Shown in pieces: positions 1 to 64,000 of a stretch of 64,000 nt of DNA. Numbering within the stretch: the stretch's first letter is position 1; every line of letters starts with the position of its first letter. The stretch covers positions 62,001 to 126,000 of the forward strand of contig JAFSBY010000002.1 of assembly GCA_017437045.1 (NCBI GenBank), read 5' to 3'. The notes under the pieces are model-generated. The model did no database searches, had not been told where the DNA came from, and saw only the letters and a program-made list of their open reading frames with translations. The position numbers were made by a program, and so were the translations under genes. The DNA comes from Alistipes sp. GTDB taxonomy: Bacteria; Bacteroidota; Bacteroidia; Bacteroidales; Rikenellaceae.

Positions 1-100
1 CGGTCGATGCACCGGGGCGATCGGCCGTGAACGACTCTTGAGCTGCCGCGGGTAGGGTAGTGCCGAGAAGCAGTAAGAGGATCCATCTTAAATTTTTCAT
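1..100 (-). CDS. Secreted/outer-membrane protein, N-terminal part only
   Basis: The gene starts at base 100 and runs off the left edge. The visible 33 residues are MKN followed by a hydrophobic signal peptide (LRWILLLLLGTTLPAAAQ) and then a mature start containing ADRPGAST. A [A/T]DRP motif right after the signal peptide is typical of Bacteroidetes outer-membrane proteins of the phenol MetA-like transporter family, so that family is a guess from a short stretch. A weak promoter-like TTACTTTG lies on the minus strand at 165-172. Signal peptide and start are fairly sure; the function is not. Confidence 0.6.
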   Translation of the reverse strand, partial: MKNLRWILLLLLGTTLPAAAQESFTADRPGAST

Positions 101-399
101 ATCAAAATGGTGTGTAAGTGATTATTTCGTAACCGAGCGAATGGGGCAAATGGATTTATAAGAACAAAGTAACAAAAATTTACGTGTTATTCCAAGAAAT
201 CGAGCAATCTATCAACGCGGTAAATCATTATTTCCGGACGAATAGGGGATGGATTTCTGAGGATTTCGGTTGGCTCGATCGGCCTGCCGACTATCGCAGG
301 CGGTCTGTGATCTCATCGCATGATAGGGTTCACCCTCTTAAAAAGAGCCACTCGGAACCTCTTGATTCGTGTCGGGGAAAAGAGTTTTTTTATCAAAAA
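101..399. other. Intergenic region
   Basis: No convincing gene. An 86-codon open frame from 184 lacks a good start, has no recognisable features and runs through the tRNA promoter, so it is not called. The region carries the presumed upstream region of the minus-strand gene at 1-100 and a small hairpin-forming stretch near 280-305. Confidence 0.4.
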
Positions 400-431
400 T
401 TTGGAGAATTGATTTTTTCGCCTTATCTTTG
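400..431 (+). promoter_or_regulatory. Promoter of tRNA-Gly
   Basis: TTTG at 400-403, 20 bases, then TATCTTTG at 424-431 match the Bacteroidetes housekeeping promoter. The start would fall near 438, so the transcript includes the broken tRNA copy at 458 before the intact tRNA at 567. Confidence 0.7.
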
Positions 432-457
432 CACTCGCATTTGAGAAAAATGCTTTT

Positions 458-494
458 GCGGAAATAGCTCAGGAAAGTAGAGCACAACCTTGCC
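458..494 (+). pseudogene. 5' half-copy of tRNA-Gly
   Basis: The first 37 bases repeat the acceptor 5' strand, D arm and first half of the anticodon arm of the intact tRNA-Gly at 567 (GCGGAAATAGCTCA, then GTAGAGCACAACCTTGCC). The D loop is altered and the sequence diverges after the anticodon, with no T arm or 3' acceptor strand. It cannot fold as a tRNA. It sits in the leader of the intact gene and would be transcribed with it. Confidence 0.65.
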
Positions 495-509
495 CCAAAG
501 GAAAATAAA

Positions 510-566
510 CACATCCAACCTTGGCAAGGGGAGAGAAGCAAAGCAACGGTTAGGATGTGATTTTTT
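510..566 (+). promoter_or_regulatory. Hairpin with T-run in the tRNA-Gly leader
   Basis: CACATCCAACC (510-520) can pair with GGTTAGGATGTG (548-559, one bulge). Six T follow at 561-566, just before the tRNA. It looks like a long-loop terminator or processing hairpin. The loop contains CCAACCTTGGCAAGG (515-529), the exact reverse complement of 596-610 in the anticodon arm of the tRNA; because that arm is nearly palindromic it may also be a mutated direct copy. Confidence 0.35.
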
Positions 567-639
567 GCGGAAATAGCTCAGTTGGTAGAGCACAACCTTG
601 CCAAGGTTGGGGTCGCGAGTTCGAGTCTCGTTTTCCGCT
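567..639 (+). tRNA. tRNA-Gly(GCC)
   Basis: Complete cloverleaf. Acceptor GCGGAAA (567-573) pairs with TTTCCGC (632-638) and the discriminator is T639. The D arm is GCTC/GAGC, the anticodon stem CAACC/GGTTG has loop TTGCCAA with anticodon GCC, and the T loop is GTTCGAGTC. CCA is not encoded. Confidence 0.95.
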
Positions 640-673
640 CAAAGTCCAAAAGTTTTGAGGACAAAATCAAGCA

Positions 674-706
674 AAACCCTTTGAAATATCGTTTCAGAGG
701 GTTTTT
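674..706 (+). terminator. Terminator after tRNA-Gly
   Basis: AAACCCTTTGAAA (674-686) pairs with TTTCAGAGGGTTT (692-704) around a five-base loop, followed by T residues. It ends the tRNA-Gly transcript. Confidence 0.75.
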
Positions 707-771
707 CATTTGTTGTCGCTCGGTATCGCTCCGACTTCGTGGAGCCCCTACTCGACATAGCTAGAACCTCG

Positions 772-836
772 AAGTGTCCCTCCGAATATCCATCGTGAAA
801 ACAAGGGACACTTACTCCGAAATGAGGGGACACTTT
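772..836. repeat. Short inverted repeats upstream of the alkD remnant
   Basis: AAGTGTCCCT (772-781) and AGGGACACTT (804-813) are perfect inverted repeats; a third related copy GGGGACACTTT lies at 826-836. They occupy the place where the missing 5' half of the alkD-like gene would be expected. Origin unknown. Confidence 0.4.
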
Positions 837-915
837 GGACTTTGGGGCAAATTTATTTGACCATCAGTAAACTTTTCAGGCTGACAGTTGCCTACACTTT
901 CTAAAAAACAGTCAG

Positions 916-1365
916 ATGAAAAGTACATTCAGAATCCTATTCTATGCAAAGTGGATGGCTCGTGCTGACAAGGCGGCTCTGTTGGCATTTTTGGAGCGTT
1001 GGTTTGACTCCGAGTGTGAGTTTGAGGTGCGCTTTGCGGTGGTTGTGGCGATGTGTTATTTCCTTAACGAGGAGTGGCTTGACAAGGTTTTTGAGCGCAT
1101 CAACAGGCTCAATTTCGACCGCATAAAGTCAAAATATAAAACCATCAAAGTCAAACCAAAAGAGGCGCAACAAGGCACTGTGCAGGGCGCGGAGCCGTAC
1201 TATGTGCGAATGGGTGTTGCGTGGCTGTTGGCGACTGCATTGGCGAAGTTCCCTGACCAAACAAGGGCCTTTGTCCGCTCGTCAAACCTGCCTGCTGATG
1301 TAGTAAAACTCTATGTCCGCAAGGCCCGCGAGTCGTTCCGCACACGCACGGTCGAGGCGGTGTGA
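916..1365 (+). pseudogene. Truncated AlkD-like DNA alkylation repair protein (C-terminal part)
   Basis: The 149-residue frame matches only the C-terminal HEAT-repeat half of AlkD-like DNA glycosylases: EFEVRFAVVVAMCYFL, then YYVRMGVAWLLATALAKFP, then KARESFR near the end are family hallmarks. Full-length relatives are about 230 residues, so roughly the first 100 are missing, including HEAT repeats that shape the DNA cleft. About 20 extra residues (near 75-95) interrupt the usual spacing before YYVRM. It lies between the tRNA-Gly terminator and the accessory island, and its last 42 bases recur at 11138. Most likely a non-functional remnant; a shortened working protein cannot be excluded. Confidence 0.6.
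1324..1365 (+). repeat. 42-bp direct repeat, left copy (att-like)
   Basis: The last 42 bases of the alkD-like frame, from GCCCGCGAG to the stop codon TGA, are repeated without mismatch at 11138-11179. Flanking bases differ on both sides. Duplicated gene 3' ends at both edges of an accessory region are a typical product of site-specific integration, though no integrase is visible between them. Confidence 0.8.
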
Positions 1366-1372
1366 TCTATTA

Positions 1373-1438
1373 AACACACAAAGTTATAATCGTGATAACA
1401 TGTTTATCCTCTTGAAATAACGATTACAACTTTGTGTT
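1373..1438. terminator. Long imperfect hairpin between convergent genes
   Basis: Bases 1373-1393 (AACACACAAAGTTATAATCGT) pair with 1420-1438 (ACGATTACAACTTTGTGTT), with a two-base bulge and one mismatch. It lies between the convergent alkD remnant and AIPR gene and may end both transcripts. It begins seven bases after the 42-bp repeat. Confidence 0.45.
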
Positions 1439-1447
1439 ACGAAGGCT

Positions 1448-3205
1448 TTAATTATTCTTAAAAATATCCCAATTTAATTTGATATCCTTTCCGACTTGAT
1501 AGTTAAAGTTTTTGATAAACTTAACTGCGATGTCATTATAGTATTTTGAGTCAGTTTTCATAAAATTACTTACGCTTGTTACAGATCCGTCCTCAAAAGC
1601 CTTTTTATACGTATCGGTAACAATGTCGATTATGTCATATACAATTTGTCCAAGTTTGGTTTCTATGTCATCGGCCTTATAACCAGACAAAATAGATCCA
1701 AAGTTGAGGTCTATGTTTGCTAAAGTTCTAGGATTGTCTAAAATCTCTTGCTCTGTAATGGTTTCATTAACTAACATAGAGCATAATCCCATCAATGCAA
1801 ATAGTGTTTGTTTGCCATTCTTTAGAATAGTCAACTGATCGGGAGTGAGCCTGCTTGTCTTAAATTTAGACTCTATATCTCTATATCGATCATTGAGATC
1901 TATTAGATCCAATACAAATTGTTTCTTCTCTGGGTCTTTTTGATATTCTTCTTGATATATTTGCTTATATATATTTTGATTTTCAAATAGTGCTTTCTTT
2001 CCAGAACGAGATGTTCCTGGTTTCTGACATGCGAAAGACAAAATTAACTGTCCTAACTCATCATTCCCAATTTTAGTTTTTGGTTTGAAAGATGGTTTGC
2101 ATCCTCTCTTAATTTCTAGATAAATACCTTCGTCTTGAAGCCATTTTGCAAGCCGAACCATTTCCGGTGCATTAGATTTTAGATCTCGAGGATAAATTGG
2201 TTTTTGAGAGTTTGTTGCTTCTGCGATATCAGTAAAAAAATTGCTAGATTGTTTTTCATCTTTGGTTGCAACAATTTTACACGGAAGATAAAATTCTTGG
2301 GAATTGCCCTTATGTGTTGCTATTAGATGAGTTGTTTGTCCACCATTAACTATTGAGAAATTAGAAAGATGAATCTTGTTTCCATCTATCTGATAATCTT
2401 CGCAAGCTATAATTATACCATTATTCAAAAACCAAAAATTTTCTCTATTAGAACTTAACGTCTTTTTAATGCCATTGTCTACTAGAGTGTTTCGAATATA
2501 TCTGCGAATATTTAGATCGAAAAGACCTGCACTATAGAATTTGTTATAGAGTTGAATGATTGATCTTGATGATATATTACACAGGACTCCTCGTGAATCG
2601 TTTGACTCGTAACGAAGATAATTACGTGGCTCATCAATATTCACTTTAGCTTCCTTTACAGTTTCAAGAGAACCTTTTATCTTTTGAATCTGCTGCTCAA
2701 TATCTTCTACTGTATCGATAATAGCACAGTCTAGAGGATATTTGGGAGATAAATTTTCTATTTTTCTCTTAATGGTATCTGTATCTATATCTGCAATGGT
2801 AAATAATCTATATTCAACATTCCCTGAATTATCATCAGGCAGACGATCAATTGCATCTTGCAGTGTTTGTTTGAGTATATTGTTATATGCCCCGGTATTA
2901 CTACGCATGAAGTTCTCAACCGTGCTATGCATCTTGTTAAATTCTGCATTAATATCCTCACAGGATAGAGAGGCTGTGTATTTAGCTTGACAGACAATGA
3001 CTTTCTCATCCTCTTCGTCATAATGCAAAAAATCTATACCTCCATCATTTGGTCCATCTGTCACAACTTGTTCATAGAAATTGATGCCAAAATAATATTT
3101 TAAAAGCATGTGGCTAAATGCTTTGTCTTCAGATATAGCCACTTTATTCAATGAATAGATCTTCTCAATAGCAAGTTGAATTTCTGATTTAATAATCTCA
3201 CTCAT
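1448..3205 (-). CDS. AIPR-family protein (abortive phage infection type) with PD-(D/E)XK-like N-terminus
   Basis: 585 residues. The middle carries the AIPR signature: FWFLNNGI at 257-264 and NGGQTT at 287-292. The N-terminus has a restriction-nuclease-like motif: D50, GGID at 55-58, and Q73-A-K75 after a hydrophobic strand (VIVC). AIPR proteins are linked to abortive phage infection and often sit near restriction or defence genes. A promoter lies at 3238-3245, and the gene ends at the 1373-1438 hairpin. AT-rich codon use differs from the chromosomal backbone, suggesting transfer. Family assignment is good; activity and target are unknown. Confidence 0.8.
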   Translation of the reverse strand: MSEIIKSEIQLAIEKIYSLNKVAISEDKAFSHMLLKYYFGINFYEQVVTDGPNDGGIDFLHYDEEDEKVIVCQAKYTASLSCEDINAEFNKMHSTVENFMRSNTGAYNNILKQTLQDAIDRLPDDNSGNVEYRLFTIADIDTDTIKRKIENLSPKYPLDCAIIDTVEDIEQQIQKIKGSLETVKEAKVNIDEPRNYLRYESNDSRGVLCNISSRSIIQLYNKFYSAGLFDLNIRRYIRNTLVDNGIKKTLSSNRENFWFLNNGIIIACEDYQIDGNKIHLSNFSIVNGGQTTHLIATHKGNSQEFYLPCKIVATKDEKQSSNFFTDIAEATNSQKPIYPRDLKSNAPEMVRLAKWLQDEGIYLEIKRGCKPSFKPKTKIGNDELGQLILSFACQKPGTSRSGKKALFENQNIYKQIYQEEYQKDPEKKQFVLDLIDLNDRYRDIESKFKTSRLTPDQLTILKNGKQTLFALMGLCSMLVNETITEQEILDNPRTLANIDLNFGSILSGYKADDIETKLGQIVYDIIDIVTDTYKKAFEDGSVTSVSNFMKTDSKYYNDIAVKFIKNFNYQVGKDIKLNWDIFKNN

Positions 3206-3237
3206 CGCATATCATGTTTTTAAATATTCTACTCTCA

Positions 3238-3245
3238 CAAAGGTA
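3238..3245 (-). promoter_or_regulatory. -7 element for the AIPR gene
   Basis: TACCTTTG on the minus strand, 33 bases before the AIPR start codon. No convincing -33 TTTG at the ideal distance. Confidence 0.5.
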
Positions 3246-3288
3246 GCAAATTATTCTCAAATGTCACAATCTTTTATTGAACGCTATC

Positions 3289-3651
3289 TCAATAACCTTC
3301 TATTTGCCATTTATCCATTAATTTCGCACCTCTATTGATACTTTGCAAAAGACTGAAACTACTTTTTATATTTATTAAAGCTATCTTTTGTATTCCTAAA
3401 ATGATTGTCGGATCATAAACTATTAGATTCAATATGAATGCTCTATTGTCAAGATAGTGTGCGTAGTTAGGATATTTTCGTACTATATCGCATCTACATT
3501 CCTCCTTCTGCATAAAGTCCCCATACAGTAAAGCCTGATTGATTTTATCAATATCCATTTCGATATCTCGGTTAAAATCATTTATTTCTTGCTGTGCCTC
3601 CGCAACCTCCTTTAAGGTTTCATTTATTCTTTTTATATTTTTATTTTCCAT
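3289..3651 (-). CDS. Hypothetical protein next to the AIPR gene
   Basis: 120 residues, not recognised. Residues 1-45 are charged and probably a coiled-coil helix (NETLKEVAEAQQEINDFNRD), followed by a mixed region with ECRCD and a hydrophobic stretch (AFILNLIVYDPTIILGI). No signal peptide. It is co-directional with and 83 bases upstream of the AIPR gene, but each has its own promoter. It could be a partner or antitoxin-like regulator of the AIPR protein; nothing in the sequence proves this. Confidence 0.6.
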   Translation of the reverse strand: MENKNIKRINETLKEVAEAQQEINDFNRDIEMDIDKINQALLYGDFMQKEECRCDIVRKYPNYAHYLDNRAFILNLIVYDPTIILGIQKIALINIKSSFSLLQSINRGAKLMDKWQIEGY

Positions 3652-3677
3652 ATTACAAATATTTAATTTTCATATTG

Positions 3678-3685
3678 CAAAGGTA
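3678..3685 (-). promoter_or_regulatory. -7 element for the 120-residue gene
   Basis: TACCTTTG on the minus strand, 26 bases before the start codon at 3651. Confidence 0.5.
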
Positions 3686-3834
3686 AGTCGTATTTAGATA
3701 ATGTAGAAATGTGCAACACACTTATTATATATTATTGATATTCAACATAGTTATTGTTGCGTATTGTTTTGTTTGTAACTTTTTTCTGTCTTGTAAACTC
3801 TTTGATATAAAAGACTCTAAACCGCACAAATAAA

Positions 3835-3999
3835 TCACTCTTCCCAAATGACATCTTTCCTCTGTTCTCTTTTGTGTAGTCGCTTGAGTATTAAAAGATT
3901 ATCCTTCCCAATATCCCATAGCACATTGACCATAAGAACGATAATAGTATAAACTAATCGACACAAACCAACTCTATGCGCTAACAGTTCTCTGTACAT
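3835..3999 (-). CDS. Possible 54-residue protein or gene remnant
   Basis: An open frame from ATG at 3999 starts MYRELLAHRV, has one hydrophobic stretch (LVYTIIVLMVNVLW) and a basic/acidic tail ending VIWEE. It is the only plausible coding content between 3652 and 4096. No family recognised and no clear promoter, so it may be a small membrane protein, a remnant or chance. Confidence 0.25.
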   Translation of the reverse strand: MYRELLAHRVGLCRLVYTIIVLMVNVLWDIGKDNLLILKRLHKREQRKDVIWEE

Positions 4000-4096
4000 G
4001 TTCTGAAGTCGAAATTATGAACAGTGGGAACGGCAGTGTTTCTCTCCGATTTTGGTGAACGATTTGAAATCCAATGTTATTTTGCGCAATACCTTG

Positions 4097-4153
4097 TATC
4101 GCATTGATTATGCGATAATTACGATGTTTACTATGTGCAGAAGTAAACATCGT
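4097..4153. repeat. Two perfect hairpins in tandem
   Basis: TATCGCAT (4097-4104) pairs with ATGCGATA (4110-4117) around five bases. Three bases later ACGATGTTTACT (4121-4132) pairs perfectly with AGTAAACATCGT (4142-4153) around nine bases. There is no T-run, so they are not ordinary terminators. The 12-mer TAAACCGCACAA occurs on both sides (near 3819 and 4196). A degraded small mobile element or a structured RNA are possible readings. Confidence 0.45.
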
Positions 4154-4293
4154 GAGTACTTGTTTTGTACAAATATTTCTGCGGTTTCCCGCCCTTAAAC
4201 CGCACAATAAAAACCCCAAAATCTCAGACTCAAAAAATATAACATTTCATATACATACAACCCCGCCTTTTGCGGAATTTGCAAAGAAAATAT

Positions 4294-4301
4294 TACCTTT
4301 G
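4294..4301 (+). promoter_or_regulatory. -7 element for the CAT-like gene
   Basis: TACCTTTG 26 bases before the start codon at 4328; a TTTG at 4269-4272 lies 21 bases upstream. Confidence 0.5.
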
Positions 4302-4327
4302 CGGCCCTTTATCAAAAAATTACAGCC

Positions 4328-4951
4328 ATGAGAGAGATAAATCCCCAAAAGACAACTCGTGCTTATGCCTTTGAGATGTGGATGCAGGCTCCGATGCCGA
4401 TGGTTACATTTTTCAAAACGCTTGATGTCTCGCGCCTCGTGAGAATTAGCCGCAAGCGAGGGCTGAAATTCAATATGTTGATGTGCTACTGCATTGGTCG
4501 TGCCGCCGTGCAGGTCAAGGAGTTTTATATGTTGCCCGTGGGCGATAAGTTGATGCAGTACGACACTATGGCTGTAAACACCATTGTTGCCAACACAGCG
4601 GGCGAGGTGAGTTCGTGCGATCTGCCTTATAGTGAGGATTTGGCGCAATTCAATAGCGACTACCTGCGCCTTACAAAGCAAGTGGCGGAGAGCTGCACCG
4701 ACCATGACCTCTCGGCCGAGAGTATGGTGATCGGCACCTCGGCTTTGGCGCAGTATGAAATTGACGGTGCTGTGGGTATGTATAGCGGCATATTCAACAA
4801 TCCGTTTATGGTTTGGGGTAAGTACAAGCGAGCGTGGTTCAAGACCACCTTGACCGTATCGTTCCAATTCCACCACACCCAGATGGACGGTGCTCATGCA
4901 GCCAAATTCCTTGATATCTTGCAGCGAGAGGTAGATATGATGGTGGGGTAG
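4328..4951 (+). CDS. Chloramphenicol acetyltransferase-like acyltransferase (CatA family)
   Basis: 207 residues, near the usual 210-220 of type A CAT trimers. The C-terminal active site HHTQMDG fits the family motif HHxxxDG with the catalytic histidine. N-terminal SRKRGLKFNMLMCYCIGRA fits the family's helix where CoA binds. These enzymes transfer acetyl from acetyl-CoA, but many chromosomal relatives have unknown acceptors, so a resistance role should not be assumed. Own promoter and terminator (4977-5007). Codon use is more host-like than the flanking AIPR and LRR genes. Confidence 0.75.
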   Translation: MREINPQKTTRAYAFEMWMQAPMPMVTFFKTLDVSRLVRISRKRGLKFNMLMCYCIGRAAVQVKEFYMLPVGDKLMQYDTMAVNTIVANTAGEVSSCDLPYSEDLAQFNSDYLRLTKQVAESCTDHDLSAESMVIGTSALAQYEIDGAVGMYSGIFNNPFMVWGKYKRAWFKTTLTVSFQFHHTQMDGAHAAKFLDILQREVDMMVG

Positions 4952-4976
4952 GAGAAATAATATGCGGGGTAATATG

Positions 4977-5007
4977 GAGAGAAAAAGTTTCGGCTTTTTC
5001 TCTTTTT
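4977..5007 (+). terminator. Terminator, copy 1 of an identical pair
   Basis: GAGAAAAAG and CTTTTTCTC flank TTTCGG, then T residues. The whole 31-base element recurs identically at 6593-6623 behind another gene. Confidence 0.8.
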
Positions 5008-5025
5008 TGTTTTTGAAATTATGCG

Positions 5026-5033
5026 TAACTTTG
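5026..5033 (+). promoter_or_regulatory. -7 element for the secreted-protein gene
   Basis: TAACTTTG, 29 bases before ATG 5063. Its position excludes the upstream in-frame ATG at 5021 as the translation start. Confidence 0.5.
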
Positions 5034-5062
5034 TGATTATAATAACTATAAACCATACTGCC

Positions 5063-5896
5063 ATGAAAACAAAGTTCTCAATTCTCAATCTTGTGCTCAT
5101 CATATTCTCTATGAGCCTATCGGCACAAGAGCGACCACAATATATAAAGAATCTTGAATCTGCGGGATTTAAGGTATTTTACATAGGAGAAGGTTATTAC
5201 AAATACCAAAACCTCACCTCGAATTTCGTCGTTCTCAAGGGTGATGGAACCATTATTGGAGAATTTACGGCAGTGGGAGAATTTAGAGATGGGAGACTAA
5301 GTATTGCACGTGGTTCCCAAGTGGTATCCTCTATGGGTAGGGTTACACAGTATGCATCTCATCGGGGTAGTACTTTTAGCTACGAAGATGTCGCACACAA
5401 GCTAATTTTAAGCAACTACGATATTGTTGATACAGATTTCAATTCAATACTCAAATTCCCAATTAACTCATTTGTCATATTCAGAGATGGTCTAGGATCG
5501 TTCGAAGATGCACACGCTGGAAAGTATAAGGGAAGAGATAACTTCCCTGCTTATCTATGTGGCATAATGGATATTAATGGGAATTTGATATGTCCGCCGA
5601 CCTTTGAGTTTATCACTGAAATACCTCTTGGAGGGTACTTTGTAATCGGGGACAAATATCAAGGAGAATTTGGCGTTTGCGACACTTCTGGCAATATAGT
5701 TATACCGATATCCAAAACATTCAAAAACTATCGCAGACTGATTAATAATGAGACCAAAGAGGAGACCTTTATTCTCACAATAGCCGCATCGGGGAGATAT
5801 GAAAAAGGAGCTTATAAGGTTAGTGAATTAGTAAAATACTATGCCCAAACACAAAATCTCAAAAAGGCTATTAGTCTATGCACGCCTATCAAATAG
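5063..5896 (+). CDS. Secreted protein with degenerate WG-like repeats
   Basis: 277 residues from ATG 5063, chosen because the promoter covers the earlier ATG at 5021 and because MKTKFSILNLVLIIFSMSLS forms a clean signal peptide ending SAQ. The mature part has repeated units of the type G-x-x-D-x-x-G-N-x-I-x-P, for example GIMDINGNLICPP and GVCDTSGNIVIP, resembling worn WG beta-hairpin repeats. Function unknown; probably periplasmic or exported. The reductase gene at 5938 follows after 41 bases and may share the transcript. Confidence 0.65.
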   Translation: MKTKFSILNLVLIIFSMSLSAQERPQYIKNLESAGFKVFYIGEGYYKYQNLTSNFVVLKGDGTIIGEFTAVGEFRDGRLSIARGSQVVSSMGRVTQYASHRGSTFSYEDVAHKLILSNYDIVDTDFNSILKFPINSFVIFRDGLGSFEDAHAGKYKGRDNFPAYLCGIMDINGNLICPPTFEFITEIPLGGYFVIGDKYQGEFGVCDTSGNIVIPISKTFKNYRRLINNETKEETFILTIAASGRYEKGAYKVSELVKYYAQTQNLKKAISLCTPIK

Positions 5897-5937
5897 TGGC
5901 ATACATCTTGAACGATTCGGAACAAAAACAGAGCGAC

Positions 5938-6573
5938 ATGAAAAAGATTGTGATTGTGGATGGTGGTCCGCGAAGGGATATGAATACCGCACAGCTATTG
6001 CAGCGATTTGCCGAGGGTGCGAAGTCGGTTGGTGAGGATGTTGAGGTGAAGAGCGTGCGACTATACGATATTGATTATAAGGGTTGTATGTCGTGTATGG
6101 CTTGCAAACTCAAAGGTAAGGCTTCGAACATCTGTCGCTTTCGGGATGCGCTCTCGCCCCTCTTGGACGAGATTGCCGAGGCGGACGGTTTGGTGCTGGG
6201 CTCGCCCATCTATTTCGGCGAGGTAACGGGCAAGATGCGTGCCTTCTTGGAGCGTCTGGCGTTCCCGTGGCTCTCGTACAACGATTACAGTCTGACCGCG
6301 CCAAAGCGTATGCCCGTAGTGCTTGTTGAGACGATGAACGGCACGCCCGAGCGCAATAATAGCAACCATTTCGGCACGATGGAGTGGTGCCTCACAACGG
6401 CACTCGGCGAGCCGGAGCGCATCATCGGCTACAACACTTGCCAGGTGGCGAAGTACGACAATTACGAACTCGGCAGCTTTTCCGAAGAGGCAAAACACGT
6501 TTGGCGCGATGCCCACTGGGAGGAGGATTTGCAACGAGCCTACGATGCCGGCCGCAAGATGGCGGAGCAATAG
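5938..6573 (+). CDS. Flavodoxin-fold NAD(P)H reductase (iron-sulfur flavoprotein-like)
   Basis: 211 residues. Starts MKKIVIVDGGPRRDMNT, the phosphate-binding loop of flavodoxin-like NADPH-dependent FMN reductases. KGCMSCMACK (about 43-52) is a cysteine cluster like that of archaeal/bacterial iron-sulfur flavoproteins and related quinone reductases, and GSPIYFGEVTGKMRAFLER is the family FMN-contact motif. ATG 5938 is preferred over 5878 because the earlier start overlaps the upstream gene and adds 20 unrelated residues. Cytosolic redox role; substrate unknown. Terminator at 6593. Confidence 0.8.
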   Translation: MKKIVIVDGGPRRDMNTAQLLQRFAEGAKSVGEDVEVKSVRLYDIDYKGCMSCMACKLKGKASNICRFRDALSPLLDEIAEADGLVLGSPIYFGEVTGKMRAFLERLAFPWLSYNDYSLTAPKRMPVVLVETMNGTPERNNSNHFGTMEWCLTTALGEPERIIGYNTCQVAKYDNYELGSFSEEAKHVWRDAHWEEDLQRAYDAGRKMAEQ

Positions 6574-6592
6574 AGGCTGCAATTGTGGATTA

Positions 6593-6623
6593 GAGAGAAA
6601 AAGTTTCGGCTTTTTCTCTTTTT
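6593..6623 (+). terminator. Terminator, copy 2 of an identical pair
   Basis: Same 31 bases as 4977-5007. It ends the secreted protein/reductase unit. Confidence 0.8.
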
Positions 6624-6656
6624 CATTGCCGATTGTCAGAAGTTGTCAAAAACTCG

Positions 6657-6681
6657 GGGTTACTTTGTCGCAAAGTAACCC
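6657..6681 (+). promoter_or_regulatory. Perfect 11-bp hairpin before the acidic mini-gene
   Basis: GGGTTACTTTG (6657-6667), loop TCG, CAAAGTAACCC (6671-6681). It ends 15 bases before ATG 6697 with no T-run directly behind it. It could control translation or transcription of the 46-residue protein, or be an extra terminator stem. Confidence 0.45.
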
Positions 6682-6696
6682 TTAAATGTTTTTGTT

Positions 6697-6837
6697 ATGT
6701 CACTTTGGGATTGGCTGCTTGCAGCATGGATATATGAGGAACTGTTCGATAATGACTCGGACAACACCTCGCACGACAATACTCGCGACTATGATTCGTC
6801 ATACGATCATGATGATTATGAGGAGGATTATTGGTAA
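6697..6837 (+). CDS. 46-residue acidic protein
   Basis: Starts MSLWDWLLAAWIYEELF, a tryptophan-rich amphipathic helix, followed by a strongly acidic tail rich in D, S, N, H and Y that ends DDYEEDYW. No cysteines, no signal peptide. Not recognised. The extreme composition could fit a DNA-mimic or small regulator, which is a guess. The frame is plausible because it is preceded by a hairpin, has an ATG and ends shortly before the next promoter. Confidence 0.45.
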   Translation: MSLWDWLLAAWIYEELFDNDSDNTSHDNTRDYDSSYDHDDYEEDYW

Positions 6838-6866
6838 TTCTCGACACCATGCATTGAAATAATGTT

Positions 6867-6874
6867 TAACTTTG
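6867..6874 (+). promoter_or_regulatory. -7 element for the LRR/DUF2130 pair
   Basis: TAACTTTG 37 bases before ATG 6912. No promoter is seen between the LRR gene and DUF2130, so it likely drives both. Confidence 0.5.
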
Positions 6875-6911
6875 TAAGAGAAAAGTCTTTTTGAATATAA
6901 AATATTTTAGC

Positions 6912-9587
6912 ATGAGGATTCCCAATAACGAAATATGGTATACAACAACCAATAGTAAGGTCGTTGCAAACTTTGATAAGTATGCTTTTGATTCTAATTT
7001 AATTTCAAACGCATATGCTAACAATAGAGGTGTATTAACATTTGATGATGACATAACAATCATAGGTGAGTCTGCATTTGCTCTTTGTGAAGAGCTTGAA
7101 AGTATAACATTGCCCGACACTATTGTAAAAATAGATATTGGTGCATTTTCTGCATGTCAAGGATTAGAAGAAATTTATATTCCAGATAGTGTTATTGAAA
7201 TAGGTGAATGTGCATTTGGACTATGCGTTAATCTAATAAAGTTTAGTGGGAAATTTGCCACTAAAGATGGTTTGAGTCTTGTTGTGAACGGTGTCTTAAA
7301 TCAATTTGCACTTGGACAAGAATTACAAGAATACTCCATACCGTCAGAAGTAACGGAAATTGGATGGAGTTCATTTTCTGATTGTCAATTAGCAAAAGTT
7401 ACACTTCATAATGGTATAAAAAAGATTGGACATAGTGCATTTTGTGGATGCGAGAATCTTGAAGAAATAAACATACCTAATAGCGTAACTACCATTGACG
7501 ATGCTGCTTTTCAAGATTGCCCTGCTCTAAATAAAGTCTTTATTCCAAACTCAGTTGCCAATTTGGGAAAGAACTTATTTGATGGGTGTGATAATATATC
7601 GGTAACATATGAGGATGGAAGCATAAACCCTTCAAAAGAAAAAGATTTGAAGCAATTATTAGTCGAGTATGTAAACCTGCAAAATAAGTCTCCTGAAGGT
7701 TATGTATATTCAGGAGATACAAATGCTAAAATAATACATATTCCAGATGGCGTATCCCTTGTAACGTCAGACGCATTCAAAGACTGCGATGATGTTGAGG
7801 TTATTTATATTCCAAACAGTGTCAAGGAGGTAGAAAATGGAGCTTTTGAAGGACTGGGTAATTTATGCCGTTTTGAAGGTGAATATGCTTCAGACGATGG
7901 AAGATGTTTGATTATTAAAAATACACTCATTGGTTTCGCAGGAAAAGATATATATGAATATACATTACCAAGTGGCATAACCAATATCGCACCAATGGTT
8001 TTTAGTCTTAATAAACATTTATGTACTATTGATATTCCATTTGGCGTTCGTACAATTGGTTATCAAGCATTTTGGGGATGTGAAAAGTTAATAAAAATAG
8101 AGTTGCCAGATAGCATTAATGTCATAGGCGATTCTGCTTTTGGAGGCTGCGAATCGTTAGTAAAGATTATTATCCCAAATAGTGTCAAAGTAATTGGTGA
8201 TTCCGCTTTCCAATATTGCACACAATTAGAGGAAGTAACTTTGCCTGATAACTTGTTTGCTACCAACAGTAGCATATTTTCGGATTGCAATAATCTTAAA
8301 ACTATTAATAGTCCATTGATGTCTAAAGATGGGAACTATCTTATTATAGATGGAGTATTAGTTGATTATATAGAGCAGGAGAAGAATAGTACATGTGTAA
8401 TTCCCAACGGAGTTACAGCAATAGCAAGAAGCGCATTTTACGGAAATAAAAACATAACAAGTGTTGTAATACCTAAATCCGTGACAGATATTGGTGGCGG
8501 AGCATTTCATAGTTGTAGTAATCTCGTTTCGGCAGAATTTGAATCTACCACTCCTCCCAAGTTTGGATATGCAGCATTCTATGCAAATGCACGCAGATTT
8601 ATCATATATGTTCCAACCGGAACAAAAACAAAATATAAAAAGGCATTAAAAGAAGCTGGTAATGATGCATTAATTTTAGATAGGACAACTGATAATATTG
8701 ATGATGTTTATCATGAGATTATATATGGCAATTCATACGACAAGCAAATATCAACCGAACAATTGGTAAGCATAGGTGTTGGATGCCATCATGACAAAGA
8801 TTACAACGGAGCTATTGCTATTTTTGAAAAAATTATAGCAAAAGGATATAAAGATGATTACCCATACGATGCGCTAATTGAGATATACAAAAAACGCAAT
8901 GATGTGGAAAATGAACTTAGGATACTTACAAAAGCTATTGAGAATCTCCCAATAAGAGGCAATAAGCATTATGAGTACCAAAAACGACATGAAAGATTAA
9001 CCTCAACATCTAAAAAAGCTATATATCCAACAAAAGCTCCGATAGTAAATGTTGGCAAAAAACACGGCGACATATTCGAGGATTTAATCTTGAAAGTTCC
9101 GGAGTTTAATTTCTATTGTAATGGCTATGATGGTGGGTATGATGTAATACATGCGCCAAGCAAAGCCAAAATTGAAGATGTATGGAAAATTCAAAGATAT
9201 TTTAAAAAATTAATACAGGATGCGGATTTAGCATCCACTAAAAAAGATTACGAAACAGCTGCCAAGATTTATGAGAATATAGTATTAGAAAACTATTGGA
9301 TGCCAACACCATGCGACAAACTTATAAAACTATATGCAAAATCAGGACTTCATGACGATGAAATTCGTGTTTTGAAATATGGTATTGGGTATTTTAGTCA
9401 ATTACGACAGAAGAGACTTGAGTATGTAAAGATGTTAGCAAAAAAGTATAATGCAGAAAAATTTCTAAATGAGCGATTGGGAGCTGGTGGTAAGATAACA
9501 TATTATGCAGGAGTATTTGAATTGTATAATCCATTTCCAATAATTGAAAAATGGAAAGAGCGTCTTGAAAAGAAATTGAATCAGTAG
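6912..9587 (+). CDS. Cytoplasmic BspA-type leucine-rich-repeat protein with C-terminal TPR-like region
   Basis: 891 residues from ATG 6912 (an upstream TTG would add seven). Residues to about 590 are BspA/LRR_5 repeats of the type I-P-x-S-V-x-x-I-G-x-x-A-F-x-x-C, broken by spacer units such as GLSLVVNGVLNQFA and GRCLIIKNTLIGFA. Two TPR-like helical stretches follow, about 615-690 and 780-850. BspA-type LRR proteins in this phylum are usually exported, but this one has no signal peptide, lipobox or sorting domain, so it should be cytoplasmic. Its gene is AT-rich and 26 bases upstream of the DUF2130 gene. LRR plus TPR suggests a recognition scaffold; the ligand is unknown. Confidence 0.75.
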   Translation: MRIPNNEIWYTTTNSKVVANFDKYAFDSNLISNAYANNRGVLTFDDDITIIGESAFALCEELESITLPDTIVKIDIGAFSACQGLEEIYIPDSVIEIGECAFGLCVNLIKFSGKFATKDGLSLVVNGVLNQFALGQELQEYSIPSEVTEIGWSSFSDCQLAKVTLHNGIKKIGHSAFCGCENLEEINIPNSVTTIDDAAFQDCPALNKVFIPNSVANLGKNLFDGCDNISVTYEDGSINPSKEKDLKQLLVEYVNLQNKSPEGYVYSGDTNAKIIHIPDGVSLVTSDAFKDCDDVEVIYIPNSVKEVENGAFEGLGNLCRFEGEYASDDGRCLIIKNTLIGFAGKDIYEYTLPSGITNIAPMVFSLNKHLCTIDIPFGVRTIGYQAFWGCEKLIKIELPDSINVIGDSAFGGCESLVKIIIPNSVKVIGDSAFQYCTQLEEVTLPDNLFATNSSIFSDCNNLKTINSPLMSKDGNYLIIDGVLVDYIEQEKNSTCVIPNGVTAIARSAFYGNKNITSVVIPKSVTDIGGGAFHSCSNLVSAEFESTTPPKFGYAAFYANARRFIIYVPTGTKTKYKKALKEAGNDALILDRTTDNIDDVYHEIIYGNSYDKQISTEQLVSIGVGCHHDKDYNGAIAIFEKIIAKGYKDDYPYDALIEIYKKRNDVENELRILTKAIENLPIRGNKHYEYQKRHERLTSTSKKAIYPTKAPIVNVGKKHGDIFEDLILKVPEFNFYCNGYDGGYDVIHAPSKAKIEDVWKIQRYFKKLIQDADLASTKKDYETAAKIYENIVLENYWMPTPCDKLIKLYAKSGLHDDEIRVLKYGIGYFSQLRQKRLEYVKMLAKKYNAEKFLNERLGAGGKITYYAGVFELYNPFPIIEKWKERLEKKLNQ

Positions 9588-9613
9588 TATATTTGTCGTT
9601 AAATTAGTTTAAC

Positions 9614-11044
9614 ATGAAAGAACTTAAATGCCCAAAATGCGGAACATCATTCGCAATTGATGAAGCTGATTATGCTTCAATTCTTACACAAGTAAGAAAT
9701 GCCGAGTTTGAAGAAGCATTACAAATTAGGATTGAAGAAACCATTGCTCAGCATAAAGCAGAATTAGTTGTAACAAAAGCTAATAGCGACAAGGAATATG
9801 CGGAAAAACTCGCAGAAAAAGCTATTGAGGCAAGTAAAAAAGATAGCGAGATAGCAAGACTCAATGAGCAACTAAACTCATTAATGCGCTCAAAAGATTT
9901 AGAGATTAAAAGTGAGTTAGCAAAGAAAGATACCGAGATTGCTAAATTACATGAGCAGATTAATAACATTGCCCAAAGCAAGGAGTTGGAGTTCAACGCG
10001 AAATTAACTCAAAAGGAGGAGCAGATTTCAAAACTTCGAATTGAATTATCTGAGGCTGATTCACAGCTTAAGCTTGCTATTTTAGAGGAACAAAATCGTT
10101 CTAAAGAGGCAATGTCCATCAAAGAAACAGAGATTGTCGAGTTGAGAAATCAGGTAAAGACAGCTAAGAATGAGGCTATTATTAACGAAAATAATCTAAG
10201 AGATAAACATAAGGCAGAGCTACGCATTGCTCAAGAGCAGATAGATTTTTATAGAGATTTAAAGAGTCGTATGTCCACTAAGATGGTCGGTGAAACTTTA
10301 GAGGAACATTGTCAGGTAGAATTTGAGCGTATGTTGCGACCTCATTTGCCATTCGCGTATTTTGAGAAAGACAATGATGCGAGAGGAGGTAGTAAGGGGG
10401 ATTTCATTTTTAGGGACTTTGATGATGGTGTGGAGTATGTGTCTATAATGTTTGAAATGAAAAATGAAACTGATACAACTGCTACTAAACATAAAAACGA
10501 GGACTTTTTTAAGAAACTTGATGATGATAGGAAAGCTAAAAATTGCGAATATGCAGTTTTAGTATCGCTATTGGAAGCTAATAGCGAATTGTATAATACA
10601 GGAATTGTTGATGTATCACATCGTTATGATAAGATGTATGTTGTACGTCCGCAATTTTTCATTCCTTTAATAACATTGCTTGTCAAAGCATCAAGAAAGA
10701 GTATTGAATACAAACGAGCGTTAGCAGTAGCCCAGAATCAGTCTGTTGATATAACAAATTTTGAAGAACGTCTGGCAGATTTTAAGGATAAGTTTGGTAG
10801 GAATTATCGTTTAGCAAGTGAGAAATTTCAAGTTGCAATCAAAGAGATTGACAACTCAATTGCTCATTTGCAAAAAATTAAGGATGCATTAATTGGCTCT
10901 GAAAATAACCTTAGATTGGCTAACGATAAAGCCGAGGATTTAACAATACGAAAACTTACACACAAAAACCCTACAATGTCACAAAAGTTTAAGGAGGCAG
11001 CGTTGAAGCGAGAAGGTGGGTTTCCCGTCGTAGAAGATATATAG
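9614..11044 (+). CDS. DUF2130 protein: zinc ribbon, coiled coil, PD-(D/E)XK-like C-terminal domain
   Basis: 476 residues. CPKCG at 6-10 forms a half zinc ribbon. About 30-210 is a charged coiled coil (repeated K/E heptads such as [19 protein letters not shown]). The DUF2130 core follows: [10 protein letters not shown], then KGDFIFRD with D263, and FEMKNE with E281-M-K283, which reads as a PD-(D/E)XK nuclease signature. Family members occur in many bacteria without proven function. It closes the two-gene unit with the LRR/TPR protein; a nuclease effector paired with an LRR sensor is my inference. Confidence 0.8.
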
Positions 11045-11046
11045 TT

Positions 11047-11115
11047 ATGCTCGCCTACACCTACATATCCCCCGGCAAGTTCGAGTTAATCGACAAGCCG
11101 AAGATAGAGTGCTAA
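11047..11115 (+). pseudogene. N-terminal fragment of a zinc-dependent alcohol dehydrogenase
   Basis: A 22-residue frame starts MLAYTYISPGKFELIDKP, matching the N-termini of medium-chain Zn-dependent dehydrogenases, then stops at TAA 11113. The remaining 300-plus residues are absent. It begins two bases after the DUF2130 stop and directly precedes the right copy of the 42-bp repeat. Confidence 0.55.
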
Positions 11116-11137
11116 TTGTGTTATGATCTCCCACCTT

Positions 11138-11179
11138 GCCCGCGAGTCGTTCCGCACACGCACGGTCGAGGCGGTGTGA
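11138..11179 (+). repeat. 42-bp direct repeat, right copy (att-like)
   Basis: Identical to 1324-1365, here without the rest of the alkD-like gene. Together the copies enclose 9772 bases. See the left copy. Confidence 0.8.
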
Positions 11180-11220
11180 AACCTCGCCTCACCACGACTA
11201 CCACACAAACCGCCAAAAAA

Positions 11221-11252
11221 GCTGTCCAACAAATGTGTTGAGACAGCCTTTT
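11221..11252. terminator. Terminator, possibly bidirectional
   Basis: GCTGTCCAACA pairs with TGTTG-A-GACAGC around AATG, with A-run before and T-run after. It lies beyond the right repeat copy and may end the LRR/DUF2130 transcript. Confidence 0.65.
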
Positions 11253-11289
11253 GGCAGTTAAAACCTATGTAACAAGCGGAAGTGCACTA

Positions 11290-11481
11290 TTACTCAATCT
11301 CCACCTCGCGGTCGGGGTGGGATGCCGAGAAATGCTCCATGACACTGTTTATGATGTCGTTGGCTGTAGTATCCCAGTCAAGCTCCCATATCTCGCTCAA
11401 TCCTCCCAGCAGGGCTACTTCGCTCTGCTTGATTTTGAAATCCGATGCCGCAACTACAGTCAATACGTATAAAAATAGGAA
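11290..11481 (-). pseudogene. C-terminal remnant of an unknown protein
   Basis: About 60 codons open on the minus strand read protein-like (ASDFKIKQSEVALLGGLSEI, later HPDREVEIE and a stop at 11290) but begin directly after an in-frame stop with only TTG as a possible start. Not recognised; likely the tail of a lost gene. Confidence 0.35.
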
Positions 11482-11493
11482 CTATATCGAAAA

Positions 11494-11532
11494 AATGAAA
11501 GAGGGTGCTACTTGCGGGCACCCTCTTTCATT
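11494..11532 (-). terminator. Terminator of the 623-residue gene
   Basis: Perfect 15-bp stem (AATGAAAGAGGGTGC with its complement at 518-532 of the 11-kb block) and a T-run on the minus strand. It starts four bases after the stop codon at 11536. Confidence 0.8.
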
Positions 11533-11535
11533 AGA

Positions 11536-13407
11536 TTATTGGATCCTTTTCTGTTTTTTACGAGCCATATCAAGTTTACTATTCTTCAACGGAATCGTCA
11601 CTTGATAGGTGGCAACAATTTTCGGCTTCTTTTTAAACATACTCAACAAAGACTCCGATCCTTTTTGAACTTTTATGACCACATTCTTGCCATCGAATTC
11701 CAGCAATTCAATACCGGCTATCGGATATATGTCTCTAAGCTGATCGTATGATGCAAAGTATTTGTTAGAGAGAGCTCTATTCTCCTCATTGCTAAAAAGT
11801 GCATACCAAGAGCTTTGTTGGAGCATATAGTTTAGGGCCTCATTGATACGTTCCGTTTGTTTGGCTTTTCGTAGCGTTTCCCAACGCTGCGGAAGTTCTG
11901 CAAGCATCTGCTGATAGTCCGCGATAGACTCTTTCTTGACAAAGGCCTCTGTAATGAAGATGTTGGAATGGGAGACCTCTCCAAATCGCATAATTGTTGT
12001 ATCTACGTCCCACGGTTGATAGTTCTTGTCGTCATCGTAACGCTCTCCCCATCTATTTTCTTTTAACGGTTCGAGATACGGCTCCAAACCATCATCGCGA
12101 AGCAAGTAGTCGTCAGCAATCGTACCATCTGTCAAAAATTTGACCAGATCTTTATCCTTACTGATATACTCGCATTCGAGCATCGCATACTCCTTCATAG
12201 TCATAGCCGATTCTTTGATCTTGGCATTGACAGCATCGCGAATCTCCTTATCTTGTGCTTCGGTCATATACACCGTCCTGTCACCATACTTATAGCTCGG
12301 ATCCACACCTTTATAGACATTTGTCACTTCGGGTTTTACCTTGATATATGGAGTTCCGTTATCAGATTTCTCTTTCATAAAGGCATTGAGATCGCTGATG
12401 TCTAAAATATTGTACTTATACGAATCGGTGGTACCGGCAAAAAAGGCATCCATATAGCGCAGAACCTCTTGTTTAATCAGCTCGGCACCCTCATCCGACA
12501 ACATAAAGACCTCGACCAGCTGCTCGTAGGTAATTTCTTTCTCGCCGGGGAAATAATATCCACCAAGCATATCAAAATCCACACCACTATCGCGGAAAAT
12601 AGTTGTTTCGGCATATTCTCCCAGCGAGTAATAATCCGTTTTTACAAAGATGTTTTGTTGTGCGAGCTCCTCCTTGGTGATCGTTTTGGCAGCATATTTT
12701 CGAGCCAAAGCGACCAAAGCCGGCTTTGTGGAGGTTACTTCTCTCTTACCTAACATTTGATCACTAATCGTCTCCGTGATCAACACTCCATTCTGAAACT
12801 GAGCTGTTATATTCGTGCCCGATCGTTCGTAAGTCCACATTCCGGTAGGTTTCCCATTTGCTGTCAATGTTGCCTTTACGGTGACGGGCAGATCATTAAA
12901 CAACGTACTACAAGAAAAAGCCCCCACCAAGACACCATTCTTATACGTACAAGTCAAGTTGGTTTTTATTTCCGAATTACGTTTAACAACAAATGTTCCA
13001 TTGGGAATACCTTCCGAGAAATTACCGGAGAATGAGATTGTAGCTCGCTCTGTTTGGGTGCCTTGTGTGCGACTAGTTTGGGTCATCGGCATTGAAAATG
13101 ACGATGTGATCGCACCATTCAGATTACCCTTGGAGAAGAGTGCATTCACAGAATAGGTTGCTGAATACGTTATCGTTGTAAAGTAATCTGTCTGTACTTT
13201 GGTTTGAGGAACAGTTCCTCGGATCGATAACGCTCCATCTTTAAGGCTTTTTCCATCCTCTCCTACGATATAACCATAAGTCCATTTCGTTGCAATGTTT
13301 CCAAATGGATAAGGATGAATATTCGACTCGGTCATTGTTTTTCGTTGTGCAAATCCGGTAACCGCCGAAACAGTACACAACGCTAATAAAAGATGTTTGA
13401 ATTTCAT
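11536..13407 (-). CDS. Secreted protein with MORN-like N-terminal repeats, function unknown
   Basis: 623 residues. MKFKHLLLALCTVSAVTGFAQ is a signal peptide. From about 90 to 230 there are hairpin units of the MORN/toxin-antidote type (GNLNGAITSSF, FSEGIPNGTFVV, NGKPTGMWTYE). The rest, about 240-600, is mixed alpha/beta with no family recognised; a basic tail ends MARKKQKRIQ. It stands alone with its own terminator. Probably periplasmic or surface-exposed. Confidence 0.7.
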   Translation of the reverse strand: MKFKHLLLALCTVSAVTGFAQRKTMTESNIHPYPFGNIATKWTYGYIVGEDGKSLKDGALSIRGTVPQTKVQTDYFTTITYSATYSVNALFSKGNLNGAITSSFSMPMTQTSRTQGTQTERATISFSGNFSEGIPNGTFVVKRNSEIKTNLTCTYKNGVLVGAFSCSTLFNDLPVTVKATLTANGKPTGMWTYERSGTNITAQFQNGVLITETISDQMLGKREVTSTKPALVALARKYAAKTITKEELAQQNIFVKTDYYSLGEYAETTIFRDSGVDFDMLGGYYFPGEKEITYEQLVEVFMLSDEGAELIKQEVLRYMDAFFAGTTDSYKYNILDISDLNAFMKEKSDNGTPYIKVKPEVTNVYKGVDPSYKYGDRTVYMTEAQDKEIRDAVNAKIKESAMTMKEYAMLECEYISKDKDLVKFLTDGTIADDYLLRDDGLEPYLEPLKENRWGERYDDDKNYQPWDVDTTIMRFGEVSHSNIFITEAFVKKESIADYQQMLAELPQRWETLRKAKQTERINEALNYMLQQSSWYALFSNEENRALSNKYFASYDQLRDIYPIAGIELLEFDGKNVVIKVQKGSESLLSMFKKKPKIVATYQVTIPLKNSKLDMARKKQKRIQ

Positions 13408-13619
13408 TGTGTGTTAAATTTAAGGATTAGTGATAAGTTATATTAGTATGTTCTTGTATTGTACGAATACAATCAGGTGACTGATCTGATCAGACATCCA
13501 TCGTATGGATATTGTTAAATTAACACCATAGGCTCCTTTTGTTTTATTCCTACTCTTCTTGGGATTTTCGGTGCTTCCCTTTGTTTAAACATCTCTGAGC
13601 CATCTATATACATATAAAA

Positions 13620-13815
13620 ACAGAAAGCGCAGACTAATTACTTAATCTCCGCTGATAGGCCCTAGGAAAGCCGTGGTAAGAAGAAAAAGCAACAGCCCAC
13701 GCCATACCCGCACATATAATGTATATATATGCAGCATCGCGGCAGGGTTCGTCCTCTCTTACCGTAAATGAATTTCCTAGGTTCATCAGCGAGACGACAA
13801 ACACGCACGTGTTTT
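13620..13815 (-). ncRNA. ssrS: Rod-shaped structured RNA, candidate 6S RNA
   Basis: Three long-range helices stack into one rod with an open middle: CGCTGAT/ATCAGCG (13650-13656 with 13785-13791), CCTAGGAAA/TTTCCTAGG (13661-13669 with 13773-13781) and GGTAAGA/TCTTACC (13675-13681 with 13757-13763). Between them lies a variable, partly single-stranded core. Length (about 190 nt) and shape fit 6S RNA, which mimics an open promoter and binds RNA polymerase; a Bacteroidales form is known. The minus strand is chosen because TACATTTG lies just upstream at 13832-13839, and a small hairpin plus T-run lies near 13605-13645. Strand and identity are inferred. Confidence 0.5.
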
Positions 13816-13831
13816 TAATCGTTTATTTTCA

Positions 13832-13839
13832 CAAATGTA
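13832..13839 (-). promoter_or_regulatory. -7 element upstream of the rod-shaped RNA
   Basis: TACATTTG on the minus strand. A second TACATTTG lies at 13898-13905. No good -33 box for either. Confidence 0.4.
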
Positions 13840-14018
13840 GTAAAAATCTCGATAAAAACACCCGTTCCTGCCATTTTTTTTCGGGCTGTTGCTTGCACAA
13901 ATGTATGAAAAAAGAGGATTCCCTCCGCTTGTCTTTTCTTGTCTTTCAGACAGCGGGAGAATCCGGCTATGCGATGTTCGTTACCGCGGTAGCGCTTTGC
14001 CGACCTTCCTTACCTGTT

Positions 14019-14480
14019 CTATTGTCCTAAAATCAAACACGGAGTTGTGCCCCCGTTGAAGGTGAAATGGAGTGTGGATAATTGGCTATGCTCATCGAAC
14101 GGCGCAAAGACTATTTCGTTTGCAAGGTCGGCCGTGAGCCAATTGCGGAGTTGGGAGTTGGAAAAGGAGTGGCGGGCATAGTTGCGGAACGAGACGAAAA
14201 GGAGTCGATTTTCGTCGTAGGCGGCTTGCAAAGGTGTGGGGATTTTGCAGTAGAGCGAACGCCCCAAGGTCATCACTACCGAGCAGCCCTCGGCAAGCAA
14301 AATCTCCAACACGGCACGTTCGATGGGCGAATGAAATCCGCTGATGACAATCTTGTCGGTCTTGGCGATTTCGTATGCCCATCGGTGGGCGAGGTCAAGG
14401 GCCTCGGGTGGCGAATTACGCGATGCGAAGAATGCCACCAACCCCCTGTCGAGCAGGTCCTTATTTCCGGATAAGTCCAT
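14019..14480 (-). CDS. DprA/LOG-like Rossmann-fold protein (short form)
   Basis: 153 residues. LVAFFASRNSPPEALDLAHRW, then KIVISGFHSPIERAVLEILL and TLGRSLYCKIP follow the nucleotide-binding core of DprA-like proteins, where a strand-loop with ISGF and a conserved E contacts ligand. It is half the size of DprA and lacks the SAM and winged-helix domains. Such stand-alone proteins are common in Bacteroidales; their function is unknown. No operon partner. Confidence 0.6.
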   Translation of the reverse strand: MDLSGNKDLLDRGLVAFFASRNSPPEALDLAHRWAYEIAKTDKIVISGFHSPIERAVLEILLAEGCSVVMTLGRSLYCKIPTPLQAAYDENRLLFVSFRNYARHSFSNSQLRNWLTADLANEIVFAPFDEHSQLSTLHFTFNGGTTPCLILGQ

Positions 14481-14834
14481 AAAAAAAGCGCAGGCGCAGT
14501 ATTAACTTATCCCTCATCAAGGCCTTGGCTACCCACTACAAGAATAAGCAACACAAACGCCCACGCAGGAAATATATCGCACATACCGAGCCAATCGGTA
14601 GTAGAGATATACAACCTAACGGGACATTTTGTTGCCGTTCTCCTTGTAGTTCTAAACCGCCAAGTTTTGATAAGGAAGAATCGTCAAAAAATATCCAATC
14701 AACTATGTGTACGGCTCAACGGCAAAAGCCATAAGCCATTACAAAGATAAGCAAAAATTTACAGAAACTCCGAAATCGGATAAAAAAAGACCACACATGG
14801 GTGGTCAATGGGGGTATTTGTCCATAGATTTTCA
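14481..14834. other. Intergenic region
   Basis: No supported gene. Short open frames at 14525-14734 and 14707-14895 have no good start or protein-like composition. The region leads to the promoter at 14835. Confidence 0.4.
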
Positions 14835-14842
14835 TATCTTTG
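14835..14842 (+). promoter_or_regulatory. -7 element before the SMR fragment
   Basis: TATCTTTG 62 bases before ATG 14905. The leader between them (about 14849-14904) may be structured but I could not match it to a known riboswitch. Confidence 0.5.
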
Positions 14843-14904
14843 TGCGTTCCTCAGCAGGAGACGCCGGAGATTTCTGCAGCCCTCAAGAAGGATAATCGAT
14901 TGTG

Positions 14905-14976
14905 ATGAATTGGATTATTTTAATTATTGCAGGGCTTTGTGAAACGGGCTTTGCATTCTGCCTGGGACAAAGGTAG
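14905..14976 (+). pseudogene. N-terminal fragment of an SMR transporter (SugE/Gdx-like)
   Basis: The 23-codon frame starts MNWIILIIAGLCETGFAFCLG, the first membrane helix of small multidrug resistance proteins including the essential glutamate (E14), then stops. The other three helices are missing. Promoter and start are intact, so the loss of the 3' part looks recent. Confidence 0.65.
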
Positions 14977-14999
14977 TAAAATTCTGATGAATATCAATA

Positions 15000-15033
15000 A
15001 AAAGAGCCAAGCCCTTTTACAAGAGCTTGGCTG
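15000..15033 (-). terminator. Terminator of the 488-residue gene
   Basis: AGCCAAGC (15005-15012) and GCTTGGCT (15025-15032), with a T-run on the minus strand. Confidence 0.7.
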
Positions 15034-15055
15034 CCTATAGATTTATCCAAACCGA

Positions 15056-16522
15056 TTACTGCGTGATCGGACGAATCGGATATCCGTCTTTACGGTCTTG
15101 CAGGGTGGTACCGATATACTTCTCCACGCACAAGAATCCGTCTGCATTGATATAATGCGAATCCTTCGAGGGGGTCGAAGCCCAATAACGCGCCGTCTGA
15201 TTCAAATCGGAGGGATAAGGATAAGTCGGGTGCGAAGGCATACGGCCGGCAGCAGGCAGGAAGATATAGTTGCCGTTAATTTTACTGGTCACCTTACAAC
15301 CGAGACTGCGACCCAAATAGGTCCACTCGAAGGTGCAGTTATCCAGCAACTCTTGGAAATGGGTCTTGGTGGGCATGCGCCATCCCTCGCCCCAATGAGC
15401 TGTTGCAGCATCGTAAGAGGTGCTTCCTGCAATACCGCTCATCCATTTGCCGCGCGCCTTGGTCTTCGGAGACTCCTTATCCAGAATCGGCGTCACTTCG
15501 GCCCATGCGAAATATTCGCCATGGTCTTCCGAGGAGGTGGCACCTACATTGCAGGTCGCCCATTTCGTTCCCGACGGTAGGCCTAAATCGACCCACTGAT
15601 GGCCGTTAAGTTCGCCTTGTGACGGCGTAGAGATCATATTCTTGGTAGCAGCTACGGGGCGAACGGCAAAGCCGTAAGAGCGTTCGGCCACACCCATCTC
15701 GCCCAAAGCCCCGCCGAAGTGATATTCGTGGGCACCATTATTCATTTGGTCGTCGAGTGGTGTCGAGGTCCAATACATACCGCAGCCACTCGCCTCTTGC
15801 AGCGAAGTGCCCTCCTTGGAGCCCGTAGCGGGCAGGAAGATCGATTGGTCGTTAACGCTGCTGGAAAGTTGAGCACCCCAACGGCCTCCCTTCTGCACAT
15901 AGCTCCAATTACAATAATGCACCAACTCATCAAACTCGGCCTTGGTCGGCATGCGCCAACCACTACCCCATTTTGCGGTGGCAACATCGCTGGCCTTATT
16001 ACCTGCGACATCATCCGCACTCTTCTTGTAATACTTACTATTCGAAGCCACATACGAACTTTTCACAGCCACCTCGCCCCACGCATAGTGTTTACCGGGC
16101 TGTTCGGGTGCCGCAGCATCCACATTGCAGGTAGCCCACAGCGTACCCGAAGGCAGCCCCAAATCGACCCATTCATGATTACCTTGCTTGCCCGTTAAGG
16201 CGAATTGCGGTTGCGTAGCACCTATCGTCGGCACGATGCTCTGCCTCGCTTTCGAAACGGGTGCTGGTGCTTGAGCTGCGGACTCAGGTTGTGCGGTTTG
16301 TGCCTGTTGCTGGGCAGCAGGTTGTGACGATATGGAGCCTTTCAATTGATCAACGCCTTTGTTCACGCTCTTTTCAGCACCTTTCTCTATCCCCCTTTCA
16401 ACGCCTTTGGTAACACCTCGTTCAATAGCCTTTCCTACTTTTTTAAGGAAACCCTGTGCGTTGGCATCGACAACACTTGCAGAGAGCAACAATGCAAATG
16501 CGATTAACAGATACTTTTTCAT
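15056..16522 (-). CDS. Secreted protein with two FISUMP-like domains
   Basis: 488 residues. Signal peptide MKKYLLIAFALLLSASVVDA. Residues about 25-60 are a run of KGVERGIEKGAEK-type repeats, probably helical, then an A/Q/P-rich linker. Two copies of a Fibrobacter-major-paralogous-like domain follow, starting HEWVDLGLPSGTLWATCNV (about 120) and HQWVDLGLPSGTKWATCNV (about 305); each contains GWRMPTK and a C-terminal YxIRP/FAVRP. Exported; these domains are common on Bacteroidales surfaces, function unproven. Own promoter and terminator. Confidence 0.75.
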   Translation of the reverse strand: MKKYLLIAFALLLSASVVDANAQGFLKKVGKAIERGVTKGVERGIEKGAEKSVNKGVDQLKGSISSQPAAQQQAQTAQPESAAQAPAPVSKARQSIVPTIGATQPQFALTGKQGNHEWVDLGLPSGTLWATCNVDAAAPEQPGKHYAWGEVAVKSSYVASNSKYYKKSADDVAGNKASDVATAKWGSGWRMPTKAEFDELVHYCNWSYVQKGGRWGAQLSSSVNDQSIFLPATGSKEGTSLQEASGCGMYWTSTPLDDQMNNGAHEYHFGGALGEMGVAERSYGFAVRPVAATKNMISTPSQGELNGHQWVDLGLPSGTKWATCNVGATSSEDHGEYFAWAEVTPILDKESPKTKARGKWMSGIAGSTSYDAATAHWGEGWRMPTKTHFQELLDNCTFEWTYLGRSLGCKVTSKINGNYIFLPAAGRMPSHPTYPYPSDLNQTARYWASTPSKDSHYINADGFLCVEKYIGTTLQDRKDGYPIRPITQ

Positions 16523-16545
16523 AGTAAAATTGGTTTATATAACAA

Positions 16546-16553
16546 CAAAGGTA
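16546..16553 (-). promoter_or_regulatory. -7 element for the FISUMP-like gene
   Basis: TACCTTTG on the minus strand, 23 bases before the start codon at 16522. Confidence 0.5.
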
Positions 16554-16833
16554 GTCATTTTATCTTTGACACCAAAGAGTTAGCGCATTTTTATTCTCCC
16601 CAAAGAGTGATAATAAGAAGCAAAAGCTTCATCCTGCCTATCTCGTAGTGCACCACCTTTACAAAAAGTTTGTTAATATATCACAGGTTGACACTAAAAC
16701 AATCTAACTTATTGGTAACCATTTCAATAGATGAGATTGTTCCCAGCTATATGTTTATTATTATTCTCTTAATAATTTCTTACTAATCTCTCTAATTCTC
16801 TATAAATCACCAAGTTAAATTATTTAACACGCA
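16554..16833. other. AT-rich intergenic region
   Basis: No gene seen. AT-rich sequence between the FISUMP-like gene promoter and the promoter at 16834. Confidence 0.4.
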
Positions 16834-16865
16834 TTTGGATATTATTGGAATGATTGGTATCTTTG
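16834..16865 (+). promoter_or_regulatory. Promoter of the truncated flavin reductase
   Basis: TTTG at 16834-16837, 20 bases, TATCTTTG at 16858-16865: a full match to the consensus. Confidence 0.65.
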
Positions 16866-16897
16866 TGGGATGCTGGGTGAGAGTTAGATGAAACTCC

Positions 16898-17314
16898 GTG
16901 TACACCTTTAGCATATTAATTAAAAACATCCTTGCCACCAAGGCCTTCACGGTGAGTGTGGCCACTGTGGAGCAGGTCGTGGCGTGCGACTATGTGGGCA
17001 TCGTGTCGGGGAATAAGGAGCCTGAGAAGTTTGCCAAGGCAGGCTTTACGGCCGTGCGCTCGGAGGTGGTCAATGCTCCACTTGTCAAGGAGTTGCCGTT
17101 GGCTTTGGAGTGCGAGATGGTGTCGTATGATGCGGAGAACAACCACCTGGTGGGTCGCATTGTGAATGTGAGTGCCGATGAGTCGATACTGACCGACGGT
17201 AAGATCGACTACCGCAAACTGCGCCCCATCACCTATGATCCCATCAACCACCACTATATCGAGCTTGGCGAGGTGGTCGGCAATGCTTTTGCGGATGGGA
17301 AACAGCTGAAGTAG
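16898..17314 (+). pseudogene. Flavin reductase-like protein lacking its N-terminus
   Basis: 138 codons from a GTG. From KNILATKAFTVSVATVEQVV to LGEVVGNAFADGK the sequence follows the flavoredoxin/flavin reductase domain (CDYVGIVSGN, RPITYDP). About 60 N-terminal residues carrying part of the FMN pocket are missing, and an in-frame stop lies just before the GTG. The upstream promoter and the terminator are intact, so an internal deletion near 16880-16900 is likely. Confidence 0.6.
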
Positions 17315-17337
17315 AGTAGGACCTGATCAGAGAACAA

Positions 17338-17375
17338 GGGGCTGTCTGAACAATATTTGTTAGACAGCCCCTTTT
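17338..17375 (+). terminator. Terminator
   Basis: GGGGCTGTCT and AGACAGCCCC with a T-run. It serves the truncated flavin reductase and probably also the convergent EamA gene. Confidence 0.8.
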
Positions 17376-17393
17376 GTAATCTGCTTTTTCTTA

Positions 17394-18284
17394 CTATCGC
17401 TTTGTGACCGAGATCATAAAGGTGACGGCCATGATGGCAATGCTGATGCCGGCAATGATGTGGAGGGTGAGAGGCTCCCCGAACATCAACGTTCCGATCA
17501 GAATGGCCGTGATGGGCTCAAAAACACCCAATACCGAAGCCTTGGTCGCGCCAATGTTGCGGGTGGCAATGGCAAGTGTTGCTGTGGAGACAATGGTCGG
17601 CAGCAGGGCCAAGCCCAGCAGGTTGAGCCAATCACTGCCGGTCGTAATCCCCGCTGTGATCGGGGCATCGGAGGTGGTGATTTGTCCCAAAAAGACCAAC
17701 GCACCGACCGAGAGTGCATAGAAGGTCAGCAGCGTGTTGGAGATCGAGGCAATCACCTTGCTGCGGTTGATGATGACGATAAAGAGGGCATAGACCAAGG
17801 CCGAACCCAAGGATAAGGCTACACCGAGCGGGTCAGAAGCCTCGCTGCCGCTGCCCTGGGTCATCAGCAGGACTCCGCCAAAGGTTGCACCAATGGCGAG
17901 CCATACGGGCCACGATGGCACGACGCGCAGAAAGACCATGATGATCGCCACCAGAACAGGGTAGAGGAAGACGAGTGTCGTGGCCAGCCCCGATGCGATG
18001 TAGTGGTAAGCCTCGAAGAGAAAGAGGCTGCTTGAGGTGTAGAGCAGTCCGAGCAGGAGCAGTACGCCGGCCTGTTTGGCTGAAATTCTAAACGACTGTT
18101 TGGTCAGCAGCAGGAATAGCCCGAGCAGTACGACCGCAAACAGATAGCGAAAAAAGAGGATCGACTCGATGGCTGCACCCTTGCGGATCAACGGCATGGC
18201 AAACAACGGATTGAGTCCGTAGGTGATGCCGGTAATGATGCCGGACGGATAACCTATTAGGGCATTTTTACTGAGCTTTTTCAT
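17394..18284 (-). CDS. EamA/DMT-family transporter
   Basis: 296 residues, ten predicted membrane helices in two EamA halves (about 8-140 and 155-290). Typical motifs are GLNPLFAMPLIRKG in helix 1 and the GE(P) before the last helix (FGEPLTLHIIAGISIA). Such inner-membrane carriers export metabolites or amino acids; substrate unknown. ATG 18284 (MKKLSKNAL) is preferred over the TTG at 18293. Single gene with promoter at 18308. Confidence 0.85.
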   Translation of the reverse strand: MKKLSKNALIGYPSGIITGITYGLNPLFAMPLIRKGAAIESILFFRYLFAVVLLGLFLLLTKQSFRISAKQAGVLLLLGLLYTSSSLFLFEAYHYIASGLATTLVFLYPVLVAIIMVFLRVVPSWPVWLAIGATFGGVLLMTQGSGSEASDPLGVALSLGSALVYALFIVIINRSKVIASISNTLLTFYALSVGALVFLGQITTSDAPITAGITTGSDWLNLLGLALLPTIVSTATLAIATRNIGATKASVLGVFEPITAILIGTLMFGEPLTLHIIAGISIAIMAVTFMISVTKR

Positions 18285-18307
18285 CGCGTGCAACCTCTTT
18301 TGGCCTG

Positions 18308-18315
18308 CAAAGATA
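18308..18315 (-). promoter_or_regulatory. -7 element for the EamA gene
   Basis: TATCTTTG on the minus strand, 24 bases before ATG 18284. Confidence 0.5.
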
Positions 18316-18415
18316 GTTGCAAAATCCGTACAATGGACACCCGACTGCCACGATTTTTGTGATAAATTAAGAATAGCCCCGGCGCATTCTTTCGGTGGCA
18401 GGATGGCTCATCGAG

Positions 18416-18454
18416 CACAAACGCCCCAACCGGTGTGTGGTCGGGGCGTTTGTG
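18416..18454 (-). terminator. Terminator of the fprA operon
   Basis: CACAAACGCCCC (18416-18427) pairs with GGGGCGTTTGTG (18443-18454), a perfect 12-bp stem 18 bases past the stop of the ketopantoate reductase-like gene. The T-run is weak. Confidence 0.6.
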
Positions 18455-18472
18455 TGTTGCGTGGTGATATCG

Positions 18473-19477
18473 CTACTCGAAATAGCAGATATTCTCGGCA
18501 CTCGGACGCAGCTCGCCGCGCTCGATGCGATGGATCACCTCCACGACGCGATCGTTCATCGGGGTGGGGCAGCCCACCTTGCGACCATAGGCCGAGACGG
18601 CTCCGTTGATGGCATCGACCTCGGTGAGTTTGCCCTTCTCGAGATCCTGCAACATGCTGGCTTTGAGCTTGGCATGCTTGCGGATGGCGATGGGGATGAT
18701 GAAGGAGGAGAAGGCCTTTTTGAGGCGATTCGTGTAGTCGAGCAGCTTGACAATATCCTTGCCTTGCACCGGCTCGATGCGGATGCCTCCGGCCTTGCAG
18801 ACGTCGATGCACTCCTTGATCAGGGCTTGTACCACTCGCCGCGAACGACGCGGGCCGGCCGCCTCACCAAACGTACAACCCAATACGGCACTCATGCCCG
18901 AGAAGGCGGCATTGATGAGCAGTTTGCTCCACCGCGTGCCGATGAAGTTCTCCTCGACCTCGACCCGACCCATCAGCTCCAATAAGGCCTTGACGCGGTC
19001 GAAATGCGGATGGCGTTGCGGGGTGATAGCTCCTAACGAGAAGGAGAGCGCATTGGGGCTGCTTGTCAGCTCACAAATGCCCGGCGCTTGCAGCGTGGCA
19101 CCCCAGGCTACGGTACATCCCAGCACACGCTCCTCGCCCAAAATTTCGGCAATCTGCATCTCGGGCAGACCATTCTGGAAGGTGACCAACACGCCATCCG
19201 GCGCGAGGTATCCCTTGAGCATCTCGACTACCTCGGCATTGTGCTGCTGCTTGGTCATCAAAAAGAGAATGTCGTACTGGCCACTCATTTTGTCTGGGGT
19301 ATAGGCCGTGACGGGTTGGGTGAATTGCACCGTTCCGACCACTTGCGCCCCCTTGCTTTGTAAGGCTTCGATGTGCGCCTGGTTGCGGTTGATGAGTTCT
19401 ATCTTCTCGCCGGCCTTGGTGATGTAGGCACCCAAAATGGTGCCTAACGATCCGGCTCCATAGATTGCTACGCGCAT
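18473..19477 (-). CDS. 2-dehydropantoate 2-reductase family protein (PanE/ApbA-like)
   Basis: 334 residues. N-terminal Rossmann loop GAGSLGTILG; TKQQHNAEV and VTFQNGLPE match the family, and SKLLINAAFSGMSAVLGC is the conserved catalytic-lysine region of the C-terminal helical domain. PanE reduces ketopantoate with NADPH for pantothenate/CoA, but many paralogues act on other keto acids; no other pantothenate gene lies nearby, so the true substrate is open. Third gene of the fprA-SDR-panE unit, 45 bases after the SDR. Confidence 0.75.
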   Translation of the reverse strand: MRVAIYGAGSLGTILGAYITKAGEKIELINRNQAHIEALQSKGAQVVGTVQFTQPVTAYTPDKMSGQYDILFLMTKQQHNAEVVEMLKGYLAPDGVLVTFQNGLPEMQIAEILGEERVLGCTVAWGATLQAPGICELTSSPNALSFSLGAITPQRHPHFDRVKALLELMGRVEVEENFIGTRWSKLLINAAFSGMSAVLGCTFGEAAGPRRSRRVVQALIKECIDVCKAGGIRIEPVQGKDIVKLLDYTNRLKKAFSSFIIPIAIRKHAKLKASMLQDLEKGKLTEVDAINGAVSAYGRKVGCPTPMNDRVVEVIHRIERGELRPSAENICYFE

Positions 19478-19522
19478 AAAATGCTTGATTTTAGAGGTTT
19501 CTTGTTGGGTTTTGATGCGTGG

Positions 19523-20287
19523 TTACTCTTCGGGGTAGATCATCTTTTTCGTCACACCGCCATCGACCGTGATGCACTGCCCGTTGATAAAGTCGCTCTT
19601 CGGGTCGCACAGAAACAGACACGTGCGCGCTATATCCTCGGCCCGTCCTACGCGCCCCGAGAGGTGAAACGCATGATCCTCGGCGCGGAGTTGCTCCTGC
19701 TCTTGGACGTGGATCCAACCCGGAGCAATGCAGTTTACGGTGATGTGATAGGGCGCGAGTGATACGGCCAACGCATGGGTGAGCGACCAGATACCCCCTT
19801 TCGAGGCGGCATAGGCCTCGGTGCCGGCCTCGCTTTGCAGGTAGCGGGTCGAGCAGAGGTTTACGATACGGCCATAGGGATTCGTTGCACCCATCTTCTC
19901 GCGGTGCATGGCGAGCAGCCGTGAGGTGATGAATACAGGGCGGAGATTGGTGTTGAGAATCAGCTCGAAGTGCTCGACCGTCGTAGCCGTGAGCGGCTCG
20001 AAGCCCCCAATGCCGACATTATTGACCAGCACGTCGAGGTCGCCCCATTCGTTGAGCAGGGTCTGCACAGCCCCCTCCAGGGCCTGCTTGTCGCAGACAT
20101 CGAGCTGAAAGAAACGGGCTCCGGTGGCTTGGGCTACCTCTTGGCCACGTTGTAGATCACAATCACAGAAGGCTACGCGATCGCCCTCGCGGACAAAGGC
20201 CTCAACAATTGCCTGTCCGATTCCGTGTCCGGCTCCCGTGACAAAGACGCGGCGCGGAGTGTTGGTTGCTGCTTGTGCGGTTTGCAT
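19523..20287 (-). CDS. Short-chain dehydrogenase/reductase (SDR)
   Basis: 254 residues. Cofactor loop TGAGHGIG (about 17-24), CDCDL after beta-2, NNVG, catalytic YAASK, and the C-terminal D-F-I-N-G-x-x-I-x-V-D-G-G of classical SDRs. The position after beta-2 is acidic (D), suggesting NAD(H) over NADP(H). Substrate unknown. It lies 21 bases after fprA and 45 bases before the panE-like gene. Confidence 0.8.
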   Translation of the reverse strand: MQTAQAATNTPRRVFVTGAGHGIGQAIVEAFVREGDRVAFCDCDLQRGQEVAQATGARFFQLDVCDKQALEGAVQTLLNEWGDLDVLVNNVGIGGFEPLTATTVEHFELILNTNLRPVFITSRLLAMHREKMGATNPYGRIVNLCSTRYLQSEAGTEAYAASKGGIWSLTHALAVSLAPYHITVNCIAPGWIHVQEQEQLRAEDHAFHLSGRVGRAEDIARTCLFLCDPKSDFINGQCITVDGGVTKKMIYPEE

Positions 20288-20308
20288 AGGTTTCGGTTGC
20301 TTTTTGTG

Positions 20309-21460
20309 TTAGGCCAGCAAGGCATCAGCCAATGCCTCTAACGCCGGCAGATCGGTCTGCTTCATGCGCGAACGGATCGTCACCATCGGCTCGACGATCT
20401 CCAACTCCTTCATCTCGGACAACATCGCCCGCATGACGCGACCGGCCGAGGGTGCCCATGAACCATTTTCGATGATACCGATACGACGCTTCTGGAAGCT
20501 CTTGATCTGCAAATGATGCAGGAAGTCGTGCATGGGGGTAAAGACGCCGGCATCGTACGACGAGGCGGCTACCACCAGACGGCTCATGCGGAAGGCATCT
20601 TCGACCGCCTCGGCCATGTCGTCGCGGCTCAAATCGGCCACCGAAACCTTTTTTGCACCCTTTTCGCGCAGCATCTCGGCTAAACGATGGGCTACGGCTG
20701 CCGTGCCGCCATGGATCGAAGCATAGGCGATAAAGACGCCATCGGTCTCCGGCTCGTAGCTGCTCCACGTGTTGTAAAGCCCTACGTAGTAATCGAGATT
20801 TTCGGTCAGCATCGGGCCGTGCAACGGATAGATGCAGGCCACGTCGAGGGCTGCCACTTTTTTGAGCAAGGCTTGTACCGGCTGGCCATATTTGCCACAG
20901 ATGTTGAAGTAGTAGCGACGTGCCTCGCAGGCCCACTCCTCTTCGTGAGCCAACGCACCGAATTTACCGAAGGCATCGGCCGAGAAAAGCACCTTGTCCT
21001 GCTGGTCGTAGCTGACCATCACCTCGGGCCAGTGGACCATCGGCGCCATCATAAAGGTAAGCGTATGTTTGCCCAGCGAGAGCGTGTCGCCCTCCTTGAC
21101 GCTGATCGTGTTGTGCGAAAAATCGACCTGCTCGAAGAATTGCGGCATCATCTGCACGGCACGTGCCGAGGCGACGATCTTCAGTTGCGGATAGTCGGCC
21201 AAGAGGGCTGCAATACCTCCGGCATGGTCGGGCTCCATGTGGTGCACGATCAGGTAGTCGGGTGTGCGACCATCGAGTGCCTTGTGCAAATTTTCGCGCC
21301 ACAGATCGTATTTGCGAGCATCGACCGAGTCCATGATGGCCACCTGCTCATCGAGAATCAGGAATGAATTGTAGGAGATTCCGTTCGGGATGATATATTG
21401 ACTCTCGAACAGATCCAGATCGGTGTCATCCACACCGATGTATTTGATATCGTTTGACAT
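20309..21460 (-). CDS. fprA: Flavodiiron protein (FprA, A-type flavoprotein)
   Basis: 383 residues. N-terminal beta-lactamase-like domain with the diiron ligands: HHMEPDH, the histidine in APMVHWPEVM, the aspartate in FSADAFGKFG and the histidine in YPLHGPM. A C-terminal flavodoxin domain begins FIAYASIHGGT (about 245) and binds FMN. Flavodiiron proteins reduce O2 to water or NO to N2O and protect anaerobes. First gene of a three-gene unit with promoter at 21490. Confidence 0.92.
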   Translation of the reverse strand: MSNDIKYIGVDDTDLDLFESQYIIPNGISYNSFLILDEQVAIMDSVDARKYDLWRENLHKALDGRTPDYLIVHHMEPDHAGGIAALLADYPQLKIVASARAVQMMPQFFEQVDFSHNTISVKEGDTLSLGKHTLTFMMAPMVHWPEVMVSYDQQDKVLFSADAFGKFGALAHEEEWACEARRYYFNICGKYGQPVQALLKKVAALDVACIYPLHGPMLTENLDYYVGLYNTWSSYEPETDGVFIAYASIHGGTAAVAHRLAEMLREKGAKKVSVADLSRDDMAEAVEDAFRMSRLVVAASSYDAGVFTPMHDFLHHLQIKSFQKRRIGIIENGSWAPSAGRVMRAMLSEMKELEIVEPMVTIRSRMKQTDLPALEALADALLA

Positions 21461-21489
21461 AACCGTTTATCTTTTGTAAATTCAACTTA

Positions 21490-21497
21490 CAAAGATA
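21490..21497 (-). promoter_or_regulatory. -7 element for fprA
   Basis: TATCTTTG on the minus strand, 29 bases before the fprA start codon. Confidence 0.5.
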
Positions 21498-21565
21498 CAA
21501 AAAATAGGACAAACTTCTTTTCCGTAGGTGCAAATTTATGTTGTAAGCGTCTCCTTAAACACAAA

Positions 21566-21595
21566 GACCGCCCGATTAGTGAAAATCGGACGGTC
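21566..21595 (-). terminator. Terminator of the large utilisation operon
   Basis: GACCGcCCGATT pairs with AATCGGaCGGTC around AGTGAA. It lies 70 bases past the last gene of the operon that starts at 39007. Confidence 0.6.
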
Positions 21596-21667
21596 TCAAC
21601 AACCAAATAACTTGGCACCATTTGGGATAGGTGGTGCCTACCTATGAAAAGTCATTTTTTTTGCGTG

Positions 21668-23095
21668 CTACTCCGTGAGCGGCCAATCGTCGGTGCGACA
21701 GGGTAGGGCAGGTATACCCAGCCAATTGCGCCAGTTTTGTCGCTCGGGATAGTTGTGGAAGGCATAGCGGATGGCTATAGGATCGGGTACATGGTCCGAC
21801 CACACCTCGATCTCGCCCGTGCGGCTATTGACCGCAGCACGGGCCTCGTGAAAACGTTTGTTGCCACCGGCAATCTCGAAGCCGTGGAGCGATCCTACGA
21901 CCGGTCCGAGGGGCGAGGTGGTTTTGATATAGGCGCGACCATCGCGGTACTCCACCTTGGCAATCGCCGGAGCCTCGGGCTCTAAACTCGACAGCGCGTA
22001 ATTGTGCTTCAGCGCCATTGTCGCTAACCGATCGCCGACCTGCTGTTTCTTGGCCGGATGGATGCAACCGCGGTCGCCTACGTCACCCGTCGGGATGAGT
22101 GCCGTGTGGGGCGTCGAGGCCATCATCTTGCTCACCTGCTCGACCCACGCAGCACGATCGAATTTCTGTTCGTTGTCGCGTCCGTAACGGTAGGGAGCTA
22201 ACTCCACGGCATAGAAGGCCATCTCGTTGTTACCCCATGCCGTGCGCCATGCTTGGATCATCGATCGCAAGAGTCGGGCATACGGCTCGGGATGGGCTAC
22301 ATTGGCACACCCCTGATACCAGATAAAACCGCGCGCCGCAAAACCCTCCATCGGGGCGATCATGCCGTTGTAGAGCAATGCTGGATGGTTTTTGGCAGAA
22401 TCGTTAATGGCAATAATAGCTGCCTTCTCCTCAGCCGAGATGGTGCGATTGATGGCCGCCTCGGGCATCCAGCCCAAGATCGACGTGCCACCCCATGCGC
22501 TACAGATCACCCCTACGGGTACCTTCAGCACGCTCTGCAGCCGACGGGCAAAGAGATAGGCCGTGGCGCTGAAATCGGGTGTCGAGACCACCGAAGCCTC
22601 CTTCCAACTACCCACCATCGTGCTCATCGGCTCTTTGGATGCCGCACGCTTGGTCATGAAGAGGCGTACCTGCTCATTCTCGGAGGAGAGGATCAGATCG
22701 AGGCTGTTCTCCACGGGTTGCGATTGGAAACCCTTCATCGGCATCTCCATGTTCGATTGGCCGGCAGCGATCCATACCTCACCGATGAGCACATCCTGTA
22801 GGACGATCTCGTCACCATCGTTGATGCGGATCTCATAAGGACCACCCGCTGTGGGGGTCTTGACCTTCACGGCCCAGCTGCCGTTGGCTACGGGTTTGGC
22901 CGAGTAGGTTTTGTTATCCCAGCTCGTGGTCAGCGTCACCTTCTCGCCTGATTCGGTTTTACCCCACAGACGTACAGTGGTTTGCTGTTGCAGCACCATG
23001 CCACTCGCAATGAAGGCGGGCAGCTGCACCTCCGCACGGATGCTCCATGCGAGGAGCACCACGCAGAGCGTCAGTAAATAGCGTAGTGATTTCAT
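21668..23095 (-). CDS. Sialate O-acetylesterase-like SGNH hydrolase
   Basis: 475 residues from ATG 23095; the longer frame from 23128 would overlap the upstream gene and put MCRIKLTFFSK before a clean signal peptide (MKSLRYLLTLCVVLLAWS). Block I GQSNMEMP holds the catalytic serine, AWGGTS and WYQGCAN are blocks III-like, and DRGCIHP holds the catalytic Asp/His. Usual relatives read WYQGE[SA]N; here a cysteine replaces the glutamate. The family removes acetyl groups from sialic acids or other sugars. Last gene of the operon, behind an N-acetylneuraminate-lyase-like gene, which supports a sialic-acid role. Confidence 0.8.
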   Translation of the reverse strand: MKSLRYLLTLCVVLLAWSIRAEVQLPAFIASGMVLQQQTTVRLWGKTESGEKVTLTTSWDNKTYSAKPVANGSWAVKVKTPTAGGPYEIRINDGDEIVLQDVLIGEVWIAAGQSNMEMPMKGFQSQPVENSLDLILSSENEQVRLFMTKRAASKEPMSTMVGSWKEASVVSTPDFSATAYLFARRLQSVLKVPVGVICSAWGGTSILGWMPEAAINRTISAEEKAAIIAINDSAKNHPALLYNGMIAPMEGFAARGFIWYQGCANVAHPEPYARLLRSMIQAWRTAWGNNEMAFYAVELAPYRYGRDNEQKFDRAAWVEQVSKMMASTPHTALIPTGDVGDRGCIHPAKKQQVGDRLATMALKHNYALSSLEPEAPAIAKVEYRDGRAYIKTTSPLGPVVGSLHGFEIAGGNKRFHEARAAVNSRTGEIEVWSDHVPDPIAIRYAFHNYPERQNWRNWLGIPALPCRTDDWPLTE

Positions 23096-23115
23096 CTTAC
23101 TGAAAAAAGTTAATT

Positions 23116-24027
23116 TTATCCGACACATTGAACTCCCAAAGCCTCCAACGCCTCGCGAATTTGCTGTCGCTCGGGACGCTCGAATTTGCGATATGGTTGT
23201 GCCAGATGGTCGTTGCAGATGCCCATCAGCGATAGGGCACTCTTGATCCCTTTGATGGCACTCGAGTCGTATTTACCCACGGTGTAAATCGTCGTGGCCA
23301 CCTGCATGATGCGCTCTTGCAGCTCGTGCATGCGCACTATGTTGCCTGTCTCGGCCGCCCGGAACATCTCGACGTAGAGTTCGGGAAACATATTGGCTCC
23401 GCCGTTTACGCCTCCGTCACCGCCCATCAATACGCACTCGCCGGTCATTTGTTCGGCTCCTACATAGAGCGAGAAATCCTCCCGTTTGCCCAGCAGGTGG
23501 AGCAGCGTCTTGAAGTAGGCAATATTGCACGAAGAGTCCTTCAGACCCACAATGTTCGGGTGGTCTGCCAATCGAGTAACCGTCTTGGGGTCGAGGAACA
23601 CCTTTACCATGGACGGCATATTGTAGAGGTAAAGCGGGAGCGGCACCGCATCGGCTAATGCTGTGAAGTACTCGATGAGCTCCTGCTGCGAAGGGGCAAA
23701 GTAGTAGGGCGAAGCGGCTACGAGTGCTTCGGCTCCACACTGCTTGGCATGCTCGGCCAAACGCAGACTTTCGGCCATCGACGTATCGGTAATGCCGACC
23801 CATACGGGCACACGACCGGCTACCTGCTTCAGTACCAACTCGACAAACTCGTAGCGCAGCTTGTAGGAGAGGCTTTGGGCCTCACCGGTCGATCCCAACA
23901 GGAAGAGGGCGTGTACACCACCCGCAATCATATGCTCTATGAGGCGGGTGGTGCCCTCCCGATCCAATTCCTCCTCTCCGATCAGCGGCGTGACCATCGG
24001 GGGAATGATGCCTCGGATTTTTTTCAT
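23116..24027 (-). CDS. DapA/NanA-family aldolase, N-acetylneuraminate lyase-like
   Basis: 303 residues, class I aldolase TIM barrel. GSTGE replaces the GTTGE of dihydrodipicolinate synthase and fits N-acetylneuraminate lyases; the Schiff-base lysine is in GLKDSS and the tyrosine in YNMPS. It would cleave a 2-keto-3-deoxy sugar acid such as sialic acid to pyruvate and a sugar. ATG 24027 is chosen; GTG at 24030 would overlap the stop of the upstream lipoprotein gene. A KDG-type aldolase is the alternative. Confidence 0.75.
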   Translation of the reverse strand: MKKIRGIIPPMVTPLIGEEELDREGTTRLIEHMIAGGVHALFLLGSTGEAQSLSYKLRYEFVELVLKQVAGRVPVWVGITDTSMAESLRLAEHAKQCGAEALVAASPYYFAPSQQELIEYFTALADAVPLPLYLYNMPSMVKVFLDPKTVTRLADHPNIVGLKDSSCNIAYFKTLLHLLGKREDFSLYVGAEQMTGECVLMGGDGGVNGGANMFPELYVEMFRAAETGNIVRMHELQERIMQVATTIYTVGKYDSSAIKGIKSALSLMGICNDHLAQPYRKFERPERQQIREALEALGVQCVG

Positions 24028-24029
24028 CA

Positions 24030-25997
24030 CTATTCGTTGTATTTTACACAGCGAACGGGCAGTCCATAGTAACCCGGAAGCTTGACATTCATGTTGATCT
24101 TCGAGCCACCTGACTCAACCAGGAAACCGCGGAACGACAATCCACTGCTATAGTCAATAGCTGACCACAAGCAAGCCTGAAGACCCATATAGGAGAGGTA
24201 ACCCTGACGGAATCCGGCTGCCGGATAGTATGCGCTCTCGCCGGCACCGGTGAAGTTAAATCCGTAGGTCGAGCTACCTGCAGGCACAGCGATGTTGGCT
24301 GCTGCAATGCCACTATAGACGGTATTGGCAAAGGGCGGCACGGCATAACCGGCCGGGCAGGGATCGTAGCTGGTCTTGTTTACGGCCACCTTTTCGCCTG
24401 CATAGCCCCACAAACCGATGAAGTCGGCGTAGGTCGAGTTCCACCAGTTCTGTCCGCTACCATTCACATCGCTATCCGTGTGATAGTAGGAGTAGGTCAT
24501 CGGATTGGCAATCGACCAATCAATCTCCTCACCCGAGGGAACGCGCGAATTGCGAATCTGCGTGAAATCGATGTTCAGCGCCGGATTGATCACGTAGGCT
24601 GCCGTAGCGGTCGTGAAGGCGTTAGCCTCCTCTTTCTTTACCTTGGTTCCAGCGTTGTTCGCCCCGACAAAGGGATCTTTACGGCCCCATTGGTAGTATA
24701 GACCATACGACTTATAGTCATCAACTGCCGTCGAAACTGCTCCGAGGTTGCGATCCAGAATCTGCCAATTGGTATTCATGCCATAGTGCAGGTTGGTGCG
24801 CGGATCGTCCGTCAGCCAGATATGCCAGCTCCACGAAATGACATCCTTGGCGGTAAAACCGGCCACAACTGCATTACCCTTCTTGGCGCCGGCCTTGAAA
24901 TAGACATAGCCATCTACGTAGCGTACATCCGAGATCAGGTCGCCCGTTTCGGACATCCACAACCAGTCGGCTACCACCATTTCGGGTGTCTCCGAGCTGT
25001 TACCCTTCGTTGTCTTGAACTTGTAGTTCCCCGCACCGGTCACGATGTAGCAGTTGGCCGTGCCCTCTGCACTCAAATCGGTCGCCTGAATAGCCTCATA
25101 CTTCACGTTGAGCGTGTTGATCTCGCCGGCCTTGAAGGTCGTGCCGGCCGGAATCGTAAAGGTGCGCGTGCAGATGTCGCCGTTGGCAGCTACGACCGAT
25201 ACGGTCAGCTTCTCACCCTCGGCCGGAGCCGTGAAGGGGATCAACGCGAGGTAGAATTCCGCCTTGCTATTTTGGGCAATCGTCTCCTCGTTGGCCGTTA
25301 CGCGAAGCAGGGCATAGTTCGAAGCTGCAGCTACGGGGGCGTAGGTCGGCTCGTCGCCGGTCAGCGTGACACCGGCACGGCCGGCAATCGCATTCTGCTC
25401 GGCCTCGATGGCGATCTTCTCCACCTCCAGCGGCTCTTCGTCGAGGTTGGTTACGACAATCTTCACGAGTGTCGTCAGGTGCTTCATCTGCAAATAGGGA
25501 CGCGCACCGGCCTCAACACCCTTTGCCACACCATAGAGCGGAGCAACGCTACCCGCGATGTGCGCAATCGAGTTGTAGCCCGCCGTCTGACGCTGGATAT
25601 TTGTACCAATCAGCATCGTCATCAATGTCGGTGTACCAGCCACTTCGTAGTTAGCCGATGCGTAGGGATAGACAGCATACCAATCGTAGCTCTTCGCGGC
25701 ATCGTAGCTGTCGGGCATCGTGCCGGTGAAGATTCCCGTCGAGAGATTTGCTTCGGGGAGGGTAAATTCGCCACAATTGATGTAGCTCTCACCTTCACCG
25801 ATCCACACCTTCATGGCGTCATCGGCAGCCCACGAGGTGGTAAGCCCCTCGGCAATCGTGCGGCTCGATACGACATCGGCCTGCAATTCAGCTTTTGAAC
25901 CCTGTGAGGGGATAAAAGCCTCCTCTTCGCTCTTTGTACATTGGGTCAGTGCCAGCAAGCTCACCGACAAAAGACCCGTTAAAATCATCTTTTTCAT
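24030..25997 (-). CDS. Surface lipoprotein: fimbrillin-like N-terminus and FISUMP-like C-terminus
   Basis: 655 residues. Lipobox LTQC near residue 19 after MKKMILTGLLSVSLLA. About 30-300 resembles Mfa/fimbrillin-family domains (SSRT near the start, W-x-x-x-D near 55, IPAGTTFKAGEINTLNV at the end). From ANCYIV (about 310) on it follows the FISUMP-like pattern: WSWHIWLTDDP, LDRNLGA, GLYYQWGRKDPF, YDPCPAGY, YYPAAGFR, LPVRCVK. Paralogue of the protein at 26194. Its place between SusC/D genes and sialic-acid-type enzymes suggests a surface binding protein. Confidence 0.75.
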   Translation of the reverse strand: MKKMILTGLLSVSLLALTQCTKSEEEAFIPSQGSKAELQADVVSSRTIAEGLTTSWAADDAMKVWIGEGESYINCGEFTLPEANLSTGIFTGTMPDSYDAAKSYDWYAVYPYASANYEVAGTPTLMTMLIGTNIQRQTAGYNSIAHIAGSVAPLYGVAKGVEAGARPYLQMKHLTTLVKIVVTNLDEEPLEVEKIAIEAEQNAIAGRAGVTLTGDEPTYAPVAAASNYALLRVTANEETIAQNSKAEFYLALIPFTAPAEGEKLTVSVVAANGDICTRTFTIPAGTTFKAGEINTLNVKYEAIQATDLSAEGTANCYIVTGAGNYKFKTTKGNSSETPEMVVADWLWMSETGDLISDVRYVDGYVYFKAGAKKGNAVVAGFTAKDVISWSWHIWLTDDPRTNLHYGMNTNWQILDRNLGAVSTAVDDYKSYGLYYQWGRKDPFVGANNAGTKVKKEEANAFTTATAAYVINPALNIDFTQIRNSRVPSGEEIDWSIANPMTYSYYHTDSDVNGSGQNWWNSTYADFIGLWGYAGEKVAVNKTSYDPCPAGYAVPPFANTVYSGIAAANIAVPAGSSTYGFNFTGAGESAYYPAAGFRQGYLSYMGLQACLWSAIDYSSGLSFRGFLVESGGSKINMNVKLPGYYGLPVRCVKYNE

Positions 25998-26018
25998 TGT
26001 TTCGTGTCGTTTTGCGGT

Positions 26019-26162
26019 TTACTCATCTTGTTCCCAGTTGTTGCCACTGTCTTTCCAGTCTTCGGGATTGCCACTCGAAAGGGCAAAACCCTCCTCGACC
26101 CGGCATGCTACCCAGTCGATCATCGGAGCCTCGTAAGGCACCTTTTCATAGCGTTTGTTCAT
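26019..26162 (-). CDS. 47-residue peptide of the fimbrillin type operon
   Basis: Starts MNKRYEKVPYEAPMIDWVAC and ends in a W/G/D/N-rich tail (NPEDWKDSGNNWEQDE). Short proteins with P-x-[IV]-x-W/V then E-x-G-F-A-x-S and a Trp/Asp tail often accompany Bacteroidales fimbrillin/surface lipoprotein genes. No signal peptide. It lies between two paralogous lipoprotein genes with gaps of 21 and 31 bases. Function unknown. Confidence 0.65.
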   Translation of the reverse strand: MNKRYEKVPYEAPMIDWVACRVEEGFALSSGNPEDWKDSGNNWEQDE

Positions 26163-26193
26163 TGTTTAATGGATATTTATAGGTTTAATAGTC

Positions 26194-28158
26194 TTATTCT
26201 CGTTCGCAACGGATCGAACCGCCTCGTGCCGAGTGTCCGTTGTTGCGACGTGAGCCATGGAAAATACCACCCGCCGGATCTAACTCCATGACCCATACGT
26301 TGTTTGACTTGGGACGCAGCATGTTGGACCAATAGTAGCCCACGGCACCCGTGTAACCTATTGAGCCACCCTCGGCCGAGGTCCCCGACGAGGCGTGCGT
26401 CGCCTTGTTTTGGTAGCGGAAACCGGCAGCAGGGTAGTAGCTGCGTACGGGACCACCCGCAGGACCCCAATAGCCGAAGCAGTAGCGCATGCGACTCTCA
26501 TTGACCTCCTCGGTCATCACATCCCAAGAGGAGGTGATATCGACACCGAACGAATACTCGGTGCGCGGTACACGGTACCCCGGCGGACAAGGATCATAGA
26601 TCGCCTTTTTTCCACCTGCACCCCACAAGGTTTCGTAGTCTGTATAGGCCGAGTTCCACCAGCTTTGTCCGTTGGTCGTAATCGTAGCCGTCACGAAGGT
26701 CATCGGGTGTTTGGTGACATAGTCGATCGCTGAAGCCTTGGTCGTACCTACCATCTCGTTGGTCGTTGTCGTGAAGGCATAGTCGCCATTGACGATGTGC
26801 GGGTAGGTGATTCCCGAGAAGGCGGTGGCCTCTTGGAAACGGGTCGAAGAGCCGGTGTTGCGCTGCCCGAGGAAAGGATCCTTACGGCCCCACTGGTAGT
26901 ACAGACCCAGACTGTTCACATCGAACGGTGTGGTAGAGGTGGCTCCGAGGTTACGATCCATCAATACATATTGCGCAGCAGCACCCTCGTGAGCGTTGAT
27001 TGTCGGGTCATCCGTAAGCCAGATATGCCAGCTCCAGACAATCTCCCCGGCCTCGTTGAAGGCGGCAATCAGGGCATTGCCACGACCCTCACCGGCATCG
27101 AAGGTGATACCGCCCTTGCCATACTTGACGTTCGAGATCAGCCCCTCTTCGGTCATCCAGAGCCAATCGGCGCGTACGATACCCTTCGGTTCGTCCGAAC
27201 TGTTGCCCATCGTCGGGCGGAACTTGTATTTGTCGGCATGGGTTACGATGTAGCAGTTGGCCGTGCCGTTTTCGCCCAGGTCGTAGCGGAATTCGTTAAA
27301 TTCGGCATCACCCGAGGCGATCAGCTGTGCCAGCGGAATCGAGACCTCGCTGACTTCGCCGGCCGTAAGTACCGAGGAGTAGTTTAGCGAGAGATCAATC
27401 GTGCTCTTATCCTCACACTGAATCGAGAGGGTCAGCGTGCTCTGGTTCAACTCACCGGGTTGCGCTACGATGTAGAAGGAGCGTACCTGATCGAGCGTGG
27501 GGCGATCCTCGAGCGTGAGGGTCACGGCACGTCCGGCGGCCGGAATCTCGATACGCTCCTCTTCGAGGTTATAGACTAAGTTACCCACGATCGGGTCGCT
27601 GCTTTGGAGCGTGAGTTGTGTGGCGCGTTTCGAGACAGCATCCGTACCCGCAGCGTCGAGCTGGATGCGGATAATGGCACACGGCGTCGAGAATTGCAAC
27701 GTGGTATTTCCTGTACTCAAATCGACCTGATCGGCCCGAGCCGTCAAGAAACCATAACGATTGAGCTGACAGAGAGCCCCTTGCTGGCTTTGGTGGGCAG
27801 GAATTTGTACGGCCAAATAGGTGGGATCAAAACCTCGGTTGGCTTGGTAGGTATAGCAGCCGCGCAAGGAGTGAAGCACCTCACCTTCGGCAGCCGATAC
27901 CTTACCGTGAAATTGGCCCGATTCGGGATTTCCACTCAACGTAAAGGGCACGTTGTTATCGGCGAAATGGGTAGTGCGACTCCACAATCCAAACTGATCG
28001 CCCTCGCTCCAGACGGCTGTGCAGCCCTCCGGACAGGCGATGGTAGCCTGGATGGTGATCGGCTTCTCGAGTGCTATCGGAGCACTCTCATCCTCGTTGC
28101 AGGCGATGAGCATCAGCGATGCACATCCTGCGATCCATAGCGATTTCAACACTTGCAT
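26194..28158 (-). CDS. Surface lipoprotein: fimbrillin-like N-terminus and FISUMP-like C-terminus
   Basis: 654 residues. Lipobox LIAC near residue 20 after MQVLKSLWIAGCASLM. N-terminal half (about 30-290) has fimbrillin-like features (WSEGDQFGLW, TAGEVSEVSIPL). The C-terminal half from ANCYIV repeats the motif order of its paralogue at 24030 (SWHIWLTDDP, MDRNLGAT, LYYQWGRKDPF, YDPCPPGYRVP, YYPAAGFR, GGSIRC). The two probably arose by duplication. It starts five bases after the glycoside hydrolase-like gene. Confidence 0.75.
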   Translation of the reverse strand: MQVLKSLWIAGCASLMLIACNEDESAPIALEKPITIQATIACPEGCTAVWSEGDQFGLWSRTTHFADNNVPFTLSGNPESGQFHGKVSAAEGEVLHSLRGCYTYQANRGFDPTYLAVQIPAHQSQQGALCQLNRYGFLTARADQVDLSTGNTTLQFSTPCAIIRIQLDAAGTDAVSKRATQLTLQSSDPIVGNLVYNLEEERIEIPAAGRAVTLTLEDRPTLDQVRSFYIVAQPGELNQSTLTLSIQCEDKSTIDLSLNYSSVLTAGEVSEVSIPLAQLIASGDAEFNEFRYDLGENGTANCYIVTHADKYKFRPTMGNSSDEPKGIVRADWLWMTEEGLISNVKYGKGGITFDAGEGRGNALIAAFNEAGEIVWSWHIWLTDDPTINAHEGAAAQYVLMDRNLGATSTTPFDVNSLGLYYQWGRKDPFLGQRNTGSSTRFQEATAFSGITYPHIVNGDYAFTTTTNEMVGTTKASAIDYVTKHPMTFVTATITTNGQSWWNSAYTDYETLWGAGGKKAIYDPCPPGYRVPRTEYSFGVDITSSWDVMTEEVNESRMRYCFGYWGPAGGPVRSYYPAAGFRYQNKATHASSGTSAEGGSIGYTGAVGYYWSNMLRPKSNNVWVMELDPAGGIFHGSRRNNGHSARGGSIRCERE

Positions 28159-28163
28159 AGGTT

Positions 28164-30515
28164 CTATTTTTTACGCTTTTCAGGTTGGTTTTTCAGAAAC
28201 ATAATCTCGGCAATGTGGCATCCGCGCTCGCCCTCGGCCGATTGCCAACGAAGGGTGACACGCCCGTCGGCCGAGACGGCTTGAGGCAGGTCGTACTCCT
28301 TGACCACATCGCCTTCCAGACGCATCGTGGGCTGCAGCAGTACCCCCTCGGCATCGCAACGCACGTGGGAGTTGAATTTGTTCGCCTCGCCCGTATAAAC
28401 GATGCGTACGCGATAGGAGGCTGCAGGATCAAAGCCCTCGAAGGTGAGCGTGAGCGGCTGGTCGTAGTAGATGCCCACCTGCTTGTGCCAAGCTCGCGGA
28501 ATGGGGTGGCCGCTAAAGCCGTTGGCCGTCATGATAAAGCCTTTGAGCATCTTGACACCCAATCCGCAATGTGGTGTCTCGAGGTGCGACGGATCGGTCG
28601 TATAGCCGGCCTCGATGCCCGTAATGGATTCGGTGGAGTAGTCTCCTAAATTGTAATAGAATCCACCCTCACCCGGATCGGTACGATGGAGCAGCTTGTC
28701 AATGGCCGCCAAACGCTCTTTGTTTGAGGCCAATTGCTCGATCTGCTTGAAGTTGTAGAGCAACCATTCACTGTCGGCCAACGGACGGTCGATCTGATCC
28801 ATCAAGGGGCAATGTTGATACTCCATCGTCCAACGCGGCTCGTCGCGATAGACGGCTGCATAGAGTTCGTCAATGCGCTTACGCAGGTCGGGAGCCGCGC
28901 AGGTGTGTACCTTATCCAAGATGGCACGCGCCTCGTTCATGGTGCGTTGTGCGCCGCGCTTCGGGGCTTCGGTCAATTTGGCCAATGCTTCGCGCTCGAT
29001 GGCCAACTCATGCTGCCAACGGATGTAGATATAGGCGTCGTAGTGTGCACGCAGAAGCGGCATCAGGAAGCGCGGATTGCGCATCGTGCGCTCATCGGCC
29101 TGCTGCTCGAGCTGCTGCCAATGGGCCAACGTCTCTAAAATGGCTGCATGCTTTTCCAGCGCACCCGAGAGGTTACGCTCGAGCATGAAGGTTCCCTTCG
29201 TATAGGCCTCGGCAAGCTCCTCACCGATGAAGTAGCGGGCATAATCCAGCACACAATCCTCGGCCGAGAGTGTCGGATTCCAATCCTGCATCAGCCAGAA
29301 GAATTTGTTTAGATCATCGTTCGTGCCCTCCGAATAGGTCAGCGAACCGACTCCGAGCGGGGCGTAGTAGTTGTGGATAAACTTCTGTGCCTCGGGGGTA
29401 GGGTTGATGCAGATGCGTCCGAGCGACTGCGCCAACGGATGGTCGATGTCCTTGATCGGATACTGACAGCTGTAGATGTGGGTGATGTCCGGGAAGTTAC
29501 GGATCGGGATATCGGCACGCAACTTTTTGCGCAATTCGGCAAAGGGCATGCGACACCAGGGACCAAAGACGACGCCATCGACCCATTGAGCCGCATTGGT
29601 GCGGGTTACGAACTCCTCAAAGTAGCTCTTGGGTGCATCTTTGAAGTGTTGCGGGCCGAGCCACACTTTGGCTTCGGGGTGGTATTTCTTGAGCAGTGCC
29701 ACCTCCTTTTCGACAAAGGTGAAGAAACGGTCGAGGGTCAGATCGCCCGGGTCACCACTCTTGATAAACCAATGGTCAATCTTGCGATAGCGTTGGAAGA
29801 CCCGCTCACGCATCCGCAGTTCGGCCGCCTCACCGGCTGCACTCTCGAAATCGGGGCCGTTCTGATAGGTTACAATCCAGTGGTCGATGCCGTACGATTG
29901 GATGATCTCGGCATACTCCGCAGGGATCGTTCGCAGGGTTTCGACCGCATTCATGCCATAGAGCACCAATTCGCGCACCAACTGCTCGAAATTGGCCACA
30001 GCCCACTGTTCGGAGGGATTCTTGGCGCGGGGCGAAGATTGCATCTCGTGGCCACGAATGGCATATTGAGGGGTCGAGGAGATACCATCAAAGGCATATA
30101 ACGAGGCCTTGCCGATGGTCATGTGCATGCGGCGCAACAAGGCTCCGACGCCATACATCACACCGCGACGATCGTGGCCGGCGATGATGATGCGCTCATC
30201 GACGGTGAGCAACTTGTAACCCTCCGCTCCGGTGGCCGGTAGCGCGTCGAGCATCGGTTGCAATTCGGGATAGCTGCGCACGATCTCCGGCTCGATGCCG
30301 AGCAGGACAAAGACGCCGGTCGGCATCTCCGTGGGATGCAATCGCAGGCGGGTGTGGCGTGCCACCTCATCCGAGAAGACCTCGGCGGCCTTCTGCACCA
30401 CCGGATCGTCGCCTACGACCACAATCTGTGCCTGCTCCATCGTGAGCTGCCGTTGGGCAGCGTAGGCCGAGGTGAGCGAACAGCAAAGGCAGAGCGTCCA
30501 AAATAGCGATTTCAT
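28164..30515 (-). CDS. Secreted glycoside hydrolase-like protein
   Basis: 783 residues. Signal peptide MKSLFWTLCLCCSLTSAYA. Residues about 25-135 look like the alpha/beta domain found before GH20 and GH67 barrels (GAEGYKLL, RGVMYGVGALLRR). A barrel-like region follows with EMQSSPR, WIVTYQNG, KVWLGPQHF and WVDGVVFGPWCRMP; no catalytic pair can be assigned with certainty. The last 130 residues may be a beta-sandwich. In rus-type ribose loci a glycoside hydrolase occupies a similar place. Likely periplasmic or surface glycan hydrolase of unknown substrate. Confidence 0.6.
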   Translation of the reverse strand: MKSLFWTLCLCCSLTSAYAAQRQLTMEQAQIVVVGDDPVVQKAAEVFSDEVARHTRLRLHPTEMPTGVFVLLGIEPEIVRSYPELQPMLDALPATGAEGYKLLTVDERIIIAGHDRRGVMYGVGALLRRMHMTIGKASLYAFDGISSTPQYAIRGHEMQSSPRAKNPSEQWAVANFEQLVRELVLYGMNAVETLRTIPAEYAEIIQSYGIDHWIVTYQNGPDFESAAGEAAELRMRERVFQRYRKIDHWFIKSGDPGDLTLDRFFTFVEKEVALLKKYHPEAKVWLGPQHFKDAPKSYFEEFVTRTNAAQWVDGVVFGPWCRMPFAELRKKLRADIPIRNFPDITHIYSCQYPIKDIDHPLAQSLGRICINPTPEAQKFIHNYYAPLGVGSLTYSEGTNDDLNKFFWLMQDWNPTLSAEDCVLDYARYFIGEELAEAYTKGTFMLERNLSGALEKHAAILETLAHWQQLEQQADERTMRNPRFLMPLLRAHYDAYIYIRWQHELAIEREALAKLTEAPKRGAQRTMNEARAILDKVHTCAAPDLRKRIDELYAAVYRDEPRWTMEYQHCPLMDQIDRPLADSEWLLYNFKQIEQLASNKERLAAIDKLLHRTDPGEGGFYYNLGDYSTESITGIEAGYTTDPSHLETPHCGLGVKMLKGFIMTANGFSGHPIPRAWHKQVGIYYDQPLTLTFEGFDPAASYRVRIVYTGEANKFNSHVRCDAEGVLLQPTMRLEGDVVKEYDLPQAVSADGRVTLRWQSAEGERGCHIAEIMFLKNQPEKRKK

Positions 30516-30530
30516 AGGTCGTCAGATTCG

Positions 30531-31190
30531 TTATTCAAAATTGATACGACGCAGGTAGCTGCGGCTAATCGAATAGAGCTCGTATTGCTCGGTGATGTGG
30601 TTGATCGAGGTCTCGTAGAGAGACTCGGTCGTTGTGGCATCCACCGGGAAGAGCGAGAGCGAGAACCAAGCCGAGCGCAGGTGGTCGTAGTCGTTGTTAC
30701 CTAACGATTCGATGTAGAGCTGACGTACCCCCTTCTCGGCGCGCGGGAAGATTAGGCTGTAATAGGTAACTGTATCGCTACGTACGGGCGTCAGCACACG
30801 ACGATCGCTGTCGAGCAGTTGGAAATCTACACCCGGTACGGCCAGCGAATCGGGCGTGAGGAACTGCCACGTGGGAGCCTTCGATACGCCTAACTCCTTT
30901 AGGAAATGGGGCGAGTTACGCAGGTATAGACGCACCTCAATGTCGTAGTCGCGGGTGATCTCCGAGGCAAACTTCACGGCCAACGGTGTCAGCTCGGTGG
31001 AGTTGCGATCGACCGAAAGGGTCTGATTGACCAACGTCGGGTTGCCCAGATCGTCGTACTCGTAGTCGTAGAAGGTGTAGTATTTGCGATCGTAGCCATC
31101 GGGCCACGAGCGAGCCTCGTCATCGTCGTTACAAGCCGTCAGGACGGGGATTAGCAGACTGACGAGGAGTATGTTGAATAGCTTTTTCAT
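30531..31190 (-). CDS. SusE-position lipoprotein (DUF4843-like)
   Basis: 219 residues from MKKLFN at 31190, two codons inside the longest frame, which fits a lipoprotein signal (LLIPVLTAC, Cys near 20). The body is beta-rich with YYSLIFPRA and ends SRSYLRRINFE; the pattern of a short lipoprotein directly behind SusD fits DUF4843/SusE-like surface glycan-binding proteins. Distance to susD is 30 bases. Confidence 0.65.
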   Translation of the reverse strand: MKKLFNILLVSLLIPVLTACNDDDEARSWPDGYDRKYYTFYDYEYDDLGNPTLVNQTLSVDRNSTELTPLAVKFASEITRDYDIEVRLYLRNSPHFLKELGVSKAPTWQFLTPDSLAVPGVDFQLLDSDRRVLTPVRSDTVTYYSLIFPRAEKGVRQLYIESLGNNDYDHLRSAWFSLSLFPVDATTTESLYETSINHITEQYELYSISRSYLRRINFE

Positions 31191-31220
31191 GGTCATTGTG
31201 AATAGGTTGAGATGAACGGA

Positions 31221-32828
31221 CTATTTCCAATTGGGGTTTTGAACCACCGCCCCTTTGCTTTGTGCAATATCGTTGCTTGGAATGGGGTAGAGGTAGTCCT
31301 TGGCGGGATCAAAGAAACGCGTGTCGGCCTCCTCGAGGATGATGATGCCCTCCTCGTTGAGTCGCTCCTCCATGTTGTCGGCTGACGTGCTTCCATACTC
31401 GCCGGCAATGAACTTACCGCCCAACAAGGCAACGGGCAACAGCCGCTCGGCCTCCTTCCAGCGAATCAAGTCGTCGTAACGTTGTCCCTCCAGGGCCAAC
31501 TCGACAGCTCGCTCACGGCGCAACTCGGTGCGCATGTCAAGCCCATGTGTCGAGACAAAGTCGTTGGTCAGATGGGGCATGCCCACGCGATCGCGCAGCA
31601 GGTTGATCGTGCTGTTGAGCTCCTCGTCGCTGATCGAACCCGTCAGCTCGAACTGTGCTTCGGCATAGATGAGCAGCACCTCGGCATAACGCAGTAGGGA
31701 GTAGTCGAGCGTCGAGGGCTGGTCGCTCTCTTTGTCGTTGCGTACCCATTTGCGTGCACGGAATCCGTCGATCGTGGGGACATAGGCACCCAGCTGATAG
31801 TTCTGCACGCCACGCATCAAGACGGTTTGCGTCAGGCGCGGGTCGCGTCCGATGAGATAGTCGTTGAAACTGCGTTCCAACTCCGGCTCATCGACATACG
31901 GTTCACCGGTATCTTGCAGGTAAAGATTCAGAAAGTTGCGCGTAACGGCATAATTGACAGCATACTGATAGGGCATGTTGTGCGTGGCGATCTGCGTGTC
32001 GGGATAACCATAGAGCTTCACCCACAGATGCTCCGACGCACCCTCTCCGGCATAATCGAACAGGGCCTTGTAGGGCTCGGCACCCTGTTTGAACAGCGAG
32101 TGTTCACCGAGTTCGATGACTGCCTGGGCGGCATCAACAGCCAGCGTAAGATGGGCCGTGCCGTCATTTTCTCCGTGGAATTTGGCGCGGGTACCCTCGT
32201 AGAGGGCGGCACGAGCCTTCAGTCCCAACGCGGCTGTGCGGGTGATACGTCCATACTGGGCCGGCGTGAGTTGTGAGGGCAGCGGCAACTGGCTCGCAGC
32301 GTGGTCCAAATCGGCATAGATCTGCGTCATCACCTCTTCGCGCGAAGCACGCGGTCCGTAGAGAATCGGGTCGTTGATGTCTTGAGGCGTCTGGGTCAAA
32401 ATGGGTACGCCGCCATATTTGGTCACCAGCTGGTAGTAGGCCGCAGCACGGAAAAAGTGTGCCTCGGCTACGTAGCGGTCGATCTGATTGGCCGTGGAGC
32501 CCGTCTCGGGGGCATGTTCGATGATGCGGTTGGCCGCGAAGATCATTTGATAGGGGGCTGTCCAATCGGAGCTCGTGGCGGGAACTTTGCGCGTGCCGGC
32601 ACTGATGTCGTTGGGGTAGTTGCGACGGCGCAGATCGTCACCACGCATGTCGCCCCAATAGTGTCCCTGGCGTGTATAGAGGTAGTTGGCCGCATACTCA
32701 AACTCGGACTCCGAGGTGGGATTCCAGAAATGTTGCTCGGACATCTCCGTCTCGGGGAAGCGATCCAGATCACAGCTTGTGCCTGCAAGCACAGCCATGG
32801 ATGCGAGAAGTATAGAAATTCGTTTCAT
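31221..32828 (-). CDS. SusD/RagB-family nutrient-binding lipoprotein
   Basis: 535 residues. Lipobox GTSC near 19. Family features: DLDRFPETEMSEQHFW near the N-terminus, RAAAYYQLVTKYGGVPI in the TPR core, LLIYAEAQFE, and ERAVELALEGQRYDDLIRWKEA close to the C-terminus. It caps the SusC channel on the outer membrane surface and binds ligand. It lies 14 bases after the SusC gene. Confidence 0.93.
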   Translation of the reverse strand: MKRISILLASMAVLAGTSCDLDRFPETEMSEQHFWNPTSESEFEYAANYLYTRQGHYWGDMRGDDLRRRNYPNDISAGTRKVPATSSDWTAPYQMIFAANRIIEHAPETGSTANQIDRYVAEAHFFRAAAYYQLVTKYGGVPILTQTPQDINDPILYGPRASREEVMTQIYADLDHAASQLPLPSQLTPAQYGRITRTAALGLKARAALYEGTRAKFHGENDGTAHLTLAVDAAQAVIELGEHSLFKQGAEPYKALFDYAGEGASEHLWVKLYGYPDTQIATHNMPYQYAVNYAVTRNFLNLYLQDTGEPYVDEPELERSFNDYLIGRDPRLTQTVLMRGVQNYQLGAYVPTIDGFRARKWVRNDKESDQPSTLDYSLLRYAEVLLIYAEAQFELTGSISDEELNSTINLLRDRVGMPHLTNDFVSTHGLDMRTELRRERAVELALEGQRYDDLIRWKEAERLLPVALLGGKFIAGEYGSTSADNMEERLNEEGIIILEEADTRFFDPAKDYLYPIPSNDIAQSKGAVVQNPNWK

Positions 32829-32842
32829 AATCGAAAGAGGTA

Positions 32843-35800
32843 TTAGAAGGATAAGTTAAGCCCCACGGTGATCGAGCGAGCATAGGCATACCAACTATTG
32901 ACCGAGGTCTGTGCCGGTGCCTCGGGGTCGAAGACATCCCATGTGCGGGTCGTCTCCCAAAGATTCTCACCCGAGAGATAGACGTAGCACGAACGAATCC
33001 ACTTGTTCTTCTTGAGGGGAACCGTGTAACCGATCGTGACATTCTTCAGACGCAGGTAGGCGGCATCCTGAATCCACCGATCAGCCGGCTTGTAGTTGTA
33101 CGAACCACCCTTATAGACCGGACGCGGCATGAATGCGTCGGTGTTCTCGGGAGTCCAATAGTCTCGGTGGATGTTGATGGCCTGGTAGAGCGATCCCTGT
33201 ACGGGGTTCAGCGTTCCTTCGTCGAGCAGGAAATAACGCTCGCCAACGCCCTGCCAGAGCATCGAGAAGTGCAAACCCTTCCACTCAAAACCCAGATCGA
33301 AGCCGAAGGTGTAGCGCGGGTCGGTCGTGCCGAGCATGACCAAATCACCCGGATTCTCGGGGGTATATTCACCGCCGTTGATGTAGGGATCGTCGTCCTG
33401 GTTGATGAAACGCAGGTCACCGGCCGAGGTCAAGGCACCACCCGGCTGGCAGAGAGCCTCCTCCAACGCCGGAGTCTCTTGGTACAACCCGTCGGTGCGA
33501 TAGCCCCAGATGGTGTTGAGCGGATAGCCCTCCAGAAGGGGCACGATACCCTCCTTGATGACGTTGCTGCCCTCGTATTTTACCAACTCGTTTTGGCTAT
33601 CGGAGAGGTTGAAGCCAGCCCAGTAATTGAAGTTCTTGCCAATGGAATCCTTCCAGCGCACCTCGAACTCCCAACCCCAGGTTTTCAGCTCACCCACGTT
33701 GGCCGAAGGTAGGCCGACACCGATCAGCGAGGGAACACCCATTGCGGCCGAAAGCATGTTCTTGTTGCGTTTCCAATAATACTCACCCGTGAATTGGAGG
33801 CGATTCTTCAGGAAGGCCATGTCGAGGCCGATGTTCGTCAGGTCGATGATCTCCCAGGTCTTCGAGGGTGAGCCGAGGGTCGAGATGTAGTTCGTCGAGG
33901 CGGTTGTGCCACCGAAGAGGGTCTCACCCGTCTGGATCAGGGTGATGTAGTCGTAGTAGCCCAATGCGTTGGCATTACCGAGTTGTCCCCACGAGGCGCG
34001 TACCTTCAGCAGGTCAATGAAATCCAACCGGTCACGGAAGAAATTCTCCTTCGAGAGTACCCAACCGACCGAAACCGAGGGGAACAACTCCCAACGATTC
34101 TCGGGAGCCAAACGCGACGAACCGTCGTAGCGCATATTGACCTCGAGCAGGTATTTTTCGCGGAAATCATAGTTTAGACGACCGAAGAAGGACATGACGG
34201 CCGAGGTGTTTACCTTGTCGGAATTGGTGGCCGAGGCGGCATGACCAAAGTTGAGCGAGTAGAAATCCTCGGGCATATACTCCTTGGAGGCGGTGATGCG
34301 GTCGAAACGGTAGTTCTCCCACTCCGTACCGGCCATCAGGTGGAAATTGTGGCTGCGGCCGAGCTTAAATTCGTAATTGGCTACGGCGCGCAGGTTGTCC
34401 GTGAAGGTGTTGTAACGCGACTTGGTGACATCGCTCGGCTGGGTTTGCGAGTAACGATATTCGTAGTCGCCGCGACCATACCAGATGATGCGGTTACGGT
34501 TGCGGTTGTTCTCGTTCGAGCGGAATTTGCGCGAGGCGGTCAGATCGATGCGCAGTCCCTTGATCAGGTTGCGAAGGCGCAAATTGACCTGTCCGGTGAA
34601 GTCATTGTTGATGTTCTCCGAACTGCCGGCATTCTTCATCAGGTCGATCGGGTTCGATCCGTCCTGCCCGGCGTAGATGTTGGGATTTGGAATCGGATCT
34701 TCATCGTGCGGGTAGAAAATCGACATGCGGGTACGCGTACGATAGATCTGTGCCAGCAGATTCTGTGCGCTGAATGCGTTGGCATTGATCTCCGAACGAT
34801 CGCCCGTGAGCTTGAACGAGAGATCGACATGGTTACTCAAGCGCGAGAAGAGGTTCGCACGGAAATTGAAACGGTTGTTGTCGTCGGGACCGTATTTGAA
34901 GAATCCGTCGCGTTCATAGTAACCGACCGAGACCATGTAGTTCAGCTTGTTCGTGCCACCGCGCATCGAAAGCGAGTGACGTTGCATGTGGCTCCAATCG
35001 TTCAAGCTGGCCTTGATCCAATCCGTGTTATCCAAATAGCTCAAGGCGGTCTGCGACTGCAGCATCGAGTTGATGTTGGGATTTTTGAGCCACTCGAGCG
35101 TCTGTACATTGACATCCAGCCCGTTGGCGCGTTGGGTGATCTCATACTCCTCCCACGAATTGATACGGCTCGGACGACGACCCTGCGAGGTGAAACTGTA
35201 CGAACCGGCATACTCCACCTTGACACGCTCGGCTTCGCCCTGCTTGGTGGTGACCAAGATGACACCGGCCGCCGCTTTCGATCCGTAGATCGAGGCCGAG
35301 GCGGCATCTTTCAGTACCGAGATCGACTCGATGTCGTTGGGGTTGAGCATCTCCAGGTCGCCCTCGATGCCATCGATGAGCACCAATGTCTCGATCTGAT
35401 TGACCGACGAATAACCACGAATCTGGAGCGAGAAACCCTCCTCACCGGGTTGGCCGCTAGCCTGGGTGACGACCACACCGGGCAACTCACCCTGCAGCGA
35501 GGCCAGCACGCTGGGTGATGCTTTTGCTGCGATCTCCTCACCGTCGATTTGCGAGACGGCACCGGTCAGATTGACCTTCTTTTGGATACCGTAGCCCACA
35601 ACAACTACCTCATCGACATGGGTAGCCTCCTCGGTGAGTGTGATGTGCATCGCACCTTGACGAGCCGCGATGCGCTGGGTTTCGTAACCCAGGAAGGAGA
35701 CCTCTAATTCTTGTCCCGACTTTGCTTGGAGGATGAAACGTCCGCGCGTGTCGGTTGTGGTTCCTTGATTACTCTCTTTGATGATGACCGTGGCACCCAC

Positions 35801-35917
35801 AAGCGCCGAACCCGACGGGTCGGTCACCAAACCTTCGACCTTGAAGGCCTGGGCATGGCTCGGAAGCACCATCACCAGGGCGATAAGGGTCAGCAGGATG
35901 AGTTTTAGATGTTTCAT
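32843..35917 (-). CDS. SusC/RagA-family TonB-dependent transporter
   Basis: 1024 residues. Signal peptide (MKHLKLILLTLIALVMVLPSHAQ), carboxypeptidase-regulatory-like domain about 27-100 (GLVTDPSGSALVGATV), TonB box region DEVVVVGYG, plug domain (GVVVTQASGQPGEEGFSLQI, LVLIDGI, SISVLKDAASASIYGSKAAA) and a long outer-membrane barrel ending in LNLSF with terminal F. Imports an oligosaccharide or nucleoside-type ligand delivered by SusD. Part of the operon from ribokinase. Confidence 0.95.
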   Translation of the reverse strand: MKHLKLILLTLIALVMVLPSHAQAFKVEGLVTDPSGSALVGATVIIKESNQGTTTDTRGRFILQAKSGQELEVSFLGYETQRIAARQGAMHITLTEEATHVDEVVVVGYGIQKKVNLTGAVSQIDGEEIAAKASPSVLASLQGELPGVVVTQASGQPGEEGFSLQIRGYSSVNQIETLVLIDGIEGDLEMLNPNDIESISVLKDAASASIYGSKAAAGVILVTTKQGEAERVKVEYAGSYSFTSQGRRPSRINSWEEYEITQRANGLDVNVQTLEWLKNPNINSMLQSQTALSYLDNTDWIKASLNDWSHMQRHSLSMRGGTNKLNYMVSVGYYERDGFFKYGPDDNNRFNFRANLFSRLSNHVDLSFKLTGDRSEINANAFSAQNLLAQIYRTRTRMSIFYPHDEDPIPNPNIYAGQDGSNPIDLMKNAGSSENINNDFTGQVNLRLRNLIKGLRIDLTASRKFRSNENNRNRNRIIWYGRGDYEYRYSQTQPSDVTKSRYNTFTDNLRAVANYEFKLGRSHNFHLMAGTEWENYRFDRITASKEYMPEDFYSLNFGHAASATNSDKVNTSAVMSFFGRLNYDFREKYLLEVNMRYDGSSRLAPENRWELFPSVSVGWVLSKENFFRDRLDFIDLLKVRASWGQLGNANALGYYDYITLIQTGETLFGGTTASTNYISTLGSPSKTWEIIDLTNIGLDMAFLKNRLQFTGEYYWKRNKNMLSAAMGVPSLIGVGLPSANVGELKTWGWEFEVRWKDSIGKNFNYWAGFNLSDSQNELVKYEGSNVIKEGIVPLLEGYPLNTIWGYRTDGLYQETPALEEALCQPGGALTSAGDLRFINQDDDPYINGGEYTPENPGDLVMLGTTDPRYTFGFDLGFEWKGLHFSMLWQGVGERYFLLDEGTLNPVQGSLYQAINIHRDYWTPENTDAFMPRPVYKGGSYNYKPADRWIQDAAYLRLKNVTIGYTVPLKKNKWIRSCYVYLSGENLWETTRTWDVFDPEAPAQTSVNSWYAYARSITVGLNLSF

Positions 35918-35968
35918 AAGTAGGTTTTTTGCAGTTTATGCGGTTTGGGGGAATGGGTCGATCGTGCG

Positions 35969-37000
35969 CTATTGCACCGGATAGGGTGCCGGTCGGCGCG
36001 TGATCAGTTCGACACAGCGAGCGAGTGCCGCAGAGGCCTGTTCGGGCGTAACCGAAAGGTAGCGATGAGGTCCGTCGGCTGCGGGTGTGAAGTGGGTGTA
36101 CGCATCGTCCGTGACGTGGATCGTGCCCGGCTCGCTGACGGTGAAGTAGCCGCCGTCCGGCTCTACGGCATAGAGCACAGCCGACGGATCCCACATCGGA
36201 CGGTCGTAGGGCATCGGCTTATAGACTTTGTAAGCCTCGGCCAGCGGATGCTTCTCCACATAGCCGAAATCGCCCAGAATCGACTCTACGGGGTAGAGGA
36301 TCGCGCTACCCACCTCGAAGGGTGAGGTGACGATCGGGGTAGGCCACTGCTCAAAGATAGCTTTTGCGGCTGGTTGGTCGATGCGGATGTTGTATTCGGC
36401 CATCGTGTCGTCCTCCGGATAGAAGTCGCCACCCATCATCACGAGCTGCTTGACCTTCTGCTTGATGAGGACTACACCGGCCATCGGCGAGCATTGATCG
36501 GCTTCCGAGGCCAACAGACGTTGCAGGTTGGTCGAAAAACCGACGGCAATGATCGTGACCGAGTGGTCGGGGGCTTCCGAAAGAAGCTCGCGCAGGCGAT
36601 CCACACTCTCGGGCAGGGTCGTGCAATCGGTGATAGTCCGTGCATAATGCGGATCGGCTACGGTCTGGCTTGTAAAACTGTTTACGCGATCACAATCCGC
36701 TCCGTCGCTGATCCGACCCAGCGGCAGATTGGGATAGCCGTAGAAGGTGTTCATCAGATCGAGATACTCCACGCTCTGCGGCTCCTCCTTGTTGGAGGTG
36801 ATGCCAAGCAGTTCGATACGCCCTTCATCGGCATATTTGTAGAGCATGTCGAGGGCCAACGCATCGTCGATGTCATTGCCCATGTCGGTATCGAAAATCA
36901 CCTTCATTGGGGCTTGTTCAGCGACCGGAGCCTCCGAACAAGCCGTCGAAAGGGTTGCTCCGGCCAGCAGCATCCATGCGGTGATAAAGTAGGTCTTCAT
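35969..37000 (-). CDS. Nucleoside hydrolase, lipoprotein form
   Basis: 343 residues. Lipobox STAC near 21. KVIFDTDMGNDIDDALAL (from about 33) is the calcium- and ribose-binding motif of IunH-family hydrolases; VMMGGDF and EYNIRIDQPAA carry further active-site residues. It splits nucleosides into ribose and base. A lipidated, exported form next to SusC/D fits periplasmic or surface release of ribose, as in rus loci. Confidence 0.85.
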   Translation of the reverse strand: MKTYFITAWMLLAGATLSTACSEAPVAEQAPMKVIFDTDMGNDIDDALALDMLYKYADEGRIELLGITSNKEEPQSVEYLDLMNTFYGYPNLPLGRISDGADCDRVNSFTSQTVADPHYARTITDCTTLPESVDRLRELLSEAPDHSVTIIAVGFSTNLQRLLASEADQCSPMAGVVLIKQKVKQLVMMGGDFYPEDDTMAEYNIRIDQPAAKAIFEQWPTPIVTSPFEVGSAILYPVESILGDFGYVEKHPLAEAYKVYKPMPYDRPMWDPSAVLYAVEPDGGYFTVSEPGTIHVTDDAYTHFTPAADGPHRYLSVTPEQASAALARCVELITRRPAPYPVQ

Positions 37001-37048
37001 AGTTGGATTTTCGTTAGAGAGTTGGATGTTCTTCAGATATCGGTGGGT

Positions 37049-38053
37049 TTAATTCGCACCGGAGAGAATGATAAGAGCCAAGCCGGCAATGAAGAGGCAG
37101 AACATGGCGGCCAGCAGCCCCATCGTCGAGCCCTTTGCCCCCTTAAACTCGCGCCAGATGAAGACGCCCCAGATGGCAGCGATCATCGGTGCACCCTGTC
37201 CTAGCGCATAGGAGATAGCGGCTCCGGCCTTACCGGCAGCGATATAACTAAAGGCCGTACCCAATGCCCAGATGGCACCTCCGAGTACACCGACCATGTG
37301 GGTCGAGAGTGAACCTTTGAAGTAGGCCTTGTAGCTCACCGGCTCGCCCTCGAAGGGATGGCGCATCACCCACGTGTTGAAGATGAAGTTGCTCAGCAAC
37401 ACGCCGATCGAGAAGACGAAGAGTGCCGAGTAGGGGGTCAGCATGCCCGGGGTCGGATCGGCAAAGTTGTTCAAGTCCATGGCTGCCGCTACGAAACGGT
37501 AGAAGAATGCCATGATAATGCCGGCTAACGCTGCTAAGATGATGCCCTTGCGGCTGCTCTTGCGCTCACCTTGCGATTGCTTGGCCGAGGCCACGCCATT
37601 GAGGATGATGGCCAACACGATCAGTGCAACGCCGATAAACAGAATCACCGGATCGCCTTTGGGTGCCCCTATATAATTGATAATAACACCCAGCACCAGT
37701 GCCAAACCGACACCCAACGGGAAGGCTACGGCCAGACCGGCCAGCGATACGGAGGCCGAGAGCAAGATGTTCGAGGCGTTGAAGACCACGCCACCGATCA
37801 CGACGCTCAACAGATTTTGCGAATCGGCCTGCATCAGGTCGGGCAGGAAACTGCGACCCTCGCTACCGAAACTGCCGAGCGTGAAGCCCGAGAGGAGGCT
37901 GAAGAGAACCATGCCGATCACATAGTCCCAATAATAGAGTTCGTAACGCCACGATTTAGAGGCCATCTTTTGGGTGTTGCCCCACGAGCCCCAAGCGAGC
38001 ATCGTGACAAAGCAGAAGAGCACTGCTAACGGATAGTTGTCTACAATAAACAT
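37049..38053 (-). CDS. Sugar transporter of the GRP/RhaT-type (DMT superfamily)
   Basis: 334 residues, about ten membrane helices. MLAWGSWGNTQKMA in helix 1 and FPLGVGLALVLGVIINYIG are typical of glucose/ribose porter and ureide-permease-like families. Placed between ribokinase and nucleoside hydrolase, it probably carries ribose across the inner membrane (rusT-like). Gap to rbsK is 42 bases. Confidence 0.75.
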   Translation of the reverse strand: MFIVDNYPLAVLFCFVTMLAWGSWGNTQKMASKSWRYELYYWDYVIGMVLFSLLSGFTLGSFGSEGRSFLPDLMQADSQNLLSVVIGGVVFNASNILLSASVSLAGLAVAFPLGVGLALVLGVIINYIGAPKGDPVILFIGVALIVLAIILNGVASAKQSQGERKSSRKGIILAALAGIIMAFFYRFVAAAMDLNNFADPTPGMLTPYSALFVFSIGVLLSNFIFNTWVMRHPFEGEPVSYKAYFKGSLSTHMVGVLGGAIWALGTAFSYIAAGKAGAAISYALGQGAPMIAAIWGVFIWREFKGAKGSTMGLLAAMFCLFIAGLALIILSGAN

Positions 38054-38095
38054 ATAGGTATCGTTTTTTTAGGTATTTAATTTCTTGTTGGTTCT

Positions 38096-39007
38096 TTAGC
38101 GAGCCTCTACTTCGCTTCGGTGGGGGATGGAGGCTTGAGCTCCCAGACGGGTGACGGCAATCGCCGAGGCGCGTGAGGCAAACGACACGGCTTCGGCCAA
38201 CGTGCGGCCTTCGACTAATGCTACGCAGAGCGCACCGTTGAACGTATCGCCTGCTGCCGTTGTGTCAATCGCCTCGACACGCTGGGCCGGAATGTGCTCA
38301 TAGCGATTCCCCTCCTTGATCAGTGCTCCCTCCGATCCGAGGGTGATCACCACCCGCTCAACACCCTTTTCGGTGAGGACATCGGCTGCTCGACGAGCAC
38401 TTTCAGGATCGTGGATGCGAATGCCCGTCAGACTTTCAGCTTCGGTGCGGTTGGGGGTGATCAGATGCAACATCGGATAGAGATTCTCCGGTATTGGGGC
38501 CGCAGGTGCCGGATTGAGCACCACTTTTACGCCGTGGCGGGCTGCCAGGGCCGTTGCGTGCATGATCGTTTGGATCGGGATCTCCATCTGCATCAAGACG
38601 AGCGATGCGTCGGCAATCAACGCCTCGGCCGCGTCGATCTCCTCTGCGGTCAGGAGGGCGTTGGCGCCGGGAGCTACCACGATACAGTTTTCGGCGGCCC
38701 GATCGACGGTGATCAGTGCCACGCCCGAGGGGGCTTGATCAGTCGTGATGGCGTAGGAGGTGTCGATCCCCTCGGCCTTGTAGGAGGCAATGGATGCCTG
38801 TCCAAAGGGGTCGTTGCCGACTTTGCAGAGAAACGATGTACGCCCGCCCATGCGCGCGACAGCTACTGCTTGGTTGGCACCTTTCCCGCCTTGCAGCATA
38901 TAAAAGTCGCCGCCCAGCACGGTCTCACCGGGGCGGGGCAACTGCGAGGTTTTGATCGTCATGTCGGTGTTGCTGCTACCGATGACGACAATGTGTGCGT
39001 TGTTCAT
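38096..39007 (-). CDS. rbsK: Ribokinase
   Basis: 303 residues, PfkB family. GSSNTDMTIKTSQLPRPGET at the N-terminus, GGKGANQAVAVARMGG for sugar binding, and DTTAAGDTFNGAL with the catalytic aspartate. It phosphorylates ribose to ribose 5-phosphate. First gene of the large minus-strand operon; its promoter overlaps the LacI-type palindrome at 39038. Confidence 0.9.
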   Translation of the reverse strand: MNNAHIVVIGSSNTDMTIKTSQLPRPGETVLGGDFYMLQGGKGANQAVAVARMGGRTSFLCKVGNDPFGQASIASYKAEGIDTSYAITTDQAPSGVALITVDRAAENCIVVAPGANALLTAEEIDAAEALIADASLVLMQMEIPIQTIMHATALAARHGVKVVLNPAPAAPIPENLYPMLHLITPNRTEAESLTGIRIHDPESARRAADVLTEKGVERVVITLGSEGALIKEGNRYEHIPAQRVEAIDTTAAGDTFNGALCVALVEGRTLAEAVSFASRASAIAVTRLGAQASIPHRSEVEAR

Positions 39008-39037
39008 GGCCTAATATCTGTTTGTTTCGTTCTTTTA

Positions 39038-39063
39038 ATCTTTGCGCAATCGTTTGTGCAAAG
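39038..39063. promoter_or_regulatory. Palindromic operator for the LacI-type regulator
   Basis: A 26-base palindrome with 11 of 13 pairs matching, centred on CG between 39050 and 39051: TCTTTGCGCAATC and GTTTGTGCAAAGA. The core AATCGTTT fits LacI-family operators (AAxCGxTT). It overlaps the -7 box of rbsK at 39058-39065 and lies 58 bases from the -7 box of the regulator, so binding would block rbsK. Confidence 0.65.
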
Positions 39064-39065
39064 AT
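39058..39065 (-). promoter_or_regulatory. -7 element for rbsK and the utilisation operon
   Basis: TATCTTTG on the minus strand, 50 bases before the rbsK start codon, within the operator. Confidence 0.6.
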
Positions 39066-39120
39066 AGATATATTTCAATATACTCCAAATGTTTTTTCCG
39101 TTTTTTTACAAAAAAAAGTG

Positions 39121-39128
39121 TATATTTG
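39121..39128 (+). promoter_or_regulatory. -7 element for the LacI-family gene
   Basis: TATATTTG 24 bases before ATG 39153. Its place rules out the upstream in-frame ATG at 39042. Confidence 0.55.
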
Positions 39129-39152
39129 CAAAAAAGTAGCATCAACAGCTTT

Positions 39153-40172
39153 ATGGAAGAACGGATGACCTTAGTGGCCTTAGCCGAGCGCACAGGGCTT
39201 TCGGTGACCACTATCTCACGCGTATTGAGCGGACAAGCCGAAAAGTATCGTATCAGCCCCAAAACAGTGGAGTATATCAAGCAGGAGGCTGATCGATGCA
39301 ATTATCGTCCCAATGTGATGGCGCAAAGTTTGCGCACGAAGCGAACGCGCACGATCGGATTGGTTGTGCCGGCTATCAGTAACCCCTTCTTTGCCAATAT
39401 TGCAAGTGCTATTGTGCAGAAAGCCAGAGAATTGGGCTATACAGTGATCCTCTCCGATGCTATGGAGGATGCCGAGCAGGAGGAGGAGGGCGTTCGTTCA
39501 CTGCTGCTGCGGCATGTGGATGGTATCATCGTCAGCACATCGGCCGAGCAACCTGCCTTTCTCGAGCAGGTCAATGAGAGTGCCGTGCCGGTGGTGCTCA
39601 TCGACCGCTATTTTGCTGAAACGACGTTGCCCTATGTCGTGACCGATAACTATAGTGGTGCGTTGGAGGCGGTCAGCCATCTGATCAATCGAGGCCATCA
39701 GCGGGTGGCCTGCATCTGCGGTGTTCGCCACTCGGCTATTGTGCAGGAGCGTATGCGAGGGTATGTGGATGCTATGCAACGAGCAGGCCTTGAGCGGTTT
39801 GTGCACTGTGTGGGCGATGAGTTTTCGGTGCAAAATGGCTATATCGAGGCCAAATTGCTACTCAATAGTAACCCCCTGCCCACGGCCCTCTTTACGATGA
39901 ATAACACGATTCTGCTCGGAGCCATCAAAGCGATCAAAGAGTCGGGGTTGCGGATCCCGGAAGATATTTCGGTGGTCTCGTTCGATGACAATCCGTTTTT
40001 GGACTATATCAGCCCTGCGATTACTCGTATTGTGCAGCCGCAGAATGAGTTAGGGTCGATTGCGCTGCGTATCTTGATTCGCAGCATCGAGGAAAACGAA
40101 CGTTCTGATGCCCGCATCAAACTCTCACCGATACTCAAATTGTGTGATTCGGTGGCTCTCTATGATAAGTAG
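39153..40172 (+). CDS. LacI/GalR-family transcriptional regulator
   Basis: 339 residues. N-terminal helix-turn-helix (MTLVALAERTGLSVTTISRVLS) and hinge region NYRPNVMAQSLRTKRTRTIG, then a periplasmic-binding-protein-like sensor domain (GLVVPAISNPFFANIA, VVSFDDNPFLDYISPAITRI). Divergent from rbsK, so it probably controls the utilisation operon and responds to ribose or a related sugar. ATG 39153 is chosen from the promoter position and the HTH start. Confidence 0.9.
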   Translation: MEERMTLVALAERTGLSVTTISRVLSGQAEKYRISPKTVEYIKQEADRCNYRPNVMAQSLRTKRTRTIGLVVPAISNPFFANIASAIVQKARELGYTVILSDAMEDAEQEEEGVRSLLLRHVDGIIVSTSAEQPAFLEQVNESAVPVVLIDRYFAETTLPYVVTDNYSGALEAVSHLINRGHQRVACICGVRHSAIVQERMRGYVDAMQRAGLERFVHCVGDEFSVQNGYIEAKLLLNSNPLPTALFTMNNTILLGAIKAIKESGLRIPEDISVVSFDDNPFLDYISPAITRIVQPQNELGSIALRILIRSIEENERSDARIKLSPILKLCDSVALYDK

Positions 40173-40179
40173 AAGTGCT

Positions 40180-40189
40180 CAAACGTTTG
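40180..40189. promoter_or_regulatory. Second LacI-type half-operator candidate
   Basis: CAAACGTTTG, a perfect 10-bp palindrome with the LacI core AACGTT, eight bases after the stop of the LacI gene. It could be an auxiliary operator or chance. Confidence 0.35.
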
Positions 40190-40221
40190 CATCGCAGGCG
40201 AAAAGGTCTCGTTGTTAAAAA

Positions 40222-40253
40222 TTTGCCGAAATAAAAAAAAGACACTATCTTTG
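40222..40253 (+). promoter_or_regulatory. Promoter of tRNA-Pro
   Basis: TTTG at 40222-40225, 20 bases, TATCTTTG at 40246-40253, 16 bases before the tRNA. Confidence 0.75.
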
Positions 40254-40269
40254 CCGTGTCAAAAGAGTT

Positions 40270-40344
40270 CGGGGTGTAGCGCAGCCCGGTTAGCGCGTCT
40301 GGTTTGGGACCAGAAAGTCGCTGGTTCGAATCCAGTCTCCCCGA
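40270..40344 (+). tRNA. tRNA-Pro(TGG)
   Basis: Acceptor CGGGGTG (40270-40276) against CTCCCCG (40337-40343) with one T-T mismatch, discriminator A40344. Anticodon stem TCTGG/CCAGA with loop TTTGGGA gives anticodon TGG. T loop GTTCGAATC. CCA not encoded. Confidence 0.93.
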
Positions 40345-40349
40345 CACAT

Positions 40350-40381
40350 GAAAAAACCTATGCCCAAGCATAGGTTTTTTT
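40350..40381. terminator. Bidirectional terminator
   Basis: AAAAAACCTATGC and GCATAGGTTTTTT around CCAA. It ends tRNA-Pro and, on the other strand, the HAD/steroid-reductase operon whose last gene stops at 40408. Confidence 0.85.
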
Positions 40382-40407
40382 GTCATTTAGCTTGGATGTA
40401 TCCGCTC

Positions 40408-41028
40408 TTACTCGGCAAACAGATGGGCAAATGATCCGTTGGTGGGCGGACAATAGACCTGGAATCCTGCCGCGTGACCGGCATCGGCGTTCCGTGCACC
40501 ATCGTCGATGAAGAGGGTCTCTTCGGGGTTGATGCCCGTGCGGCGAATCACCTCTTGGAAGATCTCCGGAGCGGGTTTCAGCAGCTTCATTTCGTAGGAG
40601 AGGAAAATCCCGTCGAAGCAATCTTCGATCTTGCGGCCGGCGGCTGCAAAGTGCCGGCGCACGGCATCAAAGGCTACACGATTCGTGTTCGAGAGGATAT
40701 AGAGCTTCAACCCGCGAGCGCGCAACTGCTCGATTAGTTCGATTTTGCGGCTGTCTACGCGAGCCAGGAACTCCCGATAGACCCACTCGATCTGCTCGTT
40801 CGTCACATCGGGACGATTGTCGATGCGGCGCATCTCATCACAAGCCTCCTCCCAGGTGATTTCGCCGCGCTCCATGCGTTCGTTTACCTCGGCCGGATAG
40901 CAGGGATCCATCAGCGCAGCCATACGTGGCATGCCGATTTGGCGGAAGCATTCGCGCACGCGTTCCATCTCCAGATCGACAATCACGCCACCCAGATCGA
41001 AAATAACTTGTTTGATATTTTGTAACAT
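40408..41028 (-). CDS. HAD-family phosphatase (YihX-like)
   Basis: 206 residues. Motif I VIFDLGGVIVD (about 8-18), motif II LSNTNR, motif III KPAPEIF and motif IV FIDDGARNADAG are all present. This subgroup removes phosphate from sugar phosphates or flavin precursors; substrate unknown. It lies 10 bases after the SDR gene, as the last gene of the steroid-reductase operon. Confidence 0.85.
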   Translation of the reverse strand: MLQNIKQVIFDLGGVIVDLEMERVRECFRQIGMPRMAALMDPCYPAEVNERMERGEITWEEACDEMRRIDNRPDVTNEQIEWVYREFLARVDSRKIELIEQLRARGLKLYILSNTNRVAFDAVRRHFAAAGRKIEDCFDGIFLSYEMKLLKPAPEIFQEVIRRTGINPEETLFIDDGARNADAGHAAGFQVYCPPTNGSFAHLFAE

Positions 41029-41038
41029 CTTGTAGGTT

Positions 41039-41848
41039 TTATTTTTGGTATTTCATGGTTCGACGTCGGATGGGCCGGATCATCCACATGGGAAGGCTCA
41101 CCAGCAGCGGAATCCAAATGCGATTCCACCAATCGGGCACCGAGCAGCGTACCCCTCGCCACATGGCACTCAATCCGCGGCGTGCGCAACGGTCGGCCGT
41201 AATCAACCCTCCGATGCGCGTCCCCAGCCGTTGCAATTTCGGAGGCAGGCCATACAGATCGGTCGCTACACCTGCCGGGCAGATGGCCGAAAGACGGATG
41301 CCGTGCTCTCGAATCTCCTTGGCAAAGGCGACGGTGAAGGCCTTCAGATAGGCCTTCGAGGCGCTATAGACGGCCAATCCCGGGAAGGGCATCCAGAGCG
41401 AATAGGAGGACATGTTGAGCATGTAGCCCTTGATGCCGCGTTCGATCATGCGGGCCGCATAGCGACGGCAGAGTTTCGTGGTGGTCATATCGTGCAACAG
41501 CAACATGCGCTCGATCTTCTGTTCGTCGGTCTTGAGCACATCGCAGAAGGAGAAGATCCCGGCATTGTTGATCAGAACGTCGATCTCGATCCCGGCAGCT
41601 GCTACCGCCTCGTACAGCTCGTCTGCAGCCTCCATGCGTGCCAAATCCATCGTGAGTGGCCGCACCTTGACGGCCTGCTCTTGCTCGATTTGTCGGGCTA
41701 CCTCCAGCAAAGGTTCCGGATGATTGCCCACGATGACCAAATTGTAGCCCAGCGCAGCCAGACGTGTGGCATAGCAACGCCCGATGCCCGATCCGGCACC
41801 GGTGATCAGTGCCCAGGCACTCCCTCTCTCTACAGCTCCGCGTGGCAT
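41039..41848 (-). CDS. SDR, candidate 3-beta-hydroxysteroid dehydrogenase
   Basis: 269 residues from ATG 41848; the longer frame would overlap the OYE gene. Cofactor loop TGAGSGIG (about 16-23), NNAG, catalytic S and YSASK. The C-terminus ends with a hydrophobic helix (WIPLLVSLPMWMI) and basic tail, suggesting membrane contact. Two bases separate it from the OYE-family gene. In gut Bacteroidetes a gene set 5AR-5BR-3-beta-HSDH turns 3-oxo-4-ene bile acids into isoallolithocholic acid; this SDR holds the HSDH place. Steroid specificity is inferred from context. Confidence 0.7.
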   Translation of the reverse strand: MPRGAVERGSAWALITGAGSGIGRCYATRLAALGYNLVIVGNHPEPLLEVARQIEQEQAVKVRPLTMDLARMEAADELYEAVAAAGIEIDVLINNAGIFSFCDVLKTDEQKIERMLLLHDMTTTKLCRRYAARMIERGIKGYMLNMSSYSLWMPFPGLAVYSASKAYLKAFTVAFAKEIREHGIRLSAICPAGVATDLYGLPPKLQRLGTRIGGLITADRCARRGLSAMWRGVRCSVPDWWNRIWIPLLVSLPMWMIRPIRRRTMKYQK

Positions 41849-41850
41849 GG

Positions 41851-43077
41851 TTATTTGATCTTTTTGAGTTCGCGCCACAATTTGTCGGGAATCGGCTCCT
41901 GACAGTTGTGGCAACATTGCATATCGCGTGAATACATGCGGGCAATGCAGTAGTCGCGGTGGTCGCAACCCGATCGGGTCGAGAGGTCGCCCTCACGCAT
42001 TTTATTGACGAAATTTGGGTCGTTGATCAACGCACGCGCCATCTGCACCAACTCGAAACCTTCGCCCAATACCCGCTCGATGCCCTCGCGCGAGACCAGG
42101 CCACCCACATAGATCAGCGGCAGTTTCAACGCTTCGCGGAATCGCTTGGCCTTCTCCAGGAAGAAACACTCCTCGAAATCGTATTGCTTGATCATCCAAT
42201 TACCGAACAGATTGACCACGATCTTTTGCGGCCAGGACGACCAGGGCATGTAGTAGCTCATCGTCTTGGTCGGGATGCGACCGCGCATGACCGCCATCGG
42301 AGCCTTCGAGACAAAACCCGAGGAGAGGACAATGCCGTGCACGCCCAATCGCTCGATCTCGCGGGCAATTTCGATGCTTTCGTCGAGCTCGATGCCCCCC
42401 TTGAAGCCATCCTCCATGTTGTGTTTGACGACGACCGCCATCCCCAAACGTTCGGCCTCGGTCAGGACCTCCTCCAAACACATCTGCATGAAGCGCATGC
42501 GGTTTTGGAGCGAGCCGCCAAATTCGTCCCGACGACGATTCGTGTAGGGTGACAGGAATTGCGAAATGAGGTATCCGTGGCCGGCATGTACCTCTACCGA
42601 ATCGAATCCCGCTTCGTGGGCCGTGACGACCGCCTTACCGAAATCTTTGGCAAAGGCCACACACTCCGCAGGGCGCATGCGACGGTGGAAGGTGGGGGAG
42701 TAGAGGTTGAATCCGTTCGAGGCCGAGACGGGGAACGATCCGGCCGTAGACCAATGGGTCATGTTGCCACAATGGCCAATTTGAATGCCGGCGGCAGCCC
42801 CTTCGGCGTGGATCGCATCGGTCATATCGCGCAATGCGGGGACGATCTCGTCGCGCAACCACAACTGCTTATTGAACGAGATACCGCTGCGGTTTACCGA
42901 GGCGTAGGCTACGGTGGTCATGCCGATGCCGCCACGTGCTACGCTGACATGGTAATCTTTGAGTTGCTCGGTCGGTCCGAAGTCCTTGCCCATCGACTCA
43001 AAAGCGGCCGAACGGATCGTGCGGTTGCGTAGGGTCAAAGGACCGAGTTGAAAGGGGGTAAAGAGTTTTGATTCCAT
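41851..43077 (-). CDS. Old-yellow-enzyme-family reductase, candidate 5-beta-reductase (5BR)
   Basis: 408 residues. FMN barrel motifs: LTLRNRTIRSAAFES, IQIGHCG, and EVHAGHGYLISQFLSPYTNRR followed by DEFGGSLQNRMRF. The C-terminal flavodoxin-like half of BaiCD/BaiH is absent, but a cysteine-rich tail (CDHRDYC, then CCHNC) remains and may bind a metal or Fe-S cluster. The family reduces enone double bonds; in bile-acid clusters it acts on 3-oxo-4-ene steroids. Fifteen bases behind the 5-alpha-reductase gene. Confidence 0.8.
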   Translation of the reverse strand: MESKLFTPFQLGPLTLRNRTIRSAAFESMGKDFGPTEQLKDYHVSVARGGIGMTTVAYASVNRSGISFNKQLWLRDEIVPALRDMTDAIHAEGAAAGIQIGHCGNMTHWSTAGSFPVSASNGFNLYSPTFHRRMRPAECVAFAKDFGKAVVTAHEAGFDSVEVHAGHGYLISQFLSPYTNRRRDEFGGSLQNRMRFMQMCLEEVLTEAERLGMAVVVKHNMEDGFKGGIELDESIEIAREIERLGVHGIVLSSGFVSKAPMAVMRGRIPTKTMSYYMPWSSWPQKIVVNLFGNWMIKQYDFEECFFLEKAKRFREALKLPLIYVGGLVSREGIERVLGEGFELVQMARALINDPNFVNKMREGDLSTRSGCDHRDYCIARMYSRDMQCCHNCQEPIPDKLWRELKKIK

Positions 43078-43092
43078 CGTTGGAATGGTTGT

Positions 43093-43854
43093 TTAGTAGA
43101 TGAAAGGGATGATCCGCTTGCGCCCCAATCGGGTGAACTCCTCACCGAACTCCTGCGCATAGCGGCGACGCAACGAGGCGGCACGCGGGGCGAGGTTGGC
43201 AAAGGTCCACAGGACAAAGACCACACCGGCCCACGACCACGAGGCGATGGCAAAGCCGGTCCACTCGGTCAGCTCGCCAAAATAATTGGCCGAGGTGACG
43301 TAGCGGAACATGCCGCCGTGGGGGATGTAGTGGCGCGTATCACCCGGTTTGCGCAGCCGACGGATGATCGCATCGGAGTGGTGGTTGATCCACATACCGG
43401 TAAAGAAGATTGCCGTACCGACATAGAGATAGGGCTGGCAGAACCAATCGGCGTAGTAGCCCTCGGGGGCGAGGTAGAAGATCCATCCTCCCTGCATCAG
43501 TGCGTTGAGCGTATTGAAGAGCATACCCATCAGCACAATGCCAAGCGGCATCTTCGAGTTGCCACGCAGGCGTAACGGGAAGATGAACGAACGGTTGAAA
43601 TAGTGGGTCTGGAAGAGCAAAAAGAGGATGAGCGGTATCGGCTCCCAGGCACGATCCGACAGCGCCCACAAAATGCACATAGCCACAAAGACGGGGCTCT
43701 CCATCAGCACCCAGCCCACTTTGTTGGCGATGGGACGGCCGAATTTGGGGTTGAAGAGGTAGCCGTAGCCCGCCTCGACAAATTGCAACCCAATGAATAC
43801 CAATACGGCCAGGATTGCCATGACGATCAGAAAAATGTGGTAGATCTCCAACAT
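43093..43854 (-). CDS. Steroid 5-alpha-reductase family membrane enzyme (SRD5A-like, 5AR)
   Basis: 253 residues, six to seven membrane helices; human SRD5A1 has 259. E52 in LMESPVF and H84-Y85 in THYFNRSFIFPLR match the catalytic glutamate and tyrosine of human SRD5A2. The C-terminal NADPH-binding part is very well kept: SDAIIRRLRKPG, NYFGELTEWTGFA, WTFANLAPRA and RKRIIPF. It should reduce the 4,5 double bond of 3-oxo-steroids or bile acids. ATG 43854 is used because the promoter covers the earlier in-frame start at 43908. First gene of the operon. Confidence 0.88.
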   Translation of the reverse strand: MLEIYHIFLIVMAILAVLVFIGLQFVEAGYGYLFNPKFGRPIANKVGWVLMESPVFVAMCILWALSDRAWEPIPLILFLLFQTHYFNRSFIFPLRLRGNSKMPLGIVLMGMLFNTLNALMQGGWIFYLAPEGYYADWFCQPYLYVGTAIFFTGMWINHHSDAIIRRLRKPGDTRHYIPHGGMFRYVTSANYFGELTEWTGFAIASWSWAGVVFVLWTFANLAPRAASLRRRYAQEFGEEFTRLGRKRIIPFIY

Positions 43855-43878
43855 GGTAGTTGTCAATAAAAAATCGCG

Positions 43879-43909
43879 TAAAGATAGCAAAAAAAGAGCA
43901 AAGGGCAAA
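43879..43909 (-). promoter_or_regulatory. Promoter of the steroid-reductase operon
   Basis: On the minus strand TTTG at 43909-43906, 19 bases, TATCTTTA at 43886-43879; only the last base of the -7 box departs from consensus. Confidence 0.6.
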
Positions 43910-43930
43910 ATCCCTTTGCTCGGTGTCGGA

Positions 43931-44623
43931 TCAAAGTTGTCCTTTGAGTAACTCGACTAACTCCGGAACGCCCTCTGCCGCCCGTTTGCGGATGTGCGTG
44001 AGCGGGTTGCGAATGAGTCTCAGATCGGGTGTGCCGGGGTCGATCAGGTAGATCGGAATATCGGGCCGCGCGTAGTGTACCAACGAGGCTGCCGGATAGA
44101 CGGCCAGCGAGGTGCCTACGACCACCAGCAGATCGGCCGATGCGGCAATGCGGGTGGCCTGATCGAACATCGGTACCGACTCGCCGAAAAAGACGATGTG
44201 CGGACGCAGTAGCGAACCGTCGGGGGCTGTGTCGGTGAGCTTTTGCTCCCAATGAGGCCAGTCGATCACCAGGTCGGGATTGGTCATGGAGCGCAATTTG
44301 CGCAACTCGCCGTGCAGGTGGGTGATACGGCTCGAACCGGCCCGCTCGTGCAGATCATCGACATTTTGGGTGATCACCTCGACATCGAACCACTGCTCCA
44401 ATTGGGCTACTGCCTCATGGGCGGCATTGGGCTTTACGCGATCCAATTCGCGGCGACGCATGTTGTAAAACTCGATCACCAAAGCGCGGTTTCGAGCTAA
44501 GGCCTCGGGCGTGCAGACATCCTCGATGCGGTAGTTTTCCCACAGTCCGTCGCTGTCGCGGAAGGTGCGGATGCCGCTATCGGCTGAGATGCCGGCTCCG
44601 GTAAAAACAACCAGCTTTTTCAT
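43931..44623 (-). CDS. cobB: Sirtuin, NAD-dependent protein deacylase
   Basis: 230 residues. GAGISADSGIRTFRDSDGLW binds NAD, TQNVDDLHERAG holds the catalytic region, with H in HLHGEL, and GTSLAVYPAASL follows. FYNMRRR gives the Y-x-x-R pair that marks desuccinylase/demalonylase sirtuins. The zinc cysteines are absent, as in other short Bacteroidales members. It removes acyl groups from lysines. Separate from the steroid operon by its own 76-base gap and the promoter. Confidence 0.85.
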   Translation of the reverse strand: MKKLVVFTGAGISADSGIRTFRDSDGLWENYRIEDVCTPEALARNRALVIEFYNMRRRELDRVKPNAAHEAVAQLEQWFDVEVITQNVDDLHERAGSSRITHLHGELRKLRSMTNPDLVIDWPHWEQKLTDTAPDGSLLRPHIVFFGESVPMFDQATRIAASADLLVVVGTSLAVYPAASLVHYARPDIPIYLIDPGTPDLRLIRNPLTHIRKRAAEGVPELVELLKGQL

Positions 44624-44647
44624 GCGATCTAACCTTCTGTATGTGAT

Positions 44648-45757
44648 TTATTTCTTAAAGTACAACTCAAGCAACTCTTTAGCTGCAATAAAGGAGGAGA
44701 TTCGGTCGTCGAGCACCGCCTGCTCCAATTCGCCGATGCGGCTCTCGATCTGCGGATTGCGGTAGAACGAACTGCGCAACGCCTCGTGAATGGTCTCGTA
44801 CATCCAATATTTGTTTTGGCGGTTGCGGTTGTGACGCATGTAGCCATTTTGCTCGATGTGGTCGATGTACTGCTCGACCCCCTTCCATACCTCCTCTAAA
44901 CCTGTTTGGGCTACCGAAGAGCAGCAATAGACCTGCGGCTTCCAGCCCGACTCGGGGGTGGGGAAGAGACGCAGTGCCGCCTGATATTGGGTACGCGCCA
45001 ACTCGGCTTTGTGGATGTTTTCGCCGTCGGCTTTGGTGATGACCATCATGTCGGCCATCTCCATGATGCCGCGTTTGATGCCCTGAAGCTCGTCTCCGGC
45101 ACCCGAAATCTGCAACAGCAGGAACATGTCGACCATCGAGTGTACGGCCGTTTCGGATTGACCGACACCGACCGTCTCGATAAAGATCACATCGAATCCG
45201 GCCGCCTCACATAGGACGACCGTCTCGCGCGTTTTGCGTGCCACGCCGCCCAACGATCCGGCTGAAGGGGAGGGGCGAATGAAGATGTCGGGATTGGTCG
45301 AGATGGTGCTCATGCGCGTCTTGTCGCCCAGAATCGAGCCTCCCGAACGCTCCGAAGAGGGGTCGATGGCCAAGACAGCCAATTTGTGTTTGAGACGGGT
45401 TACCATACCGCCTACGGCCTCGATCCAGGTCGATTTACCGGCTCCGGGAACTCCCGTGATGCCGATGCGGATCGAACGTCCGGCGTGGGGCAGACACCCC
45501 TCGATGATCTGCTGTGCCTGGGCGTAGTGGTCGGGGTTGGCCGACTCGACCAACGTGATGGCCTGCGAAAGGATGGTGATATCGCCTCTCAGAATGCCGG
45601 CAATGTACTCCTCGGTCGAGAGCGAACGCTTCTTGCGTCGCTGAAAGTAAGGGTTTACAATCGGCTGGTCGGCAACACCTTCGGCAACGTTGAGGGCCGA
45701 ATCGTGGTGGGCGTCGATATACTCTTTTTCGTAGTGTTCAGTCTTGGTAAATGACAT
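44648..45757 (-). CDS. meaB: Methylmalonyl-CoA mutase-associated GTPase MeaB
   Basis: 369 residues. Walker A GVPGAGKST, DPSSERSGGSILGDKTRM, ETVGVGQSE, and TKADGEN for guanine recognition. It loads and protects the B12 cofactor of methylmalonyl-CoA mutase. The mutase genes are not in this window, but the epimerase and decarboxylase of the same propionate pathway lie 4 kb away. Ends 24 bases before the sirtuin start. Confidence 0.92.
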   Translation of the reverse strand: MSFTKTEHYEKEYIDAHHDSALNVAEGVADQPIVNPYFQRRKKRSLSTEEYIAGILRGDITILSQAITLVESANPDHYAQAQQIIEGCLPHAGRSIRIGITGVPGAGKSTWIEAVGGMVTRLKHKLAVLAIDPSSERSGGSILGDKTRMSTISTNPDIFIRPSPSAGSLGGVARKTRETVVLCEAAGFDVIFIETVGVGQSETAVHSMVDMFLLLQISGAGDELQGIKRGIMEMADMMVITKADGENIHKAELARTQYQAALRLFPTPESGWKPQVYCCSSVAQTGLEEVWKGVEQYIDHIEQNGYMRHNRNRQNKYWMYETIHEALRSSFYRNPQIESRIGELEQAVLDDRISSFIAAKELLELYFKK

Positions 45758-45860
45758 GGCGAAAGTTATTTTTCTGCAAAATTAACAATTCAAAATGCAA
45801 AATTCAAAAAAAATACCCGGCAAAAAGATCCTTCGGGGTAAAACTCTGAAATTTTTTTGC

Positions 45861-45868
45861 TACCTTTG
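45861..45868 (+). promoter_or_regulatory. -7 element for the FG-GAP lipoprotein
   Basis: TACCTTTG 29 bases before ATG 45898. Confidence 0.5.
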
Positions 45869-45897
45869 CTCATTGAACTCTTAAAACGATTTAACGT

Positions 45898-47994
45898 ATG
45901 TCGCTAACATTATATCCGATTCGATGCGCTCGTCTCCTTCTGGCAGGGGTGATGCTTGTGGCAGGTGCAGCCTGCTCGTCGTGGGACGAGGAGCCGGTCA
46001 CACCGACTGAGCCGGTAGCCTCCAAAGCCGAGCACGATGGGTCGTTGCAGAGTGGTAAACCGATCTGGGCACATCAGACCGGAGGCTTGACACCGCTTTG
46101 TCTGCCCAAAGCCACCTCGGGCGCGGTGGTGGGTGCTGCGCATATCACCTCTGATCAATATCCCGACCTGTTTTATGTCGTGGGGTCGGGTGCCGGTACA
46201 GCCTATGGTGGTTCGGTGGGGTTGCATCACATTCCCTTTTCGCGCCTCACCGAGGATGGTACGCCGGTCTATGGCGATCCGATTGCCATCACGGAGGCCC
46301 CCTGGACGCTCGATTCCAGAATGGTGCATATCACCGAGATCTTGGGTGAGGTGTATGCGGTGAATATCTCACAAGCGATGTTCCGCCTGGCCAAGTATGA
46401 TCCCGTGAAACATTCGTTTGGCACCTCATGGACGGTCAATAAGCGCATGGCCGAACAGATCCCGCACACGGTGACGGCGCTCGATGCTGTTTGGAATAGA
46501 TCGAAGAGTACGCTGGAGGTAGTCTTCCTGCAACGCGAATTGGATTCGGACGCCTATACGCTGGATATGGAGGATGTCTCGGAGGGCTATTACGACAGTA
46601 TGGGCATCTATCGGGCCGAACTGCCCTATGTGGGACTCTATTCGGTGAGCTTCTATACGAGTGGCTGGACGCAGGCCTCTTCGCTGCGGCGAATCAGTCA
46701 GAATGACCGTGCGATATTGATCGGTCAGGGGCTGACCTATATTAAAGGTGGACAGGCCGAGGGTTATGTCGTGGGTAATAAACTCGGAACGCTTAAGTGG
46801 CAACACGCTGCGGTGGGTGCACCGATCGACTATCTGTTGGAGGAGGGTGGTGCGCTACTGACCAATCGGTCGGTTATGTCGTCGATCTGCTCCGTGGATG
46901 GCGACGGTGATGGCCGCGAGGATGACTTCTTTACCTCGGGCGAGGGAATGATCTACCTCTATACGAACGGAGGTCGGGTTGATGAGCAGGGTGTGCCGAT
47001 CTATCAGCCGGGGCGTCCCGTCTTGATGGAGCATGGACCGATCTATCCCGGATCGCTGTCTGTCCCCTCGGTCGTAGATTGGGATGGCGATGGCGCACAT
47101 GATATTGTGGCCGGCAACTCGGAGGGACGACTGATATTCTATAAGAATTATGGATCGGATCGCGAGCCGTCGTTTGGCCCGTATGAGTTCTTGACCTCGA
47201 ATGGCGAGGAGATCTGTTTCCGCTCGGGCTATTATGAGGTACAAGGCCCGCTGGAGGCTGCGTGGGGCTATTTGTGCCCGATTGTGGTCGATTGGAATGG
47301 CGACGGATTGCTCGATGTGGTCTTCTCGGGTACAGACGGTAACTACGAATATATGTTGAACGAGGGAACCGCTACGGCACCTCGTTTGGGCAAACGACAG
47401 GTGCTGGAGTTGGATGGTCTGCAGCTGCATGGTGCTTGGCGATGCCGCCCGGCGGTGGCGACCGTCGAGGGGAAGACCTGTATTCTGATCCAGGACGAGG
47501 AGAATGCGCTGCATTTGTATGAGAAACTGACCGATCGCGCGGTGAAGGATCGCGGCCAACTGCTGCTGGTCGATGGCTCGAATATTACGACCCACCGTGC
47601 CGAGGCTGAAAAGACGCTCGGTGAGCGAGGCCGTGCTAAACTCAATCTGGTCGATTGGGATGGCGATGGTGATTTGGATCTGTTGATTGGTACAATTCGT
47701 AAGGCTTCGGTGCCCTATCCCGCCTATGGTCTGCCGTGGTTCCGTACGCCGAAAAATATGGGCCTACAGGTGATGCTGTTGGAAAATGTCGGCTCGGACC
47801 ACGAGATGCGCTTTGCATTGCCGAAGCTCTTCCAGATCAATGGCCGCGACGAGGTGCTGGGTGGCCACTCGCAGGCTCCGGCGCCCTGTCCGCTGGGCGA
47901 TACGTCGGCCGGTATGAATCTGTTGGTAGGGTGCGAAAGCGGTAATTTCTACTACATCCATCGTTCCGATCTGACGACGACAACACTCTGGTAA
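45898..47994 (+). CDS. Secreted FG-GAP/VCBS-repeat lipoprotein
   Basis: 698 residues. Lipobox GAAC near 26. Calcium-binding repeats DGDGDGREDD (about 340), DWDGDGAHDI (about 400), DWNGDGLLDV (about 465) and DWDGDGDLDL (about 590) mark a beta-propeller of integrin/rhamnogalacturonan-lyase-like type. No catalytic motif recognised. Probably a surface polysaccharide-binding or lyase-related protein. Stands alone, 63 bases before gadB. Confidence 0.75.
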   Translation: MSLTLYPIRCARLLLAGVMLVAGAACSSWDEEPVTPTEPVASKAEHDGSLQSGKPIWAHQTGGLTPLCLPKATSGAVVGAAHITSDQYPDLFYVVGSGAGTAYGGSVGLHHIPFSRLTEDGTPVYGDPIAITEAPWTLDSRMVHITEILGEVYAVNISQAMFRLAKYDPVKHSFGTSWTVNKRMAEQIPHTVTALDAVWNRSKSTLEVVFLQRELDSDAYTLDMEDVSEGYYDSMGIYRAELPYVGLYSVSFYTSGWTQASSLRRISQNDRAILIGQGLTYIKGGQAEGYVVGNKLGTLKWQHAAVGAPIDYLLEEGGALLTNRSVMSSICSVDGDGDGREDDFFTSGEGMIYLYTNGGRVDEQGVPIYQPGRPVLMEHGPIYPGSLSVPSVVDWDGDGAHDIVAGNSEGRLIFYKNYGSDREPSFGPYEFLTSNGEEICFRSGYYEVQGPLEAAWGYLCPIVVDWNGDGLLDVVFSGTDGNYEYMLNEGTATAPRLGKRQVLELDGLQLHGAWRCRPAVATVEGKTCILIQDEENALHLYEKLTDRAVKDRGQLLLVDGSNITTHRAEAEKTLGERGRAKLNLVDWDGDGDLDLLIGTIRKASVPYPAYGLPWFRTPKNMGLQVMLLENVGSDHEMRFALPKLFQINGRDEVLGGHSQAPAPCPLGDTSAGMNLLVGCESGNFYYIHRSDLTTTTLW

Positions 47995-48057
47995 GGGTAG
48001 CTTGGCTTGGTTTTTGTCGGTACGCAGGGAAACCTTTTTACTCAACAAAAATCAAGC

Positions 48058-49473
48058 ATGATGAACAAGCAAAAACCAACCGACAACCTCACAACTGAGG
48101 TTTACGCTTCGAGTGCCATGCGCTCGGCAGCTCCTACGCAAACACTTCCTACGCAGGGAACAACACCCCAGGTGGCCTATCGCATGGTCAAGGATGAGAC
48201 CTATGCCGAGACCCGCCCGGAGTTGAATTTGGCCACCTTTGTCACCACCTACATGGACGAGGAGGCGACGCGGCTCATGAACGAGGCGATCAATGTCAAT
48301 TACATCGACCAGACGGAGTATCCGCGCGTGGCACTGATTTGTGGCCGCTGTATCAATATGGTGGCCAATCTGTGGCATACGCCCGAAAAAGAGGAGTGGA
48401 AGACGGGTGCTGTGGGTATCGGCTCGTCGGAGGCCTGTATGCTGGGCGGTGTGGCTGCCTGGCTGCGTTGGCGTGAGCGTCGCAAGGCGGCCGGCAAACC
48501 CTGTGATAAGCCCAATCTGGTGATGAGCTCGGCCTACCAGGTCGTGTGGGAGAAATTCTGCCAATTGTGGCAAATCGAGATGCGCACGGTGCCTTTGAGT
48601 GAGGATCACCTGACGCTCGATCCGGAACAGGCACTTGCGCTCTGTGACGAGCATACGATCTGCATCGTCCCGATCTGCGGTGTTACGTGGACGGGTCTGA
48701 ATGACGATGTGGAGGCACTCGATAAGGCGTTGGATGCTTACAATAAGCGCACCGGCTACGACATTCCGATTCATGTCGATGCCGCCTCGGGTGGCTTTAT
48801 TCTCCCCTTCACCAAGCCGCAATGTAAGTGGGATTTCCGGCTTAAATGGGTCTATTCGATCTCTACTTCGGGCCATAAATATGGCTTGGTCTATCCCGGT
48901 TTGGGTTGGGTCGTGTGGAAGGATAAGCAGTATCTGCCGGCCGAGATGTCCTTCTCGGTGAACTATCTGGGTGCCTCGATCAAGCAGGTGGGCCTCAATT
49001 TCTCACGTCCGGCTGCCCAGATTCTGGGTCAGTATTACAACTTCATCCGCTACGGTATGGAGGGTTACAAAGCGATTCAGGAGACCTCGATGGAGGTGGC
49101 GCGCTATTGTCACGAGCAGATCGGGAAGATGAAGTGCTTCCGGAATTATTCGAAAGAGGTGGATAATCCGCTCTTTATCTGGCAGATGTGTCCCAATTAT
49201 GACCGTACGGCCAAATGGACGCTCTACGATCTGCAAGACAAACTCAAGCAGAGCGGTTGGATGGTGCCGGCCTATACGATGCCGAAAAACATCGAGCAGA
49301 TGGTCGTCATGCGTGTCGTGGTGCGACAAGGCTTCTCGCGCCAGATGGCCGACGAATTGTTGCGTGATATTGCCGATGCTGTGGCCGAGTTCGATGCGCT
49401 GAAGTATCCCACGACCAGCCGCCTGAAATATGAACAGCAGGAGAAGCAGTATGGTAAAGTCTTTGCCCATTAG
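48058..49473 (+). CDS. gadB: Glutamate decarboxylase
   Basis: 471 residues. The PLP lysine is K274 in SISTSGHKYG (E. coli GadB: K276); HVDAASGGF carries the cofactor aspartate and IGSSEACMLGG the phosphate-binding part. It converts glutamate to GABA using a proton, which aids acid tolerance. The C-terminus ends KVFAH rather than the longer regulatory tail of E. coli. No GABA antiporter gene lies in the window. Start at the first of two adjacent ATG. Confidence 0.93.
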   Translation: MMNKQKPTDNLTTEVYASSAMRSAAPTQTLPTQGTTPQVAYRMVKDETYAETRPELNLATFVTTYMDEEATRLMNEAINVNYIDQTEYPRVALICGRCINMVANLWHTPEKEEWKTGAVGIGSSEACMLGGVAAWLRWRERRKAAGKPCDKPNLVMSSAYQVVWEKFCQLWQIEMRTVPLSEDHLTLDPEQALALCDEHTICIVPICGVTWTGLNDDVEALDKALDAYNKRTGYDIPIHVDAASGGFILPFTKPQCKWDFRLKWVYSISTSGHKYGLVYPGLGWVVWKDKQYLPAEMSFSVNYLGASIKQVGLNFSRPAAQILGQYYNFIRYGMEGYKAIQETSMEVARYCHEQIGKMKCFRNYSKEVDNPLFIWQMCPNYDRTAKWTLYDLQDKLKQSGWMVPAYTMPKNIEQMVVMRVVVRQGFSRQMADELLRDIADAVAEFDALKYPTTSRLKYEQQEKQYGKVFAH

Positions 49474-49532
49474 CCCTTTGCATTCGGAGTGAGAAACGTG
49501 TCGCTCGCCGCAGCGATTTGCGGCTAAAGAGA

Positions 49533-49577
49533 GCCCTCGTATGGTTTTTTGCAAAACCTGCGAGGGCGCTTTTTTTT
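49533..49577 (+). terminator. Terminator of gadB
   Basis: GCCCTCG and CGAGGGC with an inner GGTTTT/AAAACC stem, then a run of eight T. Confidence 0.8.
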
Positions 49578-49611
49578 GTGTGAGATAATAGACTTATTTT
49601 CGGTTTGTTGT

Positions 49612-49642
49612 TTTGTATTTTGAATTATTCTGACTACCTTTG
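49612..49642 (+). promoter_or_regulatory. Promoter of the mce-mmdA operon
   Basis: TTTG at 49612-49615, 19 bases, TACCTTTG at 49635-49642. Confidence 0.7.
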
Positions 49643-49719
49643 TACGGTTTTAGCCGATCGTATCGTGCAAACAAATAAAACGAACATAAATATTCACTTT
49701 TCAAACAAACAAAACCATT

Positions 49720-50130
49720 ATGAAAGTATCTCACATTGAGCATCTTGGCGTTGCTGTCAAGAGTCTGGAAGAGGCTATTCCCTACTGGGAGAATGTGCTG
49801 GGTCTGAAGTGTTATGCCATCGAGGAGGTGGCCGACCAGAAGGTGCGCACGGCATTCTTTATGCTGGGTCAAACCAAAATCGAGCTGTTGGAGCCGACCT
49901 CGGAGGAGTCGACCATCGCAAAGTTCATCGAGAACAAGGGCGTGGGTATCCACCACATGGCCCTCGCTTGCGAGAATATCGAGGAGCAGCTCGCTGATGC
50001 CGAGGCACAGGGTATTCGTCTGATTGACAAGACGCCGCGCAAGGGCGCCGAGGGTCTGACGATCGCCTTCCTGCACCCGAAATCGACGCAGGGTATCCTC
50101 ACCGAGCTGTGTGAAAACAAGAATAAATAA
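49720..50130 (+). CDS. mce: Methylmalonyl-CoA epimerase
   Basis: 136 residues, glyoxalase/VOC fold. HIEHLGVAVKSLEEAIPYW, ELLEP, GIHHMALAC and GILTELCE carry the metal-binding His and Glu residues. It interconverts the R and S forms of methylmalonyl-CoA between mutase and decarboxylase in the succinate-propionate pathway. First gene of a five-gene operon. Confidence 0.93.
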   Translation: MKVSHIEHLGVAVKSLEEAIPYWENVLGLKCYAIEEVADQKVRTAFFMLGQTKIELLEPTSEESTIAKFIENKGVGIHHMALACENIEEQLADAEAQGIRLIDKTPRKGAEGLTIAFLHPKSTQGILTELCENKNK

Positions 50131-50154
50131 TCTGAAGTAATTGATAAACAAGCT

Positions 50155-51720
50155 ATGAGCGAAATTCAAGCTAAAATTAACAAGCTGATCGACAACCGCG
50201 AGACGGCTCGCATGGGTGGCGGTCAGAAGCGTATTGACGCACAACACGCCAAGGGTAAGTACACGGCGCGTGAGCGTATCCAGATGCTCCTGGACGAGGG
50301 TTCGTTCGAGGAGTTCGATATGTTCGTAACCCACCGTTGCTACGACTTCGGTATGGATAAGAGCCACACCTTTGGTGATGGCGTGGTAACGGGTTACGGT
50401 ACGATCGCCGGTCGCCTGGTCTATGTCTTTGCACAGGACTTTACGGTGACGGCCGGTTCGTTGTCGCTGTCGATGGCCGACAAGATCTGCAAGATCATGG
50501 ATATGGCTATGCGCAACGGTGCCCCCTGCATCGGTCTGAATGACTCGGGTGGTGCCCGTATTCAGGAGGGTGTGAACGCCTTGGCCGGTTATGCCAACAT
50601 CTTCCAGCGTAACGTGATGGCTTCGGGTGTGATCCCGCAGATTTCGGCTATCTTCGGTCCTTGCGCCGGTGGTGCCGTATATTCGCCGGCTCTGACCGAC
50701 TTCATCATCATGAAGAAGGAGACCTCGAACATGTTCCTCACCGGCCCGAAGGTGGTGAAGACCGTGACGGGTGAGGATGTAACGCAGGAGCAGTTGGGTG
50801 GTGCTACGATGCACACCACGAAGTCGGGTGTAGCCCAGTTCGCCGTTGATACGGAGGAGGAGGGTATCCAGATCATCAAGAACCTGCTCTCGTACATGCC
50901 GCAGAACAACATGGAGGATACGCCGCTGGCTATCTGCACCGACCTGCCGACCCGTCTGGAGGACTCGCTCAACGAGATCATTCCCGACAACATCAACAAG
51001 CCCTACGACATGACCGAGGTGATCAAGGCTGTCGTGGATAATGGTGAGTATCTGGAGCAGGCTGCCGGCTATGCCAAGAACATCATCACCTGCTTTGCCC
51101 GCTTCAATGGTCAGTCGGTAGGTATCATTGCCAACCAGCCGAAGTTCATGGCCGGTGTATTGGACATCAATGCTTCGCGCAAGGCTGCCCGCTTCGTTCG
51201 TTTCTGCGACGCCTTCAATATTCCGATCGTGACCTTTGTCGATGTGCCGGGCTTCCTGCCGGGTACGACGCAGGAGTATGGTGGCGTGATTACGCACGGT
51301 GCGAAGCTCCTGTTCGCCTACTGCGAGGCTACGGTGCCCAAGGTGACCGTGACGCTGCGTAAGGCTTACGGTGGTGCTTACATCGTGATGTCGTCGAAGC
51401 ACATCCGTGGTGATATCAACTACGCATGGCCTTCGGCCGAGATCGCTGTGATGGGTGCAAGTGGTGCTGTTGAGGTGCTCTACGGTAAGGAGCTCAAGGA
51501 GCTGGCTGACAAGCCCGAGGAGAAGGCAAAGTTCATCGCCGAGAAGGAGGCCGAGTACAACGAGAAGTTCTCGAACCCCTACAACGCAGCCCGCTATGGC
51601 TACATCGACGATGTGATCGAGCCGCGTAACACCCGCTTCCGCGTGATCCGTGCCCTGCAGTCGCTCGCTACGAAGCGTTTGCAGAACCCCGCCAAGAAGC
51701 ACTCGAACATTCCTTTGTAA
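50155..51720 (+). CDS. mmdA: Methylmalonyl-CoA decarboxylase/carboxyltransferase alpha subunit
   Basis: 521 residues, the usual length. Acyl-CoA carboxyltransferase fold with [14 protein letters not shown] and [14 protein letters not shown] in the first half and [22 protein letters not shown] plus [13 protein letters not shown] in the second. It moves the carboxyl group of methylmalonyl-CoA to the biotin carrier encoded two genes on. Strong codon bias suggests high expression; this also creates a long empty frame on the other strand. Confidence 0.95.
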
Positions 51721-51738
51721 TCAGACAATTGATCGACT

Positions 51739-52215
51739 ATGTTAGTGAATTTAATTACGACGGATACACCGCAGGCAGTGACCGAAGCCGTTCAGACTGT
51801 GGCCGAGCAGGTGGAGACCGTAGTCGAGCAGGCCGCAACGTCGGCAGATCCGGCCGTGGCTGCAGCTACCGAGCAGGCAGCTGTATGGGGCTGGTCGGAG
51901 ATGTTGTGGTGTACGCTGATTAGCGTGATGCTGGTCTTCGGCGTACTGCTGCTCTTGGTCTTTGTGATGAAGCTCTTCGGTGTGATCTTCGCCCAGAAGC
52001 CGCAGCGTAAGTTGGCCAAGGTGGACGAGAAACCGCTTTCGGACGGCTTGCTGCATGAGGAGGAGATTGTAGCCATCACTACGGCATTGAAACTCTATAA
52101 GAGTGCTCTGCACGACCGTGAGTCGGAGGTGCTGACGATTATGAACGTTCGCCGCGCCTATTCGCCCTGGAACTCGAAGATCCATGGCTTAACCCAGTTG
52201 CCTGACAAGAAATAA
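51739..52215 (+). CDS. Sodium-pump decarboxylase small membrane subunit (OadG-like)
   Basis: 158 residues. A negatively charged Ala/Val/Glu-rich N-terminus, one membrane helix (MLWCTLISVMLVFGVLLLLVFVM, about 55-77) and a soluble tail with EEEIVAITTALKLY and NVRRAYSPWNSK. It anchors the biotin carrier and alpha subunit to the membrane pump. Gaps of 18 and 16 bases to its neighbours. Confidence 0.85.
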   Translation: MLVNLITTDTPQAVTEAVQTVAEQVETVVEQAATSADPAVAAATEQAAVWGWSEMLWCTLISVMLVFGVLLLLVFVMKLFGVIFAQKPQRKLAKVDEKPLSDGLLHEEEIVAITTALKLYKSALHDRESEVLTIMNVRRAYSPWNSKIHGLTQLPDKK

Positions 52216-52231
52216 GTAGAAAATTAAGACT

Positions 52232-52693
52232 ATGAAAGATTACGCATTGAAAATCAATGGTCACACCTATAATGTGCAGATCGACGAGATCAACGAACAA
52301 TCGACGCTGGCACGTGTGACCGTCAACGGAACGCACTACGAGGTAGAGATCGAGGGTGGCAAGGGTGCTGCCCAGATCAAGCCCCAGGTTGCTGCAGCTC
52401 CCAAGGCTGCCAACAGCGCACAGATTACTCCCCAGACGGCTGCCCCGTCGGCTCCCGCACAACGTCCCGCTGCTGCCGCTGCCGGCGCTATCAAGTGCCC
52501 GCTGCCGGGTACGGTGATGGCCGTGAAGGTGGCTGTAGGTGATACGGTGGCTGTAGGCCAGACGCTGCTCGTTCTGGAGGCCATGAAGATGGAGAATAAT
52601 ATTGACTCGGATCGTGCCGGTGTGGTGAAGCAGGTGCTCGTACAGCAGGGTGCTACCGTCATGGAGGGTGATAACTTAATCGTTATTGAGTAA
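52232..52693 (+). CDS. Biotin carboxyl carrier subunit of the decarboxylase
   Basis: 153 residues. N-terminal part about 1-45, then an Ala/Pro-rich linker (about 48-85) and a biotinyl domain with EAMKMEN, where the lysine takes biotin, and [14 protein letters not shown] at the end. It shuttles carboxyl groups from the alpha to the beta subunit. Confidence 0.92.
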
Positions 52694-52698
52694 GCGCC

Positions 52699-53934
52699 AT
52701 GTTTAGATTGCTTGAATCCTCGAATTTTGCGATCGAGAGCATCAAGGATTTCTTCAGCTCGATGGGTTTTACCTCCTTCTTTGCCTCGGCAGAGGAGCTG
52801 GGTGGCACGATTCCGGGCTGGGGTAACCTGATCATGATCGGCATCGCCTTCTTCTTGTGCTATTTAGCCATCAAGAAGGAGTATGAGCCGATGTTGATGC
52901 TGACGATCGCCTTCGGTATGTTCTTGACGAACCTGCCGGGTGCCGGTATGTACCACTCGGAGCTCTTTGCTGGTGGTCATGTTCATTGGGCAGAGTTTGC
53001 CGATGGTGCCGGTCTGTTGGACTATCTCTATTTGGGTGTTAAACTCGGTATCTATCCTTGTTTGATCTTTGTGGGTGTAGGTGCCATGACCGACTTCGGT
53101 CCGCTGATTGCTAACCCGAAGAGCTTCTTGCTGGGTGCTGCTGCTCAGGTCGGTATTTTTGCAACCTTCTTGGCAGCCTTCGCTACGGGAGCCTTTACTC
53201 CCGAGCAGGCTGGTTCGATCGGTATTATTGGTGGTGCTGACGGCCCGACGGCTATCTTCCTCACCTCGAAATTGGCTCCCGAGTTGTTGGGCCCGATCGC
53301 GGTAGCTGCCTATTCGTATATGGCACTCGTGCCGGTGATCCAGCCCCCCATCATGCGTGCTTTGACCACGAAGAAGGAGCGTCAGATCAAGATGAATACC
53401 CTGCGTACGGTTTCGAAGAAGGAGCGTATCATCTTCCCGATTGTATTGGCTGCGATTATTTCGCTCTTGCTGCCCGATGCAGCTCCGCTGATCGGCTGCT
53501 TGATGCTGGGTAACCTGATGAAGGAGTGCGGTGTTGTGGATCGCCTCTCGAAGACGGTACAGAACGAGCTGATGAATATCGTGGTGATCTTCTTGGGTAT
53601 CACGGTGGGTGCAACGGCTACGGCCGAGGCCTTCCTCAATGTCAAGACGCTGATGATCCTGGCTATGGGTATCGTCGCCTTTGGTGTTGCTTCGGCTTGC
53701 GGTGTCTTGTTTGCCAAGTTGATGAACCTCTTCCTGCCCGAGGGTAAGAAGATCAATCCGCTGATTGGTTCGGCCGGTGTGTCGGCTGTGCCGATGGCAG
53801 CCCGCGTATCGCAGAAGGTGGGTCAGGAGGCTAATCCTTCGAACTTCCTGCTGATGCACGCCATGGGTCCCAATGTGGCCGGTGTGGTAGGTTCGGCTGT
53901 TGCTGCCGGTCTGCTGCTTTCGTTCCTGGGATAG
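52699..53934 (+). CDS. oadB: Sodium ion-translocating decarboxylase beta subunit
   Basis: 411 residues with about nine membrane helices. Family motifs [13 protein letters not shown] and [20 protein letters not shown] are present. It decarboxylates carboxybiotin and pumps sodium ions out, conserving energy of propionate formation. Last gene of the operon, five bases after the carrier gene, followed by a strong terminator. Confidence 0.93.
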
Positions 53935-53956
53935 GGTAGAGCATTGAATTTGTAGT

Positions 53957-54002
53957 GCAAGGCACGAATAGACAAACCGTCTGTTCGTGCTTTGCTTTTT
54001 TT
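53957..54002 (+). terminator. Terminator of the decarboxylase operon
   Basis: A 17-bp stem (53957-53973 with 53979-53995) and a T-run. Confidence 0.85.
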
Positions 54003-54010
54003 TGAAATAT

Positions 54011-54041
54011 TTTGCAAAACAAAAAACTTTTTGTACCTTTG
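54011..54041 (+). promoter_or_regulatory. Promoter of rplM-rpsI
   Basis: TTTG at 54011-54014, 19 bases, TACCTTTG at 54034-54041. Confidence 0.75.
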
Positions 54042-54096
54042 CGCACCCGCAAAGTGCGGGATAGGATACAACAAGTTAAATTAAACGTAAAACACA

Positions 54097-54552
54097 GTGG
54101 ATTCATTAAGCTACAAGACTATCTCGGCAACGGCTGAGGGCGTTACCAAAGAGTGGTACGTCATCGACGCTACGAACGAGGTATTGGGACGTCTTGCATC
54201 GCAGATCGCGAAGATCCTCCGAGGCAAGAACAAGCCCTGCTACACGCCCCACGCTGATTGCGGTGACTATGTGATCGTGATCAACGCGGACAAGGTGAAG
54301 CTCACGGGCAAGAAGATGACCGACAAGGTCTATGTACGTCACACGGGTTACCCCGGTGGCCAGCGTTTTGCTACCCCGGCCGATTATCTGGCCAAGAAGC
54401 CGACCTTCGTAATTGAGAAGGCCGTGAAGGGTATGCTCCCCAAGACGCGTCTGGGCGAGCACATTTTGAAGAACCTGAAGGTTTATGCAGGTGAGGAGCA
54501 TCCGCACGCTGCCCAGAACCCCAAGGCAATTAAGTTGAACGAAATTAAGTAG
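54097..54552 (+). CDS. rplM: 50S ribosomal protein L13
   Basis: 151 residues. [22 protein letters not shown] at the N-terminus and [21 protein letters not shown] are typical. The start is GTG (GTG-GAT-TCA), giving [10 protein letters not shown] as in related species. rpsI follows after eight bases. Confidence 0.95.
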
Positions 54553-54560
54553 AAAACAAG

Positions 54561-54947
54561 ATGGAAGTTGTAAACACCGTAGGTCGCCGTAAGGCAGCTG
54601 TGGCTCGCGTATTCGTGAAGCCGGGTAAGGGTCAGATTACCATCAACCACAAGGCATTGGCCGACTACTTCTCGCTGGATATTCTCCAGTTCCAGGTAAA
54701 GCAGCCGCTTCTGGCTACCAATACGCTGGAGAACTATGACATCACGATCAACCTCGTTGGTGGTGGTATCAAGGGTCAGGCTGAGGCCGCACGTCTGGGT
54801 ATCGCGCGTGCACTTTGCGAGATCGACGCTGAGATGCGTCCGACGCTCAAGAAGGCAGGTTTCATGACGCGTGACTCGCGTGTTGTTGAGCGTAAGAAGC
54901 CCGGTCAGCCCGGAGCTCGTCGCAAGTTCCAGTTCAGCAAGCGTTAA
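54561..54947 (+). CDS. rpsI: 30S ribosomal protein S9
   Basis: 128 residues. VGRRKAAVARVFVKPGKG at the N-terminus and the C-terminal KKPGQPGARRKFQFSKR that reaches the P site. Paired with rplM as in nearly all bacteria. Confidence 0.95.
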   Translation: MEVVNTVGRRKAAVARVFVKPGKGQITINHKALADYFSLDILQFQVKQPLLATNTLENYDITINLVGGGIKGQAEAARLGIARALCEIDAEMRPTLKKAGFMTRDSRVVERKKPGQPGARRKFQFSKR

Positions 54948-55177
54948 TTCAACCGCTGGACCGAATTTCGGCAAAAGCACGGCGCAAGTTCCAAACAGTG
55001 GGGGACTATCGAGCGAGCAGAAAGAGGGTTATACCTATTATTTATATATACTCACTCAGCTACTGCCCCTGTGTTGCTTCGCCGCGGAAAATCGCCTGAG
55101 ACTCTCCTCGTGAAGAGGCCGCTACTCGGACGATTGACAAACAGAGAATTAAAATTACAGAAAAACGATTGATTAAA
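54948..55177 (+). promoter_or_regulatory. 230-base leader before rpsB
   Basis: No gene. AT-rich TATTTATATATA near 55037 is surrounded by GC-rich, hairpin-prone sequence (55080-55135). S2 leaders often carry autoregulatory structures; I see no known motif and no full promoter consensus, so read-through from rpsI is possible. Confidence 0.35.
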
Positions 55178-56020
55178 ATGTCACGTACAGATTTTAATAC
55201 ATTATTGGAGGCCGGTGCACACTTCGGTCACCTGAAGCGTAAGTGGAACCCCAAAATGGCTCCCTACATCTTCATGGAGAAGAACGGCATCCACATCATC
55301 GACCTGCACAAGACGGTGCTGAAGATCGATGAGGCTGCTGCAGCCATCAAGCAGATCGCCAAGAGCGGTCGCCGCGTGCTGTTCGTAGCCACCAAAAAAC
55401 AGGCTAAAGAGATTGTTGCCGAAAAGGTAGCAACCGTTGGCATGCCCTATGTAACGGAGCGTTGGGCCGGCGGTATGCTCACCAACTTCCCCACGATACG
55501 TAAGGCCGTTAAGAAGATGGCCACCATCGACAAGATGTTGAGCGATGGTACTTATGACAATTTCTCGAAGCGCGAGAAGCTCCAGATCGAGCGTCAGCGT
55601 GCCAAGTTGGAGAAGAACCTCGGTTCGATTGCCGACCTGACCCGTCTGCCGGCTGCTCTGTTCGTTATCGACGTACAGAAGGAGGCCAACGCTGTGAAGG
55701 AGGCTAAGCGACTGAGCATCCCCGTATTTGCAATCGTCGATACTTGTTGTGATCCTACCGACATTGATTACGTTATCCCTGCAAATGACGATGCATCGAA
55801 GTCGATTGCCGTTATCCTTGACGTGATGTGTGGCGCTATCGCCGAGGGCGTAGAGGAGCGTCGCCTCGAGAAGGAGAAGGAGGCCCAGGAGGCCGAGGCT
55901 GCTGCCCCGAAGAAGGAGGCCAAGCCCCGCATCAAGAAGGCTGTGAAGGCTACCGTTGATGCCGGGAAGGCTGCCGTAGAGGAGGTTGTTGCCGCTACGG
56001 AGGAGGCTACGGAGGAGTAA
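55178..56020 (+). CDS. rpsB: 30S ribosomal protein S2
   Basis: 280 residues. LLEAGAHFGHLKRKWNPKMAPYI, RWAGGMLTNFPTI and PVFAIVDTCCDPTDIDYVIPANDDA are typical. The C-terminal 50 residues are a low-complexity Glu/Ala/Lys tail (KKEAKPRIKKAVKATVDAGK), an extension common in this phylum. ATG 55178 is used rather than TTG 55169. tsf follows after 45 bases. Confidence 0.95.
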   Translation: MSRTDFNTLLEAGAHFGHLKRKWNPKMAPYIFMEKNGIHIIDLHKTVLKIDEAAAAIKQIAKSGRRVLFVATKKQAKEIVAEKVATVGMPYVTERWAGGMLTNFPTIRKAVKKMATIDKMLSDGTYDNFSKREKLQIERQRAKLEKNLGSIADLTRLPAALFVIDVQKEANAVKEAKRLSIPVFAIVDTCCDPTDIDYVIPANDDASKSIAVILDVMCGAIAEGVEERRLEKEKEAQEAEAAAPKKEAKPRIKKAVKATVDAGKAAVEEVVAATEEATEE

Positions 56021-56065
56021 GCCCCAGAAAAAAGAGTTTATAACCGAATAAAGAGTATTGATACT

Positions 56066-56896
56066 ATGGAAATCAAAGCTGCAGATGTGATGAAGCTCCG
56101 CAAGATGACCGGTGCCGGTATGATGGACTGCAAGAAGGCTCTGATCGAGGCTGAGGGCGATTTCGCTCGCGCTCAGGATATCATCCGCGAGAAGGGTAAG
56201 CTCGTTGTTGCCAAGCGTGCCGATCGTAACGCTACGGAGGGTATGGTAGCTACGAAGGTCGTAGAGGGTAAGGCCTATATCCTGTGCCTGGCTTGCGAGA
56301 CCGACTTCGTGGCCCAGAACGAGGAGTATGCTGCTTCGGTAAACGCTATGTTGGATCTGGCTGTTGCTGCTGACGCTGTTGATCGTGACGCCCTGATGGC
56401 TGTTAAGGATGCCGAGGGTCACACGGTAGAGGAGCTGGTAACGGAGAAGTCGGGTCAGACGGGTGAGAAGATAGAGCTGGCTTACTATGCTCGTATCGAG
56501 GCTCCCTACTGCCACGCTTACGTACACTTCAACAAGAAGTTGGGTACGATCCTGGGCTTCAACAAGGCTATCGACGAGGCTACGGCTCACGCTGTTGCTA
56601 TGCAGGCTACGGCTATGGCTCCGATCTCGATCGACGTGGCTGACTGCCCCGCAGAGGTAGTTGAGCACGAGCGTAAGATCGCTGTCGAGGCTATGAAGCA
56701 GGATCCGAAGAATGCCAACAAGCCGGAGGCTATTTTGGAGAAGATCGCTGAGGGTAAGATGCGTAAGTTCTTCGAGGAGAACACGCTGCTGAACCAGTGC
56801 GTAGTAGGCGAGAAGGAGACGATCGCCGAGCTGATCCACAAGGCTGATAAGGAGGCTACGGTAGTTGCTTACAAGCGTTTCGCGCTGGGTGAGTAA
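56066..56896 (+). CDS. tsf: Elongation factor Ts
   Basis: 276 residues. KLRKMTGAGMMDCKKALIEAEGD forms the N-terminal UBA-like domain, with CETDFVAQNEEY next. EF-Ts reloads EF-Tu with GTP. Normal partner of rpsB. Strong codon bias. Confidence 0.95.
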   Translation: MEIKAADVMKLRKMTGAGMMDCKKALIEAEGDFARAQDIIREKGKLVVAKRADRNATEGMVATKVVEGKAYILCLACETDFVAQNEEYAASVNAMLDLAVAADAVDRDALMAVKDAEGHTVEELVTEKSGQTGEKIELAYYARIEAPYCHAYVHFNKKLGTILGFNKAIDEATAHAVAMQATAMAPISIDVADCPAEVVEHERKIAVEAMKQDPKNANKPEAILEKIAEGKMRKFFEENTLLNQCVVGEKETIAELIHKADKEATVVAYKRFALGE

Positions 56897-56917
56897 TTCC
56901 GGAGATCCGGATAGAAG

Positions 56918-56957
56918 AGAGGGGGACGACCAAAGAGGTTGTCCCCCTCTTCTTTTT
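56918..56957. terminator. Terminator of rpsB-tsf
   Basis: AGAGGGGGACGACC pairs with GGTTGTCCCCCTCT, then a run of T. It lies between tsf and the convergent S26-like gene. Confidence 0.85.
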
Positions 56958-56963
56958 TTTGTG

Positions 56964-57365
56964 CTATTTACGACAGATGCGCCGCAGAATAGCCAACGGA
57001 TAACGTCGCAGGGGACGCATCCAAAGCCATAGACGGGCAAAGAATCGGTGCAGTGCTGAAATATCGACAATGCCGTAGATCGCCTCGGGGGCTACGATCT
57101 CTACCCCCGCAATGTTTCCGTCGCCCAGCAATGTAATGCGATTGGGTTCGATGCGGATGATCCGATGCACGGCAAAATGGCCTCCGATATCGGCCAAGAC
57201 GACGTTAAGTCGCCGCAGATCGCCGTCGCGCAAGGGGCGCAGCAGAATGGTCGATCCGCTTCGGAAGAAGGGGAGCATGCTCTGCCCTTTGACGCTGATC
57301 TTGACCGATTTACCCTCTAAAAGAAGATCTCGGACGGCACCAAATACCAATACGTTATTACTCAT
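56964..57365 (-). CDS. S24/S26 signal-peptidase-like protein
   Basis: 133 residues from ATG 57365. KGQSMLPFF holds the presumed nucleophile serine, and FAVHRIIRI a histidine where Ser-His (SipW/archaeal type) peptidases have their base; GDGN follows. The long N-terminal membrane helix of true signal peptidases is missing; the C-terminus is Trp/Arg-rich (LWLWMRPLRRYPLAI). It overlaps the kinase-like gene by eight bases. Such short peptidases accompany kinase/ABC exporter sets in peptide-modification clusters. Role here unknown. Confidence 0.65.
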   Translation of the reverse strand: MSNNVLVFGAVRDLLLEGKSVKISVKGQSMLPFFRSGSTILLRPLRDGDLRRLNVVLADIGGHFAVHRIIRIEPNRITLLGDGNIAGVEIVAPEAIYGIVDISALHRFFARLWLWMRPLRRYPLAILRRICRK

Positions 57366-58248
57366 TCTCGGCCGTTTCGTTGAAGATGGTACTGCGCGAG
57401 AGCTCGGCTGCCTCACGGTTGGGCAGGCAGGCCAGGTGATAAGCCGCCACACGGCGTAACAACTCCGAGAGAAGCCGGTTCACCGCATCGAAGAGTCGCT
57501 CGTCGTGGACAAACGACGGGGGACACGAAGGTTGCAGAGCACCATAGGCTTGTAGCACATGAAGTCTCTTGATCTGATTCTCGGGAGCTTGCGAGAGGCG
57601 CAAGAAGGCGGCAATGCGGCAACAGAGGTTGCGGTAGCAGGGTGTTTTACCACTCCAGGGTGAACCATAGACGCGAGCCTGGTCATCGACTACGCGCACA
57701 AAGGGGCTGTCGTCGTTGAGCAGCCCGGCCCCCTCGATATGCTCGCGCCAGAGGCGGGTGTGGGTGCTTTTGCCGGTCCCCGATTCTCCTAAACAGAGGA
57801 CGGCCGCTTGTCGATAGGTGACCACCGACGAGTGGATGGCCACAACGCCGTGGTGGATGGCGTGGATGTTGAAGGTGATCCACAGACCAAAGCGGAAGAG
57901 CGATACATCGTCCTCCGGGGCGAAGTTGCAGTAGGCATCCGTGCCATCGGGAATATCGAAACGCACCTCCTGGCCGGTTGTCTCCACCTGCATGGTGAAC
58001 AGGTAACCTCCCTCGTAGCTGTAGAGCCGACAGGTGGCATCGGCATCGGGGAAGGGGAAGGTGTCGATCAGCTTCATGGCAGGATCGACCGTGCGAATCT
58101 CGGCAGCGTAGTGCAATTCGAGTACTGCCTCTTCGTCGGTCGAGGTGGCAAAGGGTTTTAACCCGCGAAAATAGAAGTGTGAGGCGTGTAGGCGGAATAC
58201 GAGGTCCGCTACACGATACGTATAACTATTCGTTGTCATCATTTCCAA
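57358..58248 (-). CDS. HPr-kinase-like serine kinase of peptide-modification type
   Basis: 296 residues. P-loop LGESGTGKSTHTRLW (about 155-170), LLNDDSPFVR and YGSPWSGKT match the stand-alone HprK-like kinases seen in lasso-peptide and related clusters, not the HPr kinase of sugar control, whose N-terminal domain is absent. Overlaps both neighbours (ABC exporter by 23 bases, peptidase by 8), so translation is probably coupled. No precursor peptide or cyclase gene is visible. Confidence 0.7.
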   Translation of the reverse strand: MEMMTTNSYTYRVADLVFRLHASHFYFRGLKPFATSTDEEAVLELHYAAEIRTVDPAMKLIDTFPFPDADATCRLYSYEGGYLFTMQVETTGQEVRFDIPDGTDAYCNFAPEDDVSLFRFGLWITFNIHAIHHGVVAIHSSVVTYRQAAVLCLGESGTGKSTHTRLWREHIEGAGLLNDDSPFVRVVDDQARVYGSPWSGKTPCYRNLCCRIAAFLRLSQAPENQIKRLHVLQAYGALQPSCPPSFVHDERLFDAVNRLLSELLRRVAAYHLACLPNREAAELSRSTIFNETAENE

Positions 58249-59944
58249 TGGTTATGATTCGCCGGCAGGCAGCTAAGGAGGTCTCACGATGGGCTATGAC
58301 GAGCAGCGTCAGCCCCTTGTGAGCCTCTGCCAGGGCGTTGATCGTATGGTTGATCTCTTGTTCGGTGGTGCTATCCAAGGCCGAGGTCGCTTCGTCGAGT
58401 AGCAGCAGATCTGCCTGCCGATAGAGGGCACGAGCAATGCCAATGCGTTGCCGCTGACCACCCGACAGGCGACAACCGCACTCTCCGATAGGGGTATCTA
58501 TACCGCGCGGCAACGTGTCGATCAGCTCGCCGAGTTGGGCGTCGCGCAAAGCCTGTTCGATGCGCGATCGATCCATCTGCTCCGAGGCAATGCCCGGGGC
58601 TACATTCTCGGCAAAGGTGCCATCGACCAAAAAGAGGCTCTGCGATACATAACCCACGCGTTGTTGCCAGCTTTTGCGATTCTGCTCGTTGAGCGGAACG
58701 CCGTCGATCGTAATCTCGCCCTGTGTTGGGAAATAGAGCCCCGAGAGGAGGTTGAACAGCGTGGTCTTGCCGCTGCCCGAAGCTCCGCGGAAGCCGATGT
58801 GCTCGCCCTTTTGAATCGTCAGCGAGAGATCGTCGAAGAGCGGTTTGTCGCTGTCGGGAAAGGTGAAACCAATCCCTTGCAGTCGGATTTCGCGCTCGAA
58901 GGAGAGGGGCGTTTGAGTAGTCACCGCGTGGGGCTTGGGATCCGATTTGGTGTCGGCCTCTTGTAGAATTTCGATCGTGTATCGGTTGTAACGAAGAGTC
59001 GTCCAGGCAGCCATCAGTCCGCGAATGGCGGGCATCAACCGCAAGGCCGCAACGGCAAACAGACCAAAGAGTAGGCGGTTCTCCTCGGCACCCATGCCCA
59101 GGCTGACCAACGCCATCAGGCTGATACCAATGGCCAAACCCAACTCGGTGACGATGGCGGGGAGTTGTCCCATATCGGCCTCCCGAGAACGGGTGGTGAC
59201 TACCTCGCGCATGGCTCGGTCAAAACGCTTGAGCATCATGGGGAAGGCTCCGCTGAGTTCGATATCGGCATAGCCGCGAAAGCATTCGGCCACGATGCGC
59301 GACTTCTCGCGTTGAGCGCGATTCTCCTGCTCCCCATAGCGGTTGATGCGCCCCTTGACAAAGCGATAGTATCCCCACGAGGCGGGTACAAAGACCAACA
59401 AGGTGAGTCCGGCAGCCAGCGGTGCATAGAGAGCCAAAGCCCCAAACATCAAGAGCAGGAGCATCGCTTCGGAGAGAATGGCGGCCAATGGTTTGAGCAC
59501 ACCGGCCGTAAAGGCGAGCGATACGACATTGACGTTGCGGGCCAAATGGGCCGAATTGTGCGATTTGATGTAGTGCAGCCCCCGCTGGTGATAACCGATG
59601 AAGAGGCGGCGCGAAAGGTCGCTATACAGATCGTAGATGAACCGTCGCTCGATGCGAGCCAAGAGGAAATTGACGAGGCATTTGATGGCAATCAGCAGGA
59701 TGGTTGCCGCAGCGGCCCATGCAGCAAAGGCGGCCACCGAGGGGCATCCGCTGCGTGTATAGAGGGAGGCAATCCACCCCTCGCCGGTGATCAACTCGGG
59801 ATCGAGTGCTGCCGCTAAAATCGGGACGAGCATTGCCAACCCAACCATGTTGAGCAGCGCGCGCACAAAGAGCGAACAGGCAACACCGACAGCCCGAGGG
59901 CGGAAGGGGCGGGGTAAGAGTTTGCCAATCTGTCGTATCATCAC
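58226..59944 (-). CDS. ABC exporter, fused membrane and ATPase domains
   Basis: 572 residues. Six membrane helices in about 1-320; Walker A GASGSGKTT, signature LSGGQRQRIG, Walker B LLLLDEATSALDS in the ATPase part. No N-terminal peptidase domain. Similar to exporters of lipid-linked glycans and modified peptides. It starts 12 bases after addA and overlaps the kinase-like gene. Confidence 0.85.
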   Translation of the reverse strand: MMIRQIGKLLPRPFRPRAVGVACSLFVRALLNMVGLAMLVPILAAALDPELITGEGWIASLYTRSGCPSVAAFAAWAAAATILLIAIKCLVNFLLARIERRFIYDLYSDLSRRLFIGYHQRGLHYIKSHNSAHLARNVNVVSLAFTAGVLKPLAAILSEAMLLLLMFGALALYAPLAAGLTLLVFVPASWGYYRFVKGRINRYGEQENRAQREKSRIVAECFRGYADIELSGAFPMMLKRFDRAMREVVTTRSREADMGQLPAIVTELGLAIGISLMALVSLGMGAEENRLLFGLFAVAALRLMPAIRGLMAAWTTLRYNRYTIEILQEADTKSDPKPHAVTTQTPLSFEREIRLQGIGFTFPDSDKPLFDDLSLTIQKGEHIGFRGASGSGKTTLFNLLSGLYFPTQGEITIDGVPLNEQNRKSWQQRVGYVSQSLFLVDGTFAENVAPGIASEQMDRSRIEQALRDAQLGELIDTLPRGIDTPIGECGCRLSGGQRQRIGIARALYRQADLLLLDEATSALDSTTEQEINHTINALAEAHKGLTLLVIAHRETSLAACRRIITIGNDDNE

Positions 59945-59956
59945 TTCTTAAACTAC

Positions 59957-62900
59957 TTATTCGACTTTTCCTTGTTTGACATACCAAAGCCATCCTTCCA
60001 CCTCGGTATATCCCATTTTTTGCAACAGCGATACATATTCCCCAATCTGGCGGCGATAGCGATCAGCATGTAGCTCGCCAAATTTATAATCGACCACCAC
60101 GGCACGCGATCCGCTGACCATCACACGATCAGGACGTCGCAGCGCACCGCTGTTGGGGAGGATGATCTGATGTTCGTTGCGCACCTCCCAGCCGCTATCG
60201 AACCAACTTCCCACCACCGGATTGGAGAGGGCCTCCTGCACCATCCGGCGCAAGGTCGGAGCCTCGGCCGCACTGATCGATCCCTCCTGCTCCATGCGGT
60301 CGATGGCTTGGGTGATCTGATCGCGCATTGCGGCCTCTTCGAAGGCTCGGTGCATCAAAATTCCGAAATCGCGGGGCGAGAGCTGCTCCGTGGCTCCCTC
60401 CTCAAAGTAGCGCGCCGAAGGCAATCGCAGACGCAGGTCGGCTTTGGCGGTCGGGTAGTGGGTGATCAGGTGGGTGATGCGCTTGTTGGGCTTCTCCTCG
60501 CGGCGAGGTGCGCTCGGTGCGCCAAACTCAAAACGCTCGCAATTCTCCGTGAGCAGCGTGTAGCGACCCTCTAATTCGCCAATGTGGCAATGCTTCCCTT
60601 CGGGGGATGGGTGCAGTACGCTGCGTAGCAAAGCGTTGGTCTTGCCGGCCTCCTGCTTGCTCGGGAAGAAGATGTGCAACTCCTCTTTGGCGCGCGTGAA
60701 GGCTACATAGAGCAGGTTGATGTGGTCAATGTAGGCGTGAACCAACTCTTCGTAATAGTCGGTTGCAAAGGCCGATGCTCCCATCTGTTGCTTGTAACGA
60801 ATCGGGAAACTGCCGGCTTGAGCGGCAATCCCTTCGTGAGCCTCCGACCAGATGATAGATCCTGAACGGGTATTCAGACTCCAAGCACAGTAGGGAATCA
60901 GAATGATGGGACGCTCCAATCCTTTGGCCTTGTGGATGGTCGATATTTCGATGGTGGCCGCACGCTGCTCTACGGCCAGCGAACGGTGCATGCCCTGCTC
61001 CTCCCACCAACGCAGGAAGAGGGCCGTGTCGGCCACTTTGCGGATCGTGTAACCGATGATCTGCTCATGAATGGCTTGCAGGTAGGCCGTCTCCTCGCTG
61101 CGGCTGTCGAGCCGGTGGAAGAGTACGATCTGCTCGAAGACCTCCTCGGGAGAGAGCAGCGCCAACCCTTGCAACCATTCCCGTTCGTCGTCCGGCAGAG
61201 GAGCATCAAACGGTCGTTGCAGATAGCGATTGTAGCGGGCAATGCTGAGCGATTCGTCGATGTTTTGTGTCAAACGGAAGGTCGCCGTGATGAAATCGCT
61301 CACCGGCGCCGAGCTGATGATCAGGGCCTCCTGGGTCATGACATCGAATCGATAGCGCGGATCGGTGTTGCGTCCTTTGAATTCGAGCAGGTCGGTGGCA
61401 ATGCTCGTGCAGTCGTTGTTGTCGCGTGCCAAAATCAGGATATCGGAGGGCGTGTAGCCGCGGTCGATCGCCTGGCAGATGCATGCGATGATATTGGGTT
61501 TCTCGTCGAAACTCTCGATCGTGATATAGCCACCTTCGGCGTTTTTACGTCGCGGGAATTGGCGTAAGTTGGTGTAGGCGTTGCTTAACGTGGGTTTGAG
61601 CAGCTCGGCTTTTTCGCGCGGAATACTGCCGGCTGCGACCGCATCGTCGAGCAGGATGGTCAGTTGGCGACTACCGGCCTCGACGATGCGACGAATCGAC
61701 TCGTTGTTGAATTGGACGATGGTCTGCAGACTGCGCCAGTTGGCATCGAGATTGACCACTTCGGTCTCATCCTCGCCTAAAGCCTGACCGGCTTCGCTGT
61801 GCAGGATGCGCCAGTCGCCGCCGCGCCAACGATAGATCGACTGTTTGACATCGCCCACAAGCAGAACAGCCGTCTTTTCGGCTTCGGTCTGCGCCATAGC
61901 ATTGCGCAGCAGCGGCAAGAAGTTCTTCCACTCTTGCAGCGAGGTATCTTGAAACTCGTCGATCAGGAACCGATCGAACCGGTTGCCCACCTTCTCGTAG
62001 ATGAAGGGGGCATCGTTCTCGGTGATAAACTCCGAAAGGAGGTATTTGGTCTCGGAGAGGACCATGAGTTGTTGCTTTTCGCAGAGCAGTTGCACCTCTT
62101 TGTAGAGGTCGCCCAGCAGGGCAAAACTGCGGTAGGTCTCACGTAAGAGCTGGGTCGTATTGAGGTGACGCACCTCCGCATCGAAGGCGCGACATAGGGC
62201 CATCAGCAAGGGCTGCAATGTCGGTCGCAGGGCTTGTGAAAGCGAGCCGACCTTGCCCCAGGCGTCATCCTCCCGAAGAGCCGCGGCGACATAACTGCCA
62301 TAGGGCGCTAATGATCCACCGGCCATCTTGTAGATCCAGCCGGCCAGACCGCGACTCTTCTGCGGAAAGTCGGCCATCGAGGCTCCTGCTGCCTCGATCT
62401 GGGTCACGAGGGCTTGAGCTTGTGCTATGAGTTGCTTGGTGGCAGCCTGACTGCGTGCAGTGGCTTGACTGATCAACTCCTGCAACTCGGCACGGGTGCG
62501 GAGCGACGCGATGGAGTCCTTGTTGCGCTCCTTGAAGATTTCGCCTCCGAGGGATAGGATGCCCTCCCGAATGTCCCACCGGCGTCCCTCCTCGATGCGC
62601 TCCTCGACAAAATGGGTGAGCCATGTCAGCAACTCTTTGTTCGAGGTGATTCGTTCGATGAGTTGATCGGCTCCCTGGGTCAGTAGTGAGGCGGTCTCGA
62701 GTTCGATGTTGTAGTTCAGATCGAGGTTCAACTCCTTGATGAAGGCGCGCAGGATGCGCTGAAAGAAGGTGTCGATCGTCAGCACCGTAAAGCGGGAGTA
62801 GTCGTGCAAAATGCGGCTTCGAGCCTCGGCTGCCCGTTGGCGAATTTGGGCCTCGGAAAGTCCTAAATCGTTGGATAGCAGCGTCAGATAAGAACTCTCT

Positions 62901-63091
62901 TGGCCTTCGGCCAAGGCGTGTATCTCCTTCAGAATGCGGCTCTTCATCTCTTCGGTCGCCTTGTTGGTGAAGGTGACGGCCAAGATATGACGATAGATGG
63001 TCGGCTGATCGACTACATCGCGGATGTAGTGATAGGCCAACTGGTAGGTTTTACCCGCTCCGGCACTTGCATTTAGAATTTTTGCTCTCAC
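59957..63091 (-). CDS. addA: UvrD/RecB-type helicase-nuclease (AddA-like)
   Basis: 1044 residues from GTG 63091 (a TTG at 63106 would add five). Walker A ASAGAGKT at 8-15, AVTFTNKATEEMKSRI, FLIDEFQDTS (Walker B), LLVGDVKQSIYRWRGG, ISTIHKAKGLERPIILIPY and LLYVAFTRAKEELHIF are the superfamily 1 helicase motifs. The C-terminus has a RecB-type nuclease with RRPDRVM and VVVDYK. With AddB it resects DNA double-strand ends for recombination. Divergent from addB. The start codon is not ATG. Confidence 0.88.
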   Translation of the reverse strand: MRAKILNASAGAGKTYQLAYHYIRDVVDQPTIYRHILAVTFTNKATEEMKSRILKEIHALAEGQESSYLTLLSNDLGLSEAQIRQRAAEARSRILHDYSRFTVLTIDTFFQRILRAFIKELNLDLNYNIELETASLLTQGADQLIERITSNKELLTWLTHFVEERIEEGRRWDIREGILSLGGEIFKERNKDSIASLRTRAELQELISQATARSQAATKQLIAQAQALVTQIEAAGASMADFPQKSRGLAGWIYKMAGGSLAPYGSYVAAALREDDAWGKVGSLSQALRPTLQPLLMALCRAFDAEVRHLNTTQLLRETYRSFALLGDLYKEVQLLCEKQQLMVLSETKYLLSEFITENDAPFIYEKVGNRFDRFLIDEFQDTSLQEWKNFLPLLRNAMAQTEAEKTAVLLVGDVKQSIYRWRGGDWRILHSEAGQALGEDETEVVNLDANWRSLQTIVQFNNESIRRIVEAGSRQLTILLDDAVAAGSIPREKAELLKPTLSNAYTNLRQFPRRKNAEGGYITIESFDEKPNIIACICQAIDRGYTPSDILILARDNNDCTSIATDLLEFKGRNTDPRYRFDVMTQEALIISSAPVSDFITATFRLTQNIDESLSIARYNRYLQRPFDAPLPDDEREWLQGLALLSPEEVFEQIVLFHRLDSRSEETAYLQAIHEQIIGYTIRKVADTALFLRWWEEQGMHRSLAVEQRAATIEISTIHKAKGLERPIILIPYCAWSLNTRSGSIIWSEAHEGIAAQAGSFPIRYKQQMGASAFATDYYEELVHAYIDHINLLYVAFTRAKEELHIFFPSKQEAGKTNALLRSVLHPSPEGKHCHIGELEGRYTLLTENCERFEFGAPSAPRREEKPNKRITHLITHYPTAKADLRLRLPSARYFEEGATEQLSPRDFGILMHRAFEEAAMRDQITQAIDRMEQEGSISAAEAPTLRRMVQEALSNPVVGSWFDSGWEVRNEHQIILPNSGALRRPDRVMVSGSRAVVVDYKFGELHADRYRRQIGEYVSLLQKMGYTEVEGWLWYVKQGKVE

Positions 63092-63196
63092 GATGTAAAA
63101 ATACAAACAAAAATGCGATTATCGGCCATCTTTTCCCCCTTTTTTTGTAATTTAGCTCCCGAGTTACACACTTTACGAACCAAACCAGCTCATTCG

Positions 63197-64000
63197 ATGA
63201 TGAAAACCTTTCTTGGCGAAGTCGCCCAAACACTCTACGAACGCTATGGTGAGCAGATCAGCTCCTGCGAGATACTCTTTCCATCGCGTCGTGCCCGTCT
63301 CTTCTTTACGGAGGCGTTGGGTCGCCTGATCAAGACACCGCTCTGGCAACCGCAATGGCGATCGATGGATGAGCTGATGGAGCAGGTAAGTGGTCTGCGT
63401 CGGGGAGATCGGTTACGTTTGCTGACCGAATTGTATAAGTTGTACAGCACGTTTCATGACGAACCGTTCGATCGTTTCTACTTCTGGGGCGAGATGCTGC
63501 TCTCGGATTTCGATACGATCGACAAATATAACATCCCGGCCGACCAACTATTTCGCAATATCGAGGATATCAAGGAGATCGAGGCGGATATTTCCTACCT
63601 CACACCCCGCCAATTGCAGATTCTGAAGTTCTGGTCCTCGTTGGGGGCAGATGCCGATCTCTCGGTCGAGAAACAACGCTTTTTGGCCATCTGGCGGACG
63701 TTGTTACCGCTCTACGAGCAGTTCCGCGAACGGCTGCAATCGCTGGGCTTTGCTTATGGCGGTATGATCCAGCGGGAGGCGGCTCGGCGGATTCGTTCGG
63801 GTGCGTTTGCGTTCGAGGCCGATCGTCACTTTGTGGTGGCCGGTTTTAATGCCCTCTCGGCCTGCGAGAAGGAGCTGTTTCGGTGTATGCAGACGACGGC
63901 AAAGACCGATTTCTTCTGGGATTTCGATACCTATTACACCGCCCGCGAAGAGCAGGAGGCCGGTATGTTTGTCCGCGAAAATCAACAGCTCTTTCCGGCT
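63197..64000 (+). CDS. addB: AddB-like PD-(D/E)XK nuclease family protein, N-terminal part
   Basis: The frame is open from ATG 63197 to the window edge (268 codons). It begins MMKTFLGEVAQTLYERYG, then ILFPSRRARLFFTEAL, a degenerate helicase-like start typical of AddB proteins of Bacteroidetes. FVVAGFNALSACEKELF corresponds to a helicase-like motif. The nuclease domain would lie beyond the window. Head-to-head with addA, 105 bases apart. Confidence 0.75.
   Translation, partial: MMKTFLGEVAQTLYERYGEQISSCEILFPSRRARLFFTEALGRLIKTPLWQPQWRSMDELMEQVSGLRRGDRLRLLTELYKLYSTFHDEPFDRFYFWGEMLLSDFDTIDKYNIPADQLFRNIEDIKEIEADISYLTPRQLQILKFWSSLGADADLSVEKQRFLAIWRTLLPLYEQFRERLQSLGFAYGGMIQREAARRIRSGAFAFEADRHFVVAGFNALSACEKELFRCMQTTAKTDFFWDFDTYYTAREEQEAGMFVRENQQLFPA

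Follow-up and report, generated by a model that had tools for sequence, protein, structure and literature searches.

The locus studied here raises the question of whether three adjoining genes of an Alistipes sp. act together on the A ring of steroids and, if they do, whether bile acids are their substrate. The window, i.e., the whole stretch of DNA that was analyzed (64,000 nucleotides), comes from an assembly of 2.22 Mb that is 92.8% complete (G000). Its minus strand carries, from 43854 to 40408, four genes in the order 5-alpha-reductase (5AR), OYE-family reductase (OYE), SDR, and HAD phosphatase. Considering homology, active-site residues, linkage, and a published gene cluster, we think that the operon is probably a steroid A-ring redox set that would convert 3-oxoLCA to iso-allo products such as isoalloLCA. 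The features on which the argument draws are as follows.

43093..43854, minus strand: gene 1, steroid 5-alpha-reductase (SRD5A-type, 253 aa); Steroid_dh, PF02544, 8.1e-43
41851..43077, minus strand: gene 2, OYE-family FMN reductase (408 aa); Oxidored_FMN, PF00724, 4.1e-51
41039..41848, minus strand: gene 3, classical SDR (269 aa); adh_short, PF00106, 2.7e-42
40408..41028, minus strand: gene 4, HAD-IA phosphatase; PF00702 (Hydrolase), 7e-25
43879..43886, minus strand: -7-like box TATCTTTA, 24 bases upstream of the 5AR ATG, resembling the Bacteroidota box
43896..43921, minus strand: intrinsic-terminator-like stem-loop with a 10-pair stem and a T run, ending the upstream sirtuin gene
40348..40383, no strand assigned: terminator-like stem-loop with a 16-pair stem between A and T runs, 3' of the HAD gene and before tRNA-Pro

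The 5AR, OYE, and SDR reading frames are all intact, and the Pfam matches of all four genes are far above the cut-off. The intergenic gaps are 15 (5AR-OYE), 2 (OYE-SDR), and 10 (SDR-HAD) bases, which confirms the tight trio and its two gap lengths as described in the original prediction. That prediction also placed the trio behind one promoter. The box TATCTTTA was likened to TAnnTTTG, which we take to be the Bacteroidota -7 promoter box; its last letter is A, not G, leaving the window's own copy outside the pattern. Of the 140 sequences with enough upstream DNA, 66 carry TAnnTTTG itself no more than 80 nt before the 5AR start (mean, 6.8, and maximum, 15, in 200 mononucleotide shuffles). A sigma-70 scan found no site before 5AR, as is expected in Bacteroidota. 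The stem-loop at 43896..43921, judged by its place and quality (the terminator scan returned 6 sites in total against a shuffle mean of 4.6), sets the unit apart from the upstream sirtuin gene. With the Bacteroidota-like box before them and a stem-loop on each side, the four genes are likely to form one transcription unit.

We compared the arrangement across two sets of relatives. The first consisted of the best 80 of 238 5AR relatives among species genomes (64 to 83% identity), with titles that nearly all name Alistipes or Rikenellaceae, besides a few Millionella, a Prevotellaceae MAG, and Bacteroidales MAGs. The second (L113-L160) consisted of 48 loci at ∼46 to 65% identity; 45 belong to families of the order other than the window's own, and a sister genus within that family supplies the remaining 3. 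At 79 of the 80 loci in the first set, OYE lies downstream of 5AR on the same strand (within 300 bp at 77), and SDR follows OYE at 74, with median gaps of 13 and 2 bases. Four contigs end before an SDR could be reached, one locus (L079) has no SDR in reach, and another (L077) has no OYE. In the second set, OYE is downstream of 5AR at 39 of 48 loci (within 300 bp at 36), and nine are without OYE in the stretch fetched. Because synteny is conserved to this extent, a chance grouping of the trio is excluded. Twelve distant 5AR homologues (36 to 41% identity) showed no adjoining OYE, although one of their contigs was too short to tell.

Among solved structures, the window 5AR best matches PbSRD5A (7c83; 3.1e-48, 168 bits) and human SRD5A2 (7bw1; 1.6e-37, 132 bits). 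The wider superfamily of 5AR also includes enoyl-CoA reductases and polyprenol reductases, a point in favor of the alternative that the trio's substrate is not a host steroid but an isoprenoid or lipid enone made by the bacterium itself. We regard this alternative as very unlikely, and the scores, which place the window 5AR in the steroid branch, argue against it: the enoyl-CoA reductase art-1 reaches only 31 bits against the 168 and 132 bits of the SRD5A enzymes.

The active site was evaluated against the human enzyme, for which a Q56-E57-Y91 ("QEY") motif and eight NADPH residues are described (PMC7815742). The catalytic E57 and Y91 align with E52 and Y85 of the window 5AR, and seven of the eight listed NADPH residues are kept (N157, D161, R168, N190, E194, R224, and Y232, corresponding to human N160, D164, R171, N193, E197, R227, and Y235). 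The eighth, H231, is replaced by L228, and H231A is the one variant described there as being without a significant loss of activity (PMC7815742). The position of human Q56 is occupied by M51, and Met stands at the Gln position of QEY in all 140 homologues (the 80 best matches, the 48 loci of the other set, and the 12 distant ones). Outside the order, it recurred in the one homologue, of three fetched, where a text pattern located the motif. As far as alignments can tell, Met-for-Gln is a real departure from the QEY motif. Since human Q56A and Q56L are reported to have lost activity (PMC7815742), the Bacteroidales 5ARs, if active, do without the Gln. Genetic evidence shows that a Bacteroidota 5AR is active (that of P. 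merdae, in which the residue itself was not seen), so the Gln of QEY is probably not strictly defining for the SRD5A family. Overall, homology and residues strongly support 5-alpha-reductase chemistry for the window enzyme.

The operon OYE is the sole PF00724 gene found in the genome. Its H-x-x-H pair (H164 and H167) is invariant. All 116 aligned sequences also keep C371, C377, and C388 and have a Cys or His shortly after them; the resulting C-x5-C-x10-C pattern near the C terminus is possibly a metal or Fe-S site. Against NCBIfam, the highest-scoring stretches are those to mycofactocin OYE-2 and BaiCD; they stay within barrel residues 4-259 and are far under the cut-offs. BaiCD was considered as an identity for this protein and ruled out by score, as the equivalog NF041087 (642 positions) gave 174.6 bits over residues 4-259 against a cut-off of 825. 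At 408 residues, the OYE is also too short to hold the C-terminal part of the BaiCD model.

The catalytic residues of the SDR (S148, Y161, and K165) are the same in all 116 aligned rows, which include both SDR types. A quick tree of 48 hand-chosen rows placed the operon SDR with the same-position SDR1 of other Bacteroidales families (SH-aLRT, 99; the program warned of long branches meeting there). A second SDR, present in at least nine other families, forms a distinct group. Identity of the window SDR with this second SDR was ruled out by their separation in the same 48-row tree, to which the long-branch warning applies. The window genome has seven further SDR genes, of which six group apart from the operon SDR and one (32% identity, not adjacent) falls on a long branch within the operon-SDR side. 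The second SDR has no near relative among the seven (best, 26% identity and 58 bits), and no open reading frame in the 80-locus set resembles it more than it resembles the operon SDR. In the other families, the second SDR could be the real 3-beta-HSDH.

Sequence searches of solved structures found no close relative of either the OYE, which resembles YqjM as its best match (116 bits), or the SDR, whose best match is an alcohol dehydrogenase (84 bits). No steroid enzyme by name appeared among the best 60 of 92 matches for the OYE or the best 60 of 254 for the SDR. The original prediction had named non-steroid best matches for these two enzymes as evidence against itself; the matches found are generic and not decisive. 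They do fit a view in which only 5AR is a steroid enzyme and the OYE and SDR, which belong to promiscuous families, are general reductases sharing the transcript by chance. We give this view little probability. Gene order is kept across families, OYE and 5AR co-occur even where they are unlinked, and the operon SDR stands apart both from six of its seven paralogues in the genome and from the second SDR. From the conserved linkage and the published cluster, we propose instead that the OYE is a 3-oxo-steroid 5-beta-reductase/dehydrogenase and the SDR a 3-hydroxysteroid dehydrogenase.

The HAD phosphatase had been flagged as an unexplained fourth gene. It does stand fourth, 10 bases after the SDR; membership in the pathway is unlikely. 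The gene lies downstream of the trio at 30 of the 80 loci (27 of them within 150 bp, with contigs that stop short scored as being without it) and on the same strand at none of the 48 loci of L113-L160, a distribution that rules it out as a conserved fourth pathway gene. Because of this patchiness, we place it outside the pathway, probably as a lineage-limited passenger of the transcript.

We then considered how widely the trio is carried. Within the genus, 161 of 180 genomes have a 5AR match (3 weak, ∼1e-4), as do 68 of the 70 good genomes (at least 90% complete and at most 5% contaminated). This near-universal presence would fit a housekeeping role and hence the endogenous-lipid alternative, as would the distant homologues in other Bacteroidales, which have no adjoining OYE or operon-type SDR; the bile acid activity published for the cluster speaks against it (PMC10382948). 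In a draw across the phylum, 4 of 296 genomes matched 5AR at 1e-20, the window's own among them. Across the order, 104 of 393 genomes matched, comprising 47 gut-type, 43 distant, and 14 weak cases, the last being kept out of both the gut-type and the distant lists.

The OYE profile at 1e-60 was found in 68 of 386 genomes of the order, including 46 of the 47 genomes with gut-type 5AR (in G148 as two contig-end pieces). The exception, G001, carries two 5ARs and lacks this OYE altogether, and in five co-carriers (G003, G120, G218, G299, and G363) the two genes are on different contigs. The OYE reaches beyond genomes with the gut type, occurring in 17 of the 43 distant-5AR genomes; it was also found in 5 of ∼296 genomes without a 5AR match at an E value of 1e-20 or better. 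For the co-occurrence of 5AR and OYE, Fisher's test gives P = 2e-41, a value that overstates the case given the relatedness of the genomes and a difference of 7 genomes between the two draws. Pairwise distances of 5AR, OYE, and SDR correlate at 0.88 to 0.89 across 98 loci and at 0.60 to 0.72 across 72 loci of the 80-locus set. In a control with MeaB (15 loci), the correlations were 0.74 for 5AR-OYE, 0.60 for 5AR-MeaB, and 0.47 for OYE-MeaB. Co-inheritance is only modestly above this control, so common descent explains much of it. Conserved synteny, catalytic residues, and co-occurrence nevertheless support a joint steroid A-ring function of the three enzymes.

In the proposed pathway, the OYE would remove or add the 5-beta hydrogen, interconverting 3-oxo-5-beta and 3-oxo-delta-4 forms. 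The 5AR, with NADPH, would then turn the 3-oxo-delta-4 steroid into the flat 3-oxo-5-alpha form, and the SDR would reduce the 3-oxo group to give iso-allo products, e.g., isoalloLCA from 3-oxoLCA. The isoalloLCA pathway put forward in the original prediction is supported with respect to gene content, which is that of the P. merdae cluster, to the naming of Alistipes as a carrier, and to the 5AR residues; the substrate, the 5-beta role of the OYE, and the 3-beta stereochemistry are what we infer.

For bile acids as the main natural substrate, the argument would come from a single direction, the literature on the cluster. Conceivably, the same chemistry serves another main substrate, such as host steroid hormones, cholestenone, or dietary 3-oxo-delta-4 steroids, with bile acids as a side activity, although we find this less likely. 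PbSRD5A, the closest solved bacterial homologue, is described as responding mainly to progesterone (PMC7815742), which favors such a substrate. Two null results point the same way. The genome (92.8% complete) yielded no bile salt hydrolase, and no bile acid gene was found among recurrent operon neighbors (the 40 largest clusters by first residues, with nine representatives searched against Pfam). Eight of these representatives matched (a xylose-isomerase-like barrel, phosphofructokinase, YchF GTPase, glycine transporter, radical SAM, PCMD, YitT, and epimerase), and one was unmatched. On the other side, disruption of 5AR in P. merdae is reported to have blocked alloLCA derivatives (PMC10382948), which makes bile acids a substrate for at least one enzyme of this group. 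If the operon does act on bile acids, as we prefer to think, the lack of a detected bile salt hydrolase implies reliance on already deconjugated secondary bile acids. A PF01758 symporter-family gene is present elsewhere in the genome; the family is too broad to weigh.

A broader proposal, which we put forward as unlikely, is that the locus belongs to a distinct Bacteroidales A-ring branch that pairs a Met-Glu-Tyr 5AR with a short Cys-site OYE. As a core Alistipes trait, it would chiefly provide an electron sink or a means of detoxifying 3-oxo steroids from host and diet, isoalloLCA being one product among several. If the operon is active, nearly every Alistipes could convert bile acids or hormones to flat 5-alpha forms. 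Carriers include genomes whose titles name ruminants, rabbits, and birds; if our reading is true, the trait would be common and animal-wide, not special to centenarians.

Known systems resemble the operon to different degrees. The cluster described for P. merdae consists of 5AR, a predicted 3-beta-HSDH, and an NADH:flavin oxidoreductase, and its 5AR disruption is reported to leave no alloLCA derivatives (PMC10382948). The isoalloLCA cluster (P. merdae and Odoribacteraceae; Sato 2021, as given in reviews) shares with the window three clustered protein classes and the bacterial order. This likeness is one of gene content and taxonomic order, the two having been set side by side by published description. 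In other families with this type of cluster, a second SDR follows in many cases, whereas Alistipes often has the HAD gene instead. The 5AR gene is described as widespread in Bacteroidota (PMC10382948), and the three enzymes are described as found in Odoribacter and Alistipes (PMC11792504). Alistipes is also named among presumed carriers (PMC10218639) and listed as an isoalloLCA producer, with Sato 2021 cited there (PMC10265179). Chicken Bacteroidetes isolates are reported to have the 5AR gene, with the exception of two Odoribacter and P. distasonis (PMC6069880). In our literature search, no publication combined Alistipes with 5-alpha-reductase, bile acid, and gene cluster; the genus as a carrier is nonetheless in print.

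BaiP and BaiJ of Clostridium scindens are described as turning 3-oxo-delta-4 bile acids into allo forms, with BaiP predicted to be urocanate-reductase-like and BaiJ flavin-dependent (PMC10382948). Their function is like that proposed for 5AR, and we take them as analogous from the descriptions alone. BaiCD/BaiH and YqjM-type OYEs share with the window OYE an FMN barrel with H-x-x-H; BaiCD-type enzymes have an extra C-terminal part, whereas the window OYE has its own C-x5-C-x10-C site. The SRD5A enzymes (7c83 and 7bw1) share with the window 5AR the family, the catalytic Glu and Tyr, and seven of the eight listed NADPH contacts, and they differ from it in the Gln of QEY, which is Met, and in H231, which is Leu in the window. 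The operon is a further copy of a known kind of cluster, in a genus previously named as a carrier. While the broad finding is already in print, the details that are new here are Met-for-Gln in QEY, the C-terminal Cys site of the OYE, the second SDR elsewhere, and the HAD gene in part of the 80-locus set. The first three are the parts most worth bench work, and for enzymology, the replacement of Gln by Met and the additional SDR in other families offer concrete points that can be tested.

Beside the operon lie genes of a possible sugar or nucleoside locus, and two further proteins are encoded close to the SusC/SusD pair of that locus:

24030-28158, genes for a 655-aa and a 654-aa protein, close to the SusC/SusD pair of the next entry
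31221-40172, LacI regulator, PfkB-family kinase, ureide-permease/sugar-transporter-like protein and SusC/SusD pair, beside the operon

The gene content of 31221-40172 is suggestive of a locus for ribose or nucleoside utilization. A Pfam scan of the 655- and 654-aa proteins returned no match at an E value of 0.001.

In the loci from other Bacteroidales families (L113 to L140), we observed a second SDR with 22 to 29% identity to the window SDR, from which it forms a separate group. In several families this gene comes after the operon SDR, whereas other families have it in the position of the operon SDR (e.g., L130, L131, and L137). None was seen across the 80 named loci, the best 5AR relatives among species genomes.

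Two genomes of the order, G001 (L152 and L153) and G120 (L157 and L158), each carry two 5AR copies, which have ∼50% identity to the window 5AR. OYE adjoins none of these four copies, and G001 is the sole genome with a gut-type 5AR that lacks an operon-type OYE.

Among the 12 distant 5AR homologues, 8 have a same-strand gene immediately upstream (L163 to L167, L169, L171, and L172), with gaps to the 5AR of −4 to 44 bases. The one representative scanned against Pfam hit two families, NAD-dependent epimerase at 113 bits and 3Beta_HSD at 88 bits. The distant 5ARs may be paired with a different partner dehydrogenase.
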